DNA from: Sphingomonas sp. AR_OL41
GTDB taxonomy: Bacteria > Pseudomonadota > Alphaproteobacteria > Sphingomonadales > Sphingomonadaceae
Length of the DNA stretch: 64,000 bases
NCBI RefSeq assembly: GCF_029911635.1
Contig: NZ_JARYTI010000011.1
Coordinates: 62,001 to 126,000 of the forward strand
Direction of reading: 5' to 3'
The notes beneath the pieces are model-generated. The model was not told where the DNA came from, did not search any database, and saw nothing but the letters and a program-made list of their open reading frames with translations. Below are positions 1 through 64,000 of this stretch, piece after piece. Position 1 is the stretch's first letter. Every line of letters begins with the position of its first letter. The position numbers and the translations under genes are program-made.

Positions 1-767
1 GTGAAGAAGCGTTCGCGCACCAGCCCGACCTGATTCTCGACCTGCCCCTTCTCCCAGCCCGACGCCGGCGTGCACGCCACAGGCTCGACCAGATAATGCC
101 CGCACATCTGCTGGAAGCGGCGATTATACTGACGCTCGCGGCCGACGAAGATCGCATCGACCGCCGTCTTCATATTGTCGTAGATACCGCGCTGGCAGGC
201 ACCGCCGAAGAACGCGAACGCGCGGTCATGCGCGTCGAACACCATCTCCTGGCTCTCGCGCGGATAGGCCCGCACGTAAAACATCCGGCTGTGACAAAGC
301 CGCATGTGCGCAACCTTCACCGTCGTCGTGACCCCCGCGATCACGACGATCTCGTGGCTCCAGTCGAACTGGTACGCCTCGCCCGGCGCAAAGCTCAGCG
401 GCACGTACGCTGCCGCTGTCGCGACCGAGCGCTCGCGGTGCCACGCCGCCGCATAGCGCCGGACCGCGTCATAACCGCCACGATAGCCCAGCCCCTGCAA
501 CTCCTCGAACACGCGGATCATCGTCAGCCGCTCGCGCCGCGCCTTGCGATCGTTCGTCTCCAGCAGCCGATCCAGATCGGCCGTCCACGGCCCCAGCTTC
601 GGCAACGGTTGCACGCTGCGCTCGTACGCGAACGCCGTCTCCCCCGACCGCAGCACCTTCCTGACCGTGTTCCGCGACACGCCCAGATCCCGCACGATCT
701 CCTTGATCGACTTGCCCTTGACGAAAAACTCGCGCCGGATGCGCGCCACTGTCTCCACGACCAGCAT
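1..767 (-). CDS. istA: IS21-family transposase IstA (3' part outside window)
   Basis: IstA is the DDE transposase of IS21 elements and works with the AAA+ helper IstB. The frame starts at ATG 767 and stays open to position 1. It begins MLVVETVARIRREFFVKGKS, followed by a helix-turn-helix (KEIVRDLGVSRNTVRKVLRS) typical of the IstA N-terminus. Further on comes the integrase-core start with PGEAYQFDWSHE (first catalytic Asp) and later GWEKGQVENQVGLVRERFF (the Glu helix region). About 255 residues are visible, roughly half of a usual ~500-residue IstA. The family call is firm. Whether the element is intact cannot be judged. Confidence 0.88.
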   Translation of the reverse strand, partial: MLVVETVARIRREFFVKGKSIKEIVRDLGVSRNTVRKVLRSGETAFAYERSVQPLPKLGPWTADLDRLLETNDRKARRERLTMIRVFEELQGLGYRGGYDAVRRYAAAWHRERSVATAAAYVPLSFAPGEAYQFDWSHEIVVIAGVTTTVKVAHMRLCHSRMFYVRAYPRESQEMVFDAHDRAFAFFGGACQRGIYDNMKTAVDAIFVGRERQYNRRFQQMCGHYLVEPVACTPASGWEKGQVENQVGLVRERFF

Positions 768-820
768 CTCCCACCCGCCCCCGCCGCAAAGCGACGAGGC
801 GTGAACCGCATCCGTTCAGG

Positions 821-874
821 GGGTCAATTTTGGAAGCCGATCAGCCCCGAACGGGGTCAATATTGCAGGCCGAT
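821..874. repeat. IS21 terminal repeats (two 21-bp direct copies)
   Basis: Two copies of a 21-bp unit beginning GGGTCAAT and ending GCCGAT lie at 821-841 and 854-874. They match at 18 of 21 positions and sit between the istA start and the element's outer end. Multiple repeats of this kind are the expected transposase binding sites of an IS21 end. A related unit recurs in opposite orientation at 59852-59905. Confidence 0.75.
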
Positions 875-879
875 TCACA

Positions 880-1311
880 GATGACATTGAGCCGACCGCT
901 GAAGAGGCAACGCTCGCCGCCGACATAGAGACGCGCGCGGCGACGGCCGGGCTTCCGATCGACGGAGGCGAAAGCCAGCTGCTGGCGATGCTGATGAACC
1001 GCAGCACGAGACTGTTGCTCACTGGCGACAAGCGTGCTGTCGCCGCGATCGGTGCACTGCCGTTGCCGCTCCCGCCCCATCGGGTTGCCTGCCTCGAACA
1101 GCTGCTCGGATCGCTGGCCGAAGCGAATGGACCCGATACAGTACGCTCGGCAGTCTGCGCTGAGCCTGCCGTCGACAAGGCGCTTGCCGCCGCCTGCTGC
1201 TGCTCGTCACCGCCGGGCACCGACCCGCGGCCAGGCCTGGCAAGCTATGTCGAGCACCTGCGCGCGCAGGCACCGACTGTTCTCTGCGTCGGATCCGGCC
1301 TTCTCGCCTAG
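880..1311 (+). pseudogene. C-terminal remnant of a PIN-like protein cut by IS21
   Basis: An open frame begins directly at the IS boundary (codon GAT at 880) and runs to TAG at 1309-1311. No start codon or ribosome site lies near the boundary, so the 5' part was lost or sits on the other side of the element. The readable part contains DIEPTAEEATLAADIE, then PIDGGESQLLAML and LLLTGDKRAVAAI. A GES acidic segment followed by a TGDKRA segment is how PIN-fold nucleases and related toxin-like proteins end (catalytic E and D regions), but this assignment is a motif reading only. About 143 codons remain. The first downstream ATG (988) would give 107 residues and is unlikely to be a functional start. 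Confidence 0.55.
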
Positions 1312-1314
1312 GGA

Positions 1315-1887
1315 TTACCGCAGGAAGACGGCGTAGGGGGCCACCAGCGCAGCCACCAACCCGATAGACTTGACCTGTTTGCGATCCACGTTCGGGGGCG
1401 GCGCGTCCGGCGCGAACTCGAGGCACGCCTTGTCGCACTGTCCCTTGATGTAGAGCGACCCTTGGCGTCCTTCCTTGGGGCCTAGCGCGACGCGGGTCTG
1501 GTCGAGCGACAGCTCAAAGCTCTCCACGTGCAGGTCGCCGATGATCAGCGCGAACTTGGAACCGAGCGCGTCGATTCCGTCCGGAATCTTGTCCCACGTC
1601 TGCTTGTCGGTGGACCAATGAGTCGCACGCACCGGAGGGTGGTCGTGCTTCGACTTCATCGATTCCATCACCAGGTGGATGGGTCGCTGGGCTGTGGCGT
1701 AGCGTTCGGCGAAGGGCTGGACCATCGTACGCGGGTGGCAAGACGATCCGCCATATCCCCAGGTAGCGATTCCGTTGCGCTTGATCTCGAGCAGCTTGCG
1801 CTCCACGATATCCTCAAGGCTCTCCTGGGCATGCATACCGACCTTCATGTAAAGCAGCCCGGCGCCGGGTTTCAGTATGGTGCTCAT
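1315..1887 (-). CDS. Unrecognised WGYGG/CHPR protein, paralog 1
   Basis: A 190-residue soluble protein of unknown function, last gene of a three-gene minus-strand operon. It starts at ATG 1887 behind a GGAGG ribosome site. It is clearly paralogous to the protein encoded at 1914-2501. Shared features in order are PGAGL-x2-M-x-VG-x-HA (residues ~7-20), an acidic/basic helix (IVxRKLxEI), the signature WGYGG-x2-CHPR-x2-VQP (~43-58), a GS-x3-AL strand with E-x-FEL (~108-126), RVA-x-GP-x2-GR (~131-140), DKA, and a terminal PYAVFLR. No signal peptide or membrane helix is visible. The conserved Cys-His-Pro-Arg cluster could be catalytic or metal-binding, which is inference. The gene follows its paralog after 26 bp, implying one transcript. 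Confidence 0.7.
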   Translation of the reverse strand: MSTILKPGAGLLYMKVGMHAQESLEDIVERKLLEIKRNGIATWGYGGSSCHPRTMVQPFAERYATAQRPIHLVMESMKSKHDHPPVRATHWSTDKQTWDKIPDGIDALGSKFALIIGDLHVESFELSLDQTRVALGPKEGRQGSLYIKGQCDKACLEFAPDAPPPNVDRKQVKSIGLVAALVAPYAVFLR

Positions 1888-1913
1888 TCAAACCTCCATT
1901 CCAGCAGCGGCGG

Positions 1914-2501
1914 TCATCTCAGGAACACGGCATATGGCCTGTGCAGGTCTGCCACGTATGAAATCGGCAGTGCCTCGACGCCGCGCTTGGCGGTCTCAAT
2001 CTCCCCATCCTCTACCCGGAGCACGGCCTTATCGACGCGCCCGCCGACCGGATCGACGTACTGGGCACCGGGACGGCCACGGCTCGGACCGGCCGCAACG
2101 CGCGCGCGGGTCAGTGGAAGTTCGAAACACTCCGACCGGAGCGCCGTAATCAGGAAGGCGTAGCGAGAGCCGGTCACGCGGATGCCTGGCGGCAGCGGGC
2201 GGAAGTTGAGGCCGTCGATCGACCATTCGCGGGCCGCCTCGCTCTCGGCCCAATAGGTCTCTTTGTCGGGCGCCACTTCCTCCATGCAGAGGCGAACGAC
2301 CCCGCCGCTGGCCGCGATTTCCTCGGCATAGGGCTGAACGACGGAACGCGGGTGGCAATTGAGGCCGCCATAGCCCCAGAAGGCATGGCCGATATCTTCG
2401 ATCTCCTTCAGCTTCCGCGCGACGATCGCCTCAAGCGTCTCGCCCGCATGGGTGCCCACTCGCATGAACACCAGACCGGCACCGGGCTCCAGCACGCTCA
2501 A
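1914..2501 (-). CDS. Unrecognised WGYGG/CHPR protein, paralog 2
   Basis: A protein of about 195 residues, paralogous to the neighbour at 1315-1887. It has the same order of motifs: LEPGAGLVFMRVGTHAGETL, FWGYGGLNCHPRSVVQPYAE, SRYAFLI, RVAAGPSRGRPG, VDKAVLRV and a terminal PYAVFLR. The TTG start at 2501 is chosen because it aligns with the paralog's first residue, has GGGAG eight bases upstream, and overlaps the stop of the upstream gene as TTGA. A GTG at 2516 is the alternative. Translational coupling to the BpsA-like gene suggests the products act together in fixed ratio. Function is unknown; two diverged copies could form a heteromer. Confidence 0.7.
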   Translation of the reverse strand: MSVLEPGAGLVFMRVGTHAGETLEAIVARKLKEIEDIGHAFWGYGGLNCHPRSVVQPYAEEIAASGGVVRLCMEEVAPDKETYWAESEAAREWSIDGLNFRPLPPGIRVTGSRYAFLITALRSECFELPLTRARVAAGPSRGRPGAQYVDPVGGRVDKAVLRVEDGEIETAKRGVEALPISYVADLHRPYAVFLR

Positions 2502-3325
2502 CGCAAATTCTCCCACATCTCCAATGTATAGTCCTGTTCGATCGCGCGGTCATGGTCAGGGCGTGCGCGATCCCGCACGTATTTAACCCTCGGCTCCTTC
2601 GAGCGGCCGTAGAAGTTCGTCAACCGCGCCTCCTCGATCGTATCTTCGGCGTGCATCCGCGCGGTGCCCTGCACCGATCCTACGACGAGGTTGCAGGACC
2701 GGAGATGTTCGGCCTCGGGCAGATGATAGCCGTGGAGCATGGGCTCCATTGAGGCAACGTAGAAGCCGCGACCGATCGCGTACGCCTGCACTTTCTGCAA
2801 TACCTTGCTCGGCCACTCCAGCTCGGGATCGTCAGCGATCACGATCATCCCCTGCCCGCGGTAGCCGATCGCCTCGATCCCGCGGCGAGCGAACACAACA
2901 ACACTATTGCCCTCGTTGCTCTCTCCCCACGGTGGGTTGGTATAGAAGCGGTCAAACGCGCCCTTTTCGGGGAACGCGTCGAGACAGTTGTAGAGTTCGG
3001 CCTCTACGCCCTTCAGTCGCTCCTTGTTTGCGAGCCGCCGGACAGAGTTCACGATCCGCTCGTCGAAGTCGAACACCTTGATGCGCTCCGGTCCCTTCTT
3101 GATGATGCCCAGGTTCACGAGCACCGCGACTGACAGGGCGATGCCGTCGCCGTCGCCAATGAAAGCGACCTTCTGACCTTGCGCCCAGTTGCCGACCCGT
3201 ATCGCCTGCTGGACCATATCGCCGGCGCGCATGTAGATTTGGTCGAACGCGCGAAGCGGGAGGGGGCGATTCATCACCACCTCCGAAATGGCGTTCATCG
3301 CCCTCACCCAGTCGTCGTCGTTCAA
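2498..3325 (-). CDS. BpsA-like aminopropyl/methyltransferase-fold protein with NPPW motif
   Basis: A Rossmann-fold transferase resembling the C-terminal domain of branched-chain polyamine synthase (BpsA, N4-bis(aminopropyl)spermidine synthase family). Evidence in order: RPLPLRAFDQ (BpsA-type lead-in), IGDGDGIALSVAVL (nucleotide/cofactor loop), VFDFDERIV (acidic strand-2 end), FDRFYTNPPWGE (active-site loop), then a beta-rich C-terminus. BpsA enzymes have DPPY at the active-site loop. Here it is NPPW, which is the form used by DNA/RNA amino-methyltransferases, so the substrate may be nucleic acid rather than polyamine (inference). The start is TTG 3325 with a GAGGAGG ribosome site eight bases upstream; the frame is open further upstream but lacks support. 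It is the first gene of the operon and overlaps the next by 4 bp. Confidence 0.65.
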   Translation of the reverse strand: MNDDDWVRAMNAISEVVMNRPLPLRAFDQIYMRAGDMVQQAIRVGNWAQGQKVAFIGDGDGIALSVAVLVNLGIIKKGPERIKVFDFDERIVNSVRRLANKERLKGVEAELYNCLDAFPEKGAFDRFYTNPPWGESNEGNSVVVFARRGIEAIGYRGQGMIVIADDPELEWPSKVLQKVQAYAIGRGFYVASMEPMLHGYHLPEAEHLRSCNLVVGSVQGTARMHAEDTIEEARLTNFYGRSKEPRVKYVRDRARPDHDRAIEQDYTLEMWENLR

Positions 3326-3687
3326 GCCGGCTGCCTCCTCGGTCCAATGGCCGCGCCGGGCTCGGCGGGGCTGACAATGAATCCACACTGTGGTATCGGA
3401 CCGCAGCGCGCGGCCCGACGACCGCGCGCCACGGTCGCTCTCATAACAAGAGCCAGCGCGTCGAGGATGACGGTTCCAGCCGCCATCCGTCGGCGCCAAC
3501 GGGGACTTTCATCCCGGACCACCTTTCTGCGGGACCCGTCGCTCCCGCTGCGCGAACCGACCAGTTCAAGCTCCCGGCTGGGTCATCCCGGCCGGGTCGG
3601 CGCGAATTGCGTCGACGCGACTCGTGTATCTTAATTGATCTCTACATACAAGTTGCACTCGTATCTGAATTCAGAGAGAGTACGCCC
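3326..3687. promoter_or_regulatory. Divergent intergenic region of the WGYGG operon
   Basis: This 362-bp region separates the minus-strand operon from the plus-strand winged-helix gene and must hold both promoters. The part next to the plus-strand gene (about 3628-3680) is clearly AT-richer than its surroundings (ATCTTAATTGATCTC, TACATACAAG) and ends in an AGAGAG ribosome site. No operator was recognised with confidence, and the open frames here look like compositional shadows. Confidence 0.4.
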
Positions 3688-4185
3688 ATGAGCGACAGCC
3701 CGGACACGGCCCTTCGTAACGCCATCGCGCGCACCAACGAGTTGCGGGCCCGGATTGTGGGTGCGGAGGCGTCGATTTCAGATCTCACCGCGCAGGTCCG
3801 CGCCGATTCCATCGAGCTAAGGCGCCTTGCCCGCTTCATCGCGTCATGGCGTTCACTCGCGGGCGACGAGGCGCCTCCCACCGAGAGACCGAAGAACCCG
3901 GACCGACGAGACGTGGCGGATAGGGCGCTGCAAATCGTGCGCCAAGCTAGGCGACCCCTCGCTCGGCGAGAGCTTTTCGAGCGACTGGCGGTCGCCGGCG
4001 TCATCATCAACGGCAAAGACCCGGAGATGGTCCTAGGAACGATGCTGTACCGCGACGATCGCATCGTGCGTCTGCGCGGGCACGGCTACTGGCCTCGCGA
4101 AGAGGTGTATGAACCCGCATTCTACATCCCCGAACATGAGGGCGTGATCGGCGCCACCGAACCAAAGGTTATGGAAGAGGAATAG
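3688..4185 (+). CDS. Coiled-coil plus HARE-like winged-helix protein
   Basis: A 165-residue protein divergent from the BpsA-like operon. Residues ~5-50 form a heptad-rich coiled coil (RNAIARTNELRARIVGAEAS and onward). Residues ~75-135 resemble a HARE-HTH/winged-helix domain: ADRALQIVRQ, RPLARRELFERLAVAGV, INGKDPEMVLGTMLYRDDRI, and the closing RLRGHGYWP. HARE-HTH domains occur in restriction endonucleases, RNA polymerase delta and chromatin proteins and are thought to recognise modified DNA or DNA-bound complexes. The ATG at 3688 follows AGAGAG; an in-frame upstream start at 3607 lacks a ribosome site. It may be the regulator or the DNA-reading part of the neighbouring operon (inference from position). 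Confidence 0.6.
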   Translation: MSDSPDTALRNAIARTNELRARIVGAEASISDLTAQVRADSIELRRLARFIASWRSLAGDEAPPTERPKNPDRRDVADRALQIVRQARRPLARRELFERLAVAGVIINGKDPEMVLGTMLYRDDRIVRLRGHGYWPREEVYEPAFYIPEHEGVIGATEPKVMEEE

Positions 4186-4464
4186 GTCCGCTGGGCCGGC
4201 TAGTAAGGTGGTCCCGCGATTATCATGCGCCGGGCGGCAGCGTCACAATGGCCTGCATCGCGCGCAGGCGGCCGAGTCCGGCTTTTCCGGCAAAGCTTAA
4301 ACAGGCGGCCGTTATCGCGTGAACACCCTCAAAAACCGCTGGTCCGGCGAACCAGTCCGATACGTTCTGCCACCAACGCTCGCTTATCGCTTTGCTGCGG
4401 AGAACGCCTCTTGAGCGGCGCCTCTTCATCCGATATGATGCGTGATGACTGATGTTGAGGTTTT

Positions 4465-4689
4465 ATGCGAACCACGTTGGCAATTGACGATGATGTGCTT
4501 GAGGCTGCGAAGGCAATTGCCGGCCAGAGCCATCGCTCGATCGGTGAGGTTATCTCCGAGCTCGCACGGCGGGCGCTGAAGCGACCCGAGCAGGGAAAGG
4601 TGCGGAATGGGATTCCGCTGCTGCCGGTGCGCGAGGGTGCGATTGTCACCCAGGCAGTCGTGAACTCGTTGCGTGATGAATTACCGTGA
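4465..4689 (+). CDS. VapB-type antitoxin
   Basis: A 74-residue antitoxin. The N-terminus MRTTLAIDDDVLEAAKAIA followed by SIGEVISELARRAL is a ribbon-helix-helix DNA-binding domain. The tail (IPLLPVREGAIVT) is the usual toxin-wrapping segment. It overlaps the PIN toxin by GTGA, the standard layout of a type II vapBC operon, in which the antitoxin also represses its own promoter. A GAGG ribosome site lies just upstream. The 279 bp before it contain no recognisable gene. Confidence 0.85.
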   Translation: MRTTLAIDDDVLEAAKAIAGQSHRSIGEVISELARRALKRPEQGKVRNGIPLLPVREGAIVTQAVVNSLRDELP

Positions 4690-5123
4690 GATTCCTGCTC
4701 GACGTCAATATTCTTATTGCCCTGATCGACCCCGCCCACGTGGGACATGACTCCGCACATCGTTGGTTCCAAGCGGAAGGTTGCCTCAAATGGGCGACGT
4801 GCCCAATGACGGAAAACGGCGTGCTCCGGATCGTCGGGCATCCCAAATATCCGAATTCTCCAGGCTCGCCAGCGATCGTCGCTGATGTCGTCCAACGGCT
4901 GCGCGAACTGCCGGGCCACCGCTTTTGGCCTGACGATATGAGCCTCGTCGGATCGGACCGCGTCGATCCGACCCAGTTGCTTACCTCGGCTCAGGTGACT
5001 GACAGCTATCTACTCGCTCTGGCCGCCGAAAATGGCGGCAAGCTTGCCACCTTCGACCGACGCCTGTCGCCCAAGGCCGTAAAGGACGGTAAGGCCTCGT
5101 TGCATGTCATCGACGGAGCCTGA
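4686..5123 (+). CDS. VapC-type PIN-domain ribonuclease toxin
   Basis: A 145-residue PIN-domain toxin, a Mg-dependent RNase neutralised by the preceding antitoxin. The acidic catalytic residues are in place: FLLDVNILIALID (first Asp), CPMTENGVLRI (Glu), QVTDSYLLALA (Asp) and ATFDRRL (Asp). The start is GTG 4686, overlapping the antitoxin stop. Length and motif spacing fit the VapC family, the TA-associated PIN group with an internal TENG segment. Its 3' end overlaps the next gene by 20 bp. Confidence 0.87.
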   Translation: MRFLLDVNILIALIDPAHVGHDSAHRWFQAEGCLKWATCPMTENGVLRIVGHPKYPNSPGSPAIVADVVQRLRELPGHRFWPDDMSLVGSDRVDPTQLLTSAQVTDSYLLALAAENGGKLATFDRRLSPKAVKDGKASLHVIDGA

Positions 5124-6045
5124 GCGCGTGCGCCGCGATCTCGACCACCTTCCGGCGGTTCAGCAGGCTGAACTGGAGCACGCCGTTGCGATTTTGATGC
5201 GTGATTTTGAGGCGGCGATCTCCGGCGCGACCCAGCCATGGAAGCGAAACGGCAAGGTCCTGAAGATCATCCTGTTCGGGAGCTATAGCCGAAATGATTG
5301 GGTCGATGAGCCGGAGAACGGCTACCAATCGGACTTCGACCTCCTCGTCATCGTCAACCACGCCGATCTGACAGACATCGCGGATTACTGGTATGTCGCG
5401 GAGGATCGCATCCAGCGCGATCCGACGATCGGACGGCAGGTCAACATCATCGTCCACAGCCTCGACGAGGTGAACCATGCTCTGCGGCGCGGAGAGTATT
5501 TCTGGACCGACATCGCGCGCGACGGGATTGCCCTATATGAGTTGGCCGGAAGCGCTTTGGCAGCGCCGTCACCGCTCACATCGGCCGACGCGCTTCAACT
5601 GGCGACGGGGTATTTTCAGAAACAGTTTCCGTCGTCCGGCAACTGGTTGCGCATGGCCGCCCTAGCGATGGCTGAAGGGGCAGATCAAGATTGGCTCAAC
5701 AAGGCCGCTTTCAATCTGCACCAAGCGACCGAGACAACCTACGCGTGCCTCCTGATGACACTCACGCTCTATTTTCCTCGATCGCACAATATCAAGTTCT
5801 TGCGGTCTCTTGCCGAGGACAAGGAGCCGCGGCTTGTCGAAGCATGGCCGCGGGCGACGAAGCAGGACCGGCGTCGCTTCGAGCTCCTCAAGCGGGCCTA
5901 TGTTGAGGCCCGCTATTCGCCCAATTACATTATCGAAATGGCTGATCTCGATGAACTCGCGGACGCTGTCCGGACGCTGCGCGCGATCGTCGAGGCGGTC
6001 TGTCTCCAGCGGCTGGAGGTGCTGAAGGCCGAGGCTCCCATTTAA
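5104..6045 (+). CDS. Nucleotidyltransferase-HEPN fusion protein
   Basis: A 313-residue protein joining a minimal nucleotidyltransferase (MNT) to a HEPN domain. Residues ~45-80 read KIILFGSYSRNDW then SDFDLLVIV, the GS...DxD nucleotidyltransferase core. The C-terminal half (~165-300) is helical, with LNKAAFNLHQATETTYACLL, HNIKFLRSL and RAYVEARYSPNY, the last being a common HEPN ending. Separate MntA/HepT pairs act as toxin-antitoxin systems in which the MNT partner AMPylates the HEPN RNase; a single-chain fusion could be a self-restrained version. It starts inside vapC, so the three genes are probably one operon. Confidence 0.8.
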   Translation: MSSTEPERVRRDLDHLPAVQQAELEHAVAILMRDFEAAISGATQPWKRNGKVLKIILFGSYSRNDWVDEPENGYQSDFDLLVIVNHADLTDIADYWYVAEDRIQRDPTIGRQVNIIVHSLDEVNHALRRGEYFWTDIARDGIALYELAGSALAAPSPLTSADALQLATGYFQKQFPSSGNWLRMAALAMAEGADQDWLNKAAFNLHQATETTYACLLMTLTLYFPRSHNIKFLRSLAEDKEPRLVEAWPRATKQDRRRFELLKRAYVEARYSPNYIIEMADLDELADAVRTLRAIVEAVCLQRLEVLKAEAPI

Positions 6046-6400
6046 CACCAAAGTGGTGGAATCGCGTCTTATTTCTGGGCCTTGCGTTTGATGTTCCACT
6101 CGTTCTAGACTCGATCTGCACCGCTTGAATGGTGGTGCCGAGGCGTGAGAACCTCGCATGGTGATATCTATCTGGCTCTCGGTTGCCCGGGTGGCCGACG
6201 CGCATGTTCAGGCCGCTTGCGGCTAAAGGCGTCGGCGCATGTGTTTCCCATGCATGTTCTCAACACCCGGCTTCGAGCCGGCGCCGTCTCGCTGTCTGGA
6301 GGCGGATTATGGGCTGGACTGGAGCGCCTGATCGACTGGCTCGACGCCTGTGGGGCTGCGTGGAATTCGATGCGTGCGGCATGGTTGCGGGTTGGGCGTG
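6046..6400. other. Intergenic boundary between defence-like island and lasso locus
   Basis: This 355-bp stretch has no gene I can support. Open frames on both strands are short and lack family motifs. It includes a small hairpin just after the upstream stop (CACCAAAGTGGTG) and marks the change from toxin-antitoxin genes to the lasso locus. The promoter for the fecI-like gene must lie here, but no consensus was recognised. Confidence 0.4.
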
Positions 6401-6967
6401 GTGACGCGCAACGCTCCCCGGATCGATGGTCAGGAGGATCTGTCGGCGCCGCTGCCGGAAGCGCTGCCGACCACGATGGAGCTCGACGTCCTTTATCGCA
6501 ACGAACAGCATGCCCTGGTGCGGTTCTTCACGCGGTACCGCGCCAGCCCCGAGGACGCCCGGGACCTTGTTCAGGAGGCTTTTCTTCGCCTGTCGCGCAT
6601 CAATCTGCGCCGTTCCGGATCAATTTCTAGGCCTGCGGAGTATCTGCGCCAGATTGCCCGTAACCTTTTGAAAGATCGTGCGAAAGCGGCGCGGCGACAT
6701 GCTGTGGATGCCCATGTGAATGCCGATGATTGCGGCCTTGTGGGAGTCGACGAGCTGGCTCGGTTGGAGGCGCGCGATAGCCTCATGCGCCTTGAAGCTG
6801 CTATAAAGTCTTTGAAACCAAAGACTCGGGAGATTTTCATGGCGCACCATCTGGAGGGTCTCGGCTACGCGGAGATCGCCGCGCGCACCGGGCTTTCGGT
6901 GTCGGGTGTGGAAAAGCAGGTGGCGCGGGCCTTCGACCATATCGATCGGCTGACAGGGCTGCATTGA
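6401..6967 (+). CDS. FecI-like ECF sigma factor
   Basis: A group IV (ECF) sigma factor of the FecI type, which directs RNA polymerase to an outer-membrane receptor operon when released by its FecR partner. Region 2 is seen as ASPEDARDLVQEAFLRLSRI and AEYLRQIARNLLKDRAK. Region 4 is seen as FMAHHLEGLGYAEIAARTG plus SVSGVEKQVARAF. Length is about 188 residues from GTG 6401. Starts at 6350 or ATG 6476 are also possible, and an AGGAGG at ~6429 does not decide. The stop overlaps the FecR ATG. Its likely target is the TonB receptor gene downstream. Confidence 0.85.
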   Translation: MTRNAPRIDGQEDLSAPLPEALPTTMELDVLYRNEQHALVRFFTRYRASPEDARDLVQEAFLRLSRINLRRSGSISRPAEYLRQIARNLLKDRAKAARRHAVDAHVNADDCGLVGVDELARLEARDSLMRLEAAIKSLKPKTREIFMAHHLEGLGYAEIAARTGLSVSGVEKQVARAFDHIDRLTGLH

Positions 6968-7980
6968 TGGCATCTTCTGGGAGCGGCGGCCGGTCCGCGG
7001 ATGACGTGCGCCGTGAGGCGTCCGAATGGATCGCGCGGATGCGCGGGCCGGAGGCGGAAATGTCCCGCCTCGACTTCGAGCGCTGGCGCGCGCGCGACCC
7101 CCGGAACCGAGCTGCCTATGCCGGGATGGAGCAGATATCGCGTCTTTCAGGGCGCCTTGGCGACACCCCGCTCGGACGCGCGCATCTGGCGAAGGTCAAC
7201 CGCCGGCCCTTCTTTGCGCTGCCGGGTCCTCGCATTGCCTTTGCAAGCCTGGGTGTCGCGCTGCTGGTCGGTGGCGGCACCCTCCTTCTCTGGCGGGGCG
7301 ACGGGCCGCGCCCGGTGGCGGTTGCGCAGGCCAGCGCGCCGTTCGAGACCCGTGTCGGGCAAATCCACATCGTTCGGCTTGCCGACGGCACGACCGTCAC
7401 GCTCGACACCGACAGCGCGATCGAGCCCGAGTTCACCGGCCAGGCGCGGGTCGTCCGCCTGTCGCGGGGGCGGGCCAGGTTCGACGTCGCGCATGAGGCG
7501 GGGCGGCCGTTCATGGTCGAGGCGGGCGGGCGGACCATCATCGATCGCGGCACCTTGTTCGACGTGGTGCTCGGCCGGGAAGGAGTGAAGGTGGTCCTGC
7601 TGCGCGGGGCGGTCGAGATCCGCGACCGCAAGGCGCGGGTGGCCGGCGCCGCGCCGATCGCGCGGCTCGTGCCCGGCCAGGTCTTCGCGGATGCGCCCGC
7701 CGCCGGCGTGGCGCAGGTGTCTGCGGCGCCCGGCGGCAGCGATCAGTGGGTCAAAGGCATGCTCAGTTTCGACGGCGCGCCGCTCGAGGACGTGGTGGCT
7801 GCGGCAAATCGCTACTCGACGCACAAGATCCGGCTTGGCGAGCCGGCGCTCGCCGGACTGCGCGTGACTGGGACCTTCCGCGCAACGCCGACCGATGGGC
7901 TCGCGGCAATTCTCGCCGCGACCTTCAATCTTCGCGTCGAGCGCGATGCTCATGGTGATTTCATTCTTCACGCCCGCTGA
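6967..7980 (+). CDS. FecR-family anti-sigma/sigma regulator
   Basis: An inner-membrane regulator that passes a signal from the TonB receptor to FecI. The N-terminal cytoplasmic DUF4880-like segment contains EASEWIARMRG and FERWRARDPRNRAAY. One membrane helix is at ~90-112 (IAFASLGVALLVGGGTLLLW). The periplasmic FecR domain has TRVGQIHIVRLADGTTVTLD, a following SRGRARFDVAHEAGRPFMVE, and a C-terminal STN-like segment (FDGAPLEDVVAAANRYS). ATG 6967 overlaps the sigma gene stop by one base. Its position fits control of the lasso-peptide receptor. Confidence 0.87.
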   Translation: MASSGSGGRSADDVRREASEWIARMRGPEAEMSRLDFERWRARDPRNRAAYAGMEQISRLSGRLGDTPLGRAHLAKVNRRPFFALPGPRIAFASLGVALLVGGGTLLLWRGDGPRPVAVAQASAPFETRVGQIHIVRLADGTTVTLDTDSAIEPEFTGQARVVRLSRGRARFDVAHEAGRPFMVEAGGRTIIDRGTLFDVVLGREGVKVVLLRGAVEIRDRKARVAGAAPIARLVPGQVFADAPAAGVAQVSAAPGGSDQWVKGMLSFDGAPLEDVVAAANRYSTHKIRLGEPALAGLRVTGTFRATPTDGLAAILAATFNLRVERDAHGDFILHAR

Positions 7981-7989
7981 CGCGGGCAA

Positions 7990-8511
7990 TCACTCCGCGT
8001 TTAGATCGACCTTGACTGGCGCTGCTTTCCTGCTCGGCACGCGTGTCTTGCGCGGCGCCTGGGCGATCGGCGTTGGCGCATCGCCGGACGGTGTCACCAC
8101 GCCGAGTTTCGGCCGTCCTGCCTTCTTGCGTCCGAGGCCGATCTTCACCGCCATCGCCTTGCGCATCTCCGAATAGGCGGGCGCGGTCATCGGATAGTCG
8201 GCCGGGAGATTGTAGCGTGTGCGATACTCGGCAGGCGTCAGGCCCTGCGTCGTCAGATGTCGCTTGAGGACGGCATAGGATTTGCCGTCGATCATCGAAA
8301 TGATCTTGGTCGGGTCTGCAAGACTTTTGCGAAGGGTGACGGCCGGGATAAACTCGGGCGCTATCGGTGCGGGCGCTTGGCCCAGGCCAGCCAGAGCACC
8401 GTGGACCGACGCGATCATGCCGCCGATATCGCCGATCGCTACCCGGTTGTTGGTCAGGAAACTGGCTGCGATGTCGGCTGTCAGCGCGATCAGGGTATCG
8501 GGTTCTTCCAC
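7990..8511 (-). CDS. MucR/Ros-family transcriptional regulator
   Basis: A 173-residue MucR-type regulator. Residues ~1-45 hold the N-terminal oligomerisation region (LIALTADIAASFLTNNRV). Residues ~60-130 hold the characteristic FIPAVTLRKSL, YAVLKRHLTTQGLTPAEYR, and YNLPADYPMTAPAYSEMR. GTG 8511 is taken as start because GGAGA lies seven bases upstream; the open frame extends further but into the receptor promoter region. The gene is inserted between fecR and the TonB receptor in opposite orientation, so its own promoter faces the receptor's. The classical Cys2His2 zinc finger of Ros is not obvious: the expected cysteines are missing. Confidence 0.82.
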   Translation of the reverse strand: MEEPDTLIALTADIAASFLTNNRVAIGDIGGMIASVHGALAGLGQAPAPIAPEFIPAVTLRKSLADPTKIISMIDGKSYAVLKRHLTTQGLTPAEYRTRYNLPADYPMTAPAYSEMRKAMAVKIGLGRKKAGRPKLGVVTPSGDAPTPIAQAPRKTRVPSRKAAPVKVDLNAE

Positions 8512-8694
8512 GTGATAGTCTCCATCTAGCTGCCCCGATGGACGCGCCCTGACAGACGCGACGGTTTTATTCAACGCGGGTTGTCCGGACGGCAAGCCCG
8601 CTTCTCCCGATTTATTTCGGGCGGGTTCCCGCGCCCGCGTCGTCTTGCCCTTTCGACAGCCGCCAGAACGGCGTCGAGCAAAGGGGAAGAACGA

Positions 8695-11619
8695 ATGCGT
8701 TTGGGGAAATTCGCGGGCTTTGCCGCCTGCACGACCGTCATGATCCTGGCATCGCCCATGGCGGAGGGGCAGACCAACGACACCCGCGACTATGACATGC
8801 CGGCCCAGGATCTGGGCACTGCATTGCGGCAGGTTTCGGCCCAATCCGGTCGGCCTGTGATTGTGGCGACCGAACTCGTTGCCGGGCTAGAGGCGCCGGC
8901 ACTCAAGGGGCGGTTCTCCTCTGATGACGCCGTTGGACAGCTGTTGCGGGGTAGCGGTCTTCGCGCCGCCGCGGTCGGGGCGACTTTGGTTATCCAGCGC
9001 GTTCCGGTGCCTGCTGGTGATGAGGGCGGCCCCGGTGACATTCTCGTCACGGGAAGCCGAATCCGCGGGCATGGGCCGGTTGGGTCAGAACTGGTTGTTA
9101 TCGACCGCAAGGCGATCGAGCAAAGCGGCTTCACGACCACCCAGCAGATCGCCCAGTCGATCCCGCAGAACTTCCTCGGCGGTGCCAATGAGAATACCGG
9201 GACCGCGACCACCGGCATCGGCGGTGGCAATGCCGCGCGGGGCGCTGGCGTCAATCTGCGCGGCCTGGGTCAGAGCTCGACCTTGCTGCTGCTGAACGGC
9301 GATCGACCGCCATTGGGCGGGGCAACCGGGACATTCGCTGATCTCTCGATGATCCCCTCCTCGGCGATCGAACGCGTCGAGATCGTGCCGGACGGCGCGT
9401 CGGCGATCTACGGGTCGGACGCGGTTGCCGGCGTGGTCAACATCATTCCGCGGCTCACCTTCACCGGCGCGGAAACCAGCTTCCGGATCGGTACCGCCGA
9501 CGGCGACGCGCAGGAATATCAGGCCAGCCAGCTGCTCGGCACGCATTGGTCGGGCGGTCACGCGATGATCGCCTATGAATTCTACAAGCGCGACGCCCTG
9601 CATGCAGGGGATCGCGCCTATGCGAATGACGACCTGCGCGCGTTTGGTGGTCCGGACCGGCGTGTCGCTTATGCCAGTCCGGGGACGATCTATGCCGGCG
9701 GCAAGACGTTCGCGGTTCCCGCTGGCCAGAACGGCGTTGGCCTGACGGCGGCGCAGCTTACCGCGGGCACGGTCAATACCGGCAACAGTCAGTTCATGAC
9801 CGACCTGCTGCCCGACCAGAAGCGCCATTCGCTGTTCGCAGCGGTCAGTCAGGATCTGGCGCCGCATCTGCGGCTCTACGCTCATGGTCTGCTGTCGATC
9901 CGCAATTTCGACCAGGCGATCCGCTCGAGCGCCGATGCGCGCCGGACCGTGCCGGTCACCAATCCCTTCTATGTCGATCCGATCGGCACGCATCAGCCGG
10001 TCGGCGTCCAATATAGTTTCGTGCGCGATCTCGGCGCCGAACGCTATCGGGGCAAGGTAACGGCCTATGGCGGCACGGCCGGGCTCGAGGCGGATGTCGG
10101 GCGCTGGACGATCGACGCGCATGGCACCTGGGGGCGCCAGGCCGAGCATTATGAGGACATCAACCGCGTCAACACGGCGCGGCTCGCTGCCGCGCTCGCC
10201 GACACCAATCCCGCGACCGCCTATAACCTGTTCGGCGATGGCCCCTCGACCAATCCGGCGACGATCGCCAGGGTCCGGGGTTCATTGTCGCAGGACTATG
10301 ACGGCATCGTCTGGTCGTTGACCACCCGCGCCGATGGTCCGCTGTTTGCCTTGCCGGCGGGCGATGTGCGGCTGGCTGTCGGCGGCGACTATCGCCAGGA
10401 CCGCTATCGGCCCGGGACGGGCGTCGCCGATATTTCGACGCTGACGCCGGTCCCGCTCACCGTGACCCCGTTGCAGGGACCGCGCACCATCAAGGCGGCC
10501 TATGGCGAGGTGCTCGTGCCCGTCTTCGGTGGCGGCGCGACCATTCCCCTGTTTCACAGGCTTGAGCTTTCGGCCGCGTTGCGCGCCGAACATTATAGCG
10601 ACTTCGGCAGCACGACGAACCCGAAGGTTGGCATCAATTGGGAGCCATTCGCGGGGCTGACGATCCGCGGGAGCTACGGCAAATCGTTCCGCGCGCCGCT
10701 GTCGCAGGAGTTGCGCCAGGATCCCGGTTCGATGGCGATCTTCGCTTATACCGTGCCGGATCCGCAATCGGCGACCGGCTCGTCCAATATCATCGTCATT
10801 CGCGGTAATGATCCCAATTTGCGGCCGGAGCGGGCGACGACCTGGTCGCTCGGCGCCGAGCTGAAGCCGGCAGCACTTCCCGGCCTCCATGCCGGCATCA
10901 CCTGGTTCAATGTCAATTATCGCGACCGCATCGCATCGATCGCGTCGCAGCTGACCAGCTATCTGGTCAATCGCAGCGCCTATGCCCCGGTCACGGAGTC
11001 GAACCCGTCGCCGGCGCGTGTCGCCGCATTGTTTGCCTCGCCCATCTATCTCGACCTGCTTGGCATTCCGTCGACCGCGCCGATCGTCGCGGTGGTCGAT
11101 GCGCGCACCCAGAATCTGTCAGTGCTCAAACAATCAGGGATCGATTTCGATCTCGGCTACGGCTTCGATGCGGCGGGCGGCCGGGCCGATCTCGGTGTGG
11201 TCGGCACGCACATCTTCCATATCCGTCAGGGCCTGACCGCGACCGCGCCGCTGGTCGATGTGCTCGACACCGCCGGCAACCCGGTCGATCTCCGCCTGCG
11301 CGGTCATGCGACGTGGAGCTCGGCACGCTGGGACCTGGCCGCGTTCATCAATTACGTCGGAGCCTATACGAACAAGACGGCCACCCCGGCGAAGCGTGTC
11401 TCGCCCTGGACGACGGTCGACCTCAATATTGGGTACCGGTTCGGCCAGGCCAGCGGGGCGCTCAAGGGGCTGCGTCTGGCGCTCAATGCGAGCAATCTGT
11501 TCGACCGGGATCCGCCCTTCATTGCCTATAATGTCGGCCAATATACCAACGGCTACGACCCGGAAAATGCCAGCCCGATTGGCCGCATGATCTCGTTGCA
11601 GCTGATCAAGGCGTGGTAA
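8695..11619 (+). CDS. TonB-dependent receptor with N-terminal STN signalling domain
   Basis: A 974-residue outer-membrane TonB-dependent transducer. A signal peptide (residues ~1-24, ending SPMAEG) is followed by an STN/secretin-like signalling domain (YDMPAQDLGTALRQVSAQSG to GATLVIQ). The plug domain has GDILVTGSRIRG, GVNLRGLGQSSTLLLLNGDR, IERVEIVPDGASAIYGSDAV and AGVVNII. A 22-strand barrel follows, ending in the aromatic LIKAW. The STN domain marks a receptor that signals to FecR/FecI, both encoded just upstream. Next to a lasso isopeptidase the likely ligand is the lasso peptide itself, imported for degradation. ATG 8695 follows AAGGGGAAG. Confidence 0.9.
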   Translation: MRLGKFAGFAACTTVMILASPMAEGQTNDTRDYDMPAQDLGTALRQVSAQSGRPVIVATELVAGLEAPALKGRFSSDDAVGQLLRGSGLRAAAVGATLVIQRVPVPAGDEGGPGDILVTGSRIRGHGPVGSELVVIDRKAIEQSGFTTTQQIAQSIPQNFLGGANENTGTATTGIGGGNAARGAGVNLRGLGQSSTLLLLNGDRPPLGGATGTFADLSMIPSSAIERVEIVPDGASAIYGSDAVAGVVNIIPRLTFTGAETSFRIGTADGDAQEYQASQLLGTHWSGGHAMIAYEFYKRDALHAGDRAYANDDLRAFGGPDRRVAYASPGTIYAGGKTFAVPAGQNGVGLTAAQLTAGTVNTGNSQFMTDLLPDQKRHSLFAAVSQDLAPHLRLYAHGLLSIRNFDQAIRSSADARRTVPVTNPFYVDPIGTHQPVGVQYSFVRDLGAERYRGKVTAYGGTAGLEADVGRWTIDAHGTWGRQAEHYEDINRVNTARLAAALADTNPATAYNLFGDGPSTNPATIARVRGSLSQDYDGIVWSLTTRADGPLFALPAGDVRLAVGGDYRQDRYRPGTGVADISTLTPVPLTVTPLQGPRTIKAAYGEVLVPVFGGGATIPLFHRLELSAALRAEHYSDFGSTTNPKVGINWEPFAGLTIRGSYGKSFRAPLSQELRQDPGSMAIFAYTVPDPQSATGSSNIIVIRGNDPNLRPERATTWSLGAELKPAALPGLHAGITWFNVNYRDRIASIASQLTSYLVNRSAYAPVTESNPSPARVAALFASPIYLDLLGIPSTAPIVAVVDARTQNLSVLKQSGIDFDLGYGFDAAGGRADLGVVGTHIFHIRQGLTATAPLVDVLDTAGNPVDLRLRGHATWSSARWDLAAFINYVGAYTNKTATPAKRVSPWTTVDLNIGYRFGQASGALKGLRLALNASNLFDRDPPFIAYNVGQYTNGYDPENASPIGRMISLQLIKAW

Positions 11620-13700
11620 GAGCTATGCTTGTTGCTGGAATCGCGGCTGCGCTCGCCGCCGCGATTCCAGCTGCGCAGGCGGCACCGCGATCCTGTGCCG
11701 CCGAGCTTCTCGCCAGCCCAGTGCCGCCGTCCGCGCCGCGGCTGATCACGGCGCGCGACCTTGTCGGGCTGCGCGATTTCGGCGGCATGGATAATAGTGT
11801 CGGGGCGCAGGCCTTCAGCCTGTCCCCTGACGGCCGATCCGCCGCCTTGATCCTGCGCCGCGGTGATCCGGACGCCGATCTTTATTGTTTCGGGATAATG
11901 GTCGTCGCGCTCAACGGTCGCAAGCCGCCCCGGCTGCTCGATGTCGGCGGCGAGTATATCCAGTCCACCAGCGACATTCGCGGCATCCCGGCGATACCAA
12001 GTGGGGCGACCAGGTCGCCACCGCCGGCCTGGTCGCCCGATGGACGCGTTCTGGCCTATCTGCGCCGCGATCGCGGCGTCACCCGGGTGTGGCGCGTCGG
12101 TCTTGATGGCCGCCCGGCGCGGCAGATCGGCGCGCTCGGCACCGACGCGCTCGCCGTTCGCTGGTCGGCCGATGGACAGGAACTGCTGGTGACGGTCCGC
12201 CCGTCGCTCGACGCCGGCCGCGCCGCGATCGATCGGGAAGGAAAGTCCGGTTATCATTTTGACGAGCGCTTCTGGGCGCTGTCGGAAGAGCGTCCGCGGC
12301 CGCGCTTGCCGCTGCCCCTGTCCCAAGTGACAATCGACGCGCTCACGGGTCGGGCAGGCCGGGTCGGCGCTCCTCCAGTTCCCGGTCCGGGCATCATCGC
12401 CAGCGCCGTTTCGCCTTCCGGCACGCGCGCGTCCATCGCGCTGGCCGACGCCAGCCTGCCGTTTGGCCCGGCGCCGCTTCGCGTCGAACGAGGCGGCAAG
12501 CAGCTGATCTGCCCGGCCGGTATCTGCGGCGATCATGTCGGCGCCCTGTGGTGGCTTGACGACACTTTGCTGTTCCTCCGCGCCGGCGCGGCAGACAATG
12601 GAGGCCGGTTGAGCCTGTATCGCTGGCGAATCGGGGTCGATGCCGAGCCGCGCGAGGTCCTCGGGACGGACGACGCGTTGTTCGACTGCCAGCGTGCCGG
12701 CGTCCGGCTGATCTGTGCACATGAAGGGGCGACCCAGCCGCGCGAGATCGTCGCGCTGGATCCGGCAAGCGGCAGGCTGACAAGGCTGTTCGATCCCAAT
12801 CCGGCGTTTGGCACATTGCGCCTCGGCAAGGTCGAGAGGTTCACCTGGCGCACCCCCGACGGGGTCGCGACCTATGGCGATCTCGTGCTTCCACCCGATC
12901 ACCAGCCGGGGCAGCGACACCCGTTGATCGTGACTCAATATATCAGCCGCGGCTTTCTGCGCGGCGGCACCGGCGACGAATATCCGATTCATCTCCTTGC
13001 CGCGCGCGGATATGCGGTGCTCAGCTTCCAGCGCCCGGCCCTGCTGCCAGGGGCGGCGCAGGCTCATGATCTCAACGCCCTGCAGCGGATCAATATCGCC
13101 GGCTGGGCGGAGCGGCGTGTGATTGTCGCCGCGCTTGAAGCCGGCGTGGACAGCGTGATCGCGCGCGGGATGGTCGATCCGGCCAGGGTCGGTCTGACAG
13201 GGATGAGCGACGGCGCCACCACGACCCAGTTCGCGCTCAATCATTCGGAACGGTTCAGAGCCGCCGCGATCAGTTCGTGCTGCGATGAGCCAAGCGGCCT
13301 GTTCGTGGTCGGCCCCGCTTATGGCGAGGCGACCCTCGCCTGGGGCTATCCGCCGCCAGGTCCGGGCCATGCTGCTTTCTGGGCGCCGATGTCGATGACC
13401 GCGCACGCGGCAAGCTGGCGCACGCCGTTGCTCATCCAGGTGCCCGATATGGAGTACCGGTTCGGGCTCGAGGCCTATGCCGCCTTTCGCCGCGCAGGCG
13501 CGCCGGTGGATGTCTACGTCTTTCCCGACGAGCACCACCTGAAATGGCACCCCGCGCATCGACTGGCGGTCTATGAGCGAAGCCTTGCCTGGTTCGATTT
13601 CTGGCTGCGCGATCGGCGCAGCGAAGATCCCGCCCGCCAGGTGGACCTCGCGCGCTGGACAGCGATGAAGGCGCGCCTCGACCGTCCGCCCGCCGGCTAG
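11613..13700 (+). CDS. Lasso peptide isopeptidase (AtxE2-like, S9 family)
   Basis: A 695-residue periplasmic S9/prolyl-oligopeptidase-type hydrolase matching lasso-peptide isopeptidases such as AtxE2, which open the macrolactam ring. A signal peptide (~1-23, ending PAAQA) is followed by a beta-propeller, then an alpha/beta-hydrolase domain. The nucleophile is Ser532 in GMSDGATTT. The acid is around Asp612 (VPDMEYRFGLEAY) and the His lies in FPDEHHLKWHPAHR (His641/642). Positions agree with the AtxE2 triad within about five residues. GTG 11613 overlaps the receptor stop, giving a receptor-isopeptidase operon. ATG 11625 is an alternative but would lose the basic n-region. It converges with the cyclase gene with a 4-bp overlap. 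Confidence 0.9.
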   Translation: MVRAMLVAGIAAALAAAIPAAQAAPRSCAAELLASPVPPSAPRLITARDLVGLRDFGGMDNSVGAQAFSLSPDGRSAALILRRGDPDADLYCFGIMVVALNGRKPPRLLDVGGEYIQSTSDIRGIPAIPSGATRSPPPAWSPDGRVLAYLRRDRGVTRVWRVGLDGRPARQIGALGTDALAVRWSADGQELLVTVRPSLDAGRAAIDREGKSGYHFDERFWALSEERPRPRLPLPLSQVTIDALTGRAGRVGAPPVPGPGIIASAVSPSGTRASIALADASLPFGPAPLRVERGGKQLICPAGICGDHVGALWWLDDTLLFLRAGAADNGGRLSLYRWRIGVDAEPREVLGTDDALFDCQRAGVRLICAHEGATQPREIVALDPASGRLTRLFDPNPAFGTLRLGKVERFTWRTPDGVATYGDLVLPPDHQPGQRHPLIVTQYISRGFLRGGTGDEYPIHLLAARGYAVLSFQRPALLPGAAQAHDLNALQRINIAGWAERRVIVAALEAGVDSVIARGMVDPARVGLTGMSDGATTTQFALNHSERFRAAAISSCCDEPSGLFVVGPAYGEATLAWGYPPPGPGHAAFWAPMSMTAHAASWRTPLLIQVPDMEYRFGLEAYAAFRRAGAPVDVYVFPDEHHLKWHPAHRLAVYERSLAWFDFWLRDRRSEDPARQVDLARWTAMKARLDRPPAG

Positions 13701-15454
13701 CGCGCGGTCTGGCGATGGCGCCATGCACTGATCCATGCCTCCAAATCGATGAGCGCGAGCAGTTCGACAATCACCTCGCCATTGGCAAAGGGTCGTTCGA
13801 GCGCGCGTTCCACGGCAGTCGCGTCGATCAGGCCATGCCGGCCGAGCGCGCCGCCCAGCAGCATGTCGCGCAGCAGCGGACGGTTGGCGTCGATCAGGGC
13901 CGCGCCGAACCCATCGAACGCGCCCTTGCCTCGCCGTGCGATGACCGTGGGAGGCAGCACATCGGCGAATGCGTTGCGTGCGACCGCGCGGTTGCGGCCG
14001 GCCTCACACCATAACCAGGTCGGGATACGCAGGCACAATTCGACCAGCGGTTGAGACAGGAGTGGCGAGATGATCGGCGCATCGGCAAGTCGGTCATAGC
14101 CCTCGAGGTGGTTCTGAATGCTGATCAGTGACCAGACGTGGCGTCGCTTTCCGGGCAGCGTTCCAGCCGGCGCTTCAAGCCAGGGGTTGTCCGGCCATGG
14201 CAGTCCCTCGGCCGCCGCGACCGCCATGAACCGATTCCGGCTAGGTGTGGGCATGCGCTGTTCACGGCGCGCGGCGCGGCGCGCCGCAGTTGTTGCGACT
14301 TGCCACACTGTTGCCTGCGCAAGCTGGGCGACATCGTCGATCGTGCGCCACAGGCCGCGGCTGATCCCGTCCCGGCGGTAGCGATCGACGACGGGCAGCA
14401 CCGATTGCAGGTAGCAAAACACGTTGTCGCCGCCGCCGCCGCTGAAGAACACGTCCGCACCGATTTCTGCACCGAGATCGCGACTCGTGCGGTCCATTGC
14501 CTGGGCGAAAGTGCGCGCGCACGCGCGCGGCAGATCCCTTGCCTGCGACGTAGTGAGGTCGACAGCGACGATGTCGAGGGGCTCCTCCCGCATCGTCAGG
14601 CCAAGCTGCCCGGCGATGGCGCGTGCATATGGCCGCTCGTCAGGGTCGCCGGCGGCCGGCCAGAAGTTGAGGCAGGCCGGGCCCCTGCCATCGAGCGCGA
14701 GACCCGCGGCAACGATGGCTGAATCCAGGCCGCCCGAAATTTCGACCACCGCGCGCTTGTAGCAGCTGCCCCAGGCCGTCAGGCATTGCCGGACAGTGTC
14801 CCTGACCGCGGTCGTGGCGGCGGCTGCGTCACTGACCTCGTCGGTCTCGCGCGCGAAATCCCAAGGCGACCAGACGCAGCGCGTTTCCAGCCGCCCGGCA
14901 CCGACGCGCGCGGCGACACCCGGCAGCAACTCGCTCATGCCGCGCAGGGCCGTCCGCGCGGGTTTGAGATCGCGAAAGGCGAGCGCCTGGGCGATGATCG
15001 TCCAGTCGAACGCGATCGGCAGCAGGCCTGCATCGAACAGGAGATGCGGTCGCGACGTCACGATATGCGTTCCGTCGATCTCGGCGCAGTAGCAGGGTAT
15101 CTCGCCCGACGGATCGCGCAGCACCTCCAGTCCGTCGGGCTGGTGGCGAACGGCAAGATATCCGCCCCAGTATCGCGCCACGAAATCTTCAGCGGGCTCC
15201 GTCAATGGTGCGCTCTCCGCCTGATCGACGATCCTCGCAGCGGTGCATCGCCCAAACAAATGCCCCCAGATCAACCCGCCATCGACCAGATCGATACAGG
15301 GCGCATCGCCGGCACCGAGCGCCAGCAGTTCAACGTCATCGCGCAATACGGTCAGATGCTGCGTTCGGCGCAGGGAATGGGCGAAAGCGACGAGGCGCGG
15401 AGAGCGCGTGCCGGCCTTTGGCGTCAGCATGAAGATGTACGGCGCTATGTTCAT
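13697..15454 (-). CDS. Lasso peptide cyclase (C protein, asparagine-synthetase-like)
   Basis: A 585-residue lasso cyclase that adenylates the side-chain carboxylate of the core Asp/Glu and joins it to the core N-terminus. The N-terminal half resembles the glutaminase fold of asparagine synthetase B but lacks the catalytic N-terminal Cys (starts MNIAPYIF). The C-terminal half has the PP-loop VVEISGGLDSAIVAAGLALD and the second motif FFSGGGGDNVFCYLQS. The end includes GRNRAVARNAFADVLP and RRGKGAFDGFG, typical of AsnB-like cyclases. ATG 15454 overlaps the stop of gene B as ATGA, which fixes the start. Confidence 0.92.
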   Translation of the reverse strand: MNIAPYIFMLTPKAGTRSPRLVAFAHSLRRTQHLTVLRDDVELLALGAGDAPCIDLVDGGLIWGHLFGRCTAARIVDQAESAPLTEPAEDFVARYWGGYLAVRHQPDGLEVLRDPSGEIPCYCAEIDGTHIVTSRPHLLFDAGLLPIAFDWTIIAQALAFRDLKPARTALRGMSELLPGVAARVGAGRLETRCVWSPWDFARETDEVSDAAAATTAVRDTVRQCLTAWGSCYKRAVVEISGGLDSAIVAAGLALDGRGPACLNFWPAAGDPDERPYARAIAGQLGLTMREEPLDIVAVDLTTSQARDLPRACARTFAQAMDRTSRDLGAEIGADVFFSGGGGDNVFCYLQSVLPVVDRYRRDGISRGLWRTIDDVAQLAQATVWQVATTAARRAARREQRMPTPSRNRFMAVAAAEGLPWPDNPWLEAPAGTLPGKRRHVWSLISIQNHLEGYDRLADAPIISPLLSQPLVELCLRIPTWLWCEAGRNRAVARNAFADVLPPTVIARRGKGAFDGFGAALIDANRPLLRDMLLGGALGRHGLIDATAVERALERPFANGEVIVELLALIDLEAWISAWRHRQTAR

Positions 15455-16107
15455 ACCGTGAGGATCGGGGTGTAGCGGGTGACATGGTCGTAGCTGTCGC
15501 TGAGCACCGCGTGCGGCGACTGGAGCCAGCAATGCGCCGTGAACGGGTGGGCGGTGACACCCAAGACGATGCTGCAGTCACGGGCGTCGTCGCCGAGCCA
15601 TCGGTCGAGCGACAGCGTGTCGAGCAGACAGTTGCGGGCCAGCGGGGTGTAAGGCCGCGATCGGGCGAAGACGGCGCAGCGCTCGCTCAGATGGCGTGCA
15701 TCGATCGGACGACGTGGTGACGCGGCGTGCGCGTGATCGAGAAGGACGGATTGGAGGGGCCGCAGGCGCAACCGCAGCCAGGTCAGTGTGACCGCCATGG
15801 CGACCGAAGTGTGGCGGGGCTGAACCTCGGCGCTTCGCCAGATCGGCGAGATCAGTTCAGTCGGAATCCTGACTGTTTCGACAGCGGCGTTGGTACAGGA
15901 TGGATCGCCCCGCCGGATGATCCTGTTGTCGCACAGCAGCTTCTCGACGGCGGGCGGCGCTGGCGAATTGCGATCCTCGAACCACACCCGCATGAGCGAG
16001 GCGATCCTGGTCGGCACGCGAAAATAGCGGTCCTGCCTGACGTCGAGCAGGATCAGATCGTCCGACGCGATGCACGCCGTCGCATGGGGCAAGATGCGAT
16101 GGATCAT
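15451..16107 (-). CDS. Lasso peptide leader-processing protein (fused B1-B2)
   Basis: A 218-residue lasso B protein that binds the precursor leader and cleaves it. The first ~75 residues form the RRE/B1-like domain (ASDDLILLDVRQDRYFRVP is the usual opening strand). The C-terminal ~130 residues are the transglutaminase-like cysteine protease (B2): YTPLARNCLLDTLSLDRWLG holds the catalytic Cys, HPFTAHCWLQSPHAVLSD holds the His and Asp. Fusion of B1 and B2 is normal in proteobacterial lasso clusters. ATG 16107 begins MIHRILPHAT. It is separated from the precursor by 65 bp carrying a strong hairpin and is translationally coupled to C. Confidence 0.9.
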   Translation of the reverse strand: MIHRILPHATACIASDDLILLDVRQDRYFRVPTRIASLMRVWFEDRNSPAPPAVEKLLCDNRIIRRGDPSCTNAAVETVRIPTELISPIWRSAEVQPRHTSVAMAVTLTWLRLRLRPLQSVLLDHAHAASPRRPIDARHLSERCAVFARSRPYTPLARNCLLDTLSLDRWLGDDARDCSIVLGVTAHPFTAHCWLQSPHAVLSDSYDHVTRYTPILTV

Positions 16108-16133
16108 CCTGGCAGCTGTCCTCGGCCAAGCGA

Positions 16134-16166
16134 CGCACCGGCACGGCTGTACGCCGTGCCGGTGCG
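16134..16166 (-). terminator. Strong hairpin between lasso precursor and B gene
   Basis: A perfect 13-bp inverted repeat (GCACCGGCACGGC, loop TGTAC, GCCGTGCCGGTGC) at 16135-16165 extends by one more C-G pair at 16134/16166. It lies seven bases downstream of the precursor stop and 27 bases before the B start. There is no T-run, so it is more likely a partial terminator or an mRNA-stabilising attenuator that keeps precursor transcript above B-C transcript, as reported for other proteobacterial lasso operons. Confidence 0.75.
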
Positions 16167-16172
16167 TTCGGG

Positions 16173-16307
16173 TCAGTCGTCGGACAGGCCGGCGAGCGGC
16201 TGATAGCCGGCGCCGTCGATCGTGCCGACATCGAGGCCCTGGGTCTCGACGCTGGCGACACCGAGGTCGATCAGGTCGATGGTGTCGTTGGTGTCTTCGC
16301 GTTCCAT
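16173..16307 (-). CDS. Lasso peptide precursor (sphingonodin-like)
   Basis: A 44-residue precursor encoded directly upstream of the B and C genes, too short for routine ORF calling. ATG 16307 follows GGAGACAGAAC. The leader (23 residues) is acidic and starts MEREDTNDTIDLIDLG. It ends VETQ, with Thr at the penultimate leader position, the recognition residue of lasso maturation. The predicted core is 21 residues: it starts GLDVGTID and ends GLSDD. Gly1 and Asp8 would form the eight-membered macrolactam ring, and the tail carries Tyr12 and Gln13 as possible plug residues. Core length, Asp8 ring and the LSDD ending resemble sphingonodin-type lasso peptides. Confidence 0.9.
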   Translation of the reverse strand: MEREDTNDTIDLIDLGVASVETQGLDVGTIDGAGYQPLAGLSDD

Positions 16308-16362
16308 GTTCTGTCTCCATGCTCGTCGCGGTGGTGCGACGGGGCAAGGATCGGCGCGTGTT

Positions 16363-16407
16363 CCGGTTATAAAAAGTTTATAATCGGATTATAACCGGTT
16401 TATAATC
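16363..16407. promoter_or_regulatory. Interlocked TTATAA inverted repeats upstream of lasso precursor
   Basis: This AT-rich segment between the GntR gene and the precursor holds four alternating half-sites. TTATAATC-G-GATTATAA (16378-16394) is a perfect dyad. GATTATAA-CCGGT-TTATAATC (16387-16407) is a second dyad sharing the middle arm. CCGGTTATAA (16363-16372) pairs with TTATAACCGG (16389-16398). On the minus strand the same bases supply TATAAT-like -10 elements for the lasso operon. The arrangement suits cooperative binding of a dimeric repressor, and the adjacent GntR protein is the obvious candidate (inference). Confidence 0.65.
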
Positions 16408-16419
16408 GAAGGGCTTGTT

Positions 16420-17010
16420 TCAGACCTCACCGCGCTCCCGGAGCAGGTCCGGGACGGCACGCATCCGTCGCAGATGATAGCGCCGGATGGCATGGGGCTG
16501 GTTAGATCCGCGCGTGATCAACTGTTCGAGCTCGCCTGCGACTCGCTCCAGGATTCGCTGTTCGATGATCCGGAAGGGATGAAGGCGGTCGCTTGCCGCA
16601 GCGATCGCGTCGCCGATCTCGTGGTTTGGCGCGGCCACTGCGATCCGGGCAAACAGCGCAGCGACGCGGTCGGCGCCGGCCGGCACCTCCCACAGCGGTG
16701 CGATCGGCGCTTCTTCGGTGCCAGACCGCTTCGTTCGCGCGGCCATGATGAGCAATGCCGAATTCCACTCATAGAGATCGCGCAAGCTCGCCTCGGTGAA
16801 CCGCGGGACGTGGAACCCCTCACGGCTGCTTGCCTCCACCATTCGCTCGCCGGCCAGCCGGTGCAGGACGTCGCGCACCGGCGTCATGCTCACACCAAGT
16901 TCGTCGGCCAGCCGGATTGCTTCGAGCCGCGTCCCCGGCGCGAAGACACCCTCCCGCAGCATCTGCTTCAGGGTCGCATAGCTGCGTTCCATCGCCTGGG
17001 CGGGGCTCAT
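16420..17010 (-). CDS. GntR-family transcriptional regulator
   Basis: A 196-residue regulator. Residues ~5-65 form the GntR winged helix: YATLKQMLREGVFAPGTRLE, IRLADELGVSMTPVRDVLHR, LAGERMVEASSREGFHVP. The remainder is a helical, FCD-like effector domain (TEASLRDLYEWNSALLIMAA onward) that is shorter than in canonical FadR/VanR members and lacks a clear metal-binding His set. ATG 17010 has GAGG upstream and overlaps the end of the dioxygenase gene. GntR regulators are recurrent members of isopeptidase-containing lasso loci, and this one ends 113 bp before the precursor start, beside the TTATAA repeats. Confidence 0.83.
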   Translation of the reverse strand: MSPAQAMERSYATLKQMLREGVFAPGTRLEAIRLADELGVSMTPVRDVLHRLAGERMVEASSREGFHVPRFTEASLRDLYEWNSALLIMAARTKRSGTEEAPIAPLWEVPAGADRVAALFARIAVAAPNHEIGDAIAAASDRLHPFRIIEQRILERVAGELEQLITRGSNQPHAIRRYHLRRMRAVPDLLRERGEV

Positions 17011-17903
17011 GCGCCACCCTCTCGCTCCGCCTGCGCGCGGCGATGTGCGGCAACCGCCTCGCGCTGGTCCGGGCGTAACGCATCGATGGCACCGGGATGT
17101 TCCGGAATGTCGTCGCCCAGCAGGACCGAGGGGCATACGCCTTCGTAATTGCCGAGATTGGGCCGGTGCTGCCGGTATCCGACCAGGCCGGCGAGTTCCG
17201 GCTCGAAATGGCGGGCAACCTCCGGCGGATAGGCGAGCCACTGATTCTCGTAGGGCTTGAGCCATCCCAGGCAGTAGCTGACGATCATGCCGCGCCGGGT
17301 CTCGATCGTCAGATTGGCGCCGGCGCCGTGCAGGGTCGACCCGAGAAAGACGAGCGCAGTACCCGGACAGCAGGAAGCGACGAGCGGCTCGCCATGGCCT
17401 TCGTCCACCAGCGCCTGCCGACCGTGCGAGCCCGGATAGATCAGCGTCGCGCCGTTCGCCCGCGTGAAGCTTGTCAGTGGCCACATCACGTTGACGAGAT
17501 ATTCGAACTCGCCCTTCGGCGCCGGCCACATGTCCTGGTCGCGATGCGGAAACTGCAGCGGTGCCCCTGGATGGATCTCGATCGCCTGGGTCAGGTTGAG
17601 CTGGACAGTGTCGCACCACGGCCCGAGCGCGTCCTTGACCAGCGCCATGATCAAGGGATGCTGGACGAACGCGGCGGTGTGGCTCGAGCGCTTCAGCAGG
17701 CTCCCGAAGCGCCTTGTCCGCGCGCCGTAGAAATCGCCTTCGCAGAACGGCGTGGCTGCGAAGACGGGATCGAAATCGGTGGCGAGCGCGGCCACGACGT
17801 TCTTGGGCAGCAGTTCGGGCAGCAGACACCAGCCCTGGTTGCGGAGCGCGTCTGAGGCGGCCTCGAACCCGGCGGGCATCAAGGATTGGGAGAGGTGGGT
17901 CAT
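17007..17903 (-). CDS. Phytanoyl-CoA dioxygenase-family protein
   Basis: A protein of about 298 residues of the Fe(II)/2-oxoglutarate dioxygenase (PhyH) family. The iron triad is visible as FPHRDQDMW (His-x-Asp) and the distal GSTLHGAGAN (His), and TIETRRGMIVSY supplies the 2-oxoglutarate-binding Arg. The substrate is unknown. ATG 17903 is chosen because GAGAGG lies nine bases upstream; an in-frame ATG at 17912 would overlap the luxI stop as ATGA. It follows luxI immediately, so both are probably one quorum-controlled transcript. LuxI-PhyH linkage recurs in sphingomonads as far as I recall, and the enzyme may modify the signal or a secreted product. Confidence 0.82.
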   Translation of the reverse strand: MTHLSQSLMPAGFEAASDALRNQGWCLLPELLPKNVVAALATDFDPVFAATPFCEGDFYGARTRRFGSLLKRSSHTAAFVQHPLIMALVKDALGPWCDTVQLNLTQAIEIHPGAPLQFPHRDQDMWPAPKGEFEYLVNVMWPLTSFTRANGATLIYPGSHGRQALVDEGHGEPLVASCCPGTALVFLGSTLHGAGANLTIETRRGMIVSYCLGWLKPYENQWLAYPPEVARHFEPELAGLVGYRQHRPNLGNYEGVCPSVLLGDDIPEHPGAIDALRPDQREAVAAHRRAQAEREGGA

Positions 17904-17908
17904 GGCCG

Positions 17909-18541
17909 TCATCCTCTCGCGCCGGAAGCGCGCCTTTCCTGGAAATCGGGTGCAGCGACCGGCGACCAGATACCCGCAGCGGTCAGGCATGACGGCGTGT
18001 CCGCTTCCACCGCGATCCGCAGCGCGCAGAGCATCGCGCCTTCATGTTCGGTCGGCAGCCCGAGCGGGCGGCAGTCCCAGCCGAAGCTCAGGACCTGCTG
18101 GAACCAGCCCATCTCGGCGACGCCCGTGTAGGTCGCGACGCCGTTTTGCAGCGCATGCTTGACGATCGCGGTGACGAGCTGGTCGCGGACCCGGCGCCGA
18201 TCGACCGCGCGCAGGCTGCGGTCGAGGCAGAAGCGCGTAATCTCCATGATGTCGGGGCCGCGTGGCGGCGTGCCTTCACACAGGTTCGGGAAGAGCGTGT
18301 CGAGGATATGCGGCCGGGTGGTCGGCAGCAATCGGGCCGACGCCAAGTGACGCCCGTCGTCGCTGAGCGCGATCAGGTAGCGGGCATGATCGTCATCGAA
18401 CTGGTCGATTTCGTGACGGCCGTCGCGAACCGGCACGTTCCACCGCAGCAGATCGACGAACACGCTCTTGCGCGCGGCGAACATCAGGTTGAGCGTCGGG
18501 TCGCCCGCATTTCTCAGCGTTGTATCAAGAACTTGCACCAT
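17909..18541 (-). CDS. Acyl-homoserine-lactone synthase (LuxI family)
   Basis: A 210-residue LuxI-type synthase that makes an N-acyl-homoserine lactone from S-adenosylmethionine and acyl-ACP/CoA. Conserved positions are recognisable: AARKSVFVDLLRW (Arg, Phe, Trp), QFDDDHARYLIAL (Asp pair), ASARLLPTTRPHIL (Arg) and IMEITRFCLDR (Glu, Arg). ATG 18541 has GGAGG six bases upstream. A lux-box-like dyad lies 55 bp upstream and the luxR gene ends just before it, so the signal probably stimulates its own synthesis. Confidence 0.9.
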   Translation of the reverse strand: MVQVLDTTLRNAGDPTLNLMFAARKSVFVDLLRWNVPVRDGRHEIDQFDDDHARYLIALSDDGRHLASARLLPTTRPHILDTLFPNLCEGTPPRGPDIMEITRFCLDRSLRAVDRRRVRDQLVTAIVKHALQNGVATYTGVAEMGWFQQVLSFGWDCRPLGLPTEHEGAMLCALRIAVEADTPSCLTAAGIWSPVAAPDFQERRASGARG

Positions 18542-18595
18542 CGAAGGCCTCCATCGGGAAGAGGCCTCCAATGTCGCGCCCGTTATCGACGCCGC

Positions 18596-18617
18596 CTATA
18601 CCAAGAACTTAGTATAG
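18596..18617. promoter_or_regulatory. lux-box-like dyad upstream of luxI
   Basis: A 22-bp imperfect palindrome starts CTATACCAAGA and ends ACTTAGTATAG, with 9 of 11 positions symmetric, including perfect CTATAC/GTATAG outer arms. It sits in the short gap between the luxR stop and luxI, 55 bp before the luxI ATG, the expected place for LuxR-AHL binding. Confidence 0.7.
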
Positions 18618-19370
18618 CTATCGCCGCCTGCCCAGTTCAGAAAAGGCGATCAGGCCGTCCTGCAATGCCCTGACCGACAGCTCGGCCTTGTTATGGACGT
18701 CGTAACGCTCGCGAGCATGCTTCAGATGCTGGATCACCGTTCCCTTGCTGATGCCGAGGATCGTTCCTGTCTCCCAGTCGGTCTTGCCGCGAGTGGACCA
18801 GAGCACGCAGTCGCGCTGGCGCCCGGTGAGCGGTCGCTCGATCGGCGGCCACATCTCGCGGATCCTCGTGATCCGCCTGGCGGCGTCGAACGCGATGCCG
18901 CCGAGTATCTGAGCGACCGAATGCAGATCTCGGGGAAAGGGCTCTCCCGCGCCCATGGCGAAGGAGCAGGATCCGGTGAACTCGCCCGGAACATGTGCTG
19001 GGACGGTGTACCCGTCGCCGATACCCACGATCCGTGCCTGGGCAAACACGCTGAGATCGGCCGGGGTGAGCGTGATCATGCCCGGTATCGCGGACCAGGG
19101 AAAACCGTAGTTGGCGACCTGACTGGCGCGGTGGACCGGATCAGAGCGCCCGAGCCGGTTTTCGTCGAACCAGTATTGCCAGGCCCGCGGGTAGTTGTGG
19201 AGCCTGATCGCGGGCACCGCATCGACCCCGAAATCGATGTGATGGACCAGCGCGAAATAGCGGATGCCCATCGCATCGCAACACGCGGAGAGCAGGTCGA
19301 ACAGTTCGTCCTCGCTTGAAGCTGCGCGGGCATTGTCGACGAACGCATCAGCGACCGCCAGTCTTGGCAT
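18618..19370 (-). CDS. LuxR-family quorum-sensing regulator
   Basis: A 250-residue AHL-responsive regulator. The N-terminal autoinducer domain shows YPRAWQYWFDENRLGRSDPV (Trp, Tyr, Asp-Pro pocket residues) and NYGFPWSAI (Trp). The C-terminal LuxR helix-turn-helix reads LTGRQRDCVLWSTRGKTDWE, then ILGISKGTVIQHLKHARER. ATG 19370 is selected by similarity to family starts; the open frame extends 77 codons upstream but that part has no family features and is preceded by a stop-free shadow. It lies directly upstream of luxI on the same strand. Confidence 0.88.
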   Translation of the reverse strand: MPRLAVADAFVDNARAASSEDELFDLLSACCDAMGIRYFALVHHIDFGVDAVPAIRLHNYPRAWQYWFDENRLGRSDPVHRASQVANYGFPWSAIPGMITLTPADLSVFAQARIVGIGDGYTVPAHVPGEFTGSCSFAMGAGEPFPRDLHSVAQILGGIAFDAARRITRIREMWPPIERPLTGRQRDCVLWSTRGKTDWETGTILGISKGTVIQHLKHARERYDVHNKAELSVRALQDGLIAFSELGRRR

Positions 19371-19720
19371 AACGACCCGAACCGAGCGCAAGGGCGTTCC
19401 CACCGCTTGATTTGCGACTCGTCCTTTCCTGGGCTTCCAGCAAAGCCGCTTCTCACGACGACCGCCTGAGCATGTTTTCTCCCGGACGCGCCTTTTCTCG
19501 CGATAGTCGGGCTTTGTCAAACAGTTGAACGGCCAATTCCGAAGAAAATTATCGCCGTTTTGGACGATTTTCCCTGCCGTCATAGCCAGCGGCTCTTCCA
19601 CCGCGTGATGTCAAACGCACGTTTCTTGTACGCAGTGTCTTGCCGTCATCGGGCGCTTCGAGAGCGTCATTCAAAAACATCTGCTCCGATAGGTAATTGA
19701 CCGTAATGCGGGCCAGACCC
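19371..19720. other. Intergenic region between luxR and copper locus
   Basis: This 350-bp non-coding region separates divergent luxR and copA. It is less GC-rich than its surroundings near 19540-19700 (for example CCGAAGAAAATTATCG). It should contain the luxR promoter and marks the boundary between the lasso/quorum block and the metal block. No gene is supported. Confidence 0.4.
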
Positions 19721-19743
19721 CTTGACCCTAACACAGTGTCAAG
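19721..19743 (+). promoter_or_regulatory. CueR-type (MerR-family) operator/promoter of copA
   Basis: A 23-bp dyad with arms CTTGAC and GTCAAG lies 34 bp before the copA ATG. Its left arm supplies the -35 element TTGACC. A weak CACATC/ACATCA follows after the long 19-20 bp spacer typical of MerR-activated promoters. The downstream gene pair copA-cueR makes CueR the likely activator. Confidence 0.7.
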
Positions 19744-19776
19744 CCCCACATCACCCGGCATGCCAGGAGAATTCCG

Positions 19777-22131
19777 ATGAAAAACGCAGAGCATGCCACA
19801 AAAGAACATCATCACCACGGACAGGCACCGTCGGACGCGACACAGGCAATAGACCCGGTGTGCGGCATGACGGTCGATGCGGAAAGCGCGGCGCATCATG
19901 CGTCGCACGATGGCGCGACCTATTATTTCTGCAGCGCGGGCTGTCTCGGCAAGTTCGTCGCCGATCCGGACCGATATCTTGCGCCTGCGGCGGCCAGCGC
20001 TCGCGAGGCCGCGCCCGGGACGATCTGGACCTGCCCCATGCATCCGGAAATCCGGCAGGACCATCCGGGCGCCTGCCCGATCTGCGGCATGGCGCTCGAG
20101 CCCGCGACGGTGACAGCGGACACAGGGCCGAGTCCAGAACTCGCCGACATGGCGCGCCGCTTCTGGATCGCGCTCGTCCTGTCCCTGCCCGTGTTCGCAC
20201 TCGAGATGGGCGGCCATGTGTTTCCCGCGCTCCATCATCTGGTGCCGATGCGGGTGTCGGTCTGGATCCAGCTCGTCCTTGCCACGCCCGTCGTCCTCTG
20301 GGCCGGATCGCCTTTCTTCGAGCGTGGCTGGGCCTCGCTTAGGACACGCAACCTCAACATGTTCACGTTGATCGCGATGGGGACGGGCGTGGCCTGGGTC
20401 TACAGCATGGTTGCGACCCTCGCTCCGGGCATATTTCCCTCGGCCTTCCGGTCGCCTGATGGAACCGTCGCGATCTATTTCGAGGCGGCCGCCGTCATCA
20501 CGGTCCTTGTTCTGCTGGGCCAGGTACTCGAGCTGCGCGCCCGCGAGCAGACTTCGGGCGCCATCAAGGCGCTGCTCAACCTCGCGCCCAAGACCGCCCG
20601 GCGCGTCGGTGCGGACGGAAACGACCAGGAAGTCTCGCTCGATCAGATCGTCGTCGGCGATCGTCTGCGGGTCCGGCCCGGCGAAAAGGTACCGGTCGAC
20701 AGCATTGTCGAGGACGGCCGCTCGTCGCTCGACGAGTCGATGGTGACCGGCGAATCGATGCCGACCACCAAGGCCATCGGCGACAAGGTCATTGGCGGCA
20801 CGATCAACCAGACCGGCGCGCTGGTGATTCGCGCCGACAAGGTCGGGCGCGACACCATGCTGGCGCGCATCGTCCAGATGGTTGCCGAGGCCCAGCGTTC
20901 GCGCGCGCCGATCCAGCGCATGGCCGATCGCGTGGCGGGCTGGTTCGTCCCCGTGGTCCTCGCCGTCGCGCTCATTGCCTTTGCCGCCTGGGGCATCTGG
21001 GGACCGGCGCCGCGCTTCGCAAATGGCCTGGTCGCTGCTGTCGCGGTATTGATCATCGCCTGTCCGTGCGCGCTGGGTCTCGCTACGCCGATGTCGATCA
21101 TGGTCGGCGTCGGTCGGGGTGCGGGGCTGGGCGTGCTCATCAAGAATGCCGAAGCGCTGGAGCGCCTGGAGAAAGTCGACACACTTGTCGTCGACAAGAC
21201 CGGAACGCTCACCGCAGGCCGGCCGTCGGTCACGAAGATCGTCGCGGGCGAAGGCTTTGGCGAGGACGAGATCCTGCGTCTCGCCGCCGGCGTCGAACGC
21301 GCGTCGGAGCACCCGCTGGCACGCGCGATCGTCGAAGCGGCAGGTGACCGGAAGATCGTGGTCCCCGACGTGGCCGACTTCGACGCGCCGACCGGCAAGG
21401 GCGCCATCGGAACGATCGACGGCAGACGGATCGTGCTCGGCAACGCTGCGTTCCTCGAGGAGCAGGGCATCGATGTCGCGCCGCTCGCCGCCAGGGCCGA
21501 CGAACTGAGGCGCGATGGCGCCACCGCGATCTTTGCGGGTATCGACGACCGGGTCGCCGGGGTTCTGGCGATCGCCGACCCGATCAAGAAGACAACCGGG
21601 GAGGCGCTTGTCGCGCTGCGTGCCGAAGGCATCCGCGTCGTCATGCTGACAGGAGACAATCGCACCACGGCAGAGGCGGTGGCGCGCCAGCTCGGCATCG
21701 ATGAGGTCGAGGCGGAGGTGCTGCCCGACCAGAAAAGCGCGATCGTCGAACGCCTCAAGCGCGAGGGCCGGACGGTCGCGATGGCGGGCGACGGCGTCAA
21801 CGACGCTCCCGCGCTGGCCACCGCCGAGGTCGGGATCGCAATGGGTTCGGGCACCGATGTCGCGATCGAGAGCGCCGGCATCACCCTGCTCAAGGGCGAT
21901 CTCATGGGAATCGTGCGCGCGCGCAAGCTCTCCCAGGCGACGATGTCCAACATCCGCCAGAATCTGGTCTTCGCGTTCGTCTACAACGCGGCCGGCATTC
22001 CGGTCGCGGCCGGGTTGCTCTATCCGGTGTTCGGCATCCTGCTGTCGCCGATGATCGCGGCGGCGGCGATGGCGCTTTCCTCGGTCAGCGTCGTGACCAA
22101 CGCATTGCGGCTCAATCGGGTGAGCCTGTGA
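19777..22131 (+). CDS. copA: Copper-exporting P1B-type ATPase with N-terminal YHS and His-rich region
   Basis: A 784-residue inner-membrane Cu(I) exporter. The N-terminus has a His run (EHHHHGQ), a YHS domain ([29 protein letters not shown]), then a heavy-metal-binding CPMHPEI...[10 protein letters not shown] segment. Core motifs: TGES in the actuator domain, CPC at residues 429-431 ([13 protein letters not shown]), the phosphorylated Asp473 in [15 protein letters not shown] (HP locus) and [10 protein letters not shown]. There is no classical HMA CxxC domain; the YHS and CPICGM parts probably take that role. A CueR-type operator precedes it and cueR overlaps its end, forming a self-regulated pair. 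Confidence 0.93.
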
Positions 22132-22541
22132 ACATCGGGCACGCCTCGAAAGCCAGCGGCGTCTCGCAACGCATGATCCGGCATTACGAGAAGATCGGCC
22201 TGGTGCCCGCGGCACCGCGCCGCGATAGCGGGTATCGCGACTATTCGGACGCCGACGTCCACCGCTTTCGCTTCGTCGCGAACGCCCGCGATCTGGGCTT
22301 TCCGATCGAGGAAATCGGCGAACTGCTGTCGCTCTGGAGTGATCGCGACCGTTCAAGTGCCGAGGTCAAGGCACTCGCCATGGCGCGGGCCGAAGAACTC
22401 GGGAACAAGGCACGCAAGCTCGAGGCGATGCGGGTGGCGCTGATCGACCTCGCGGGTCGATGCCATGGCGACGATCGGCCAGGATGCCCGATCATCGACC
22501 GGCTCGCTGAATGCTCATCCGGTCTGAAACGGCCATGCTGA
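22128..22541 (+). CDS. cueR: CueR-family copper-responsive MerR regulator
   Basis: A 137-residue MerR-family activator. The winged helix reads [20 protein letters not shown] then [21 protein letters not shown] dimerisation helix follows, and the metal loop has Cys-x7-Cys in [16 protein letters not shown], the CueR pattern for Cu(I)/Ag(I)/Au(I). It overlaps copA by GTGA and would act on the dyad at 19721-19743. Confidence 0.9.
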
Positions 22542-24007
22542 CCCGGCGGACATTGCTGGCTGGCGGCGGCCTGCTCCTGGCAACGGCATGTTCGCGCGGA
22601 CCCGGATCGACGGCGCGCGCGCCGGGGGACGCCGTGCAGCTGCCGATTCCGCGCCTGATCGACGCGCGCAAGCAAGGCCAGATGATCAGCCTGAAGGCAC
22701 AGGCAGGCGAGACCGCCTTTTTTCCCGGCCGGCCAAGCGCCACCCTGGGCTATAACGGCACTTATCTGGGCCCGACCCTGCGGGTTCATCGTGGCGACGA
22801 TGTGCGGGTGGCCGTCAGCAACGGCCTGTCGGCCGATACCACGGTGCACTGGCACGGGCTGCTGGTGCCGGGTGAGCTCGACGGTAGCCCGCATCAGGTG
22901 ATCGCGCCCGGCGCGACATGGCGTCCGACGCTACCGATCCGTCAGCCGGCAGCGACCCTGTTCTATCACTCCCACGCTCATGGCCTGACGGCGGAACAGG
23001 TCTATTCGGGCCTGGCAGGTATGCTGCTCGTGAGCGACGAGGAAGAGCAGGGCCTCGGTCTGCCTTCCGACTATGGCATCGACGATCTGCCGGTGCTGAT
23101 CCAGGACAGGCAGTTCGAGAATGGCCAAATGGTGATGCCGACCGGCATGATGGTTGCGATGCAGGGCCGGCGGGGCAACACGATCCTGGTCAATGGCGCA
23201 CCAAATCCGCGCGTTGCCGTTCCCAACCGCCTGGTTCGCCTGCGGCTCGTCAACGGGTCGAACGCCCGCATCTATGCGCTTTCGTTCAGCGATGATCGCA
23301 GCTTCCACTGGATCGGCACCGAGGGCGGCCTTCTCGAGCGGTCGGTCGAATTGCGCGCCCTCACGCTGGCGCCGGGTCAGCGGGCCGAGATCCTGGTGAG
23401 CTTCGCGGATGGCAGGCGGGTGTCACTCCTCACCGGCCCGGATGCCAACGCCTCGACGATGGGAGGCATGGGAATGATGGGAGGCGGCGGTTCCGGCGGG
23501 GCCGACAGTGCGGCAAGCTCGACAATATTGTGGTTCGAACCTCGCCCGATGGCCAAAGCGGGCGCCGCAGCCTCTGCGCCGACCCTTCTGGTCACACGCA
23601 CGCCACCCGATCCCGCAAAGGCGGTCCGCCGCCGCCGCCTGGTGCTCAACATGGCGATGGGCGGCATGATGGGGGGCGGAGCGGGTCTCACGATCAACGA
23701 CAGGCAGTTCGACCCGAACCGGATCGACGAACGGGTTCGCCTCGGGGACGTTGAGATCTGGGAGGTCTCGGGTGAAACGATGAATCACCCGTTTCATATC
23801 CACGGCGTACATTTCGACGTGCTGCGCCGTAACGGCGGTGCTCCCGACATTCTCGATCAGGGCCCGCGCGATACCATCCTCGTAAAGGAGCCGGTCGAAC
23901 TGCTGATCCGGTTCGACCAGCCTGCTGCGAGCGCGCCGTTCATGTATCATTGCCACATCCTCGAACATGAGGATGGCGGCATGATGGGGCAGTTCGCCGT
24001 GACGTGA
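22535..24007 (+). CDS. CueO-like multicopper oxidase
   Basis: A periplasmic multicopper oxidase of about 490 residues that likely oxidises Cu(I) to Cu(II). A twin-arginine signal ([20 protein letters not shown]) starts at 22535; an ATG at 22511 gives eight more residues. LLATAC could also be a lipobox. Copper ligands are all present: HWHGLLV, FYHSHAHG, NHPFHIHGVHF and HCHILEHEDGGM. A Met/Gly-rich stretch (MGGMGMMGGGGSGG, ~305-320) and a second MAMGGMMGGGAG resemble the Met-rich substrate region of CueO. It overlaps cueR, so it is probably the third gene of the copA operon. Confidence 0.88.
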   Translation: MLTRRTLLAGGGLLLATACSRGPGSTARAPGDAVQLPIPRLIDARKQGQMISLKAQAGETAFFPGRPSATLGYNGTYLGPTLRVHRGDDVRVAVSNGLSADTTVHWHGLLVPGELDGSPHQVIAPGATWRPTLPIRQPAATLFYHSHAHGLTAEQVYSGLAGMLLVSDEEEQGLGLPSDYGIDDLPVLIQDRQFENGQMVMPTGMMVAMQGRRGNTILVNGAPNPRVAVPNRLVRLRLVNGSNARIYALSFSDDRSFHWIGTEGGLLERSVELRALTLAPGQRAEILVSFADGRRVSLLTGPDANASTMGGMGMMGGGGSGGADSAASSTILWFEPRPMAKAGAAASAPTLLVTRTPPDPAKAVRRRRLVLNMAMGGMMGGGAGLTINDRQFDPNRIDERVRLGDVEIWEVSGETMNHPFHIHGVHFDVLRRNGGAPDILDQGPRDTILVKEPVELLIRFDQPAASAPFMYHCHILEHEDGGMMGQFAVT

Positions 24008-24023
24008 TCGACCCGGGGCAGGA

Positions 24024-24461
24024 TCAGCCGTGATGAGCGAACACGCGGCGTCCGCCGGGCCCGAACGCGATGACGTCATAGCCCTGCGCGCGCATCCCGG
24101 CGACTTCCATGCCGGGCGATCCCATCGGCATGCCGGCCACGGCGAGCCCGGTTATGCCCTTCGGCCGGGTCGCAAGCAGCCTTTTCATGTCCGCAGCCGG
24201 CACATGTCCCTCGAACACCATGCCATCGATGATGGCGGTGTGGCAGGATCGCAGGTCTTTCGGCACGCCACGGCGATCATCGAACGCGGCCCGGGCGGGA
24301 TCGTCGACGATCGTAACGGGAAGACCGAGCCCGGCCTTCACGAGCGCGGCCCACTTTCCGCAACACCCGCAGCCCGGATCGCGGTGCACGATAATGTCCG
24401 ACGCCATCGCGGCGGTAGAGGTGAGCAGCGCGAGAGCACCGGCCAGGGTCTTGATCGTCAT
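24024..24461 (-). CDS. DUF411 periplasmic metal-binding protein
   Basis: A 145-residue exported protein common in copper clusters. A signal peptide (ending AAMAS, ~1-21) precedes HRDPGCGCCGKWAALVKAG, the CxCC metal site, then VPKDLRSCHTAIIDGMVFEG, HVPAADMKRLL and GLAVAGMPMGSPGME. These blocks define DUF411. The biochemical role is unknown, but Cys/Met/His placement suggests copper binding. It converges with the oxidase gene and lies just downstream of pcoB on its strand. Confidence 0.87.
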   Translation of the reverse strand: MTIKTLAGALALLTSTAAMASDIIVHRDPGCGCCGKWAALVKAGLGLPVTIVDDPARAAFDDRRGVPKDLRSCHTAIIDGMVFEGHVPAADMKRLLATRPKGITGLAVAGMPMGSPGMEVAGMRAQGYDVIAFGPGGRRVFAHHG

Positions 24462-24534
24462 CGCGTTGCTCCGTCTTCATCATGGTCGGGAAAGCTGACC
24501 GGGCTCATTGCCGAGCGGGTTGCGCCCAATTGCT

Positions 24535-25707
24535 TCAGAACCAGAACCGGACCCCGGCGACGAAGCTGGTCGCGGTCGGATTCCTGCCGTCGGCGCGAGC
24601 ATAGTCGGCGGTGCGCCCGGTCTTCGCGTCGTAGGAGATCCCGATATAGGGTGCGAACTCGCGCGCAATCTCGTAGCGCAGCCTGAGGCCCAGCTCGGCG
24701 TTGCTCAGGCCTGCGCCGATACGCGTCTCGGGCACGTCCTGCGCTGCGAGATTCAGCTCCACACGTGGCTGCAGGATCAGCCGCTGGGTGATGCGCTGGT
24801 CGTACCAGCCCGCCAGGCGACCGAGCACATCGCCCTTTTCCGACAGGAACAGGGCGGCCTCGGTTTCGAACATATAGGGCGCGAGCCCCTCCACGCCGAC
24901 CGTCGCATAGGTGCGAGTGGGCGAGGGCTGGAAATCATGGCGGACGCCAGCCTGCAGGTTGAAATATGGCCCGATCGCACGGCTGTAGAGCGCCTGGACC
25001 TCGGCTGAATCGACACCTTCACGAAACGTGCCTTCACCCTCTGTCTTGACCGTCAGCCGGTTGATATCGCCGCCGAACCATGCCTGTCCGTCCCAACGAT
25101 AACCGTCCTTGCCTTCATGGAACTGGTATTCGGCGAGGTTGAAGAAGACCTGATGAAAATTCTGTCGGCCGCTCTCCTTCATCATGGAGGTGCGCGCCGC
25201 ATTCATCTCGCGCTGCGGAAAGGCGCGATCCGCATAGTGATCGGCCGGCGGCGCCGGGGCAGGCGCGTTTCCTGCCGGCAGCGCGGTTCCCGACGTCGTC
25301 ATGCCCGGCATGCCGGGCATTTCCGGGGCACCGGCCTGCGCGGGCGACATCGGCATTCCCGGCATCGGCTGCGGCGGCACCGGCGCATCGCCGGGCATTG
25401 CCATGCCCTTCATTCCGTCCATGCCGGACATCGCCTCGCCACTGGCCCCGGTCGTTGCGGGTATCGCAGCGCCATTGCTCTTCTGCGCCGGCGCGCGTGC
25501 AACGGGCTTCGGCTTGCCTGGAGCACGGGCCGTCGACGTCGCCGCCGCCGGCTTCTTTCTGGCGGCCTTTGGCACGACCGGCTTTTTGACGGGGGGTGCC
25601 GGCATCGTCATGCCGGGCATCTTCATGCCTTTCATGTCCTGCGCTGATGCCGGCGCGGACAGGAGGGCGATCGGAAACGTCGCGACGGCGACCATGAGCC
25701 GCTTCAT
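24535..25707 (-). CDS. pcoB: Copper resistance protein B (PcoB/CopB)
   Basis: A 390-residue outer-membrane copper resistance protein. The signal peptide ends SAPASAQ (~1-23). A long low-complexity region follows (~24-160), rich in Met-Pro-Gly units such as MKGMKMPGMTMP and MPGMPGMT plus a Lys/Ala/Pro linker, likely to bind Cu. The C-terminal ~220 residues form the CopB barrel (YQFHEGKDGYRWDGQAWFGG, YFNLQAGVRHDFQP, terminal GVRFWF). ATG 25707 overlaps the pcoA stop as ATGA, so the true start is well downstream of the open frame's first ATG. Confidence 0.92.
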   Translation of the reverse strand: MKRLMVAVATFPIALLSAPASAQDMKGMKMPGMTMPAPPVKKPVVPKAARKKPAAATSTARAPGKPKPVARAPAQKSNGAAIPATTGASGEAMSGMDGMKGMAMPGDAPVPPQPMPGMPMSPAQAGAPEMPGMPGMTTSGTALPAGNAPAPAPPADHYADRAFPQREMNAARTSMMKESGRQNFHQVFFNLAEYQFHEGKDGYRWDGQAWFGGDINRLTVKTEGEGTFREGVDSAEVQALYSRAIGPYFNLQAGVRHDFQPSPTRTYATVGVEGLAPYMFETEAALFLSEKGDVLGRLAGWYDQRITQRLILQPRVELNLAAQDVPETRIGAGLSNAELGLRLRYEIAREFAPYIGISYDAKTGRTADYARADGRNPTATSFVAGVRFWF

Positions 25708-27557
25708 GCCGCTTCTCCCCGCGGGCGCACGGTCACGATGCGCATCATCCCGGCCATCATATGATAGAGCAGATGGCAGTGGAACGCCCAGTCGCCGACC
25801 GCGTCCGCGGTGAGGTCGAACGTCACCTTGCTGCCGGGCTGGACGATCACCGTGTGCTTCCTCGGTGCATGGTCGCCATGACCCGTCACAAGCTCGAAAA
25901 AGTGACCGTGAAGATGAATCGGGTGCCCCATCATCGTGTCGTTGATCAGGTTCACGCGGACCCGTTCGTTCTGGACAAACGGGAACGGCTCCATCGTGTC
26001 GGACATCTTCACGCCGTCCAGCGCCCACATGAAGCGCTCCATGTTGCCGGTGAGATGGATGTCGAGCGAGCGCTCGGGCGCACGTATGTCGGGATTGGGC
26101 TCAAGTGCCATCAGGTCACGATATACGAGCACGCGGTGGCCGACTTTCTCGAGCCCCTGGCCGGGCTCGCCGGTACGATCCATCGGTGACATCGAGATGG
26201 TCTGAACACCGGGATTCCGGTCGACCTTTGGCGCGTTCGAGAAGTCGCGCATGTTCATGCCGCTCATGTCCATGCCCTGCATCTCGCCGGCCGCCGGAGC
26301 AGTCCCCGGCATCGGAGCGCTATGCTGGCTCGCCATGCCCGGCATCGCGGCCATGTCGCTGTCCGTCCTGACATGATCCATACCGGCCATTGCGCCGTCG
26401 CTGCCGGCAGCCATGCCCGCTTTGCCGTCCGCGCTCTGCGCTCCGCCCATGCCCATGTCCGTCATGGAGGCGAGGGGGCGCTTGCGAAGGAGTGGAATCT
26501 CGGCGGCCATGCCCGCGCGCGGGGCGAGGGTGGCGCGCGCCAGGCCCGAGCGATCGATGCTCTCGCCGACCAGCGTGTAGGCGCGATCGTCTGTGGGGCT
26601 CACGATGACGTCATATGTCTCGGCCACGCCGATCTGGAACTCGTCGACCGCGACCGGACGGACATTCTGCCCGTCGGCCTGCACGACCGTCAGCGTCAAT
26701 CCGGGAATGCGGACATTGAACGTGGTCATCGACGATGCGTTGATGATCCTGAGGCGCACGCGCTCGCCCGGCGTGAACAGGGCCGTCCAATTGTCCTCCG
26801 GCCCGTGGCCGTTGACCAGGAAGGTATAGGTGGAACCGTTGACGTCGGAGACATCGGTGGGGTCCATCCGCATCCTGCCCCACGTGATCCGGTCCTTGAG
26901 CGGCTGATCCCTTCCCGCCAGCAACCCGGAGAGCGTCTGCTTCTGATAGTTGAAGTAACCCGGCATCTGCTTGAGCTTCGCGTAGATCGCCTCCGGGGAC
27001 ATCTGGCTGTGGTCGGACAGCACGATCACATGCTCACGGTCGGACTGGATGGGGTCGCCGCCGGCCGGATCGATGATGAGCGGACCGTACAGGCCCAGCT
27101 GCTCCTGCCCGCCCGAGTGGCTGTGATACCAGTAGGTGCCGGCCTGCCTGATCGGGAATTCGTAGAGATAGGTCGAGCGCGGCTTGATCCCGGGGAAGGA
27201 AACCCCCGGCACCCCGTCGAACTGCGGCGGTACGAGCAGCCCATGCCAGTGAATCGAGCTGTCCTCATCGAGCTCGTTGACGACGCGAAGGCGGACATTC
27301 TGCCCCTGCCGGAGCCTGATCAACGGTGCCGGCACAGTCCCGTTCACGCCGATCGCTCGGCTTGGCCGGCCGTCGATCATCATCGTCTGGCGTGCAATCC
27401 GCAACGTGATGTCCTCGCCGGATACGCTTGGCAGCGGGGCTGTCATCCCAGCCGAAAGGCTTTGCGCCCATGCCGGCATCCACGCGGCGAGCGCGATGCC
27501 GGTTCCGGCAAGGGAAGCCCCGCGTAGAAGCTGACGGCGGTCGATACGATCGTTCAT
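25704..27557 (-). CDS. pcoA: Copper resistance multicopper oxidase (PcoA/CopA)
   Basis: A 617-residue periplasmic multicopper oxidase of the copper-resistance PcoA/CopA type (not the ATPase of the same name). The Tat signal contains DRRQLLRGASLAGTG. Copper ligands are complete: SIHWHGLLVP, YWYHSHSGGQ, GHPIHLHGHFF and FHCHLLYHMMAGMM. A Met-rich insert at ~355-440 (MGMGGAQ, MAGMDHV, MPGM, MQGMDMSGMNM) is typical of the family and binds extra copper. It heads the pcoAB operon. Confidence 0.94.
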   Translation of the reverse strand: MNDRIDRRQLLRGASLAGTGIALAAWMPAWAQSLSAGMTAPLPSVSGEDITLRIARQTMMIDGRPSRAIGVNGTVPAPLIRLRQGQNVRLRVVNELDEDSSIHWHGLLVPPQFDGVPGVSFPGIKPRSTYLYEFPIRQAGTYWYHSHSGGQEQLGLYGPLIIDPAGGDPIQSDREHVIVLSDHSQMSPEAIYAKLKQMPGYFNYQKQTLSGLLAGRDQPLKDRITWGRMRMDPTDVSDVNGSTYTFLVNGHGPEDNWTALFTPGERVRLRIINASSMTTFNVRIPGLTLTVVQADGQNVRPVAVDEFQIGVAETYDVIVSPTDDRAYTLVGESIDRSGLARATLAPRAGMAAEIPLLRKRPLASMTDMGMGGAQSADGKAGMAAGSDGAMAGMDHVRTDSDMAAMPGMASQHSAPMPGTAPAAGEMQGMDMSGMNMRDFSNAPKVDRNPGVQTISMSPMDRTGEPGQGLEKVGHRVLVYRDLMALEPNPDIRAPERSLDIHLTGNMERFMWALDGVKMSDTMEPFPFVQNERVRVNLINDTMMGHPIHLHGHFFELVTGHGDHAPRKHTVIVQPGSKVTFDLTADAVGDWAFHCHLLYHMMAGMMRIVTVRPRGEAA

Positions 27558-27677
27558 TGCTGCTCCGATGCCGCCTGATTGCCGGCCTTCCCCGTCTCTA
27601 CGCGCGGCCTTCAGCTATCCCTCGTCGTCCCGACCTTTTTCCGGGGCAACGCGCGCAACGATCGACCAACGCCCCGC

Positions 27678-28259
27678 CTATGATCCTGGTTCGACCATCC
27701 CAAGGGTCATCCTAAGCCGTTCACGCGCGCGCCGCAGTCTCGTCTCTACCGCCTTTTCGGTGATGCCGAGTGCGAGTGCGGTTTCTGACTGGCTGAGACC
27801 TTCGATCGTTCGCAGCACGATCGGTTCGCGGATTGCCGCCGGGAGTCTCGAGATGGCGCGCATCGTCCGCACCAGTTCCTCGCGGTCGGCGGCCTCGACA
27901 TCCTGGCCCGGCCGATCGTCCGGCACCGACGCGACGGGATCGTCGGCGCCGGCGAACGGCCGCAATATCCTGCGGACCCGGCGTCGGCGAAGACTATCCC
28001 GACACCGATTGAGGGTGATTCTGGCGAGCCAAGGTCGCATGGTGCGGGCGGTGTCGAAGCGTCGAAGCGCCCGGTGCGCGGCGATGAAGGTCTCCTGTAC
28101 CGCGTCCAGCGCGTCCTCGCGATCGCCCAGACTTGCGAGCGCGACGCGATACAGCGCGTCGCGGTGGCGCCGGACGATCTCCGCGAAAGCGCCGTCTCGA
28201 CCGGCGAGGCTGAGTGTGGCGAGCTCGCCGTCGGCGAGGGTGGCAAGATCGAGGCTCAC
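27678..28259 (-). CDS. ECF sigma factor (CnrH-like)
   Basis: A 193-residue ECF sigma factor, last gene of a Y-X-H operon. Region 2 is seen in FAEIVRRHRDALYRVALASL, DREDALDAVQETFIAAHRAL and RPWLARITLNRCRDSL. Region 4 is seen in LPAAIREPIVLRTIEGLSQS and TEKAVETRLRRARERLRM. Its start overlaps the sensor gene by ATGA. By analogy with CnrYXH/NccYXH it would be held at the membrane by the Y protein and released when the X sensor binds metal. Its regulon probably includes pcoAB downstream and/or the divergent cytochrome gene. Confidence 0.85.
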   Translation of the reverse strand: MSLDLATLADGELATLSLAGRDGAFAEIVRRHRDALYRVALASLGDREDALDAVQETFIAAHRALRRFDTARTMRPWLARITLNRCRDSLRRRRVRRILRPFAGADDPVASVPDDRPGQDVEAADREELVRTMRAISRLPAAIREPIVLRTIEGLSQSETALALGITEKAVETRLRRARERLRMTLGMVEPGS

Positions 28260-28696
28260 CGCCCTTCGTCGGTCAGCGCCTTCGTCACCGCCCGGTCGAA
28301 CGTCGCCGCCTGGTCCGGCCTCAGCAGTTGCCGCATCGAGAATACATGGGCGAGCGTCTCCTTCTGGAGCCGCCCCATCACCTCGTGCGACCGGTCGACC
28401 GCCGCCGCGACCTTCGGACCATAGCCGTGTTCGGTCTCGATCGCATCGGCCAGCATTGCGTTGTCGGCACGCAGTTCGAGTTCGATCGCCTTGCGGCGAA
28501 CGGCGAACCGGCGTTCCAGAGCATCAAGGCGCACCTTCTGCCCATCGTCCAGGTCGAGCCTGTTGTGCAGCACCTGGTGGAGCTCCGAATCCGGCATCGG
28601 GCGGTGCGAGAACAATTCTCCGCCGACAAAAACCCCCAGGACCGCAGCGAGGAACGCGCCACCGACGATGGCCAGCGCCCGGATCCGTGTCGTCAC
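28256..28696 (-). CDS. CnrX-like periplasmic metal sensor
   Basis: A 146-residue membrane-anchored periplasmic sensor. One N-terminal helix (~8-28, ALAIVGGAFLAAVLGVFVGG) precedes a four-helix CnrX/ZraP-type domain. The CnrX Ni/Co ligand set is fully kept with a constant offset of two: His40-x3-His44 (LHQVLHNRL), Glu61 (DALERRF) and His117-x3-Met121 (AHVFSMRQLL), matching H42, H46, E63, H119 and M123 of Cupriavidus CnrX. It overlaps both neighbours by 4 bp. Although set in a copper locus, its ligands predict Ni/Co sensing, with Cu possible. Confidence 0.85.
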   Translation of the reverse strand: MTTRIRALAIVGGAFLAAVLGVFVGGELFSHRPMPDSELHQVLHNRLDLDDGQKVRLDALERRFAVRRKAIELELRADNAMLADAIETEHGYGPKVAAAVDRSHEVMGRLQKETLAHVFSMRQLLRPDQAATFDRAVTKALTDEGR

Positions 28697-28971
28697 CGGC
28701 CGCCTTCCAGGAGCGTCGAGGGGGCGAGCGCAGCCGAACTGCCGAACGCGGAAAGCGATGCGCCGGGCGAGGGCGCGGAGAGCGCCGAGGAAAAGATGAG
28801 GCCCATGACGAGTGCTCCGACCGCCGCGCCCGCTCCGATCCTCGCGCCGGCGCGGGCCTCGACCGCTTCGATGCTCAGCCGCGACAGGACGAGACCGTCC
28901 ATATTCGCCAGTCGTCCCGGCGTCGGCACTGTCGCCAACCCCGCGAGCATCCGATCGAGTTCGTCATTCAT
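28693..28971 (-). CDS. CnrY-like anti-sigma factor
   Basis: A 92-residue single-pass membrane protein. The cytoplasmic N-terminus (MNDELDRMLAGLATVPTPGR, then VLSRL) is short and amphipathic, like the sigma-binding arm of CnrY. A membrane helix (~44-66, GAGAAVGALVMGLIFSSALS) and a short periplasmic tail follow. ATG 28971 is the first supported start; the open frame upstream covers the divergent cytochrome promoter and is a shadow. Gene order Y-X-H with successive ATGA overlaps is the same as in cnrYXH. Confidence 0.78.
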   Translation of the reverse strand: MNDELDRMLAGLATVPTPGRLANMDGLVLSRLSIEAVEARAGARIGAGAAVGALVMGLIFSSALSAPSPGASLSAFGSSAALAPSTLLEGGR

Positions 28972-29235
28972 GGTCCGTCTCCGCCCCTTCTTCATGGAAT
29001 ACGTCTCAGTCGCAGCTACCCCTCGCAACCCGATAGTGCGAGTCCCCCGCCGGTGTGCCGCTGCGGTGACGATTTCGGGCGACGACATCCAGCCTCGGAC
29101 CGAGCCCGTTTCGACCCGTTGCCTTCGCTGGCGGTGACCGCTCGACAATAACGAGGGATGCGCCGGCATGGTGCGTATTATGGGCACGCACATCGCGTTC
29201 ACTAGTTCGCCACGGTGGCAAGGGAGACGTCTGGA

Positions 29236-29844
29236 ATGGCTGCGTTCAGGAACTTCAACGTCAGCCGGCATCTTCCCAGCGTATCGTTTGTCGCACTCGC
29301 TCTGGTCGTCATCACGGCGTTCGCGGCTGTGCTGGTCTATGTGGGCATCTACAATATCGGCGCCGACGCGCCGCACAGCAAGGCGGTCTATTGGCTGATC
29401 GATGGGGTTCGAGATCGTTCGATCGCCGTCCGCGCGCGCGATATCAAGCCGCCGGCCGATCTCAACAGCCAGGGCCGGATCGCCACCGGCGCAGGTCTTT
29501 ACGCCGAGATGTGCAGCGGTTGCCATCTGGCTCCGGGCATGGAGAAGACCGAGATCAGCCAGGGGCTCTATCCGCAGGCCCCGGAGCTCAGTCGCGGGCT
29601 CGCTCACTCGCCTGCCCAGCAATTCTGGATGATCAAGCACGGGGTCAAACTGACCGCGATGCCGGCGTGGGGGCGCACGCATGACGATCAGCTCATCTGG
29701 GACATGGTCGCTTTTGTCGGGAAGCTCCCGTCCCTGACTCCGGCGCAGTACAAGGCAATCGTCGCCTCTGCTCCCGCCGATCACGATGAAATCATGAAAG
29801 AGATGCCGAGCATGATGAAAGAGCAAAGCGCCCCGGTCAGATAG
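29236..29844 (+). CDS. Membrane-anchored cytochrome c
   Basis: A c-type cytochrome of about 202 residues. An N-terminal anchor (~14-40, FVALALVVITAFAAVLVYVG) precedes one haem site, YAEMCSGCHLAPGM, with a later axial Met probably in LTAMPAWGRTHDD. The end has Met-rich EIMKEMPSMMKEQ. ATG 29236 is preferred over GTG 29215 because GGGAGA lies upstream. It is divergent from the cnrYXH-like operon across 264 bp and could pass electrons from the periplasmic copper oxidases (inference). Confidence 0.83.
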   Translation: MAAFRNFNVSRHLPSVSFVALALVVITAFAAVLVYVGIYNIGADAPHSKAVYWLIDGVRDRSIAVRARDIKPPADLNSQGRIATGAGLYAEMCSGCHLAPGMEKTEISQGLYPQAPELSRGLAHSPAQQFWMIKHGVKLTAMPAWGRTHDDQLIWDMVAFVGKLPSLTPAQYKAIVASAPADHDEIMKEMPSMMKEQSAPVR

Positions 29845-30005
29845 GGCCGCGCCCGGATCGGCGCGCCCTGCGGAGAGGGCGCAGGAGATTACAGAATTCG
29901 GTCCTCGGCCGATGTCAAATGATGGTCCGCACGAAGACTAGGTGAAATACGTATAGTAGCCAAGATCGGTACGCCTCAGATTTATCTTTAAGAAGGAGAA
30001 CAACC

Positions 30006-30260
30006 ATGAGCGAGGCGGGCAGACTTAACGTCGTTCGATGTGCTGCAACCGGTGCTGCCCTTCTTTCAGCGATCTTTGTACTGTGCTGGTTGGCGGCAGC
30101 CTTGTTCGGTGCGATTGGCTCTCACATGTACATGGCGATGTTCACGCCGACCTTACCGGGGTCGTTCATCGCGCTTGCAGCGGGACTGTGCTGGTCGATC
30201 CTGTTCGGGGCGGTCGCGGGAGGAGTGTTGGCGGTCTTCTATAACCTGTTCGGCCGTTGA
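30006..30260 (+). CDS. Small DUF5676-like membrane protein
   Basis: An 84-residue protein with two predicted membrane helices (~13-38 AATGAALLSAIFVLCWLAAA and ~55-80 FIALAAGLCWSILFGAVAGG) and a closing FYNLFGR. The arrangement resembles the DUF5676 family found in metal clusters. A perfect AAGGAG site precedes ATG 30006. The upstream ~160 bp are relatively AT-rich and likely hold its promoter. Role unknown. Confidence 0.7.
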   Translation: MSEAGRLNVVRCAATGAALLSAIFVLCWLAAALFGAIGSHMYMAMFTPTLPGSFIALAAGLCWSILFGAVAGGVLAVFYNLFGR

Positions 30261-30268
30261 CGACGTCC

Positions 30269-30287
30269 GTGGCCGCAAAGCGGCCAC
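30269..30287. terminator. Perfect 8-bp GC hairpin after small membrane gene
   Basis: GTGGCCGC-AAA-GCGGCCAC lies nine bases after the stop codon at 30260. It has no T-run, so it is at most a weak intrinsic terminator or a 3'-end stabiliser. Confidence 0.45.
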
Positions 30288-30437
30288 GCGGCTGGCGACG
30301 GCAGTGTGATGTTCGGCAGGCTGGAGCGCCGGTTCCCGAAGGTCGGGCTAGTTCCCGGCTGGACGTTCGACGCAGGTCCTGACGCAGGTCGCAAATTGGC
30401 AATGTCTTACCTGTCCACCAGTTCAATGGAGACCGAA

Positions 30438-30926
30438 ATGAAATCGATTTTCCTCGCCGCGACCCTTGCCGCAGCCATTGCCGCGCCAGCCTTTGCGCAG
30501 ACGGCCGTCGACCACAAAGCACATCATCCTGCTGCTGCTCCGCTGCCAGTTCAGCTGCCCGCCAAGGCCGGCGGTCCGGACGACGCGATGAAATGCCCGA
30601 TGATGAAGGAAGCCGGTGCGGGTGCCATGCCGAGTGGCGGGATGCCCCAGAGTGGTATGACGCCTAAAGGCGGAATGATGCCGCAGGGCGGCACGATGCC
30701 TAACGGCGGAATGATGCCGCAGGGTGGCGCGATGCCGGAAGGTGGCACGATGCCCAAGGGTGGAATGATGCCGCAGGGCGGCGCGATGCCCCAAGGCGGG
30801 ATGATGGAACCTGGCATGATGGCGAAATGTCAGATGATGCAGCCTCCGCCCGCCACCCCCGCGGTCCCCGCACCCACCCCAGCGCCGGATGCCGGACATG
30901 ACCAGCATCACCCTGGCGGGCAGTGA
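30438..30926 (+). CDS. Secreted Met-rich repeat protein
   Basis: A 162-residue exported protein. The signal peptide is MKSIFLAATLAAAIAAPAFA. A His pair region (DHKAHHPAAA) and MKCPMMKE precede about nine hexapeptide repeats of the form xMPxGG (residues ~64-124). A second CQMM and a final HDQHHPGG follow. Met, Cys and His placement suggests a periplasmic copper sponge or chaperone (inference from composition and neighbours). ATG 30438 has GGAGA seven bases upstream; the open frame before it is not supported. Confidence 0.75.
   Translation: MKSIFLAATLAAAIAAPAFAQTAVDHKAHHPAAAPLPVQLPAKAGGPDDAMKCPMMKEAGAGAMPSGGMPQSGMTPKGGMMPQGGTMPNGGMMPQGGAMPEGGTMPKGGMMPQGGAMPQGGMMEPGMMAKCQMMQPPPATPAVPAPTPAPDAGHDQHHPGGQ
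30627..30810 (+). repeat. 18-bp tandem repeats encoding xMPxGG
   Basis: About nine degenerate 18-bp units encode MPQGG/MPKGG/MPNGG/MPEGG alternating with Met, Thr or Ala in the first position. Units alternate MMPQGG with variable partners, giving a 36-bp higher-order period. Copy number is likely to vary between strains. Confidence 0.8.
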
Positions 30927-30963
30927 CATCAGCCAGGCCTGGACGATTGGAGGGAGCGTGAAC

Positions 30964-31230
30964 ATGGATCATGATTATCCGGAGCATCCGCGACAGGGGC
31001 ACTTCCTGACGTCACGGGCAGGCGTCGTGATGATGGGATTTCTGGCGATCGGCTTCGTGCTGCTGTTCACCGAACACCGCGCGCATGTGCTCGGCGCGCT
31101 TCCCCTGCTGTTCCTGCTGTCCTGTCCGCTGATGCACCTCTTCATGCATCACGGGCACGGGCATCATCATCAAGGCGGGGCGGCCCGGCCTGGGACTGAT
31201 CACGCTTCCGTCGAGGAGCAAAGCCAGTGA
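30964..31230 (+). CDS. DUF2933-like small membrane protein
   Basis: An 88-residue protein with an N-terminal DHDYPEHPRQGHFL, two close membrane helices (~18-35 GVVMMGFLAIGFVLLFTEH and ~38-55 LGALPLLFLLSCPLMHLFM) and a His-rich tail MHHGHGHHHQGG. DUF2933 proteins recur in copper clusters and are unstudied; the His/Met tail suggests metal binding. ATG 30964 is preceded by GGAGGGAGCGTGAAC. It overlaps the next gene by 4 bp. Confidence 0.78.
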   Translation: MDHDYPEHPRQGHFLTSRAGVVMMGFLAIGFVLLFTEHRAHVLGALPLLFLLSCPLMHLFMHHGHGHHHQGGAARPGTDHASVEEQSQ

Positions 31231-31901
31231 ACGACCACATGCAGGCCTACGGGCTATGGGGCCTGGTAGTCGTCAACGCGGGCGTCTTCATCCTGTTCAC
31301 CTACAGCTTCTTCAAGCCGCGAACCACGCGGGATTGGCGCAGTTTCAGCGCCTTCAGCGCGTTTCTGGTTGCGCTGTTCGTCGAAATGTACGGCTTCCCG
31401 CTGACCATCTATATCCTGTCCGGCTGGTTGCAGAGCCGCTATCCCAATATCGATTGGTTCTCCCATGATGCCGGCCACCTGCTCGAAATGATGTTCGGCT
31501 GGCGGACCAATCCCCATGCCGGCCCCTTCCATATCGCGAGCTTCTTCCTCATCGGCGGCGGCTTCGTGCTGATCTCGACCGGCTGGAAGGCGCTCTACGA
31601 CGCCCAGAAGCGCCACCAGCTCTCAACGACCGGCATCTATTCCTATGTGCGGCACCCGCAATATGTCGGGTTCATCCTGGTGATGTTCGGATTTCTGCTG
31701 CAGTGGCCGACGATCCTCACGCTCGCGATGTTTCCGGTGCTTGTCGTCATGTATCTGCGGCTGGCTCGGACCGAGGAGCGTGAGGCGATCACCGAATTTG
31801 GTGATGCGTATCGCCGCTATATGGAAACCGTACCGCCGTTCGTGCCTCGCCTCGCGCGCCTGGTCGGCGTGACGCCCGCCGCAGGCGCAGATCAGCGGTG
31901 A
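31227..31901 (+). CDS. Isoprenylcysteine carboxylmethyltransferase-family membrane protein
   Basis: A 224-residue polytopic protein of the ICMT/phospholipid N-methyltransferase-like family. The diagnostic C-terminal SAM-binding motif is present: TTGIYSYVRHPQYVGFILVM, then RTEEREAITEFGDAYRRYME. Five to six membrane helices are evident. Bacterial members near copper genes have no settled substrate. It is co-transcribed with the DUF2933-like gene (overlap 31227-31230). Confidence 0.82.
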   Translation: MNDHMQAYGLWGLVVVNAGVFILFTYSFFKPRTTRDWRSFSAFSAFLVALFVEMYGFPLTIYILSGWLQSRYPNIDWFSHDAGHLLEMMFGWRTNPHAGPFHIASFFLIGGGFVLISTGWKALYDAQKRHQLSTTGIYSYVRHPQYVGFILVMFGFLLQWPTILTLAMFPVLVVMYLRLARTEEREAITEFGDAYRRYMETVPPFVPRLARLVGVTPAAGADQR

Positions 31902-32300
31902 GCCCAGGGTGCAGCACCAGGAGATCCTGACGGCGACGGAGCCGGAGCCAGTTCCTGTCGCGCGTCAGCGGCGGTCTCGCGCCGGTCGTGCCCAACCGGG
32001 CGACCAATCTCGCATTCCCTGGTCATTATTGTGGGCTTCCCGAAGACGACGTCTTCACGGTCGAATATCCGGTCCGGTCCGCTCAGGTTGCAGTCTATGA
32101 ATTGCTCGAACTGCGCCGAACCGCGTCCGCAGTGTCCAGGGGCCAGTTCAAACCGCGAGTGCTCTACAGGGCGTTCAGGGCCCCGCATGATGCGGACGCC
32201 GCGCCGGACGCCGCGACAGTATGAAGTCGGCGGCATCGAGCCGGGCATATCCCTGCCTTCAGGGAACCAGCCGCTGCCCGGCAACAGGACCAAGGTATCT
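31902..32300. other. Intergenic region, no supported gene
   Basis: This 399-bp stretch lies between the ICMT-like and GH130-like genes. A 78-codon open frame at 31988-32224 has no recognisable motif and no ribosome site, and the minus-strand frame is a compositional shadow. The promoter for the downstream gene is expected near the right end. Confidence 0.35.
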
Positions 32301-33602
32301 ATGCTGAACGAAGATCTTGCGACCCGTCTGCCGATCCTGCTGCGGCCCGATCCGCGACGGGTCGTGATCCGAACTTTCACGCCTGCCGAAGACCCGCCCG
32401 ACGTCGCGGAAAAGGATCGTACACGCGCCCAGCGGATCGCCGACCGCGTCCTGGCGCTCAGCCATGCCGATGTCAGGACCGATTTCGCGCGGGTTACGGC
32501 GGGACTGACGGAGCGCCACCGCGACGTGAACCGCGTGTTTCGGCGCCGGTTCCACGAAGTGAACGGGCTGCTGATCGATCATTGCTCGATCGAGGACAGG
32601 CAGGCGCTGCTGATCGGGGCCTATTTCAGCGAGGAATATGCGTTCGAGGCTGCGGCCCTGCTCAATCCGAGCATCGTTCCCCACCCGGACCAGTCGGGCG
32701 TCCCAGGCGGTGCAGTGCGATTCGTCCTGTCGCTGCGCGGCGTCGGTGAAGGTCATATTTCTACGGTGACGTTCCGCACCGGGATCTGCGAGGCGGACGG
32801 CACCGTCACCGTTGACGAGCCCGGCCTGCAGGCGGTCGCGCCCAGGATCGAGACCATCCCCAGCGGTGTGCCGGACGACCCGGGGCTGCGGCTGTTCTGC
32901 GAAGGCAGCCGCGATCTGTCCGAGGTCGTGATCTTTCCGATGACCCTGGCCCAGCGGCACGGCATAGAGGATGTGCGGCTTGTTCGGTTCGTCGACGACG
33001 ACGCCAGCGTCACCTATTTCGGAACCTATACAGCCTTCAGCGGCGAAGCGATCCGGCAGGAAATGCTGCGCACCACCGACTTCCTGACATTCGACCTCAA
33101 CGCCGTTCGCGGCGATACGGCCGGCAACAAGGGGATGGCTCTTTTCCCGCGCCGGATCGGCGGTCGCTACGCCATGCTCGGACGCCTGGATCACGAGAAT
33201 ATCTGGCTTCTGACCTCGGACGATCCTTACGACTGGCACGGCGGGGCAAAGGCCGTCTCGCCGCGCTGGGACTGGGAGTTCGTGCAGATCGGCAATTGCG
33301 GTTCGCCGATCGAGATAGACGAAGGGTGGCTGGTGATCACCCAGGGGGTCGGCGCGGTACGCAACTACTGCATCGGAGTCTGTCTGCTCGACCGGGACGA
33401 TCCGACGAAACTGCTGGCGCGCACGACCTATCCGCTGCTCAGGCCAAGTGCCGATGAACGATACGGCTATGTCCCGAACATTGCCTATACCTGCGGCGCC
33501 ATGGTGCATGGACGGACCCTCGTGCTGCCCTATGCGCTCGCCGACAGCTTCACGACCTTCGCAACCGTGTCGCTCGACCAGTTGCTGGCCGACATGGCCT
33601 AG
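32301..33602 (+). CDS. GH130-like glycoside phosphorylase/hydrolase-related protein
   Basis: A 433-residue five-bladed beta-propeller protein resembling glycoside hydrolase family 130 (beta-mannoside phosphorylases and relatives). Recognisable parts are LTERHRDVNRVFRRRFHEVN near the N-terminus, an NPSIVPHPDQSG segment carrying the Asp that GH130 members use, TYFGTYTAFSG, GNKGMALFPRRIGGRYAMLG, RLDHENIWLL, and GNCGSPIEIDEGWLVITQGV. Cytosolic, no signal peptide. Why it sits between metal genes is unclear. ATG 32301 starts MLNEDLATRL; the earlier in-frame starts lack support. Confidence 0.72.
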   Translation: MLNEDLATRLPILLRPDPRRVVIRTFTPAEDPPDVAEKDRTRAQRIADRVLALSHADVRTDFARVTAGLTERHRDVNRVFRRRFHEVNGLLIDHCSIEDRQALLIGAYFSEEYAFEAAALLNPSIVPHPDQSGVPGGAVRFVLSLRGVGEGHISTVTFRTGICEADGTVTVDEPGLQAVAPRIETIPSGVPDDPGLRLFCEGSRDLSEVVIFPMTLAQRHGIEDVRLVRFVDDDASVTYFGTYTAFSGEAIRQEMLRTTDFLTFDLNAVRGDTAGNKGMALFPRRIGGRYAMLGRLDHENIWLLTSDDPYDWHGGAKAVSPRWDWEFVQIGNCGSPIEIDEGWLVITQGVGAVRNYCIGVCLLDRDDPTKLLARTTYPLLRPSADERYGYVPNIAYTCGAMVHGRTLVLPYALADSFTTFATVSLDQLLADMA

Positions 33603-33804
33603 AGAGTTGCGGACAGTCCGCCTGGATCCAGCGCAGGTGCGCCGGCGGCTATGTAAGCCGCGCTACCCTATCGGGCCTGACGACCTGACCCGTCGGGGTG
33701 CGGTGCAAGAAGCGGCCCTTCTACCCGACCCATGCTATGACGGGTCGCCCGACAGTCCGTGCCGATCACTTGTCGGCGCGTTGCCATGATTTCGGAGTCT
33801 CGCC

Positions 33805-36213
33805 ATGAAGACCGTTACGTTCGAACTGCGTGGCTCCTTCGAGCCGCTCGATCATCTTGGCGCCGAAAAGCAGCTGCGGCGCACACCCGGCGTTGCCAGC
33901 GCCACCGCGAACACGGCCTCCGACAGTGTCACCGTCAGCTATGACGAGGCCCGCACCAGTGAAGCCGACCTCCAGCGCGTGATCACGGATTGCGGGTTCC
34001 ATTGCGGCGGCCGTCTTGTCCCGCGCCATGTGTGCGCCCTTGGAACTACAACCCTTTCGGCCGCTGCCGCGGCCATGGCCCATCCTCATGATCACGCTGG
34101 CGTCCCGTCCGCACCCGCAAAGGCCGCGCCCGATCGCACCCCGGTCGCGGCCGAACACGACGCGATGGCGCACGAAATGGGCCATGGCGACGGCATGGAC
34201 ATGGCGGCCATGGCGCGCGACATGCGCAACCGGTTCATCGTCAGCCTCGTTTTCGGCCTGCCGATCTTCGCCCTGTCGCCGATGGGTCTTGACCACCCCC
34301 TGCTGAAGCCGGTGTTCGGGCTCAGTCTCGACCTCACCCTGTTCCTGCTTGCCAGCGCGGCGATCCTCTATCCCGTCTGGCCCTTCGTCGTCGCCGCGAT
34401 CCGCGCGCTTCGCAACGGTGTCCTCAACATGGCGGTGCTCGTCCTGCTGAGCGTCGGCACCGGCTATCTGTTCAGCGTCGGGTCGACATTCCTGTTCAAG
34501 GGCCAGCAATTCTACGAGGCCTCCGCCGTCCTGCTCATCTTCATCCTGCTCGGCCATTGGCTCGAGATGCGCGCCCGCGCCGGCGCGTCCCAGGCGATCC
34601 GCGCGCTCATGGATCTGGCGCCGCCCATGGCGACGGTGCAGCGCGACGGCAAGGACGTCGAAGTGCCGACGGCCGAGGTGCTGGCCGGCGATGTCGTCCT
34701 GATCCGGCCGGGCAACAAGATTCCCGTCGACGGCGAAATCCTCGAGGGCAAATCGGAGGTCGACGAGTCGATGCTCACCGGCGAATCGATGCCGGTGTCG
34801 AAGGCGCCCGGGGACACCGTGATCGGCGCGACGATCAACCGCAGCGGCAGTTTCCGCTATCGCGCGACCAAGGTCGGAGCCGACACCGCGCTCGCCCAGA
34901 TCGTCAAGCTCGTCCAGGAGGCGCAGAATTCAAAGGCGCCGGCGCAGTTGCTCGCCGATCGGGCATCGCAGTGGCTGGTGCTCGCGGCAATTCTGATCGG
35001 CCTCGCGACCTTTGCCACCTGGTACTGGATTCTGGGTGCGACGCTGCTTTTTGCGCTGACCATGACGATAACGGTGTTCGTGATCGCCTGTCCCGACGCC
35101 CTCGGGCTTGCCACGCCGATGGCGATCATGGTCGGTACCGGCCTTGGCGCGATGAACGGCATCCTGTTCAAGAATGCCAGCGCGCTCGAGGATGCGACCA
35201 AGCTCGACGTCATCGTCTTCGACAAGACGGGGACGCTCACCATGGGCCAGCCCAAGGTCGTAGAAGTCGTCGCGGCGGAAGGTATCACCAGCGACGAGGT
35301 GTTCCGCATGGCGGGTGCGATTGAACGCAACTCCGATCATCCGCTTGCGCTCGCGATCCTGGAGGGCGCATCGGGCGTGACGCTTCCCGACACGCGCAAC
35401 TTTACCGATATCGAAGGGAAGGGCGCCAGCGCCGAGGTCGAAGGCGCGACCGTGCTGCTCGGTAACCGGCGCCTCATGGATGAGGGAAAGGTTGCGCTGG
35501 GTGCTCTCGCTGAACCTGCCGAACGCCTGAAAGGGGCTGGGCGCACCGTCGTCCATGTTGCGCGTGGCGGCGAGATCCTCGGGCTGATCGCCATTGCCGA
35601 TGCGGCGCGCCCGACCGCCAGGGCGACCGTCACGGCGCTTCGCGAGCGCGGCGTCAAGGTCGCGATGATCACCGGCGACAATGCCGGCACGGCCAAGCGC
35701 ATAGCCGATGAGCTCGGCATCGATATCGTCCTTGCCGACGTCCTCCCCGGACAGAAGGCGGAGAAGGTCAGGGAGCTGCAGGCCGAGGGCCAGCGCGTCG
35801 GCATGGTCGGCGACGGGGTCAATGATGCGCCGGCGCTCACCCAGGCAGATGTGGGCTTCGCGATCGGCGCAGGCACCGACGTGGCGATGGAAAGTGCCGA
35901 TGTCGTCCTCATGAAGAGCGATCCCTATGACATTGTCGGGGCGATCGCGCTTTCCCGGGCCACGCTGCGCAAGATGCACCAGAATCTGTGGTGGGCGGTC
36001 GGATACAATGTCATCGCCTTCCCGCTGGCCGCGGGCGTGCTCTATCCCTTCCTGCTCAGCCCGGAGGTCGCGGCGCTGGCGATGTCGGGCAGTTCCGCAC
36101 TCGTTGCGATCAACGCACTGCTGCTGAAGCGCACCCGGCTGGCCGGCATCAGCCGGGGCGGCATGAACACCGCACCGGCGGCGCCACTCGAGGCCGCCGC
36201 GGCGGCCCAATGA
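33805..36213 (+). CDS. P1B-type heavy-metal ATPase with CPD membrane motif
   Basis: An 802-residue cation pump. The N-terminal HMA-like fold ([20 protein letters not shown]) has lost the CxxC pair. A His/Met-rich linker follows ([27 protein letters not shown], ~92-140). Core: LTGES, then CPD instead of CPC at residues 429-431 ([13 protein letters not shown]), Asp473 in [15 protein letters not shown] and [12 protein letters not shown]. The CPD variant is shared by a subgroup of bacterial heavy-metal ATPases whose ion is not firmly known, so Cu(I) transport cannot be assumed. Its stop overlaps the MFS gene start, indicating a joint transcript. Confidence 0.88.
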
Positions 36214-37460
36214 GACCTGCATTGTCGGTTAAGGCGCTCGCCGCCCTGTTCGTGGCGGCTTTCACCGTTTCCCTGGCCTATGGCATCGCCCTGCCGGTTC
36301 TGCCCTATCTGCTCGAACGCCGGCTTGGGCCAGGCGCCGACGTCGCCTGGCACACCGGCCTGCTGACCGGCACCTACACCCTCGCGCTGTTCCTGTTCGC
36401 GCCGCTCTGGGGGCGCATCTCCGATCACTTGCCGCGGCGCACCGTCATCCTGATTGGAATGAGCGGCTTTACCGTCAGCCTCCTGCTGTTCGCGTTCATC
36501 GACAGCCTGGTCGCGCTCTATCTGGGGCGCTTCCTGACCGGCGCCTTTTCGGCTGCCGTCGTCCCCGTGTCGCTGGCATTGATCAGCGACTGGGCACCCG
36601 ATGAGGACTGGCGCGCGCACCGTTTCGCCTGGCTGACCGTCGCCGGGGTAAGCGGCTTCCTGCTCGGCCCGACCATCGGGGGCGGCGTCGCCCAGATGTG
36701 GCGCACCGGCATGCCTGCATCCGGTTTGCCCTTTCTCGTCTCGGCCGCAGCCGCGGCGGCCGGTTCGATCGGCGTGTTGCTCGCCGTTCCCAAGGCCGCG
36801 CAGCCGAAAACAGGCCCCGCCCCGATGCGGCGGAGCACGAAAGGCTCGCCCCGGCTGGTATCGACGATGCTTCTGCTGGCAGCAATCGTGTCTGCCGGCA
36901 TTGGCGCCTTCGAAGTCGGCCTCGCCCTGCGCGCCCAGCAGCGCCTTGGCCTCGGTCCCGCCGAGATCGGGCTCATGTTTACCGAATGCAGCCTGGTCAT
37001 GCTCGTCGTCCAGGCCATGGTCTTCAATCCCCTGGTCCCCGCGCGTGCGACAAGATGGATGATTGCGCCGGCGTTGGGCTCGCTCGCGCTCGCCCTGGCG
37101 CTGGTGCCCCTGATGACCAGCGCGGTCGGGATGTTCGTCGCGGTCGGGCTCGTCGCGGCGAGCGCCGGCATCGTCTCGCCGATCCTCGTCTTTTGGGTGT
37201 CACTGGCCTCGGGCGCTGCCCATGGCCGCGCGCTTGGTCGCCAGACCGCGGCTTCGAGCCTTGGCCAGGCGCTCGGATCGGCGCTGGGCGGCCTGCTGTT
37301 CGGCCTGTCGGCCTTCCCCGAAGGGGCATTCGTCGTGGCGGCGATAGCGGCCGGTGGCGCTGGTTGTCTGGCGTTGCGGCTGCCGGGTCGGCTCGCGCTT
37401 CTCGCGCCGGCAAAGGCGCATCGTCCGTCACCCGGACGATCACGAGCTTTGAAGGGATAA
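36210..37460 (+). CDS. MFS transporter
   Basis: A 416-residue major-facilitator transporter with twelve predicted helices. Motif A is [20 protein letters not shown] and a second-half equivalent is weaker. [15 protein letters not shown] is the N-terminus; ATG 36210 overlaps the ATPase stop as ATGA, so upstream in-frame starts are rejected. The drug/metabolite substrate is unknown; co-transcription with a P1B-ATPase suggests a role in metal stress or chelate export (inference). Confidence 0.83.
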
Positions 37461-37552
37461 TAATAGGCAACGTGCCGCGTTCCACGGAAGACGGATCGCT
37501 TCACTCGGCCGCAGTGTCACGCGGCCTCGATCGCAAACCGGAGAAGACCAAA

Positions 37553-38323
37553 ATGGCCAAGAAAGTGAAGAACCAGCCCGGCTACGCCGAACAGCTTCGC
37601 TCGCTCCAGATCGGGCTTACCGCGTTGCAGCACCGGATCATCGAGGATGGCCGCAAGCTGCTGGTCATCGTCGAAGGCCGCGACGCCGCGGGCAAGGACG
37701 GCGCGATCAAGCGGATCGTCGAGCATCTGAGCCCGCGGGACACACGCGTGGTGGCACTCGGGCCGCCCTCGGATCGCGATCGCCGCTCCTGGTATTTTCA
37801 GCGCTGGACGCCCCATCTCCCCGCCGCGGGCGAGATCGTCCTGTTCAATCGCAGCTGGTACAACCGCGCCGGCGTCGAGCGCGTGATGGGTTTCTGCAGC
37901 GACAAGGAATATGAGGAGTTCATGACGACCGCGCCGATGTTCGAGCAGCTGCTCGAACATTGCGGGATCACCCTCGTCAAATATTATCTGGATGTCTCGA
38001 AGGCCGAGCAGAAGAAGCGCCTGACGGCCCGTCGCGAGGATCCGCTCAATCAGTGGAAGATCAGCCCCATCGACAGCGAGGCGACCAGGCGGTGGAAGGC
38101 CTATAGCAAGGCGCGCGATGAGATGCTGGCACGTACGCACAGCGTTGCGGCACCCTGGACGGTGGTCCGCGCGGACGACAAGCGCCATGCCCGCCTCGCC
38201 CTTATCCGGAACCTCCTGACCCGCCTCGGCGAAGGGGATCACGAGCGCTACGGTCTCCCTGATCCCAATGCCGCCTTCCTGTACGACGCCGCCGCCGCGG
38301 AACAGGGATTGATCGCCCCGTGA
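37553..38323 (+). CDS. ppk2: Polyphosphate kinase 2 (PPK2 family)
   Basis: A 256-residue PPK2 enzyme that phosphorylates nucleotides from polyphosphate. Walker A is VEGRDAAGKDGAIKRI; Walker B and lid parts are VLFNRSWYNRAGVERVMGF and KKRLTARREDPLNQWKIS, with a closing APWTVVRADDKRHARL. Length fits a one-domain PPK2. ATG 37553 has GGAGAAG upstream; an upstream GTG in frame is less likely. Polyphosphate is also a metal chelator, which might explain its place among metal genes (inference). Confidence 0.9.
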   Translation: MAKKVKNQPGYAEQLRSLQIGLTALQHRIIEDGRKLLVIVEGRDAAGKDGAIKRIVEHLSPRDTRVVALGPPSDRDRRSWYFQRWTPHLPAAGEIVLFNRSWYNRAGVERVMGFCSDKEYEEFMTTAPMFEQLLEHCGITLVKYYLDVSKAEQKKRLTARREDPLNQWKISPIDSEATRRWKAYSKARDEMLARTHSVAAPWTVVRADDKRHARLALIRNLLTRLGEGDHERYGLPDPNAAFLYDAAAAEQGLIAP

Positions 38324-38421
38324 AGGATCCGCGCGAAGCGAATTCAATCATCGGGCGTTGAGCATTTGCGAAGCGCTCGCCGTTTTGCCGGAAAATCGTG
38401 AAAGGCGGGAAGCCGGCCGCC

Positions 38422-39813
38422 ATGATCCCGGTGGCCTGCACAGCAGTTCCGAGCCTCTTTCCACGTCGCGATTCAAAGGAATTCAACCCGGTGCCGACCT
38501 TTGATGAAGCCCTCGAGTCGCAGCTTCTGCTGGTCAATCAGGAGTGCATCTGCCTCACCCTTGATCGCGGTGCCCTGCGAGATGCGATCATCGGCGAGAC
38601 TGAGGAGCCCGCCTTCGCGGCATCGCTGCTGGAGGCGCGCCCGAATCTCTTCTCCGATGTGGCGGTCTTCATCAGCGCGTCGCAACTCGCCCAGATGCGC
38701 CGCGTCATCATGGCCATCGAGACGGTGGCATCCGATCCTCGCTATCGCGCAGCGGTACTGGACTGGGCGCCTGCGAGTGCCTGTCGGGACTTTGGTCCGC
38801 GCGGCGTATTCATGGGCTATGACTTCCATCTGGGCCAAAATGGACCGGCGCTGATCGAGATAAATAGCAATGCGGGCGGCGCCATGTTGAACGCCGTTCT
38901 CGCGCGCGCGCAACGCGCCTGCTGTTCCTCCCAGCCGTCAAACCTTGTCCTGCCCGAGGCGTTCGAGGGCGCGGTGGCGGCCATGTTCGCGAAGGAATGG
39001 CGCTACCAGCGCGGCAGTGGCGAAGCGGCGTCGATCGCCATCGTCGACGACGAACCCGAGGCGCAATATCTCTATCCCGAATTCCTGCTGACCCGCCGAT
39101 TGCTGGAGCGCGCCAGCCATCGTGTCTGGATCGCCGATCCGTCGAAGCTGGAATATGGTTCGGGCGAACTCCAATATGGCGGCGAGCGCGTCGATCTGGT
39201 CTACAATCGGCTGGTCGATTTTTCGCTCGATCGACCCGAACATGAGGCATTGCGAGCGGCCTATCTCGACGGCTCCGCGGTGGTGACGCCCAACCCTCAC
39301 GTCCACGCCATATTCGCCGACAAGCGCAATCTCACCCTGCTGTCCGACACCGCCCTGCTGCGCGATTGGGGTTTCGACCAGGCTCTCGTCGAGACGCTGA
39401 CCAAAGGCATTCCGGCAACGGAGCGCGTCACGCGAGCTTCCGCCGAGCGGCTCTGGGCCGACCGCCGGCAATTCTTCTTCAAGCCTTCCCGGGGGTATGC
39501 CAGCAAGGCGGCCTACCGTGGCGAGAAGCTGACGAAATCGGTGTGGGCCGAAATCCTCGGGAGCGACTATGTCGCCCAAGCATATGTGCCGCCCAGCGAA
39601 CGTGTCATCCTGCTTGATGGAGAGGCAGTCAAACGCAAGATCGACCTGCGCCTCTACACCTATGACGGACAGGTCCTCCTCGCCGCTGCGCGACTATATC
39701 AGGGTCAGACCACCAACATGCGTACTGCTGGTGGCGGTTTCGCACCGGTACTGCTGACGGCCGGCGATGATCCATCGGCGGACTGCGGAATGTGCGCCAT
39801 ACGCGCGACATGA
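38422..39813 (+). CDS. ATP-grasp-like protein of unknown substrate
   Basis: A protein of about 463 residues. The middle resembles an ATP-grasp ligase (GPALIEINSNAGGAML is the metal/ATP site, and FFFKPSRGYASKAAYRGEKL, YVAQAYVPPSERVILL and KIDLRLYTYDGQVLLAAARL follow in order). The blocks are arranged as in circularly permuted ATP-grasps of peptide or glutathione-type ligases. The N-terminal ~100 residues are family-unspecific. The start is uncertain: ATG 38422 is used and GTG 38398 is possible. The substrate cannot be inferred. It stands alone between PPK2 and a secreted His-rich protein. Confidence 0.6.
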   Translation: MIPVACTAVPSLFPRRDSKEFNPVPTFDEALESQLLLVNQECICLTLDRGALRDAIIGETEEPAFAASLLEARPNLFSDVAVFISASQLAQMRRVIMAIETVASDPRYRAAVLDWAPASACRDFGPRGVFMGYDFHLGQNGPALIEINSNAGGAMLNAVLARAQRACCSSQPSNLVLPEAFEGAVAAMFAKEWRYQRGSGEAASIAIVDDEPEAQYLYPEFLLTRRLLERASHRVWIADPSKLEYGSGELQYGGERVDLVYNRLVDFSLDRPEHEALRAAYLDGSAVVTPNPHVHAIFADKRNLTLLSDTALLRDWGFDQALVETLTKGIPATERVTRASAERLWADRRQFFFKPSRGYASKAAYRGEKLTKSVWAEILGSDYVAQAYVPPSERVILLDGEAVKRKIDLRLYTYDGQVLLAAARLYQGQTTNMRTAGGGFAPVLLTAGDDPSADCGMCAIRAT

Positions 39814-40002
39814 AAGCCATTCGAGCCGGCGTCGGGCCACCCATTGCCGCCGCCCGGAACGCGGATCTGACGAAGGATCGAGCACCGCTGCGGCGTGCCG
39901 GATTGTCCGCGCGTCATCTACCTTAACCCTGGCTGCGAAGTGCGATCAGAAGGCGTTCAGCCCACGGCACTTAGAGGGGGGTGGCCAGTGTAGGAGAGTG
40001 AC

Positions 40003-40344
40003 ATGCGTAAGATCATATTTGTTGCAGCCAGTGCGGTAGCGGTCCTTGGCTTTTCGGTGCCAGCGATGGCGCAGGACTGGCAGGGCCGTCATGACTGGCA
40101 ACACGACCGGCTCGACCAGCGGCACGACGATGTCCACGATCAGCTCGACGAAGAGCATGACGAGGCCCATGAGCAGGGCTTGTCTCCCTGGGGGCATGCC
40201 CAGCTCCATCGTGACCTGCAATATCAGCACGAGGACGCCGATTACCGGATGCAGCTCCAGCATCGACGCGAGCACCAGCGCGAGGAGTGGCGTCGCCGTC
40301 ACCGCGCATATGGGAACTACGGCTACCGCCCTTACGGCTACTGA
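40003..40344 (+). CDS. Secreted His-rich coiled protein
   Basis: A 113-residue exported protein. The signal peptide MRKIIFVAASAVAVLGFSVP ends AMAQ. The mature part is highly charged and His-rich (DWQGRHDWQHDRLDQRHDDV, HDEAHEQG, QHRREHQREEWRRRHR) and ends in YGNYGYRPYGY. It resembles unnamed proteins near nickel/cobalt exporters and may buffer metal in the periplasm (inference). ATG 40003 has GGAGAG upstream. Confidence 0.7.
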   Translation: MRKIIFVAASAVAVLGFSVPAMAQDWQGRHDWQHDRLDQRHDDVHDQLDEEHDEAHEQGLSPWGHAQLHRDLQYQHEDADYRMQLQHRREHQREEWRRRHRAYGNYGYRPYGY

Positions 40345-40564
40345 TGATCGGCCAGCCCCGCCGCCCAATCGAAGCGGGCGGCGGACAGACGAAGCCCGAA
40401 CCAAAGCAATTGGACATCGAGATGGCAGGCATGGAGGCGCAGCCGCATGACTGCGCCTTTGTCCTTCTGCGGAAGCCGTTTGTTTGCGCGGCACGTCCCG
40501 CTTGTGCTTGTGCCCCGGGGCGCCGCTACCCTGCTCGCTCGTGACAGACGCCATTCGGTTCTTG

Positions 40565-40594
40565 CACCCCCTCCCCCCTAGGGGGTAGGGGGTG
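40565..40594 (+). promoter_or_regulatory. Palindromic operator of the InrS/RcnR-type repressor gene
   Basis: A 30-bp near-perfect palindrome (29 of 30 positions symmetric) with arms CACCCCCT / AGGGGGTG outside and CCCCCT/AGGGGG around the centre at 40579/40580. Such C/G-tract dyads are the binding sites of CsoR/RcnR/FrmR-family repressors. It ends four bases before the repressor ATG and therefore overlaps the ribosome site, fitting autorepression of rcnR-rcnA. Confidence 0.8.
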
Positions 40595-40597
40595 TCG

Positions 40598-40864
40598 ATG
40601 TCGCACGCATCAGATCCGGAGGTCCGTCGCGGCCTCGCCCAGGCGCAGGGACACCTCGCCTCGATCCTGACGATGCTGACCGACGGTCGATCCTGCCTCG
40701 ATCTCGCGCAGCAATTGCAGGCGGTCGAAAGCACGATCCGGACGGTGAAGCGCGCGCTGATCCACGACCATATGGAGCATTGCATCGCCGATGCGGTCGC
40801 CGATGGCGGTATGAGTGCGGACCAGGCGCTGCGCGAATTCAAGTCACTCACCAAATATCTCTGA
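40598..40864 (+). CDS. CsoR/RcnR-family metal-sensing repressor (InrS-like ligands)
   Basis: An 88-residue all-helical repressor that releases its operator on metal binding. From ATG 40598 the metal positions are His3, Cys33 (GRSCLDL), His58 and Cys62 (IHDHMEHCIAD). Cys33-His58-Cys62 keeps the exact spacing of the CsoR C-H-C set (25 and 4), while His3 matches RcnR and the nickel sensor InrS. With rcnA downstream, Ni/Co is the likely signal. GTG 40592 would add two residues. The gene is 12 bp upstream of rcnA. The operator at 40565-40594 covers its leader. Confidence 0.87.
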   Translation: MSHASDPEVRRGLAQAQGHLASILTMLTDGRSCLDLAQQLQAVESTIRTVKRALIHDHMEHCIADAVADGGMSADQALREFKSLTKYL

Positions 40865-40876
40865 AAGTCCAAACCG

Positions 40877-42022
40877 ATGCAGTCTCTTCCCGACCTGCTT
40901 GCGCACGGCAATGCGTGGCTCTTCATTCCGACCGCGATCCTGCTCGGCGCGCTGCACGGGCTCGAGCCGGGCCATTCCAAGACGATGATGGCGGCGTTCA
41001 TCATCGCCATTCGCGGCACCGTGGGGCAAGCGATCCTGCTCGGCCTGTCGGCGGCGATCTCGCATTCGCTGGTGGTATGGGTGATTGCGCTCGGCGGGCA
41101 ATATCTCGGCCGTAATCTCGATGCCACGACGAGCGAGCCCTATCTTCAGTTGGCGTCTGCCGTCATCGTGCTCGGCGTCGGCGCCTGGATGATCTGGCGC
41201 ACCCGGCGTGATCAGGTGCTCGAGGCGGCCCACGGTCATGATCATTCTCACGATCACGGACATCATCATGGCGACGAGGTGCGTCGGATCGATACCGGGC
41301 ACGGTGTCGTCGCGCTCGAAGTGTTCGAGGACGGTGTGCCGCCGCGCTGGCGGTTGCGCTCTGAGCGTGGCCAGACGTGGCCGGACGGCGATGTCATGGT
41401 GGTTACCGAGAGGCCCGACGAAGAGCGGCAGGCGTTCGCCTTTGTCGATCGCGGCGACTATCTCGAAAGCATCGACGAGATTCCGGAGCCGCACGCATTC
41501 ACCGCGCGCCTGAGCCTCGGACATGGCGGTCATACGCATGACTATGAGCTGCACTTCGCCGAGCACGGTCACGATCATGAAGACGAAGGCGGGACGGGCC
41601 TGACGCTGGGGCGTGACGGTGCCTTCATGGACGCGCACGAACGTGCCCATGCAGACGATATCACGCGTCGGTTCGGCGGGCGCAACGTCACGACCAGCCA
41701 GATCCTTCTGTTCGGCCTGACCGGCGGCCTGATCCCGTGTCCGGCTGCCATCACTGTCCTGCTGCTGTGTCTTCAGCTCAAGCAGATCACGCTCGGCGTC
41801 ATTCTCGTGCTGTTCTTCAGCGTCGGCCTGGCGGTGACGATGGTGAGCGCCGGGGTCCTCGCGTCGCTCAGCGTCAAGCATATCGGCAAGCGCTGGTCCG
41901 GCTTCAGCGCGTTCGCGCGCCGGGCACCCTATGCGTCGGGCGGGCTCATGGTGGTGATCGCGCTCTACATGGGTATCTCGGGCTGGATCGGGCTGAGCGG
42001 CGGGCATCTGCCCCAGGTTTGA
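40877..42022 (+). CDS. rcnA: Nickel/cobalt exporter RcnA
   Basis: A 381-residue inner-membrane Ni/Co exporter of the NiCoT/RcnA family. The N-terminal half has FIPTAILLGALHGLEPGHSK, TMMAAF and an ISHSLVVW segment. The central cytoplasmic loop is His-rich (HGHDHSHDHGHHHGD and HGHDHEDE). The C-terminal half has LTGGLIPCPAAITVLLLCLQ. The loop carries an additional ~100-residue DUF-like insert (VVALEVFEDGVPPRWRLR to YELHFAEHG) that lengthens it over E. coli RcnA. It is co-transcribed with the upstream repressor. A frameshifted relic of the same junction lies at 60004-60220. Confidence 0.9.
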   Translation: MQSLPDLLAHGNAWLFIPTAILLGALHGLEPGHSKTMMAAFIIAIRGTVGQAILLGLSAAISHSLVVWVIALGGQYLGRNLDATTSEPYLQLASAVIVLGVGAWMIWRTRRDQVLEAAHGHDHSHDHGHHHGDEVRRIDTGHGVVALEVFEDGVPPRWRLRSERGQTWPDGDVMVVTERPDEERQAFAFVDRGDYLESIDEIPEPHAFTARLSLGHGGHTHDYELHFAEHGHDHEDEGGTGLTLGRDGAFMDAHERAHADDITRRFGGRNVTTSQILLFGLTGGLIPCPAAITVLLLCLQLKQITLGVILVLFFSVGLAVTMVSAGVLASLSVKHIGKRWSGFSAFARRAPYASGGLMVVIALYMGISGWIGLSGGHLPQV

Positions 42023-42121
42023 GACGAACGATGCCCGGCCGGGAAGTCCGAACCGTCGATTACAGGGGAAGGTGTCCGCACCCGTCAGGGACGATCAGGC
42101 TCTTCGCTGGTTCCAGGCGAA

Positions 42122-42149
42122 TTGACTTGTCGCGGCGCAGCCCTAGTTT
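42122..42149 (+). promoter_or_regulatory. Possible sigma-70 promoter of the cus operon
   Basis: TTGACT at 42122-42127 and TAGTTT at 42144-42149 are separated by 16 bp, ten bases before the first gene of the cus-like operon. A weak -10 makes this a tentative call; no metal operator was recognised around it. Confidence 0.35.
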
Positions 42150-42158
42150 GGCGCCGTC

Positions 42159-42518
42159 GTGACCCGCTTCCTGCGCCTCCTCCTGTTGATGTTCGCCATG
42201 GTCGGCCTTGCCGGCCAGTCGACGGCGATGGCGATGGCGCCCGTGATGGCGAGCCCGGCGCCCGTGCAGGCGGCGATGGTGGGGATGGACTGCAAGGACA
42301 TGGTGACGACACCGTCCTCGGACGATGCGCCGTGCAAGAAGCTCACCTGGCGGTGCATCGCCGCAATGGGCTGTCTCACGGCAAGCGCGCTTGAACCCGC
42401 GATCGTCGCGATGGACGTGCGTGCGACCGTTCGCATCGCTCCCGCCGCGCGGGATGTCACCCGTTTTGCCGGCCGCTCCTACGGTCCCGAGCCCGATCCT
42501 CCCAGTCTCCTGATCTGA
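42159..42518 (+). CDS. Secreted small Cys/Met protein at head of cus operon
   Basis: A 119-residue exported protein. The signal peptide (VTRFLRLLLLMFAMVGLAGQ) precedes a Met-rich zone (MAMAPVMA), then VGMDCKDMVTTP, APCKKLTWRCIAAMGCLTAS. Four cysteines are in reach of disulfides or metal. Similar proteins precede Cus/Czc-type pumps in sphingomonads. GTG start 42159 is almost leaderless relative to the candidate promoter. Function unknown. Confidence 0.7.
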   Translation: MTRFLRLLLLMFAMVGLAGQSTAMAMAPVMASPAPVQAAMVGMDCKDMVTTPSSDDAPCKKLTWRCIAAMGCLTASALEPAIVAMDVRATVRIAPAARDVTRFAGRSYGPEPDPPSLLI

Positions 42519-42592
42519 CAGCCGGAATCCGTCGATTCGCCGCTCAACGTGAGCGCGCGGTCGATCACCAAGCTCAGATCAAGGATATCATT

Positions 42593-42838
42593 ATGTCGAA
42601 TCGTCTCGTTGCGGCCGCACTTGGCGTCGCCGCACTTCTCGTTGCCGCGCCTGCTTTTGCATCGACGCCGCAGTCCGCGGCTCCCGCGCAGGGTCATTTC
42701 GAATGGCGCGCCAGCGCGCAGGCAGGGCCCCGCACTCCCCTGACCCCGCCGCATCGTGTCTGGGTCGGCTCCGACCCAGACACGAAAGCCATGGCGTCGT
42801 GCGACTGTGCGATGATGCGGACCTCGCGGAAATCGTGA
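42593..42838 (+). CDS. Small secreted protein, unknown
   Basis: An 81-residue protein with a clear signal peptide (MSNRLVAAALGVAALLVAAP, cleaved after AFA). The mature part is about 57 residues and includes HFEWRASAQAGPRTPLTPPH, RVWVGSDPD and a C-terminal MASCDCAMM. The CDC pair and Met could bind copper. No family recognised. It lies between the operon's first gene and the outer-membrane channel. Confidence 0.65.
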   Translation: MSNRLVAAALGVAALLVAAPAFASTPQSAAPAQGHFEWRASAQAGPRTPLTPPHRVWVGSDPDTKAMASCDCAMMRTSRKS

Positions 42839-42925
42839 TCGCCCGAACGTGATGACGACCGGCCGGCGGGGCGCGTCCCCGCCGGTCAACCGGCCGCTCG
42901 CGCGGCCGCGATCGGGGAACCCCAT

Positions 42926-44161
42926 ATGATAAGATCCATATTCTGCGCCGCGCTGCTGGCGTCCGCCTGCCTTGCGGCACCCGCCCTGGCCGGTCCGCTG
43001 ACGTTCGATGAAGCGCTGGCACGTGCCCGCGCCAGTGCGCCGTCCCTCCAGGCCCGCGAGCGTGGTGCCGATGCCAGCCGGGCGGCGCGCGGCGCCGCCG
43101 GCGCGCTGCCCGATCCGAAACTCTCGCTCGGCGTCGAGAGTTTTCCCGTCTCCGGACCGCTGGCGTTCGCGCCGTCACGCGACAATTTCACCATGGCGCG
43201 TATCGGCGTGTCGCAGGAGGTTCCCAATCTCGCCAAGCGCCATGCGCAACAGGCGCGGGCCGATTCGGACATTACGGCGGCCGATGCCGACATTCGCGCC
43301 GAGTCGCGCACTGTCGAGGTCGAGACCGCCATTGCCTGGATCACGCTCGCTTATGCCGAGCGGCGTCTTGCCGCGCTCGACGCGGCGCGCGCTGGGCTCG
43401 ACCGGCTGGTGGGCACCACACCCGGTGCGGTCGCGTCGGGCGGTGCTCGCCCCGGTCAGGTACTGGCGGGCAGGCAGGCGCTGGCGGCACTCGACGATCG
43501 GCGGGACGAACTCGTGTCCGCGGTTGGTCGCGCGCGTGCCGACCTGGTGCGCTGGACGGGTGACATAGCTCCGACGGTGGCGGGGCCGGTGCCCGATTTC
43601 CCGATCGATGCTGCGCGGCTGCACAGGGCGCTCGATGCCAATCCCTCGCTGGCGGCGATAGCGGCGCGGGTCGGTCAGGCCGAGGCCGATGTGCGGCTCG
43701 CCGAGGCGGAGCGCCGGCCCGATTTCGGGATCGATGTCGGCTACCAGCGCCGCGACCCGCGGTTCGGCGACTATGTCTCGGCCGGCGTGACCATCAGCCT
43801 GCCGTTGTTCAAGCGCCACCGACAGGAGCCCATGATCGCCGCGCGGCAGGCCGAGGCGGCGCGAGCCCGTGCCGAGCGCGAGGATGCGGCTCGGGGGCTG
43901 GCGGCGTCGCTCGATGGCGGTCTCGCCGACCATGCGATGCATCACGCGCAGTGGATGCGGTCGCGCGACACGCTCGAACCGCTGGCACGCCAGCGTGTCG
44001 ATCTCGAAACCGCCAGCTACGGCGCGGGTCGCGCGAGCCTGGTCGATGTCGTCGACGCGCATCTCGCGCTGGTCGACGCGGCCCTCGCGACGCTCGACCG
44101 GGAAGCCCTGGTCGCGATCGACGGCGCGCGTCTCACTCTTACCTATCGGAGCATATCCTGA
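42926..44161 (+). CDS. cusC: Outer-membrane efflux channel (CusC/TolC family)
   Basis: A 411-residue TolC-like channel. The signal peptide ends CLAAPALA (~1-20). Two OEP repeats are seen: LTFDEALARARASAPSLQAR with ARIGVSQEVPNLAKRHAQQA, and later DFGIDVGYQRRDPRFGDYVS, AGVTISLPLF, and ASLVDVVDAHLALVDAALA. It would pair with the adaptor and RND pump that follow. Its stop TGA shares one base with the adaptor ATG. Member of a four-gene C-B-A-F operon. Confidence 0.87.
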   Translation: MIRSIFCAALLASACLAAPALAGPLTFDEALARARASAPSLQARERGADASRAARGAAGALPDPKLSLGVESFPVSGPLAFAPSRDNFTMARIGVSQEVPNLAKRHAQQARADSDITAADADIRAESRTVEVETAIAWITLAYAERRLAALDAARAGLDRLVGTTPGAVASGGARPGQVLAGRQALAALDDRRDELVSAVGRARADLVRWTGDIAPTVAGPVPDFPIDAARLHRALDANPSLAAIAARVGQAEADVRLAEAERRPDFGIDVGYQRRDPRFGDYVSAGVTISLPLFKRHRQEPMIAARQAEAARARAEREDAARGLAASLDGGLADHAMHHAQWMRSRDTLEPLARQRVDLETASYGAGRASLVDVVDAHLALVDAALATLDREALVAIDGARLTLTYRSIS

Positions 44162-45408
44162 TGAGCCCGCGCGATCTCATTCCCCGCAGCATGGTGCCAC
44201 GCGTTGCCCTCGTGGCGATTGTCGCAGGCGGCGCAATCGGTTTCGGCGCCGCGCGGCTGACGGCGCCGTCGGCAACTGCGGTGGCACCAGGCGACGCCAC
44301 GTCCGACGAGCGCAAGATCCTCTATTGGTATGACCCGATGCTCCCGGCCGAGCACCATGACGGTCCCGGCCTGTCGTCGATGGGGATGACGACCATCCCC
44401 AAATATGCCGATACGGGGACCGGTGCCGCTCCGGCCGATACCGGGGTTCGGGTCGATCCGGCGGCGCTCCAGTCGCTCGGCGTCAGGCTCGTGGCGGTCG
44501 AGCGCGGGTCGCTCGCGTCCGACCTGACGGTCACCGGTGCGATCGATTTCAACCAGCGCGACGTGGCGGTCGTGCAGGCGCGGGCCGCCGGGTTCGTCCA
44601 GCGCGTCTATGCGCGCGCGCCGGGCGACGTGATCGGCGCCGGCGCGCCGCTGGCCGATGTCCTTGTTCCCGAATGGGGGGGTGCGCAGGCTGAATTGCGT
44701 GCGGTCACTCGCACCGGCGACGCGGCGCTGATTGCCGCATCGCGCGAGCGACTGCGCCTGCTCGGCGCTCGCGGTGCCGACGGTGGGGGCATGACGACGA
44801 TCCGAAGTCCGATCGGCGGGGTCATCCAGACGCTCGACGTGCGTGCCGGCATGACACTCTCGGCGGGCCAGACGCTGGCACAGGTGTCGGGGCTCGGGAC
44901 GGTGTGGCTCAATGCCGCCGTGCCAGAGGCGCAGGCAGCGCTGGTTCGGGTCGGTCGGCCGGTGCGCGCGGAGCTTACCGCGCTGCCGGGCGAGACCATC
45001 ACTGGCAGGGTGGTCGCGATCCTGCCGACCGCTCAGGCCGAGAGCCGCACGCTTACGGTGCGGATCGAGCTTCCCAATCGTGGCGGCCGGCTGCGGCCGG
45101 GCATTTTCGCGACCGTCCATCTCGGCGGCGAAGGCGGGTCGGGGCTGCTCGTTCCGAGCGAGGCGGTGATCCGGACCGGCAAGCGCGACCTCGTGATGAT
45201 CGCCGGCCCGGGTGGCCGCTACCGGCCGGTCGAGGTCAGGCTTGGCCGGGAAGGAGGGGGGAGGACCGAAATTCTGGCGGGGCTCGCCGAGGGCCAGAAG
45301 GTGGTCGCCTCGGGCCAATTCCTGCTCGATTCCGAGGCGAGCCTCGGCGGCATCGACGCGAAACCTCTTGAGGGCGCTCCGATGATGCCAGCGGGCCAGC
45401 GGCGATGA
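44161..45408 (+). CDS. cusB: Periplasmic adaptor CusB (RND membrane fusion protein)
   Basis: A 415-residue membrane-fusion protein. An N-terminal anchor (~13-33) is followed by the heavy-metal signature [20 protein letters not shown] with [10 protein letters not shown], the CusB Met site. Barrel-sandwich parts are [20 protein letters not shown] and [20 protein letters not shown]; beta-barrel parts are [23 protein letters not shown] 44161 follows the channel stop directly; the open frame before it is a shadow inside cusC. It overlaps cusA by 4 bp. Confidence 0.9.
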
Positions 45409-48400
45409 TCGCCGCCGTCATTCGACTGTCGGTCCGGGCGCGCGTGCTCGTGCTGATCGCGTCGCTGGTGCTGGTCGTCGCCGGCGTGCTCGCGGTGCGA
45501 TCGACGCCGATCGACGCGCTCCCTGATCTGTCCGACGTGCAGGTCATCATCCGGACCAGCTATCCCGGCCAGGCGCCGCAGCTGGTCGAGAATCAGATCA
45601 CCTATCCGCTGGCGACGACCATGCTGTCGGTGCCCGGCGCCCGGGTGGTGCGGGGCTACTCCTTCACCGGCGATAGCTATGTCTATGTGCTGTTCGAGGA
45701 TGGCACCGATCTCTACTGGGCACGCTCTCGCGTCCTCGAATATCTCTCGCAGGTGCAAGGTCGCTTGCCGGCCGGTGCGACCGCGTCGCTAGGGCCCGAT
45801 GCGACCGGGGTCGGCTGGGTCTATGAATATGCGCTGGTCGACAGGACAGGACGGCACGATCTCTCGCAGCTTCGCTCGATCCAGGACTGGTTCCTGCGCT
45901 ACGAGTTGAAAAGCGTGCCGGGCGTCGCCGAGGTTGCGGCGATCGGCGGCATGGTCCGTGAGTACCAGGTGGTCCTCGATCCGGCGAAGCTGGTCTCCTA
46001 CGGTATCCCGCAATCCGTCGTCGTGGATGCGCTCAAACGCGCTAATCAGGAAGCCGGCGGCTCGGTCGTCGAGATGGGTGAGGCTGAATATACCGTCCGC
46101 GCCAGCGGCTATCTCAAGACGCTCGACGATTTCCGGAGCGTGCCGTTGAAGACCGCCGCCGGCGGCGTGCCGGTTACGCTCGGCGATGTCGCGACGATTC
46201 AGGTCGGCCCCGAGATGAGGCGCGGCGTTGCCGAGCTGAACGGTCAGGGCGAGGTCGCGGGCGGGGTCATCATCCTGAGGTCGGGCAAGAACGCGCGCGA
46301 GACGATCGGCGCGGTCAAGGCGAAGCTCGCGGAACTGCAGCATAGTCTGCCGCCCGGCGTCGAAGTCGTGACGACCTATGATCGCTCGGCGCTGATCGAC
46401 GCGGCGGTCGAGAATCTCCAGGGCAAATTGCTCGAAGAGTTCCTCGTGGTCGCGATCGTCTGCGCCTTGTTTCTCTGGCACGCGCGCTCGGCGCTGGTCG
46501 CGATCCTGACGCTCCCGATCGGCGTCCTGATCGCGTTCCTCGTGATGCGGTTCCAGGGCGTGAACGCCAACATCATGTCGCTGGGCGGGATCGCGATCGC
46601 GATCGGCGCGATGGTCGATGCGGCGGTGGTGATGATCGAGAATGCGCACAAGCATCTCGAACGCTGGACGCATGATCATCCTGGCGAAACGCTTGTCGGG
46701 GAGGAGCGGTGGCGCGTGATCACGACAGCGGCGAGCGAGGTTGGGCCGGCGCTTTTCCTCAGCCTGCTGATCATCACCTTCTCGTTCATTCCGGTGTTCA
46801 GCCTGCAAGGACAGGAGGGCCGGCTGTTCGCGCCGCTCGCCTTCACCAAGACCTATGCGATGGCGGGCGCGGCACTTCTTTCGGTGACGCTTGTGCCCGT
46901 GCTCATGGGCTGGCTGATCCGGGGGCGTATCCCGGCCGAGAGCGCCAATCCGATCAATCGCTGGCTGACCGCGCTCTACCGGCCCGCACTCGACTGGGTG
47001 ATGGTGAGGCCCAAGGCGACGCTCGTCATCGCGGCGCTGATCTTTGCAACCACCGCCTGGCCGCTTAGCCAGCTCGGCGGCGAGTTCATGCCGGCGATGG
47101 ACGAGGGCGACCTACTCTACATGCCGTCCGCCTTGCCGGGAATTTCCACCGCGCAGGCGTCACGGCTGCTCCAGCAAACCGACCGGCTGATCAAGACGGT
47201 GCCCGAGGTGGAGACGGTGTTCGGCAAGGCTGGCCGCGCGGAGACGGCGACCGATCCCGCACCGCTCGAGATGTTCGAGACGACGATCCGGTTCAAACCG
47301 CGCGATCAATGGCGCGCGGGCATGACGCCAGCGAAGCTGGTCGAGGAGCTCGACCGGGCGGTGAAGCTGCCCGGCATCACCAATGTCTGGGTGCCGCCGA
47401 TCCGCAACCGGATCGACATGCTGGCGACCGGCATCAAGAGCCCGATCGGGGTCAAGGTATCAGGCTCGGATCTCGCCGAGCTCGACCGGGTCGCGCGCGA
47501 CGTCGAGCGGGTGGCGAAGACAGTCCCTGGCGTCAGTTCGGCTTTTGCCGAACGACTGACCGGCGGGCGTTATATCGATGTAAAGATCGATCGCGCCGCT
47601 GCCGGCAGGTACGGGCTCAACATTGCCGACGTGCAGAGCGTGGTGTCGGGCGCGATCGGCGGCGAGACGGTCGGCCAGACGGTCGAAGGGCTCGCGCGCT
47701 ACCCGATCAGCGTGCGCTATCCGCGCGAACTGCGCGACAGCGTCGACGCGTTGCGCAACTTGCCCGTGCTCACCCCGTCGCTCCAGCAGATCACGCTCGG
47801 TACCGTCGCCGATATCCGCGTGACCGAGGGTCCGCCGATGCTTCGCAGCGAAAATGGCAGGCCGACCACCTGGGTCTATGTCGATACCCGCGGGCGGGCG
47901 CTGTCCTCGGTGGTCGGCGACATCCAGAAGGCGGTCGCGCAGGACGTGAAGCTCTCGCCGGGGGTGAGCATCGCCTATACCGGCCAGTTCGAATATCTGG
48001 AGCGCGCGGCCGAGCGGTTGAAGCTGGTCATTCCGGCGACTTTGCTGATCATCTTCCTGCTGCTCTACGCGACCTTCCGGCGGTTCGACGAGGCGGCGCT
48101 GATCATGGGCACGTTGCCGTTCGCGCTCACTGGCGGTGTCTGGACGCTGTATCTGCTGGGCTACAATCAGTCGGTCGCGACAGGGGTCGGGTTCATCGCG
48201 CTAGCGGGGGTCTCTGCCGAGTTCGGGGTCGTGATGCTGATCTACCTGAAACAGGCGCTCGCCGCGCGTGGGGCGGAGCCCTCCGCCGCGCAAACGGAGG
48301 AAGCGATCCGCGAGGGCGCGCTGCTGCGCGTGCGGCCGAAGGCGATGACGGTGGCGGTGATCCTGGCCGGCCTGTTTCCGATCCTGGTCGGTCACGGGGT

Positions 48401-48560
48401 CGGTGCCGAGGTGATGAGCCGGATCGCCGCGCCGATGATCGGCGGCATGCTGACCGCGCCGCTGCTCTCGATGCTCGTCGTTCCTGCCGCCTACCTGTTG
48501 CTGCGGCGGCGCGCTGCTGGACCCCCGATTCCTGTTCAACCTGAAGGAGAAGTTCAATGA
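45405..48560 (+). CDS. cusA: Cu(I)/Ag(I) RND efflux pump CusA
   Basis: A 1051-residue heavy-metal RND transporter. Twelve membrane helices with the family N-terminus [20 protein letters not shown] and the signature [15 protein letters not shown]. The proton-relay residues of CusA are present as [17 protein letters not shown] (Asp), [15 protein letters not shown] (Glu) and [16 protein letters not shown] (Lys). Two periplasmic docking domains include the Met-bearing [20 protein letters not shown] and [20 protein letters not shown], the usual CusA segment. Substrate Cu/Ag is predicted from this HME4-type pattern and the adjacent CusF. Confidence 0.93.
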
Positions 48561-48925
48561 AACTACCTATCGTCACGACGGCCCTTGCCGGCACCCTCAT
48601 GCTCGCCGGCTGCGGGTCGAAGCCCGACACCACCGCGCCTACCGCGGCTGCAACCACTCAGCCGATGGGGATGCCGGCGGGCGGCGCGGCCGATCAGACC
48701 GGCAAGATCGTGCACGGCGTCGGGGTCGTCACCGCAATAGACACCTCGGGCGGGAAGATTACGCTCAAGCACCATGCGATTCCCGAAGCCGGCTGGCCCG
48801 CGATGACCATGGCGTTCACAGCGGCCCCGCCCATCGTCGCAAAGTCCATGGTTGGCGAGTCGGTCGCGTTCGACCTCAAGCTCGGCGCCGCTGGCGGTGA
48901 GGTTATCGGCATTCGGCCGCAATAG
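48557..48925 (+). CDS. cusF: CusF-like periplasmic copper chaperone lipoprotein
   Basis: A 122-residue lipoprotein (lipobox TLMLAGCGS, Cys19) with a CusF domain. The Cu ligands His, Trp, Met and Met are visible in [20 protein letters not shown]. CusF proteins hand Cu(I)/Ag(I) to the CusB/CusA pump. A free form is usual in E. coli; here it appears membrane-anchored. It overlaps cusA by ATGA. Confidence 0.9.
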
Positions 48926-49076
48926 CGGCGCGCGCATCGACCTGGCGAAAAGGGCAGGTGTACTTGCACGCCGGCTCAACCCATCAGGGCTCCGCGACCG
49001 AGCCTTTGGGGGTTGGGCCGGGTGTGTGATCGACAAGACCAGCGACGGAATGCCGTCGCCTATCGAGACGCTGTTG

Positions 49077-49724
49077 CTATGGGGTTGGCGTATTCTCTTC
49101 AGAGCGGTCTGTTGCCAGGGCGCGTCGGAAGACACACCAGTTGAACGACTGTTTCCCGCCCCCTGGTGTCGTGTGCTCTTCGCGCCATGTCTCAAGCAGC
49201 TGGTACCCGGAGCCCATCTCGGCCAGAAGTCCCGGCGCATCATATCTCTGGACGGACAGGCCACTGCACCGCTCGGGACCGTCGAGCGCAAAGGTGGCGA
49301 CGAAGACCAGGCCGTTCGGGGCAACGCCTGCAGCCATCGCGCGGCGATAACCTTCGCGCTGTTCGGTGTTCGTGAGGAAGTGGAACACGGCCCGATCATG
49401 CCAGACATCGTAGCTGCGATCCGGGATCCACCCGGTAATGTCGGCCACTTCCCAGCGCACCCTGTCGGCCGACGGTCCGAGCCGGGCTTTTGCGACATCG
49501 AGCGCCGGTGCCGCGATGTCGAGCACCGACAGGTCGGACCATCCCCGGTCCAACAGGTGGTCGACCAGGCTCGACGCGCCGCCGCCGATATCGATCAGCG
49601 ACGCGGTGGCCGGCACGTGGAACCGATCCAGCGCCTGTAGCGATGGTTCCGGGGAGGGCTGGTACCAGCTGACGCTGTCCGGCGCCTTGGTGCGGTAGAC
49701 CTCGTCCCAGTGCTGGTCGGTCAT
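49077..49724 (-). CDS. Class I SAM-dependent methyltransferase
   Basis: A 215-residue methyltransferase. The N-terminus WDEVYRTKAPDSVSWYQPSP is common in a bacterial family of unknown substrate. Motif I is SLIDIGGGASSLVDHLL; acidic strand 2 is LSVLDIAAPAL; motif IV is YDVWHDRAVFHFL. ATG 49724 has AGGAG at seven bases; ATG 49730 is too close to the ribosome site. It faces the cus operon 3' end and is not obviously part of it. Confidence 0.83.
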   Translation of the reverse strand: MTDQHWDEVYRTKAPDSVSWYQPSPEPSLQALDRFHVPATASLIDIGGGASSLVDHLLDRGWSDLSVLDIAAPALDVAKARLGPSADRVRWEVADITGWIPDRSYDVWHDRAVFHFLTNTEQREGYRRAMAAGVAPNGLVFVATFALDGPERCSGLSVQRYDAPGLLAEMGSGYQLLETWREEHTTPGGGKQSFNWCVFRRALATDRSEENTPTP

Positions 49725-49802
49725 TGGCATGCTCCTTCCGATGCGCCGAGATAGGCGCCCTGCCATCGCTTTGCACCCGCTGTCCGCATCGTCTCCCGCC
49801 AG

Positions 49803-49919
49803 CTATCTCGCCTTCGCCGAGCCCCAATAATTGTAGCCCGACCATCGCGGCGCTCCGGCCAGATACGCGGTCTCGATCGTCTCGATCTCGAATCCTCCGG
49901 CCGCGACGATGGCGATATT
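49803..49919 (-). pseudogene. C-terminal fragment of a UbiE-like methyltransferase
   Basis: A minus-strand frame reads IVAAGGFEIETIETAYLAGA, then PRWSGYNYWGSAKAR and a stop. Methyltransferases of the class-I 11/25 type end with a very similar AGF-x-IE-x2-ETxYxPG...Y-x-YxG-x-A pattern. The sequence upstream on this strand loses coding sense, so about 38 codons survive. It is read as a gene remnant in the region before the riboswitch. Confidence 0.45.
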
Positions 49920-50031
49920 CACCCTCGCCGATGAACGGTGGCCGGGCGGCCGACGGACGCGGCGGCTTCCCGTCGGGCCGGCGCTGCCCGGTTGACCCGA
50001 ACCCCACGCGTCCCTATCTCGCATATCTGAT

Positions 50032-50145
50032 TGGGGAGTAGCTACCCGCTTGAAGCGGGGCCTTCGTCAACATGCTCGGTGCGACCGCATGGTCGTCCGT
50101 GGCGTAGGCAGCGGCGCCGCCAGGCCCGTCCGGCAAGACCAACGA
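50032..50145 (+). ncRNA. yybP-ykoY manganese riboswitch
   Basis: The leader of mntP contains the two conserved parts of the yybP-ykoY motif: TTGGGGAGTAGCTACCCGC at its start and CGGCAAGACCAACG at its end. The GTCAACATGC segment at the middle is also typical. Paired regions can form from CCCGCTTGAAGCGGG and the GC arms further on. Mn(II) binding would turn on the exporter. Boundaries are approximate; the start codon is ~60 bases downstream. Confidence 0.85.
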
Positions 50146-50206
50146 TGCCGCGTCTCCCATGGCCGGAGCGAAGGGCGTCGTTTGTCCTGGCCCCGGAGCA
50201 TTTATC

Positions 50207-50779
50207 ATGGTCGGTATCATCACGCTGGGCGGCATGGGCCTGAGCCTCTCCGTCGACGCCTTCGCGGCCGCGGTCGGCAAAGGATCGCAGGGCGGTTCGC
50301 CGCGGTTTCGCGATGCGCTCCGCGTCGGCGCTATCTTCGGCTTTTTCGAGGCAATCACACCAGCGATAGGCTGGGCGGTTGGGTTCGCGCTCAGCGCCTG
50401 GATTGCGGCCGTCGACCACTGGGTCGCGTTCGTCCTGCTCGGCATCGTCGGCGGTCATATGTTGTGGCAGGCTTGGCGCGCCAAGCCGGAACTGGATGAC
50501 GCCGCCCCCGCGACCCGGCCGGGTTTGGGCCGCCTCGCCGTCACGGCGCTCGCTACCAGCATCGACGCGACGGCGGTCGGCGTCACGCTCGCCTTCCTTC
50601 ACGTCAACATCCTTGTCGCCTGCCTCGTGATCGGCGGAATCACGACTGTCGTTGCCACGATCGGTGTGACTGTCGGCAGGCACGCCGGTTCCTATCTCGG
50701 ACGCTATGCCGAGGTTCTGGGTGGCCTGACATTGATAACTATCGGGAGCATCATTCTGTTCGAACATCTGAGCGCTTGA
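50207..50779 (+). CDS. mntP: Manganese efflux pump MntP
   Basis: A 190-residue, six-helix MntP exporter. The two repeats carry the key acidic motifs GLSLSVDAFAAAVGKG and ALATSIDATAVGVTLAF. The gene follows a manganese riboswitch. ATG 50207 has GGAG nine bases upstream; the in-frame ATG 50159 lies within the leader. The C-terminus ends GSIILFEHLSA. Confidence 0.92.
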   Translation: MVGIITLGGMGLSLSVDAFAAAVGKGSQGGSPRFRDALRVGAIFGFFEAITPAIGWAVGFALSAWIAAVDHWVAFVLLGIVGGHMLWQAWRAKPELDDAAPATRPGLGRLAVTALATSIDATAVGVTLAFLHVNILVACLVIGGITTVVATIGVTVGRHAGSYLGRYAEVLGGLTLITIGSIILFEHLSA

Positions 50780-50833
50780 CCGAGCAGGGAGTCGCCGGTT
50801 GCGCCGCCGTACCCGCGACGCCGAAGCGCGCGA

Positions 50834-51238
50834 TCAATTGGAGCGGGTGCCGAGTGCCTCGACGATCCGGCAGTCGTCGATCGTGCCGCCGTGGCAGCTT
50901 GCGACCAGACCGGCCAGTTCGCGCCGAAGCACCTTCAGATCGGCGATCTTGCGATCAATTTCGGCCAGATGGTCCTTGGTGACCGCGTCCACCGAGGCGC
51001 AGTCCCCGCTGCGGTTCGAGGCAATGTCGAGCAGCGCCCTGACCCGTTCGAGCGTGAAGCCGAGTTCGCGCGCACGACGGATGAACTTCAGCCGGGCGAG
51101 ATCGTCCGAACCATAGACGCGGTAGTTGCCGCTGCTGCGTGCGGGAGCCGCCATCAGGCCGTCCTGTTCATACCAGCGAACGGTCTCCGGGGTGGTGCCG
51201 GCGGCGCGGGCCAGTCGTCCGATCGTCAGTGCTTCCAT
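50834..51238 (-). CDS. MerR-family regulator (ZntR/PbrR-like)
   Basis: A 134-residue MerR-type metal sensor. The winged helix is MEALTIGRLARAAGTTPETV, RWYEQDGLM, NYRVYGSDDLARLKFIRRAR. The C-terminal metal loop has VASCHGGTIDDCRIVEALG, a Cys-x7-Cys similar to ZntR/PbrR/CadR. ATG 51238 is well supported and the open frame upstream covers the divergent promoter. The operator at 51244-51274 lies in the 67-bp gap to the CDF gene; the related one before the FTR1 gene (52831) suggests a second target. Confidence 0.88.
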   Translation of the reverse strand: MEALTIGRLARAAGTTPETVRWYEQDGLMAAPARSSGNYRVYGSDDLARLKFIRRARELGFTLERVRALLDIASNRSGDCASVDAVTKDHLAEIDRKIADLKVLRRELAGLVASCHGGTIDDCRIVEALGTRSN

Positions 51239-51243
51239 CGCCC

Positions 51244-51274
51244 TTGACCCTGTAGTGGCTTTAGGGTCCATATG
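51244..51274 (+). promoter_or_regulatory. MerR-type operator/promoter of the CDF gene
   Basis: TTGACC (51244-51249) and CATATG (51269-51274) are spaced by 19 bp, with a dyad GACCCT...AGGGTC (51246-51268) in between. This is the elongated spacer and symmetry of a MerR/ZntR/PbrR-activated promoter, directed toward the CDF transporter. Confidence 0.75.
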
Positions 51275-51305
51275 GGGGGCGAGCGCCATAAGTCGAGGTG
51301 ATTTC

Positions 51306-51971
51306 GTGGTCTGCAGCAGCTGTGCCTCCGGCACTATCGATTCCCTGGCCGACAAAAGGTGGCGGCGCGTCCTGTGGATTGCGCTTGCGATCAACCTGGC
51401 GATGTTCGCTGGCGAGATCGTCGCCGGGGTCGCTTCGGGCTCACGGTCCCTTCAGGCGGACGCGCTCGATTTTCTGGGCGACGCAGCGAATTACGCGATC
51501 AGCCTCGGCGTCGCGGGCATGGCGCTTCAGTGGCGGTCTCGCGCGGCGGTGCTGAAGGGCGGGACGATCCTTCTCTTCGGCATCTATGTGCTGATCACGA
51601 CCTTGATCGCCGCACTCGGCGATGGCGTGCCCCGTGCGGAAACCATGGGGGCGGTCGGCCTCCTCGCCCTCCTCGCGAATGGCGGCGTCGCCTTGATGCT
51701 CTACCGCTACCGCAGCGGCGACGCGAACATGCGATCGGTGTGGATCTGCTCGCGCAATGACGCGATCGGCAATCTCGCGGTCCTTGCCGCCGCCGCCGGA
51801 GTGGTCGGGACCGGCACCCAGTGGCCCGATCTCATCGTGGCGGGTATCATGGCTTCGCTTGGCATCGTTGGTGGCAGTCAGATTCTTCGCCGCGCGCTGG
51901 GGGAATTGGGGCAGCGAAATGCTGTCAGGCCAGAAGTATCGCTTCCGGAAGTCACGAGCCTTATAAACTGA
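51306..51971 (+). CDS. Cation diffusion facilitator transporter
   Basis: A 221-residue CDF-like cation exporter. The N-terminus has VVCSSCASGTIDS, possibly metal-binding, then RWRRVLWIALAINLAMFAGE, LQADALDFLGDAANYAISLG (the Asp-x3-Asp site of helix II) and later SRNDAIGNLAVLAAA (Asn-Asp site of helix V). It lacks the long C-terminal cytoplasmic domain, ending soon after the last helix. GTG 51306 has GAGGTG upstream and is the first supported start after the operator. Probable substrates Zn, Cd, Co or Pb. Confidence 0.85.
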   Translation: MVCSSCASGTIDSLADKRWRRVLWIALAINLAMFAGEIVAGVASGSRSLQADALDFLGDAANYAISLGVAGMALQWRSRAAVLKGGTILLFGIYVLITTLIAALGDGVPRAETMGAVGLLALLANGGVALMLYRYRSGDANMRSVWICSRNDAIGNLAVLAAAAGVVGTGTQWPDLIVAGIMASLGIVGGSQILRRALGELGQRNAVRPEVSLPEVTSLIN

Positions 51972-52059
51972 GGCGGCGGTTTTGCCGGACATCGCTCCGT
52001 GGCGCTGGAGATGATGGGTAGAGTATTCCTTCGATCAGCAACGCGATCGGCAGCACATC

Positions 52060-52749
52060 ATGATGACGGCACTTCCCTATACGATCATGCCGGTGATGGC
52101 AGTCTTCATCGGCGCTGTCGTCGCTGTACTGCGCAAGCCCGGGCCGGCGCTCACCAGCGCCATTCAGCACCTCGCCGCCGGGGTCGTGTTCGCGGCTGCC
52201 GCCGTCGAGATACTGCCGCAGGAGATGCACGGCGCAGCGCCGCTCGCGACGCTCATCGGTGGCGCGCTTGGCGTCGTCGCCATGCTCTCGCTCAAGTCGA
52301 TCGAGGGCCGCATCGGCGGGCCCCTCGGGATGCTCGGTGCGGTTGGCACCGATATCCTGATCGACGGCCTTGTGCTTGGTCTCGCTTTCATCGCCGGCGC
52401 CAAGGCCGGGCTCCTGCTAACGATCGCGCTCACGTTTGAAGTGCTGTTCCTCGGCGTGACGGTTACCGAGGGCCTTGGCGAGACGGTGCGCTCGAAGGCG
52501 AAGATCGTCGCGATCACGACAGGAATTGGGCTTCTGATGCCACTGGGTGCGTTGCTGGCTACGCCGGTTGCGCTGTTTCCGCCGGTCGTGATTACGGGGT
52601 TTCTCAGTTTCGGCCTGATCGCGCTTCTCTATCTGGTTACCGAGGAACTGCTGGTCGAAGCGCACGAAAAGCCGGACAGCCCGCTCATCAGCGCCATGTT
52701 CTTTGTTGGTTTCCTTTCCTTGCTGCTGCTTGAGGAGGTTATCGCCTGA
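52060..52749 (+). CDS. ZIP-family metal transporter
   Basis: A 229-residue membrane protein with eight predicted helices of the ZIP family. Helix IV-V signatures are IQHLAAGVVFAAAAVEILPQE and TDILIDGLVLGLAFIAGAKA, with a TFEVLFLGVTVTEGLGE segment. ZIPs usually move Zn/Fe/Mn into the cytosol, but this short form in a resistance locus might act otherwise. ATG 52060 (MMTALPY) is preceded by weak ribosome sequences. It stands between the CDF and FTR1 genes. Confidence 0.83.
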   Translation: MMTALPYTIMPVMAVFIGAVVAVLRKPGPALTSAIQHLAAGVVFAAAAVEILPQEMHGAAPLATLIGGALGVVAMLSLKSIEGRIGGPLGMLGAVGTDILIDGLVLGLAFIAGAKAGLLLTIALTFEVLFLGVTVTEGLGETVRSKAKIVAITTGIGLLMPLGALLATPVALFPPVVITGFLSFGLIALLYLVTEELLVEAHEKPDSPLISAMFFVGFLSLLLLEEVIA

Positions 52750-52830
52750 TCGTTGCGGGCCTGCCAACCCACGAACAGTTGTGCCGAAGGCGTCTGGACA
52801 CGCTAATGCGAATCCATAGCGAAAAACCGC

Positions 52831-52861
52831 TTGACCCTATAGTCGCTAGAGACTGTATCGC
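52831..52861 (+). promoter_or_regulatory. PbrR/ZntR-type operator/promoter before FTR1 gene
   Basis: TTGACC (52831-52836) and TATCGC (52856-52861) are 19 bp apart with the partial dyad CTATAGTCGCTAGAG in the spacer. This closely follows the Cupriavidus PbrR operator layout (TTGACTCTATAGTAACTAGAG), and the downstream gene resembles PbrT. The MerR gene at 50834 is the candidate activator. Confidence 0.7.
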
Positions 52862-52922
52862 ACCGCAAATGATCATGGTCTTTCACCCGCGTGCAACGCC
52901 GGGCGCCAGTTCCACCGGGGCG

Positions 52923-54872
52923 ATGGGGCGGCCGCTCGCTCGCGGCACCGCCACTATCGCGATGGCGCTCTTTGCCCTGCTCCTTGCGCTGTTCGGGGCT
53001 GTCGCGCCCGCCAGCGCGCAGGCGGATGACGTCCAGACAGCCTGGCGCCTGCTCGACTATATGGCTGTCGACTATGGCGGCGCAGTCGCCGACGGCAAAA
53101 TCAAGAGCGCTTCCGAATATGCGGAGATGACCGAATTCGCGGCGTCGGTGACGTCCCGAATGTCCGCGCTCGCGCCCGGCGCGAAACGTGCCGGGCTGAT
53201 CGAAGCGGCGAAGAACCTGCAGCAAGCCGTTGCGCGCAAGACGCAGCCGGCGGAGATCGCCCGACTGGCTCATGGCATCGCCGCTGATTTGCTCACCGCC
53301 TATCCTGTGCCGCTCGCCCCGAATAGGGCGCCCGACATGGCGCGCGGCGACGCGCTTTTTGCGACGAATTGCGCCGCCTGCCACGGCGCGGCGGGCGACG
53401 GCCACGGCCCGAACGCAGCGAAGCTCGCGACCCCGCCCATTGCGTTCACCGATCTCGGTCGGGCGCGGCAGCGCAGCCCTTTCGCGCTTTATCAGGTCAT
53501 CACCCAGGGCCTCGACGGTACAGCCATGCAGAGCTTCGCCGGCCTGCCTGACCAGGACCGCTGGGCGCTCGCCTTTCGCGCAGGCGGGTTCGCCTTCACA
53601 GAGGCGCAGGCAAGGGAAGGCGAACGAGTTTGGAAAAGCGATACCGCCCTTCGCACCGCTATTCCGGATCTGAAGACGCTGACCTCCCTGACCCCGGCCA
53701 CCCTCGCCGCCCGAATTGGCGAAGCGAAAGCGGATGCGGTGATCGCCTATTTGCGCCGCCACCCGGACGCAGTGGTTCAGCAGGCGCCGGGGTCCCTGCT
53801 CGTCGCGCGTGACAAGCTCGCCGCAAGCTTCGCAGCCTATCGGACGGGCGACCGCAAACAGGCTCGCGAGCTCGCCCTTTCCGCGTATCTGGACGGTTTC
53901 GAACCGATCGAACCGACACTGACCGCGCGCGATGCGACGCTGATGAACCGGATCGAAGGTGCGATGGGCGAGTATCGCGCTGCGGTCGATCACGGCGCGC
54001 CGGCGAGCGACCTCGCAATCCGCATCCAGGTCCTTGGCGGGCTGTTCGACGATGCCGAAGCCGCGCTCGCCCCGTCAGCGTCGAGCAGCGCATCGACCTT
54101 CTTCGGCGCGTTCACTATTCTGCTGCGTGAGGGTCTGGAGGCGCTGCTGATCGTGGTTGCGATGATCGCATTCCTCCGCAAGGCCGAACGCGGCACCGAG
54201 CTTCCCTATGTTCATGCCGGATGGATCGGTGCGCTCCTCGCAGGTGCCCTGACCTGGGCGGTCGCCACCTTCGCGATCGGCATCAGCGGCGCCAGTCGTG
54301 AACTGACCGAAGGCTTCGGGTCGCTGTTCGCAGCGGTCGTACTGCTGTCGGTCGGCATCTGGATGCACGGCAAGTCGCAGGCGGACCGGTGGCAGCGTTA
54401 CATCCGCGAGAAGATGGCGCGCGCGATCCCCGGCAACTCGGGCTGGTTCCTGTTCGGACTGGCGTTTGTGGTCGTCTACCGCGAGGTGTTCGAGACGATC
54501 CTGTTCTATGCCGCGCTATGGACCCAGGGCAATGGCGGTGTGCTCCTCGCAGGCGCCGGATCGGCCTGCCTGATGCTGGCGGCGATCGCCTGGGCCATGT
54601 TGCGCTACAGCCGGACTCTGCCGATCGCGCAGTTCTTTCGCTACAGCGCCTGGTTGATGGCGGTTCTCACCGTCGTCCTCGCCGGAAAGGGCGTTGCAGC
54701 GCTCCAGGAGGCCGGCATCATCGATATCGCGCCAATCGCCAGCGTGCCCAGGATCTCGATGCTCGGCATCTATCCCACCTTGCAGTCGGTGCTGGCGCAA
54801 CTCCTGATGCTTGTCGCCATCGCCATGGGCTTCGCATGGAACGGCCGGCCTGTGCCGCAGACTCCCGCCTGA
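52923..54872 (+). CDS. Cytochrome c/FTR1-family permease (PbrT-like)
   Basis: A 649-residue protein. The signal/anchor (ALFALLLALFGAVAPASAQ) precedes a helical periplasmic domain, a cytochrome c domain with CAACH (FATNCAACHGAAGDGHGP, ~150), and a C-terminal seven-helix FTR1 domain. FTR1 metal motifs are FTILLREGLEALLIV and FVVVYREVFETILFY (REGLE and RExxE). The same fusion describes PbrT, a Pb(II) uptake protein of lead operons, and related iron permeases. Because the operator lies at 52831-52861, ATG 52923 is preferred; starts at 52869/52875 would be nearly leaderless, and the earlier ATG lies upstream of the promoter. Confidence 0.82.
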   Translation: MGRPLARGTATIAMALFALLLALFGAVAPASAQADDVQTAWRLLDYMAVDYGGAVADGKIKSASEYAEMTEFAASVTSRMSALAPGAKRAGLIEAAKNLQQAVARKTQPAEIARLAHGIAADLLTAYPVPLAPNRAPDMARGDALFATNCAACHGAAGDGHGPNAAKLATPPIAFTDLGRARQRSPFALYQVITQGLDGTAMQSFAGLPDQDRWALAFRAGGFAFTEAQAREGERVWKSDTALRTAIPDLKTLTSLTPATLAARIGEAKADAVIAYLRRHPDAVVQQAPGSLLVARDKLAASFAAYRTGDRKQARELALSAYLDGFEPIEPTLTARDATLMNRIEGAMGEYRAAVDHGAPASDLAIRIQVLGGLFDDAEAALAPSASSSASTFFGAFTILLREGLEALLIVVAMIAFLRKAERGTELPYVHAGWIGALLAGALTWAVATFAIGISGASRELTEGFGSLFAAVVLLSVGIWMHGKSQADRWQRYIREKMARAIPGNSGWFLFGLAFVVVYREVFETILFYAALWTQGNGGVLLAGAGSACLMLAAIAWAMLRYSRTLPIAQFFRYSAWLMAVLTVVLAGKGVAALQEAGIIDIAPIASVPRISMLGIYPTLQSVLAQLLMLVAIAMGFAWNGRPVPQTPA

Positions 54873-55082
54873 AAAGGCAAAGGCCGTCAGGAGGCCGCGC
54901 TGCGGTAGCGGTGTTGCCGTACCGCGCCGACCCGCGGGAATCCCCTTGAGGATCAGGCGCAGCAGGTTCCCTGGCTGCGCTCCAGGTGGCGGGGGGGAGC
55001 GGCGCCGTACGAACAGAATGTGCAGCAATCCCGTGGTTTGGGCTGAAGCACGACCTGCGGCCCAGCGGCCTCCCGATCAGCG

Positions 55083-56087
55083 TTACCGGGTAACCAGCAC
55101 CGAGATCGAGGCGGCCACCTCACCGCGCGCCGGGGCCGCGACGAACAACCTGTGCAGCTCTGGTGCGAACAAACCGGTGCGCGCGCCGCTCGCGGTGGTG
55201 ACGCGCACCGTGGCCATCCTGGTCGGGGTGACCGACACGACATCGACGTGACCCGCGCCGCACACCACATATATTCGCGCGTCGTCGACAAAGAGATCGT
55301 CAGCGTCGCCGCAGATGCCCTGCATGGACAGCTGGGCACCACTCGCCGCGTCGTAGCGCGCCAGCGCGGCGGGCAGGCGATAGGCGACCGCGAACCAGCC
55401 GCCGCTGGACGCGACCGATAAGGGGAAGTTCAGCCGATGCGTCCCGGTCGGCCAGCGGGCGGTCACGCGGCCGCTGTCGATATCGCCCGCAACGATGACG
55501 CCGCGATCGGGCACATTGACCAGCACGCGCGCCCCGATCAACCGAAATCCCTCGGGATGACCGGGCAGGGTCAGCCGGCCGATCACGCGCGGCGTATCCG
55601 GATCGATCACCGCCAGTCCGCCACTGCCATAGCCCACCACGACATGGCCGTTGCGCGGATCGATCCGGATATTGTCGGCGTCGTCGCCGAGTTCCAATCG
55701 CGCCACTTCGTGCAGGTCGTCTCCGGCGTAGAAACGCACGCTGCCGTCGCCGCTCGCCACTACCAGCCGTCGTGCGGCGGCCAGGTAAGCGACGCCTTGG
55801 GGTTCGTGCAGCCCGGCGATGCGCCCGGTGACTTTGCCGCTGGCAAGATCGACGCGGTCGACGCTGCCATTGCCATATTCGGCGACGAACAGGACGCGGT
55901 CGGCGAGATCGAGCGCGAGATGGTCGATCCGACCCTTCACATCAGTCAGCGCGATCGTCCGCTCCAGCCGGAGCGGCGATGCCGGGTCGTTCGGCGAGAC
56001 GCTGCGCGGCCCGGCATGGCAGCCCGTCGATGAAACGAGCCCAACAATCGCGACCACGATCCTGCCGATGATCGCGACGCGCCTCAT
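55083..56087 (-). CDS. YncE-like beta-propeller lipoprotein
   Basis: A 334-residue exported seven-bladed propeller of the YncE/40-residue-repeat type. The lipobox is VGLVSSTGCHAG (Cys23). Blade repeats include DRVLFVAEYGNGSVDRVDLA, RLVVASGDGSVRFYAG, GHVVVGYGSGGLAVIDPDTP and ARVLVNVPDRGVIVAGDIDS. The role is unknown. Its start overlaps the upstream superoxide dismutase stop, so the two are co-transcribed. Confidence 0.82.
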   Translation of the reverse strand: MRRVAIIGRIVVAIVGLVSSTGCHAGPRSVSPNDPASPLRLERTIALTDVKGRIDHLALDLADRVLFVAEYGNGSVDRVDLASGKVTGRIAGLHEPQGVAYLAAARRLVVASGDGSVRFYAGDDLHEVARLELGDDADNIRIDPRNGHVVVGYGSGGLAVIDPDTPRVIGRLTLPGHPEGFRLIGARVLVNVPDRGVIVAGDIDSGRVTARWPTGTHRLNFPLSVASSGGWFAVAYRLPAALARYDAASGAQLSMQGICGDADDLFVDDARIYVVCGAGHVDVVSVTPTRMATVRVTTASGARTGLFAPELHRLFVAAPARGEVAASISVLVTR

Positions 56088-56800
56088 CGGCCGGCCGCGG
56101 CCTTGAAGCGCGTATCGGCCGAAGTCCAGTTCACCGCACCCATGAAGGCGTCGACATAAGCCGCAGCTTTCGCGCCGTAATCGATCGCATAGGCGTGCTC
56201 ATACATATCGAGGGCGAGCAGCGGGGTGGCGCCGGCCAGGGTCATGCTGTGATCGGCTGCCCATTGGTTGACCAGACGGTTGTCGCGGTGGCTGTAGGTC
56301 AACAGGACCCAGCCCGATCCGCCGCCGAGCGCCTTGCCCATGCCGGCGAACTCGCTGCGCCAGCGCGCGTCACTACCGAAATCGCGCTCCATCGCGGCGG
56401 CGAGCGCGGTGCCCGGACGGGTCGGCGCGCCGAGGCCGGCGAAATAGAGTTCGTGCAGGATCATCGAGTTCCAGGCGATCAGTTCCTCGCGCTTCAAGCC
56501 ATTGAGGACGAAGCCGGGCGCGGTGGCGGGATCGAGCTTGCCGAACTCGGTCGTGATCGCGCCGAGCCGCTTCACCGCACCGACATAATTATTGTCGTGG
56601 TGGCTGGTCAGCAGCTTGGCCGACAGGCCGGTGATCGACGCCGGATCAAAGGGAAGCGGTTGCGGCGCGAAGCCTGGAGCAAGCGCAGGCGGCGTCGTGT
56701 TTGCGGATGCCCCTCCGCCAGCCAGACCAGTAATCGCCGCTGCGCCAATGGTGGCGCCGGTGGCCAGCAAGCTTCTGCGATCAATTCCGTTATCGCTCAT
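56084..56800 (-). CDS. Exported Fe/Mn superoxide dismutase
   Basis: A 238-residue Fe/Mn superoxide dismutase with a twin-arginine signal (DRRSLLATGATIGAAAITG), unusual as most Fe/Mn-SODs are cytosolic. Metal ligands are visible as LLTSHHDNNYVGAVKR (His), WNSMILHELYFAGLG (His) and LLALDMYEHAYAIDYGAKAA (Asp, His). ATG 56800 has AAGGAGACAG upstream. It would protect the periplasm from superoxide, which fits a copper-stress region. Confidence 0.87.
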   Translation of the reverse strand: MSDNGIDRRSLLATGATIGAAAITGLAGGGASANTTPPALAPGFAPQPLPFDPASITGLSAKLLTSHHDNNYVGAVKRLGAITTEFGKLDPATAPGFVLNGLKREELIAWNSMILHELYFAGLGAPTRPGTALAAAMERDFGSDARWRSEFAGMGKALGGGSGWVLLTYSHRDNRLVNQWAADHSMTLAGATPLLALDMYEHAYAIDYGAKAAAYVDAFMGAVNWTSADTRFKAAAGR

Positions 56801-56826
56801 CTTCTGTCTCCTTAAGGCCCCGGCAA

Positions 56827-56912
56827 TTCTCCGCGATCGACATGTTAGCGCCTCGCGGCTCCCAAGCCGGGAGGAGCGCACAATAGCAGCAGCGCGACGA
56901 GCGCGAAGCCCT
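56827..56912 (-). pseudogene. Relic of MFS transporter 3' end
   Basis: The minus strand reads GFALVALLLLCAPPGLGAAR followed by Arg and TAA (56845-56847). The MFS protein at 60248-61438 ends GFALVALLLLCIPRGLGDAR plus Arg. The downstream flank TTCTCCGCGATCGA is also shared, so about 86 bp including flank are homologous to 60234-60319. Sequence similarity stops abruptly at the 56912 side. This is a remnant of a duplicated or recombined copy. Confidence 0.7.
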
Positions 56913-56984
56913 GCATGAGGATCGGTGCAGGCCCGGTTGACAGGTGGCGCTTCCGCATGGCGGCCGCCTGGATCGATCTCGTCG

Positions 56985-57140
56985 CTATGACCCGAAGACG
57001 CGGGTCGGATCCAGACGTAGTACCGGGCGAATGCTCATCAGTGCGGCACCGGCCGCGAGGAACCCGTTCGCGGCGCAGAGTCCAATCCGGATCCCTGTTC
57101 CAAGCAATCCGGCGGTGCCGGCCCGGGCGAGGACCGTCGA
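56985..57140 (-). pseudogene. Possible ABC-permease (FtsX-type) C-terminal fragment
   Basis: A minus-strand frame ending at TAG 56985-56987 reads GTGIRIGLCAANGFLAAGAA, then LMSIRPVLRLDPTRVFGS. Permeases of the MacB/DevC kind often end with a membrane helix and an arginine/LDP-x2-VF tail. The open frame fades upstream near 57140 without a start. The call is tentative. Confidence 0.35.
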
Positions 57141-57456
57141 TCGATGGGCCCCCTTCCTCGTCTCAATTTTTTGGACTTACAGATCAATTCGGCAGGCGTT
57201 GTCGGGGCGGGACTCTCTTCAGCGCCGGTCCTCATCGCTCGGCATCGCAAAATCGCGCCCTCGAGCCGCTATCCGGTAGCGATCATGTCGCGGCCGGTGA
57301 AACGCTCCTCCCGGCGGCCACCCTTGCCGAGCACGACCAGCCCTCATGGGCGGCAGAGACACGTTCGAACGCCCGTTATTGTGGCATTCGCAACTGGTTT
57401 CGAGGGGTGAAGGCGACAGCCGCGTATATGTTGCGATACCTCAGAGGAGTGAAGCC
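57141..57456. other. Non-coding stretch upstream of Met/His-rich protein
   Basis: This 316-bp region has no supported gene. An AT-rich patch (CAATTTTTTGGACTTACAG near 57162-57180) and the last 50 bp before 57457 could hold the promoter of the downstream gene. Overlapping frames look like remnants or shadows. Confidence 0.35.
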
Positions 57457-57912
57457 ATGAAGACGACCATCGTCGCCGCACTGACCGCCGTTTCCTTGGT
57501 GGCCGCCTCCACCGCAATCGCCCAGCCCGCTCCGGATCACCACTCGGGCGGGCGCTCCGCACATCGGCACGCAACCCATGCGAAGCCGAGCCATACGCAT
57601 CGGCACTCGGCAACGGCTGCGCCGTGCGCCGGTGGTGCTCAGGGCATGATGGGCATGGGCGGTATGCAGAGGAATATGAGCGCGATGATGACGGATATGA
57701 GCGCCATGATGAACAGCACGAGCGATCCGTCGATGAAGGCGCGAATGCAAAAGATGCATGGTCAGATGGCCGGGATGATGGCCAACATGCAGAAAATGGG
57801 CGGCATGATGGGTGGCGCGATGATGCAGGGCGGAGCGAGCGAGGGCAGCACACCGTCGGTTGCGCCGTCTCCCGCACCTGAAGATCACTCAGTTCATCAC
57901 CCGAACCAGTAA
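57457..57912 (+). CDS. Secreted Met/His-rich protein
   Basis: A 151-residue exported protein. The signal peptide MKTTIVAALTAVSLVAASTA ends IAQ. A His-rich section (DHHSGGRSAHRHATHAKPSH, THRHS) is followed by a Met-rich helical part (GMMGMGGMQRNMSAMMTDMS, MKARMQKMHGQMAGMM, MMGGAMMQGG). ATG 57457 has AGAGGAG upstream. The composition suggests periplasmic Cu/Ag binding like SilE/PcoE-type buffers, but no family is recognised. Confidence 0.72.
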   Translation: MKTTIVAALTAVSLVAASTAIAQPAPDHHSGGRSAHRHATHAKPSHTHRHSATAAPCAGGAQGMMGMGGMQRNMSAMMTDMSAMMNSTSDPSMKARMQKMHGQMAGMMANMQKMGGMMGGAMMQGGASEGSTPSVAPSPAPEDHSVHHPNQ

Positions 57913-57924
57913 CATCGGCGCTTA

Positions 57925-58104
57925 TTGACCGGGGTTGCCTCGGTTGCCGTCGCCCTGTCGTTGTTCACTTCCGCGTTCGCGGCATCCGCAGGCCAGTTCA
58001 TTGGGATCCGGTTGTCGCGAACAATGGGCCAGCATGGTGAGACGGGCCGCCTGTCCGCAGCGCCGCGGAGGAGCCGGCTGAAGTGCCGGCATGTGCCGAT
58101 GTAG
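57925..58104 (+). CDS. Possible small exported protein or fragment
   Basis: From TTG 57925 a 59-codon frame reads LTGVASVAVALSLFTSAFAA, then SAGQFIGIRLSRTMGQ and a basic tail to TAG 58104. The opening looks like a signal peptide, but no ribosome site precedes it and no family is recognised. It may be a decayed gene. Confidence 0.3.
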   Translation: MTGVASVAVALSLFTSAFAASAGQFIGIRLSRTMGQHGETGRLSAAPRRSRLKCRHVPM

Positions 58105-58140
58105 TGATTGTTTTTCTGACGTTCACGGGAGGAGGCCGAC

Positions 58141-58254
58141 ATGATGTATGGCATGGGCTGGGGAATGGGCGGGGTCGGCTGGGTGGTACTGATCTTGGCG
58201 GTTCTGGGAATCGCCGCACTGATCAAATATTTGATGTCCGAACGAAAGGACTGA
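58141..58254 (+). CDS. 37-residue small membrane protein
   Basis: A very short gene with a strong ribosome site (GGAGGAGGCCGAC before ATG 58141). The product is MMYGMGWGMGG, a single hydrophobic helix (VGWVVLILAVLGIAALIKYL) and a charged MSERKD end. Met-Gly-Trp-rich N-termini and one membrane span are common in tiny proteins of copper clusters. It is probably expressed with the upstream Met/His-rich gene. Confidence 0.65.
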   Translation: MMYGMGWGMGGVGWVVLILAVLGIAALIKYLMSERKD

Positions 58255-58422
58255 AAATGGCGTCAACGAAGCGAAGCCGCCCCTAGAATAGGTCTAGCCT
58301 GCTTTGCATCTCAGCCATGTGAAACATTACGCCGCGCGCCGGAATTATTGACTGTGAGTCTTCGCGTCAGAGTCGAGGGTTTTGATTTCACCGCCGTCCC
58401 CTCTGATCATTGAGAATTCCAT

Positions 58423-59823
58423 ATGCACGATGCCCTGACTTTGACGCCTCTTGCGGGGGCGGCAAGGGTATCTCTCGCACGCCCTCTGGCTCTGGGCTTT
58501 TGTGCAGCAACGATCCTGTTGGGTACCTCTTCCAACGCCGCTCAGTCGCAGTGTCCGCCGAGCGAACGCTGGAATCCTGATATGAAGATGTGCATGCCCG
58601 ACAGGCAGGCAGCTCCGGGAATCATTGTCGGCGGTCCACAGCCCAATCCAGGACCGACAACGGCTCCAGATGCAAGCCCTGCTGCCACGTCGGCCCAACG
58701 CGTCGCAGATCGTCCACCAATGTCCAGCGCAGGCATGGACATGACTGATCGGGGAAAGCCCGCATCCTCGTTCATGCTGCAGGTCAATCAATTTGCGGTC
58801 TATTCGCAGACAACTGGCGCGCGCGGCCAGTCACGCCTGACTGGCCCTGGCAGCTGGATGCTGATGTACGACCACGACCTGACACCGGATAATCACTTGA
58901 GCGTCAGCTTGATGGCGTCGCCCGAGCAATTGACGGTCGGCGACAGGGGGACGCCGCAACTCCTGCAAACCGAAAATATCGATAATATGCATGCCCATGA
59001 CACGCTCATGGCTCTGGAGGTCCGGGATGTTATCGCGCTTGGTTCAGGCGGCGACCAGCAACTGACTTTTCTGTTTGCTCCCCGCGGGGCAGCTGCGATT
59101 GGCCCCGTCCCGTTCATGCATCGTCAGTCCGCAGAGGGAAATCCAGATGCGCCGCTCGGCCACGGGCTGCAGGATGGGTTCCATGACGCTTCAACCGTGC
59201 TTGGCATCGGATATCATTTTGCGCGAACCACAATTGAGGCGACGGCGTTCAGCGGTGCCGCGGTGAGCTGGCCGCTGCCTCTGCACGGCCCGGATTCCTT
59301 CGCCTTCCGCCTCACCCAGGACATTGACGATCACGTCAAGGTGGGAGCGTCCTACGGCGACGTGCTTTCGCCGGATGATGCGGGAGTTGAAAAACACAGC
59401 CAGTTCATATCAGCGTGGCTGGCAACGTCGCACAAGATCGGACAGGGCACGCTGCGATCTTCACTTGTCTGGGCAAGAGGGCGGGATGCCAACAGCGTCT
59501 CTCAAACCAGCCTTCTTGCAGAAGCGGTCTATCAGCGAGGAATGAACGCTCTTTTCGGCAGGGCCGAGATCTTGCAGATCACGCCTCAGCAGCTTGAGGC
59601 CGCGACGATTGGCGGTCAGACGGATCCCAGATGGGTGAAGGCACTTACCCTTGGATACGAGCGGACCCTGCTTGATCAGCATGGCTTCTCGTTGCGCGTT
59701 GGGGGCTCATACACCAAAGACTTCATGCCGCTGGCGTTCAAGCCCGAATATGGCTCGGACCCGGCAGGGTTTAAACTCTTCGTGCGCGTCAAGTTTGCGA
59801 CAAACGAGGGCCACGTCATGTGA
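58423..59823 (+). CDS. Putative outer-membrane protein of copper locus
   Basis: A 466-residue exported protein. After an N-terminal hydrophobic stretch (~20-40) there is QCPPSERWNPDMKMCMPDRQ, a Cys/Met motif seen in some metal-cluster proteins, and a Pro/Ala-rich linker (~65-105). The rest alternates like a beta-barrel (GSWMLMYDHDLTPDNHLSVS, TLMALEVRDVIALG, SFAFRLTQDIDDHVKVGASY) and ends VGGSYTKDFMPLAF...FKLFVRVKF. Base composition is less GC-rich than its neighbours, suggesting separate acquisition. No function can be assigned. ATG 58423 lacks a strong ribosome site. Confidence 0.65.
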   Translation: MHDALTLTPLAGAARVSLARPLALGFCAATILLGTSSNAAQSQCPPSERWNPDMKMCMPDRQAAPGIIVGGPQPNPGPTTAPDASPAATSAQRVADRPPMSSAGMDMTDRGKPASSFMLQVNQFAVYSQTTGARGQSRLTGPGSWMLMYDHDLTPDNHLSVSLMASPEQLTVGDRGTPQLLQTENIDNMHAHDTLMALEVRDVIALGSGGDQQLTFLFAPRGAAAIGPVPFMHRQSAEGNPDAPLGHGLQDGFHDASTVLGIGYHFARTTIEATAFSGAAVSWPLPLHGPDSFAFRLTQDIDDHVKVGASYGDVLSPDDAGVEKHSQFISAWLATSHKIGQGTLRSSLVWARGRDANSVSQTSLLAEAVYQRGMNALFGRAEILQITPQQLEAATIGGQTDPRWVKALTLGYERTLLDQHGFSLRVGGSYTKDFMPLAFKPEYGSDPAGFKLFVRVKFATNEGHVM

Positions 59824-59851
59824 GCATCTCGTGCGCCTGGGGGTCGCCGGG

Positions 59852-59905
59852 TGTCAACCGGCGTGGGATATTGACCCCGTATCGGCGTTGTACATTAACC
59901 CCCAT
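59852..59905 (+). repeat. Isolated IS21-type terminal end (relic)
   Basis: TGTCAACCGGCGTGGGATAT at 59852, followed by TTGACCCCGTATCGG and CATTAACCCCCAT, copies the outside-in pattern of the IS21 end at 821-879 (TGTGAATCGG, ATATTGACCCC, ATCGG, AATTGACCCCC read on the minus strand). No transposase frame follows within the window. It is read as a leftover end of a related element. Confidence 0.5.
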
Positions 59906-60003
59906 GTTTCCGTGTTTCTGGTGTCGGCGACCGTATTGGAATGAGCATCGGCAAGGGTGTGCGACGGCGCAGGGCGTAGCCTGGAGCCGTCACACACCGA
60001 TTT

Positions 60004-60220
60004 GGAGCATTGCATCGCCGATGCGGTCGCTCATGGCGGCGTGATCGCGGATCAGGCGCTGCGCGAATTCAAGTCGTTCACCAAATATCTCTGAAAGTCT
60101 TGAACGACGCAGTCTCTTCCCGACCTGCTCTCGCAGGGTAATGCTTGGCTTTCATCCCGACCGCGATCCTGCTCGGGGCGCTCCACGGGCTCGAGCCCGG
60201 CCAGTCCAAGACGATGATGG
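60004..60220 (+). pseudogene. Frameshifted relic of the rcnR-rcnA junction
   Basis: This 217-bp stretch matches 40774-40991 (end of the CsoR/RcnR-type gene and start of rcnA) almost base for base, including GCGCTGCGCGAATTCAAGTC and CACCAAATATCTCTGAAAG. One base is lost in the rcnA part (GCTTGGCTTTCATCC against GCGTGGCTCTTCATTCC), which shifts the frame. Similarity starts at GGAGCATTG and stops after AAGACGATGATGG. The copy is decayed and cannot be expressed as a functional protein. Confidence 0.85.
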
Positions 60221-60247
60221 GTCGAGCGCTTCTCCGCGATCGAATTG

Positions 60248-61438
60248 TTATCGTCTTGCGTCTCCTAAGCCGCGAGGAATGCACAATAGCAGCAGCGCGA
60301 CGAGCGCGAACCCCGCGCCGGCAACGAAGGTATTGCTGGCTCCGAACCCGTCCCAGACCAGGCCTGCGATGAGGCTCGCGAACAGCAGGGTTACGCCCGT
60401 CGCGAGGTTGAACAATCCATAGGCCGATCCCCGCAAATCAGGTGGGGAATTGTCTGCCACCAGTTTTGCCAGCAGGCCTTGGGTCAGCGCCAGATGCGCT
60501 CCCCATAACGCGATGCCGACAAATGCTCCGGCAACCCCCGACAGGAAGGCCAGTGCGAGATCGGCAAGGATTAGACAGATCATTCCTCCGGCCAGCAGCG
60601 CGCGCGGGGCGATCCGATCAGACAATTTGCCGGCCGGATAGGCACCCAGCGCGTAGACGATGTTCATCACGACCAGAACCAGCGGTGCGAGCGCGAGCGG
60701 CAACCCTTCGGCGCTAGCCCTCAGGATCAGGAACGCCTCGCTGAACCGCGCCAGCGTGAACACGACCCCGATGCCGGTCGTTTCCCAGAACGGGCGCGTC
60801 AGCCGCTTGAGGTCGGCGAAGCGGATCGGCGGCCGGACTTCGGTGTCGGCCCCGGCGGCCGGGGCATCTTCGACACCGATCACGACCAGCAGCACCGCGA
60901 TCGCGGCCGGAATGATCGCGAACCAGAACACCGATCTGATGTCGTTCGCGAACAGGAACATGAGACCGATGGCGAGCAGCGGTCCGGCGAACGCGCCCAC
61001 GGTATCCAGCGACTGGCGCAGCCCGAACGCCTTGCCCCGGATTTCCGGAGGCGTGACGTCGGCGACCAGTGCGTCGCGCGGGGCACCGCGCAGGCCCTTG
61101 CCGATCCGGTCGGCGAAGCGCGCGCCGAGCACGACCGGCGCGCTTCCGGCCAGCGCGAACAGCGGCTTGGTCAGCGCCGCCAGCCCATAGCCGATCAGGA
61201 TCAGGGGGCGGCGCTTGCCGATGCGGTCCGAAATATAGCCGGAGAACACCTTGGTGATCGACGCGGTCGCTTCCGCAACGCCGTCGATCGCCCCCACGAC
61301 CGCGACACTCACGCCAAGCGTCGTCGTGAGGAACAGCGGCAGCAGGGCGTGGATGATCTCGGACGACAGGTCCATGAACAGGCTGACGAAGCCGAGCACC
61401 CAGACGGCGCGCGGCACGGCGGTCAGGCTCGGTTTCAT
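60248..61438 (-). CDS. MFS transporter
   Basis: A 396-residue major-facilitator transporter with about twelve helices. It opens VPRAVWVLGFVSLFMDLSSE and IIHALLPLFLTTTLG, a start seen in a group of MFS proteins next to RND pumps. Motif A-like parts are FSGYISDRIGKRRPLILIGY and ADRIGKGLRGAPRDALVADV. The substrate is unknown. ATG 61438 overlaps the stop of the RND gene (61435-61438), so it is the downstream gene of that operon. A relic of its 3' end lies at 56827-56912. Confidence 0.85.
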   Translation of the reverse strand: MKPSLTAVPRAVWVLGFVSLFMDLSSEIIHALLPLFLTTTLGVSVAVVGAIDGVAEATASITKVFSGYISDRIGKRRPLILIGYGLAALTKPLFALAGSAPVVLGARFADRIGKGLRGAPRDALVADVTPPEIRGKAFGLRQSLDTVGAFAGPLLAIGLMFLFANDIRSVFWFAIIPAAIAVLLVVIGVEDAPAAGADTEVRPPIRFADLKRLTRPFWETTGIGVVFTLARFSEAFLILRASAEGLPLALAPLVLVVMNIVYALGAYPAGKLSDRIAPRALLAGGMICLILADLALAFLSGVAGAFVGIALWGAHLALTQGLLAKLVADNSPPDLRGSAYGLFNLATGVTLLFASLIAGLVWDGFGASNTFVAGAGFALVALLLLCIPRGLGDARR

Positions 61439-64000
61439 GCCGCTGCTCCTTCACGGTCACGATCGAATCGCCCGAACGCAAGCGCCAGCGTCGGCAGCAC
61501 CAGCAGGTTGAGGATCATCGAGGTCATCAGGCCGCCGAGGATGACGACCGCCATCGGGCCTTCGACCTCGCGTCCCGGGTCGCCCATGCCGACCGCGAGG
61601 GGAAGCAGGCCGAGTGCCGTGACGAGCGACGTCATGACGATCGGCACGAGCCGGTCGCTCGCGCCCTCGATCGCCGTGGAGGCGTTCCAGTCGCGCCCGT
61701 CGATCACGACCAGATGCTCGAAGTGGGAGATCATCATGATCGAGTTGCGCAGCGTGATGCCGGCGAGCGTCACGAACCCGATCAGCGCGCCCAGCGACAA
61801 TTGTCCCCCGGTGAACAGCACCGCCAGCACCCCGCCGACCATCGCGAAGGGCAGGTTGGCGAGGACCAGCAGAAGGTTGCGCCAGTTTCGCGTGACGATG
61901 GATAGTAGCACCACGATCCCGACCGCTGCGATCAGTGTGTTGAGCAGCAGGTCGCGGCGCGCATCGGACTGCGCCTGGGCGGTGCCGGCGAAGGTCACAT
62001 AGGTTCCGGCGGGAAGCGCCACCTTGGCGGCGATGCGTTCCCTGGCGGTCGCGACAAAGGCGGCGATGTCGCTGTCCGCCACATTGGCGGTGACCGTCTG
62101 CACGCGACGTCCGCCTTCGTGCCGGACCTGGTAGCGGCCCGATGAGGGGACGATATCGGCCAGTTGCCGCAAGGGGACGAACGTGCCGGCAGGCGTCCTG
62201 ATCGGCAGCGCGCCGATGCTTGACGGATCGTCGCGACTGGCATGGTCGACCAGCGCAATCACGTTGAAGGCGCGGTCGCCCTCATAGGTCTGTCCGACGA
62301 TCTCCCCCTGATAGGCGGTGCGGACCGCGTCGAGCAGCTCGACCGGGTTTAGCCCCCAGCGCTGGAGGTCGGCCGGGCGCAACTTGATCCCGAGCTGGGG
62401 AAGTCCGGGAGGGGCTAGTAGCTGAACGTCGCCCGCGGCCGGAATCCCTTTCAGGATATCGGCGATCTGCGCGCCCTTGGTATCGAGCACATCAAGGTCA
62501 TCGCCATAGATATTGACCGCGACCGGCGCGGTCGTGCCCGACAGTGTTTCCTCGACGCGTTCGGTAAGGAAGGTCTTGAGCGACATGTTGGCGCCGGCAA
62601 AGCCGCTGAGCGCCTGATTGATCCTGCCTTGCGCGGCCTCGCTTGCCTCGCCGCCGAGCGGCACGAGGTCGATGTCGAACTCGCTGTAATGCGGCCCCCA
62701 GATGTCGTCGGATTTCTGCGCGCGGCCGACGCGCTGGGACACCGAGCGGACTTCGGGAATGCGCCGAAGCGCCTCGGTCACGCGCGCGCCGAGCTCGAGC
62801 GACTGGTCGAGCGAAGTCCCTGGCGCCGCCGACATATGAAGGATGAAATGCCCCTCCTTCAGCTCCGGGATGAAGCTGGTCGAGAAGAACGGCAGCGCCG
62901 CACAACCGACCAGGATGAGGACCGCGGCGCCAATGATGACCGGCTTCGTGCGCCCGATCATCGGTGCGAGCAGCACTTCGTAGCGCTTGCGGCTGAACCG
63001 CGCCACTGGCGGGTCGTCCGTTTCGTGATGCTGGCCCGACAGCCACATCATGCCGAGTGCGGGCGTGACGGTAAGCGCGACCAGGAGCGACGCGAGCACG
63101 GCGAGGATATAGGCGATGCCGAGCGGCGCGAAGAGCCGGCCGGCGAGCCCCGACAGGGCGATCACCGGCAGGAAGACGAGGATAACGGCAAGCGTCGCGT
63201 AGACGACCGCGCTTCGTACCTCGAACACGGCATCGATCACCACCTCCGCCCTTGGGCGGGGTGCATCCAGCGACCGGTTCTCACGCAGCCGCCGGACGAT
63301 GTTCTCGACGCCGATCACGGCGTCGTCGACGACCTCGCCGATGGCGATGGCGAGGCCACCCAGCGTCATCGTGTTGAGCGTGATCCCGAACCGGCCGAGC
63401 AGCAGGGTCGCGGTCAGCAGCGACAGCGGGATGGCAGTGCAGGCGATCGCGGCGGTGCGCAGGTTGAACAGGAACAGGAAAAGCACCACGACGACGAGGA
63501 TGCCGCCGAGCACCAGCGAGTGCTGGATGTTCGAAAGCGCGGTGCCGATGAAGTTGGCGGGTCGGAACAGATTCTCGTGCAGCACGATGCCCTGCGCCGC
63601 CAGTGCCGGCTTCAGGTCCGCAAGCGCCGCGTCGACCGCGCGCGTCACGGTCAGCGTATCAGCTCCATATTGCTGGCTGATATTGATGATGACACCGGGC
63701 TTACCCATGATGCCTGCGGCGCCGATCGGCGGCTCGGCTGCTTCGACCACATCGGCGACGTCGCCGAGCGTGACCCGTCCGGTTGGTGACGCAGTGACGA
63801 CCGTGCGCGCGAGATCGTGCGGGTCCAGCACCTGGCCTTCGCTCTGCAGCACGATCCGCTGATTCTTCGTGTCGATCACGCCTGCGCCGCGCAGGCCCGT
63901 CGCATTACGGGCGGCAGCAAGCACATCGTTGGTCGCGACCCCGTAGCGCAGCAGCCGGTCAGGATGGAGCTGAATCTGGATCGACCGTGTCTCGCCGCCG
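61435..64000 (-). CDS. Heavy-metal-type RND efflux pump, 5' end outside window
   Basis: The C-terminal ~854 residues of an RND permease. Helix IV reads LGGLAIAIGEVVDDAVIGVE and the family docking-domain segments are FIPELKEGHFILHMSAAPGT and VAVNIYGDDLDVLDTKG. Where CusA has its Glu (SAEFGVVML), this protein has LAGITLRNSIMMISHFEHL, a basic residue and Asn instead, so its proton path or substrate differs from the Cus pump at 45405. No start is visible; the frame is open to position 64000. The adaptor and channel genes probably lie upstream, outside the window. Confidence 0.87.
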   Translation of the reverse strand, partial: GGETRSIQIQLHPDRLLRYGVATNDVLAAARNATGLRGAGVIDTKNQRIVLQSEGQVLDPHDLARTVVTASPTGRVTLGDVADVVEAAEPPIGAAGIMGKPGVIINISQQYGADTLTVTRAVDAALADLKPALAAQGIVLHENLFRPANFIGTALSNIQHSLVLGGILVVVVLFLFLFNLRTAAIACTAIPLSLLTATLLLGRFGITLNTMTLGGLAIAIGEVVDDAVIGVENIVRRLRENRSLDAPRPRAEVVIDAVFEVRSAVVYATLAVILVFLPVIALSGLAGRLFAPLGIAYILAVLASLLVALTVTPALGMMWLSGQHHETDDPPVARFSRKRYEVLLAPMIGRTKPVIIGAAVLILVGCAALPFFSTSFIPELKEGHFILHMSAAPGTSLDQSLELGARVTEALRRIPEVRSVSQRVGRAQKSDDIWGPHYSEFDIDLVPLGGEASEAAQGRINQALSGFAGANMSLKTFLTERVEETLSGTTAPVAVNIYGDDLDVLDTKGAQIADILKGIPAAGDVQLLAPPGLPQLGIKLRPADLQRWGLNPVELLDAVRTAYQGEIVGQTYEGDRAFNVIALVDHASRDDPSSIGALPIRTPAGTFVPLRQLADIVPSSGRYQVRHEGGRRVQTVTANVADSDIAAFVATARERIAAKVALPAGTYVTFAGTAQAQSDARRDLLLNTLIAAVGIVVLLSIVTRNWRNLLLVLANLPFAMVGGVLAVLFTGGQLSLGALIGFVTLAGITLRNSIMMISHFEHLVVIDGRDWNASTAIEGASDRLVPIVMTSLVTALGLLPLAVGMGDPGREVEGPMAVVILGGLMTSMILNLLVLPTLALAFGRFDRDREGAAA

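What the first reader, a model, noticed from the sequence alone, without database searches (positions are those of the whole stretch)
16173..16307. New sphingonodin-like lasso peptide hidden in a 44-codon gene
Seen: directly upstream of genes with lasso B and C motifs is a 44-residue ORF with a ribosome site, an acidic leader ending in the obligatory penultimate Thr (VETQ), and a 21-residue core that starts with Gly and has Asp at position 8. The core starts GLDVGTID and ends GLSDD. Family knowledge: Gly1-Asp8 rings and C-terminal SDD are typical of sphingonodin-type peptides. I do not recognise this exact core as a described peptide. The ring is acidic and Gly-rich, and Tyr12/Gln13 may be plug residues.
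Basis: partly seen in the sequence, partly recalled or inferred. Interest (0 to 1): 0.88.

Follow-up and report, generated by a model that had tools for sequence, protein, structure and literature searches.

The report
Lasso peptide cluster behind quorum-sensing genes
This Sphingomonas-type bacterium carries a gene for a small knotted ("lasso") peptide of a known family but with a new sequence, and the peptide's genes sit directly behind a complete cell-density signalling system, an arrangement that recurs in relatives and suggests that these peptides of unknown purpose are made when cells are crowded.

Summary
The 44-codon gene is on the minus strand (16307-16173); its product passes the curated cut-offs of Pfam Subterisin and NCBIfam benenodin. 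Leader ends VETQ; core GLDVGTIDGAGYQPLAGLSDD implies a Gly1-Asp8 ring. Protease, cyclase, AtxE2-type isopeptidase, TonB receptor and FecI/FecR lie alongside: an ordinary isopeptidase-type cluster. The core was not found elsewhere in what I searched, so it is a new member of a known family.

In 295 same-genus genomes 73 of 115 lasso isopeptidase matches lie within 12 kb of an acyl-homoserine-lactone synthase (about 1 expected by random placement), and 3 of 3 synthases of this genome sit at lasso clusters. Precursor promoters share an 11-bp-spaced TATA-rich element, and most have a hairpin before the start. Ten searches of an open-access library showed me no paper describing the link. Best reading: a quorum-gated lasso peptide, taken back by its own receptor and opened by its own isopeptidase. 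Quorum control is inferred, not shown.

The parts
16173..16307 (-). lasso precursor A: 23-aa leader, 21-aa core
15451..16107 (-). lasso B protein (leader peptidase, B2 domain at the C-terminal half)
   Evidence: NF033537 55.1 bits over 33; PF13471 51.1 over 26
13697..15454 (-). lasso C cyclase (asparagine synthase family)
   Evidence: PF00733 87.9 bits over 21; its lasso-specific NCBIfam matches are below their cut-offs
11613..13700 (+). lasso isopeptidase, AtxE2 family
   Evidence: NF033523 730 bits over 400; AtxE2 E 8.6e-130
8581..11619 (+). TonB-dependent receptor (ORF; true start may lie further in)
   Evidence: PF00593, PF07715
6964..7980 (+). FecR-like anti-sigma factor
   Evidence: PF04773 62 bits
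6350..6967 (+). FecI-like sigma factor (ORF)
   Evidence: PF08281, PF04542
16420..17010 (-). GntR-family regulator
   Evidence: PF00392
17007..17903 (-). PhyH-family Fe(II)/2-oxoglutarate dioxygenase
   Evidence: PF05721; relatives among solved dioxygenases
17909..18541 (-). LuxI-type acyl-homoserine-lactone synthase
   Evidence: PF00765 86.2 bits over 24; R24, F28, W34 present
18618..19370 (-). LuxR-type regulator
   Evidence: PF03472 and PF00196
16367..16405 (-). four TTATAA units 11 bp apart before the precursor
16324..16341 (-). hairpin just before the ribosome site (6-bp stem)
16131..16170 (-). strong hairpin between A and B
   Evidence: -38.4 kcal/mol in 65 nt, z -4.1
18596..18617 (-). 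lux-box-like inverted repeat before luxI

Best explanation
A class II, isopeptidase-type lasso peptide cluster of the subterisin/benenodin family, wired behind an acyl-homoserine-lactone quorum-sensing operon. SHOWN by sequence: precursor, B, C, isopeptidase, TonB receptor, FecI/FecR, GntR, and luxR-luxI-phyH-gntR upstream in the same direction; recurrence of this order in relatives; a shared promoter element before precursor genes. INFERRED: at high cell density LuxR with its homoserine lactone switches on luxI-phyH-gntR from the lux-box-like repeat; GntR acts on the 11-bp-spaced element and sets expression of A-B-C; B cuts after VETQ; C joins the Gly1 amine to the Asp8 side chain around the threaded tail; the peptide leaves without a dedicated ABC transporter, comes back through its TonB receptor, which signals through FecR/FecI, and the isopeptidase opens the ring. 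The net effect would be a density-dependent, self-recognised shuttle or signal rather than a plain antibiotic.
For: A, B and isopeptidase pass curated family cut-offs; isopeptidase E 8.6e-130 to AtxE2. In 26 precursors the leader is conserved, the core varies, and G1, the acid at 8 and the tail are kept. luxR, luxI, phyH and gntR precede lasso genes in 15 of 25 named loci. In 295 genomes 73 of 115 isopeptidase and 73 of 121 LuxI matches lie within 12 kb of each other, about 1 pair expected by random placement. 3 of 3 LuxI genes of this genome are at lasso clusters. LuxI and isopeptidase distances correlate over 43 loci (r 0.477, 0 of 2000 shuffles as high); exchanging clusters within genomes lowers the mean to 0.357, with 5 of 2000 exchanges as high or higher, the true order being drawn about that often. 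Promoter element at up to 2 mismatches in 48 of 57 loci; TTATAA-N5-TTATAA occurs in the whole genome only at two lasso precursor promoters.
Against: No expression data. 42 of 115 isopeptidase matches have no LuxI within 12 kb and 48 of 121 LuxI none within 12 kb; of those 48 stretches 7 show lasso B or C, three of them only a weak C match at the edge. Outside the genus the link is weaker: 20 of 43 and 20 of 101. LuxI-PhyH also sits beside a type IV secretion system on pISP0. I found no lux box directly before the precursor. The promoter element is present in L051 and L062, where no gntR was detected, so GntR as its binder is unproven; 9 of 57 loci lack the element at 2 mismatches. One exchange scored slightly above the true order (0.4777), and the isopeptidase criterion there was loose. 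Neighbouring genes can be linked without regulation.
Confidence: 0.68

Rival explanations
1. The lasso cluster is real, but the quorum-sensing genes are merely its neighbours: both travel together (for example on plasmids or islands) without regulatory coupling.
For: Both kinds of genes occur on conjugative plasmids; LuxI-PhyH occurs without lasso genes and lasso clusters without LuxI.
Against: The order and direction are kept while the proteins differ by 30-60%; lasso-linked LuxI are spread over the LuxI tree, 17 changes of the label against 31.5 in shuffles, which does not look like one recent block.
Confidence: 0.22
2. PhyH is a tailoring enzyme that hydroxylates the lasso peptide, so the final mass is 16 Da higher.
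For: A PhyH-family dioxygenase gene is in the same run of genes, with relatives among natural-product dioxygenases of known structure.
Against: PhyH follows LuxI, not the lasso genes: 109 of 113 PhyH matches are next to a LuxI, also where no isopeptidase is near; pISP0 has it beside secretion genes.
Confidence: 0.07
3. The precursor is no longer used (decayed or not processed).
For: No expression data; the second cluster of this genome has a precursor without Thr at -2.
Against: Open frame, conserved leader and ring residues, ribosome site and promoter element are all intact.
Confidence: 0.03

Closest known systems
Subterisin / benenodin family lasso peptides (Pfam PF24178, NCBIfam NF033522)
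   Same: Precursor passes both cut-offs; Thr at -2, G1, acid at 8
   Different: Core sequence not seen elsewhere in the collections searched
Precursor on Sphingobium indicum UT26S plasmid pCHQ1 (recalled as sphingonodin II)
   Same: Leader pattern, G1-D8, SDD end, GntR, B, C, TonB receptor, FecI/FecR; luxI-phyH also nearby
   Different: Core sequence and length (23 against 21 aa); luxI-phyH lies at the FecI end, about 4.5 kb away, and is followed by a MarR-type gene; no isopeptidase is listed in PLSDB's incomplete gene table
Sphingocin precursor of Sphingomonas BPH (PMC11006600, passages)
   Same: Same leader pattern, Asp at position 8, AGLSDD end
   Different: Different ring; there a B2 mutant lost phenanthrene use, a role not tested here
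AtxE2-type isopeptidase clusters (astexin-2/3)
   Same: Isopeptidase E 8.6e-130 to AtxE2; TonB receptor, sigma/anti-sigma pair and GntR before the precursor, as stated in PMC9266682 (passages)
   Different: luxR-luxI-phyH directly upstream is not part of the architecture as stated there
novR-novI-phyH(-gntR) quorum-sensing loci of Sphingomonadaceae (PMC3704786, PMC5012321, PMC4288048; passages)
   Same: Same luxR-luxI-phyH order; a following gntR is mentioned in PMC5012321
   Different: 'lasso' occurs 0 times in the main text of all three

Membership tests
Lasso peptides (class II) | Precursor with Thr at -2 and Gly1 | tested here: met
   VETQ|GLDV; T22 and G24 invariant in 26 precursors
Lasso peptides (class II) | Asp or Glu at core position 7, 8 or 9 | tested here: met
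   D8 only
Lasso peptides (class II) | B protease and C cyclase genes adjacent | tested here: met
   C by the general Asn_synthase family only, its lasso-specific models score below cut-off
Lasso peptides (class II) | Isopeptide ring and threaded tail | not testable with these tools
   needs mass spectrometry and NMR
Subterisin / benenodin family | Score over the curated family cut-offs | tested here: met
   PF24178 59.2 over 27; NF033522 46.9 over 33
Isopeptidase-type lasso clusters | AtxE2-family isopeptidase | tested here: met
   NF033523 730 bits over 400
Isopeptidase-type lasso clusters | TonB receptor, FecI/FecR, GntR before the precursor | tested here: met
Isopeptidase-type lasso clusters | No ABC transporter gene D | tested here: inconclusive
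   none among the proteins scanned with Pfam; not every ORF of the region was scanned
Sphingonodin-like peptides | G1-D8 ring and SDD end | tested here: met
   shared with the pCHQ1 precursor, but widely shared in the family too, so not diagnostic
LuxI/LuxR quorum sensing | AHL synthase with R24, F28, W34 and a LuxR with both domains | tested here: met
   residues read from the sequence, named as conserved in PMC3704786 (passages)
LuxI/LuxR quorum sensing | Regulation of the lasso genes by the signal | not testable with these tools
   needs mutants or reporters

The most novel reading that the evidence does not exclude
Isopeptidase-type lasso peptides of sphingomonads are a main output of dedicated LuxI/LuxR circuits: quorum sensing, GntR and FecI/FecR form one control unit that makes, senses, re-imports and destroys the peptide, so that the peptide is a second-tier, strain-specific signal or shuttle. 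The shared precursor promoter element and the hairpin before the start are parts of that unit.
Probability: 0.4. Interest if true: 0.75.

Novelty: new variant of a known kind. Interest (0 to 1): 0.5.

Why it matters
The role of isopeptidase-type lasso peptides is called still enigmatic in a review (PMC9266682, passages), and what the PhyH of the luxR-luxI-phyH loci of sphingomonads does, and whether it is quorum-regulated, is left to future work (PMC5012321, passages). If the two are one system, each explains part of the other, and both become testable with one luxI deletion and one mass spectrum.

Tried and rejected
Sphingonodin as the defining label: kept only loosely, because the acid at position 8 and the GLSDD-like end are nearly family-wide. 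PhyH as lasso tailoring enzyme: rejected as main reading. One recent mobile block as the cause of the linkage: not favoured. Rfam on 5000-20500 at gathering scores: no match. PDB search with the precursor: best E 0.0041, to designed repeat proteins, chance-like; with B: best E 0.046, not useful.

Weak or biased results, told as they are. Lux boxes: inverted repeats upstream of luxI with at least 8 of 9 pairs in 31 of 107 stretches against 7.3 in mononucleotide shuffles, but at 7 of 9 pairs 95 against 58.8: suggestive only. Hairpin: the 52 of 57 counts any stem of at least 5 bp in the last 55 nt, in a few loci not the one nearest the ribosome site; the control used mononucleotide shuffles. The consensus was read from the sequences it was counted on; the fairer numbers are 35 perfect sites inside the upstream stretches against 2 outside, and 6 against 6 at one mismatch, in 1,537,056 positions; the loci are related to each other. 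Fisher tests ignore relatedness of the genomes, and the family count takes out only the same-genus genomes that were listed. One search accepted isopeptidases at BLAST E 1e-8, so at least one of its 43 loci (L100) is not a linked locus.

Rows dropped: of the 73 LuxI linked, 56 were fetched (plus the 48 unlinked). One search took 131 stretches and kept 57 with gntR and B in one direction and 60-2500 bp apart, repeats removed; one search used 56 of these (L046, whose precursor my pattern missed, left out) plus the window. One search used 102 of 107 LuxI rows (over 140 aa); some loci linked are labelled gntR_only there because the stretch ended before the isopeptidase. Paper search listed 30 of 538. 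Of 41 plasmid records with a LuxI match I opened 4, not chosen at random.

Full report
OBSERVATION. The product scores 59.2 bits against Pfam Subterisin (cut-off 27) and 46.9 against NCBIfam benenodin (cut-off 33). The leader ends VETQ and the 21-residue core is GLDVGTIDGAGYQPLAGLSDD; the only acid at positions 7-9 is D8, so an 8-residue ring follows from established knowledge of lasso peptides. Predicted monoisotopic mass of the cyclised core: 2014.948.

CLUSTER. B (15451-16107) and C (13697-15454) follow on the same strand; C passes only the general Asn_synthase model, its lasso-specific NCBIfam matches being below cut-off. Facing them are an AtxE2-type isopeptidase (730 bits over 400; AtxE2 itself E 8.6e-130), a TonB receptor and FecR and a FecI-like sigma factor. 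A review (PMC9266682, passages seen) gives GntR before the precursor, and TonB receptor plus sigma/anti-sigma pair after the isopeptidase, as the almost constant architecture of such clusters. So the peptide and its enzymes are an ordinary member of a known kind.

IS THE CORE NEW? Of 295 same-genus genomes 59, this one included, have a match at E 0.1 or better, many of them weak; none outside the window is identical, the best-scoring in another genome being 68% identical and others up to 72-73% over the aligned part. 25 named loci (at most 70%) and 3 matching plasmid records of 72,556 searched hold no identical core, and GLDVGTID is in no held paper. In 26 aligned precursors the leader, G1, the acid at position 8 and the G-L-S end are conserved and the rest of the core varies.

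WHAT LIES UPSTREAM. Same strand, in order: luxR (18618-19370), luxI (17909-18541), phyH (17007-17903), gntR (16420-17010), phyH and gntR overlapping by 4 bases. LuxI has R24, F28 and W34, named as absolutely conserved in PMC3704786 (passages). luxR, luxI, phyH and gntR precede lasso genes in 15 of 25 named loci, from Sphingomonas, a Sphingomonadales MAG, Aurantiacibacter and Croceicoccus. Of the other 10, L053 is cut off 15 bases upstream of the precursor and L051, L060 and L064 are short upstream; L057 shows no other lasso gene and may be a chance match. On a Sphingomonas paeninsulae plasmid the deposited annotation has the identical order from LuxR to isopeptidase and receptor. On Sphingopyxis indica pMC4 luxR-luxI-phyH-gntR precedes FecI-FecR-receptor-peptidase-asparagine synthase. 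On pCHQ1 of Sphingobium indicum UT26S luxI-phyH lies about 4.5 kb from FecI of the lasso cluster. On pISP0 the module sits beside a type IV secretion system instead, the arrangement called topology T in PMC4288048 (passages). Those are 4 of the 41 plasmid records with a LuxI match; 3 of the 4 are at lasso genes. A fifth plasmid record, of Sphingomonas panacis, has GntR and the lasso genes with no LuxI in the 18 kb shown.

HOW STRONG IS THE LINK? In 295 genomes: 121 LuxI matches in 85 genomes, 115 isopeptidase matches in 81, 68 genomes with both, 13 with isopeptidase only, 17 with LuxI only, 197 with neither. Within 12 kb: 73 of 115 and 73 of 121; random placement gives about 1.0. Of the 48 LuxI not within 12 kb, 9 have an isopeptidase within 50 kb and 7 of the 48 fetched stretches show lasso B or C. 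In the family sample outside the genus: 20 of 43 and 20 of 101, and 29 of 32 genomes with an isopeptidase also have LuxI. phyH belongs to luxI: 109 of 113 PhyH matches are next to a LuxI. 82 of 121 LuxI are followed by phyH and gntR; of these 59 have an isopeptidase within 12 kb, 9 more within 50 kb and 14 none. Distances of LuxI and isopeptidase correlate over 43 loci (r 0.477); exchanging clusters within genomes lowers the mean to 0.357, 5 of 2000 exchanges being as high or higher. On a LuxI tree of 102 rows the lasso label needs 17 changes against 31.5 in shuffles, at least 14 of them forced by well-supported branches: an old association with many losses or gains, not one block. This genome has three lasso isopeptidases and three LuxI genes, paired.

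REGULATORY DNA. Before the precursor four TTATAA units stand 11 bp apart (16367-16405). TTATAA-N5-TTATAA occurs in the 5.88-Mb genome only there and between the two precursors of the cluster on contig C121, before the second. Relatives have the same or a related element, TATAANNTTCNNATA, starting 61-79 bp before the start codon: 34, 40 and 48 of 57 loci at up to 0, 1 and 2 mismatches. A stem of at least 5 bp is found in the last 55 nt before the start in 52 of 57 loci against 13.9 in mononucleotide shuffles, with different but self-complementary stems such as GTCGC/GCGAC, GCTGC/GCAGC and GCCGC/GCGGC; the window's stretch folds at -12 kcal/mol, z -3.3. A lux-box-like repeat stands at 18596-18617 before luxI, and its pattern is found nowhere else in the genome at up to 3 mismatches. 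That GntR binds the 11-bp element and LuxR the repeat is inference.

MECHANISM. The enzymatic steps follow from established knowledge of lasso B and C proteins and AtxE2-type isopeptidases; the quorum step is inferred from linkage; the return through the receptor is inferred from gene content. The main rival is linkage without control (0.22).

LITERATURE. Ten searches of the held open-access library listed no paper that I could see linking lasso clusters with LuxI/LuxR. I opened 13 papers by term look-up and saw passages only; one search showed none and only a reference. Preprints and most subscription journals are not held, so a report may exist. PMC11006600 (passages) reports that a lasso B2 mutant of Sphingomonas BPH lost phenanthrene use, and the title and abstract start of PMC7432010 (listing) report LuxI/LuxR control of aromatic hydrocarbon degradation in Croceicoccus; a connection through this linkage is speculation.

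VERDICT. The peptide is a new member of a known family (interest alone about 0.25). The quorum-sensing linkage makes the system a variant worth testing; overall 0.5.

Noticed in passing
L070 7971-8102 (G000:C121), minus strand: First precursor of the second lasso cluster reads REIRG where others read VETQG, so the Thr at -2 is missing; it may be poorly processed.
   Followed up: no
L071 (G000:C66), precursor upstream of B at about 16240: Third lasso cluster of the same genome, with luxI-phyH at the FecI end rather than before gntR.
   Followed up: partly
[quoted passage not shown] removal of a hairpin is listed for astexin-1 expression in PMC7549694 (passages).
   Followed up: partly
L181 (pISP0) 7410-18606: The luxR-luxR-luxI-phyH module stands beside a type IV secretion system, a second kind of neighbour.
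   Followed up: partly
window 19777-27557: Metal-resistance-like block next to the quorum-sensing genes: P-type ATPase with YHS and heavy-metal-binding domains; MerR-like and multicopper-oxidase-like ORFs judged by eye only.
   Followed up: no
window 5104-6045: ORF with a HEPN domain and a weak nucleotidyltransferase match at the FecI end; relatives at the same place in L054, L056 and L058.
   Followed up: no
window 2498-3499: ORF matching the C-terminal domain of branched-chain polyamine synthase (61.5 bits).
   Followed up: no
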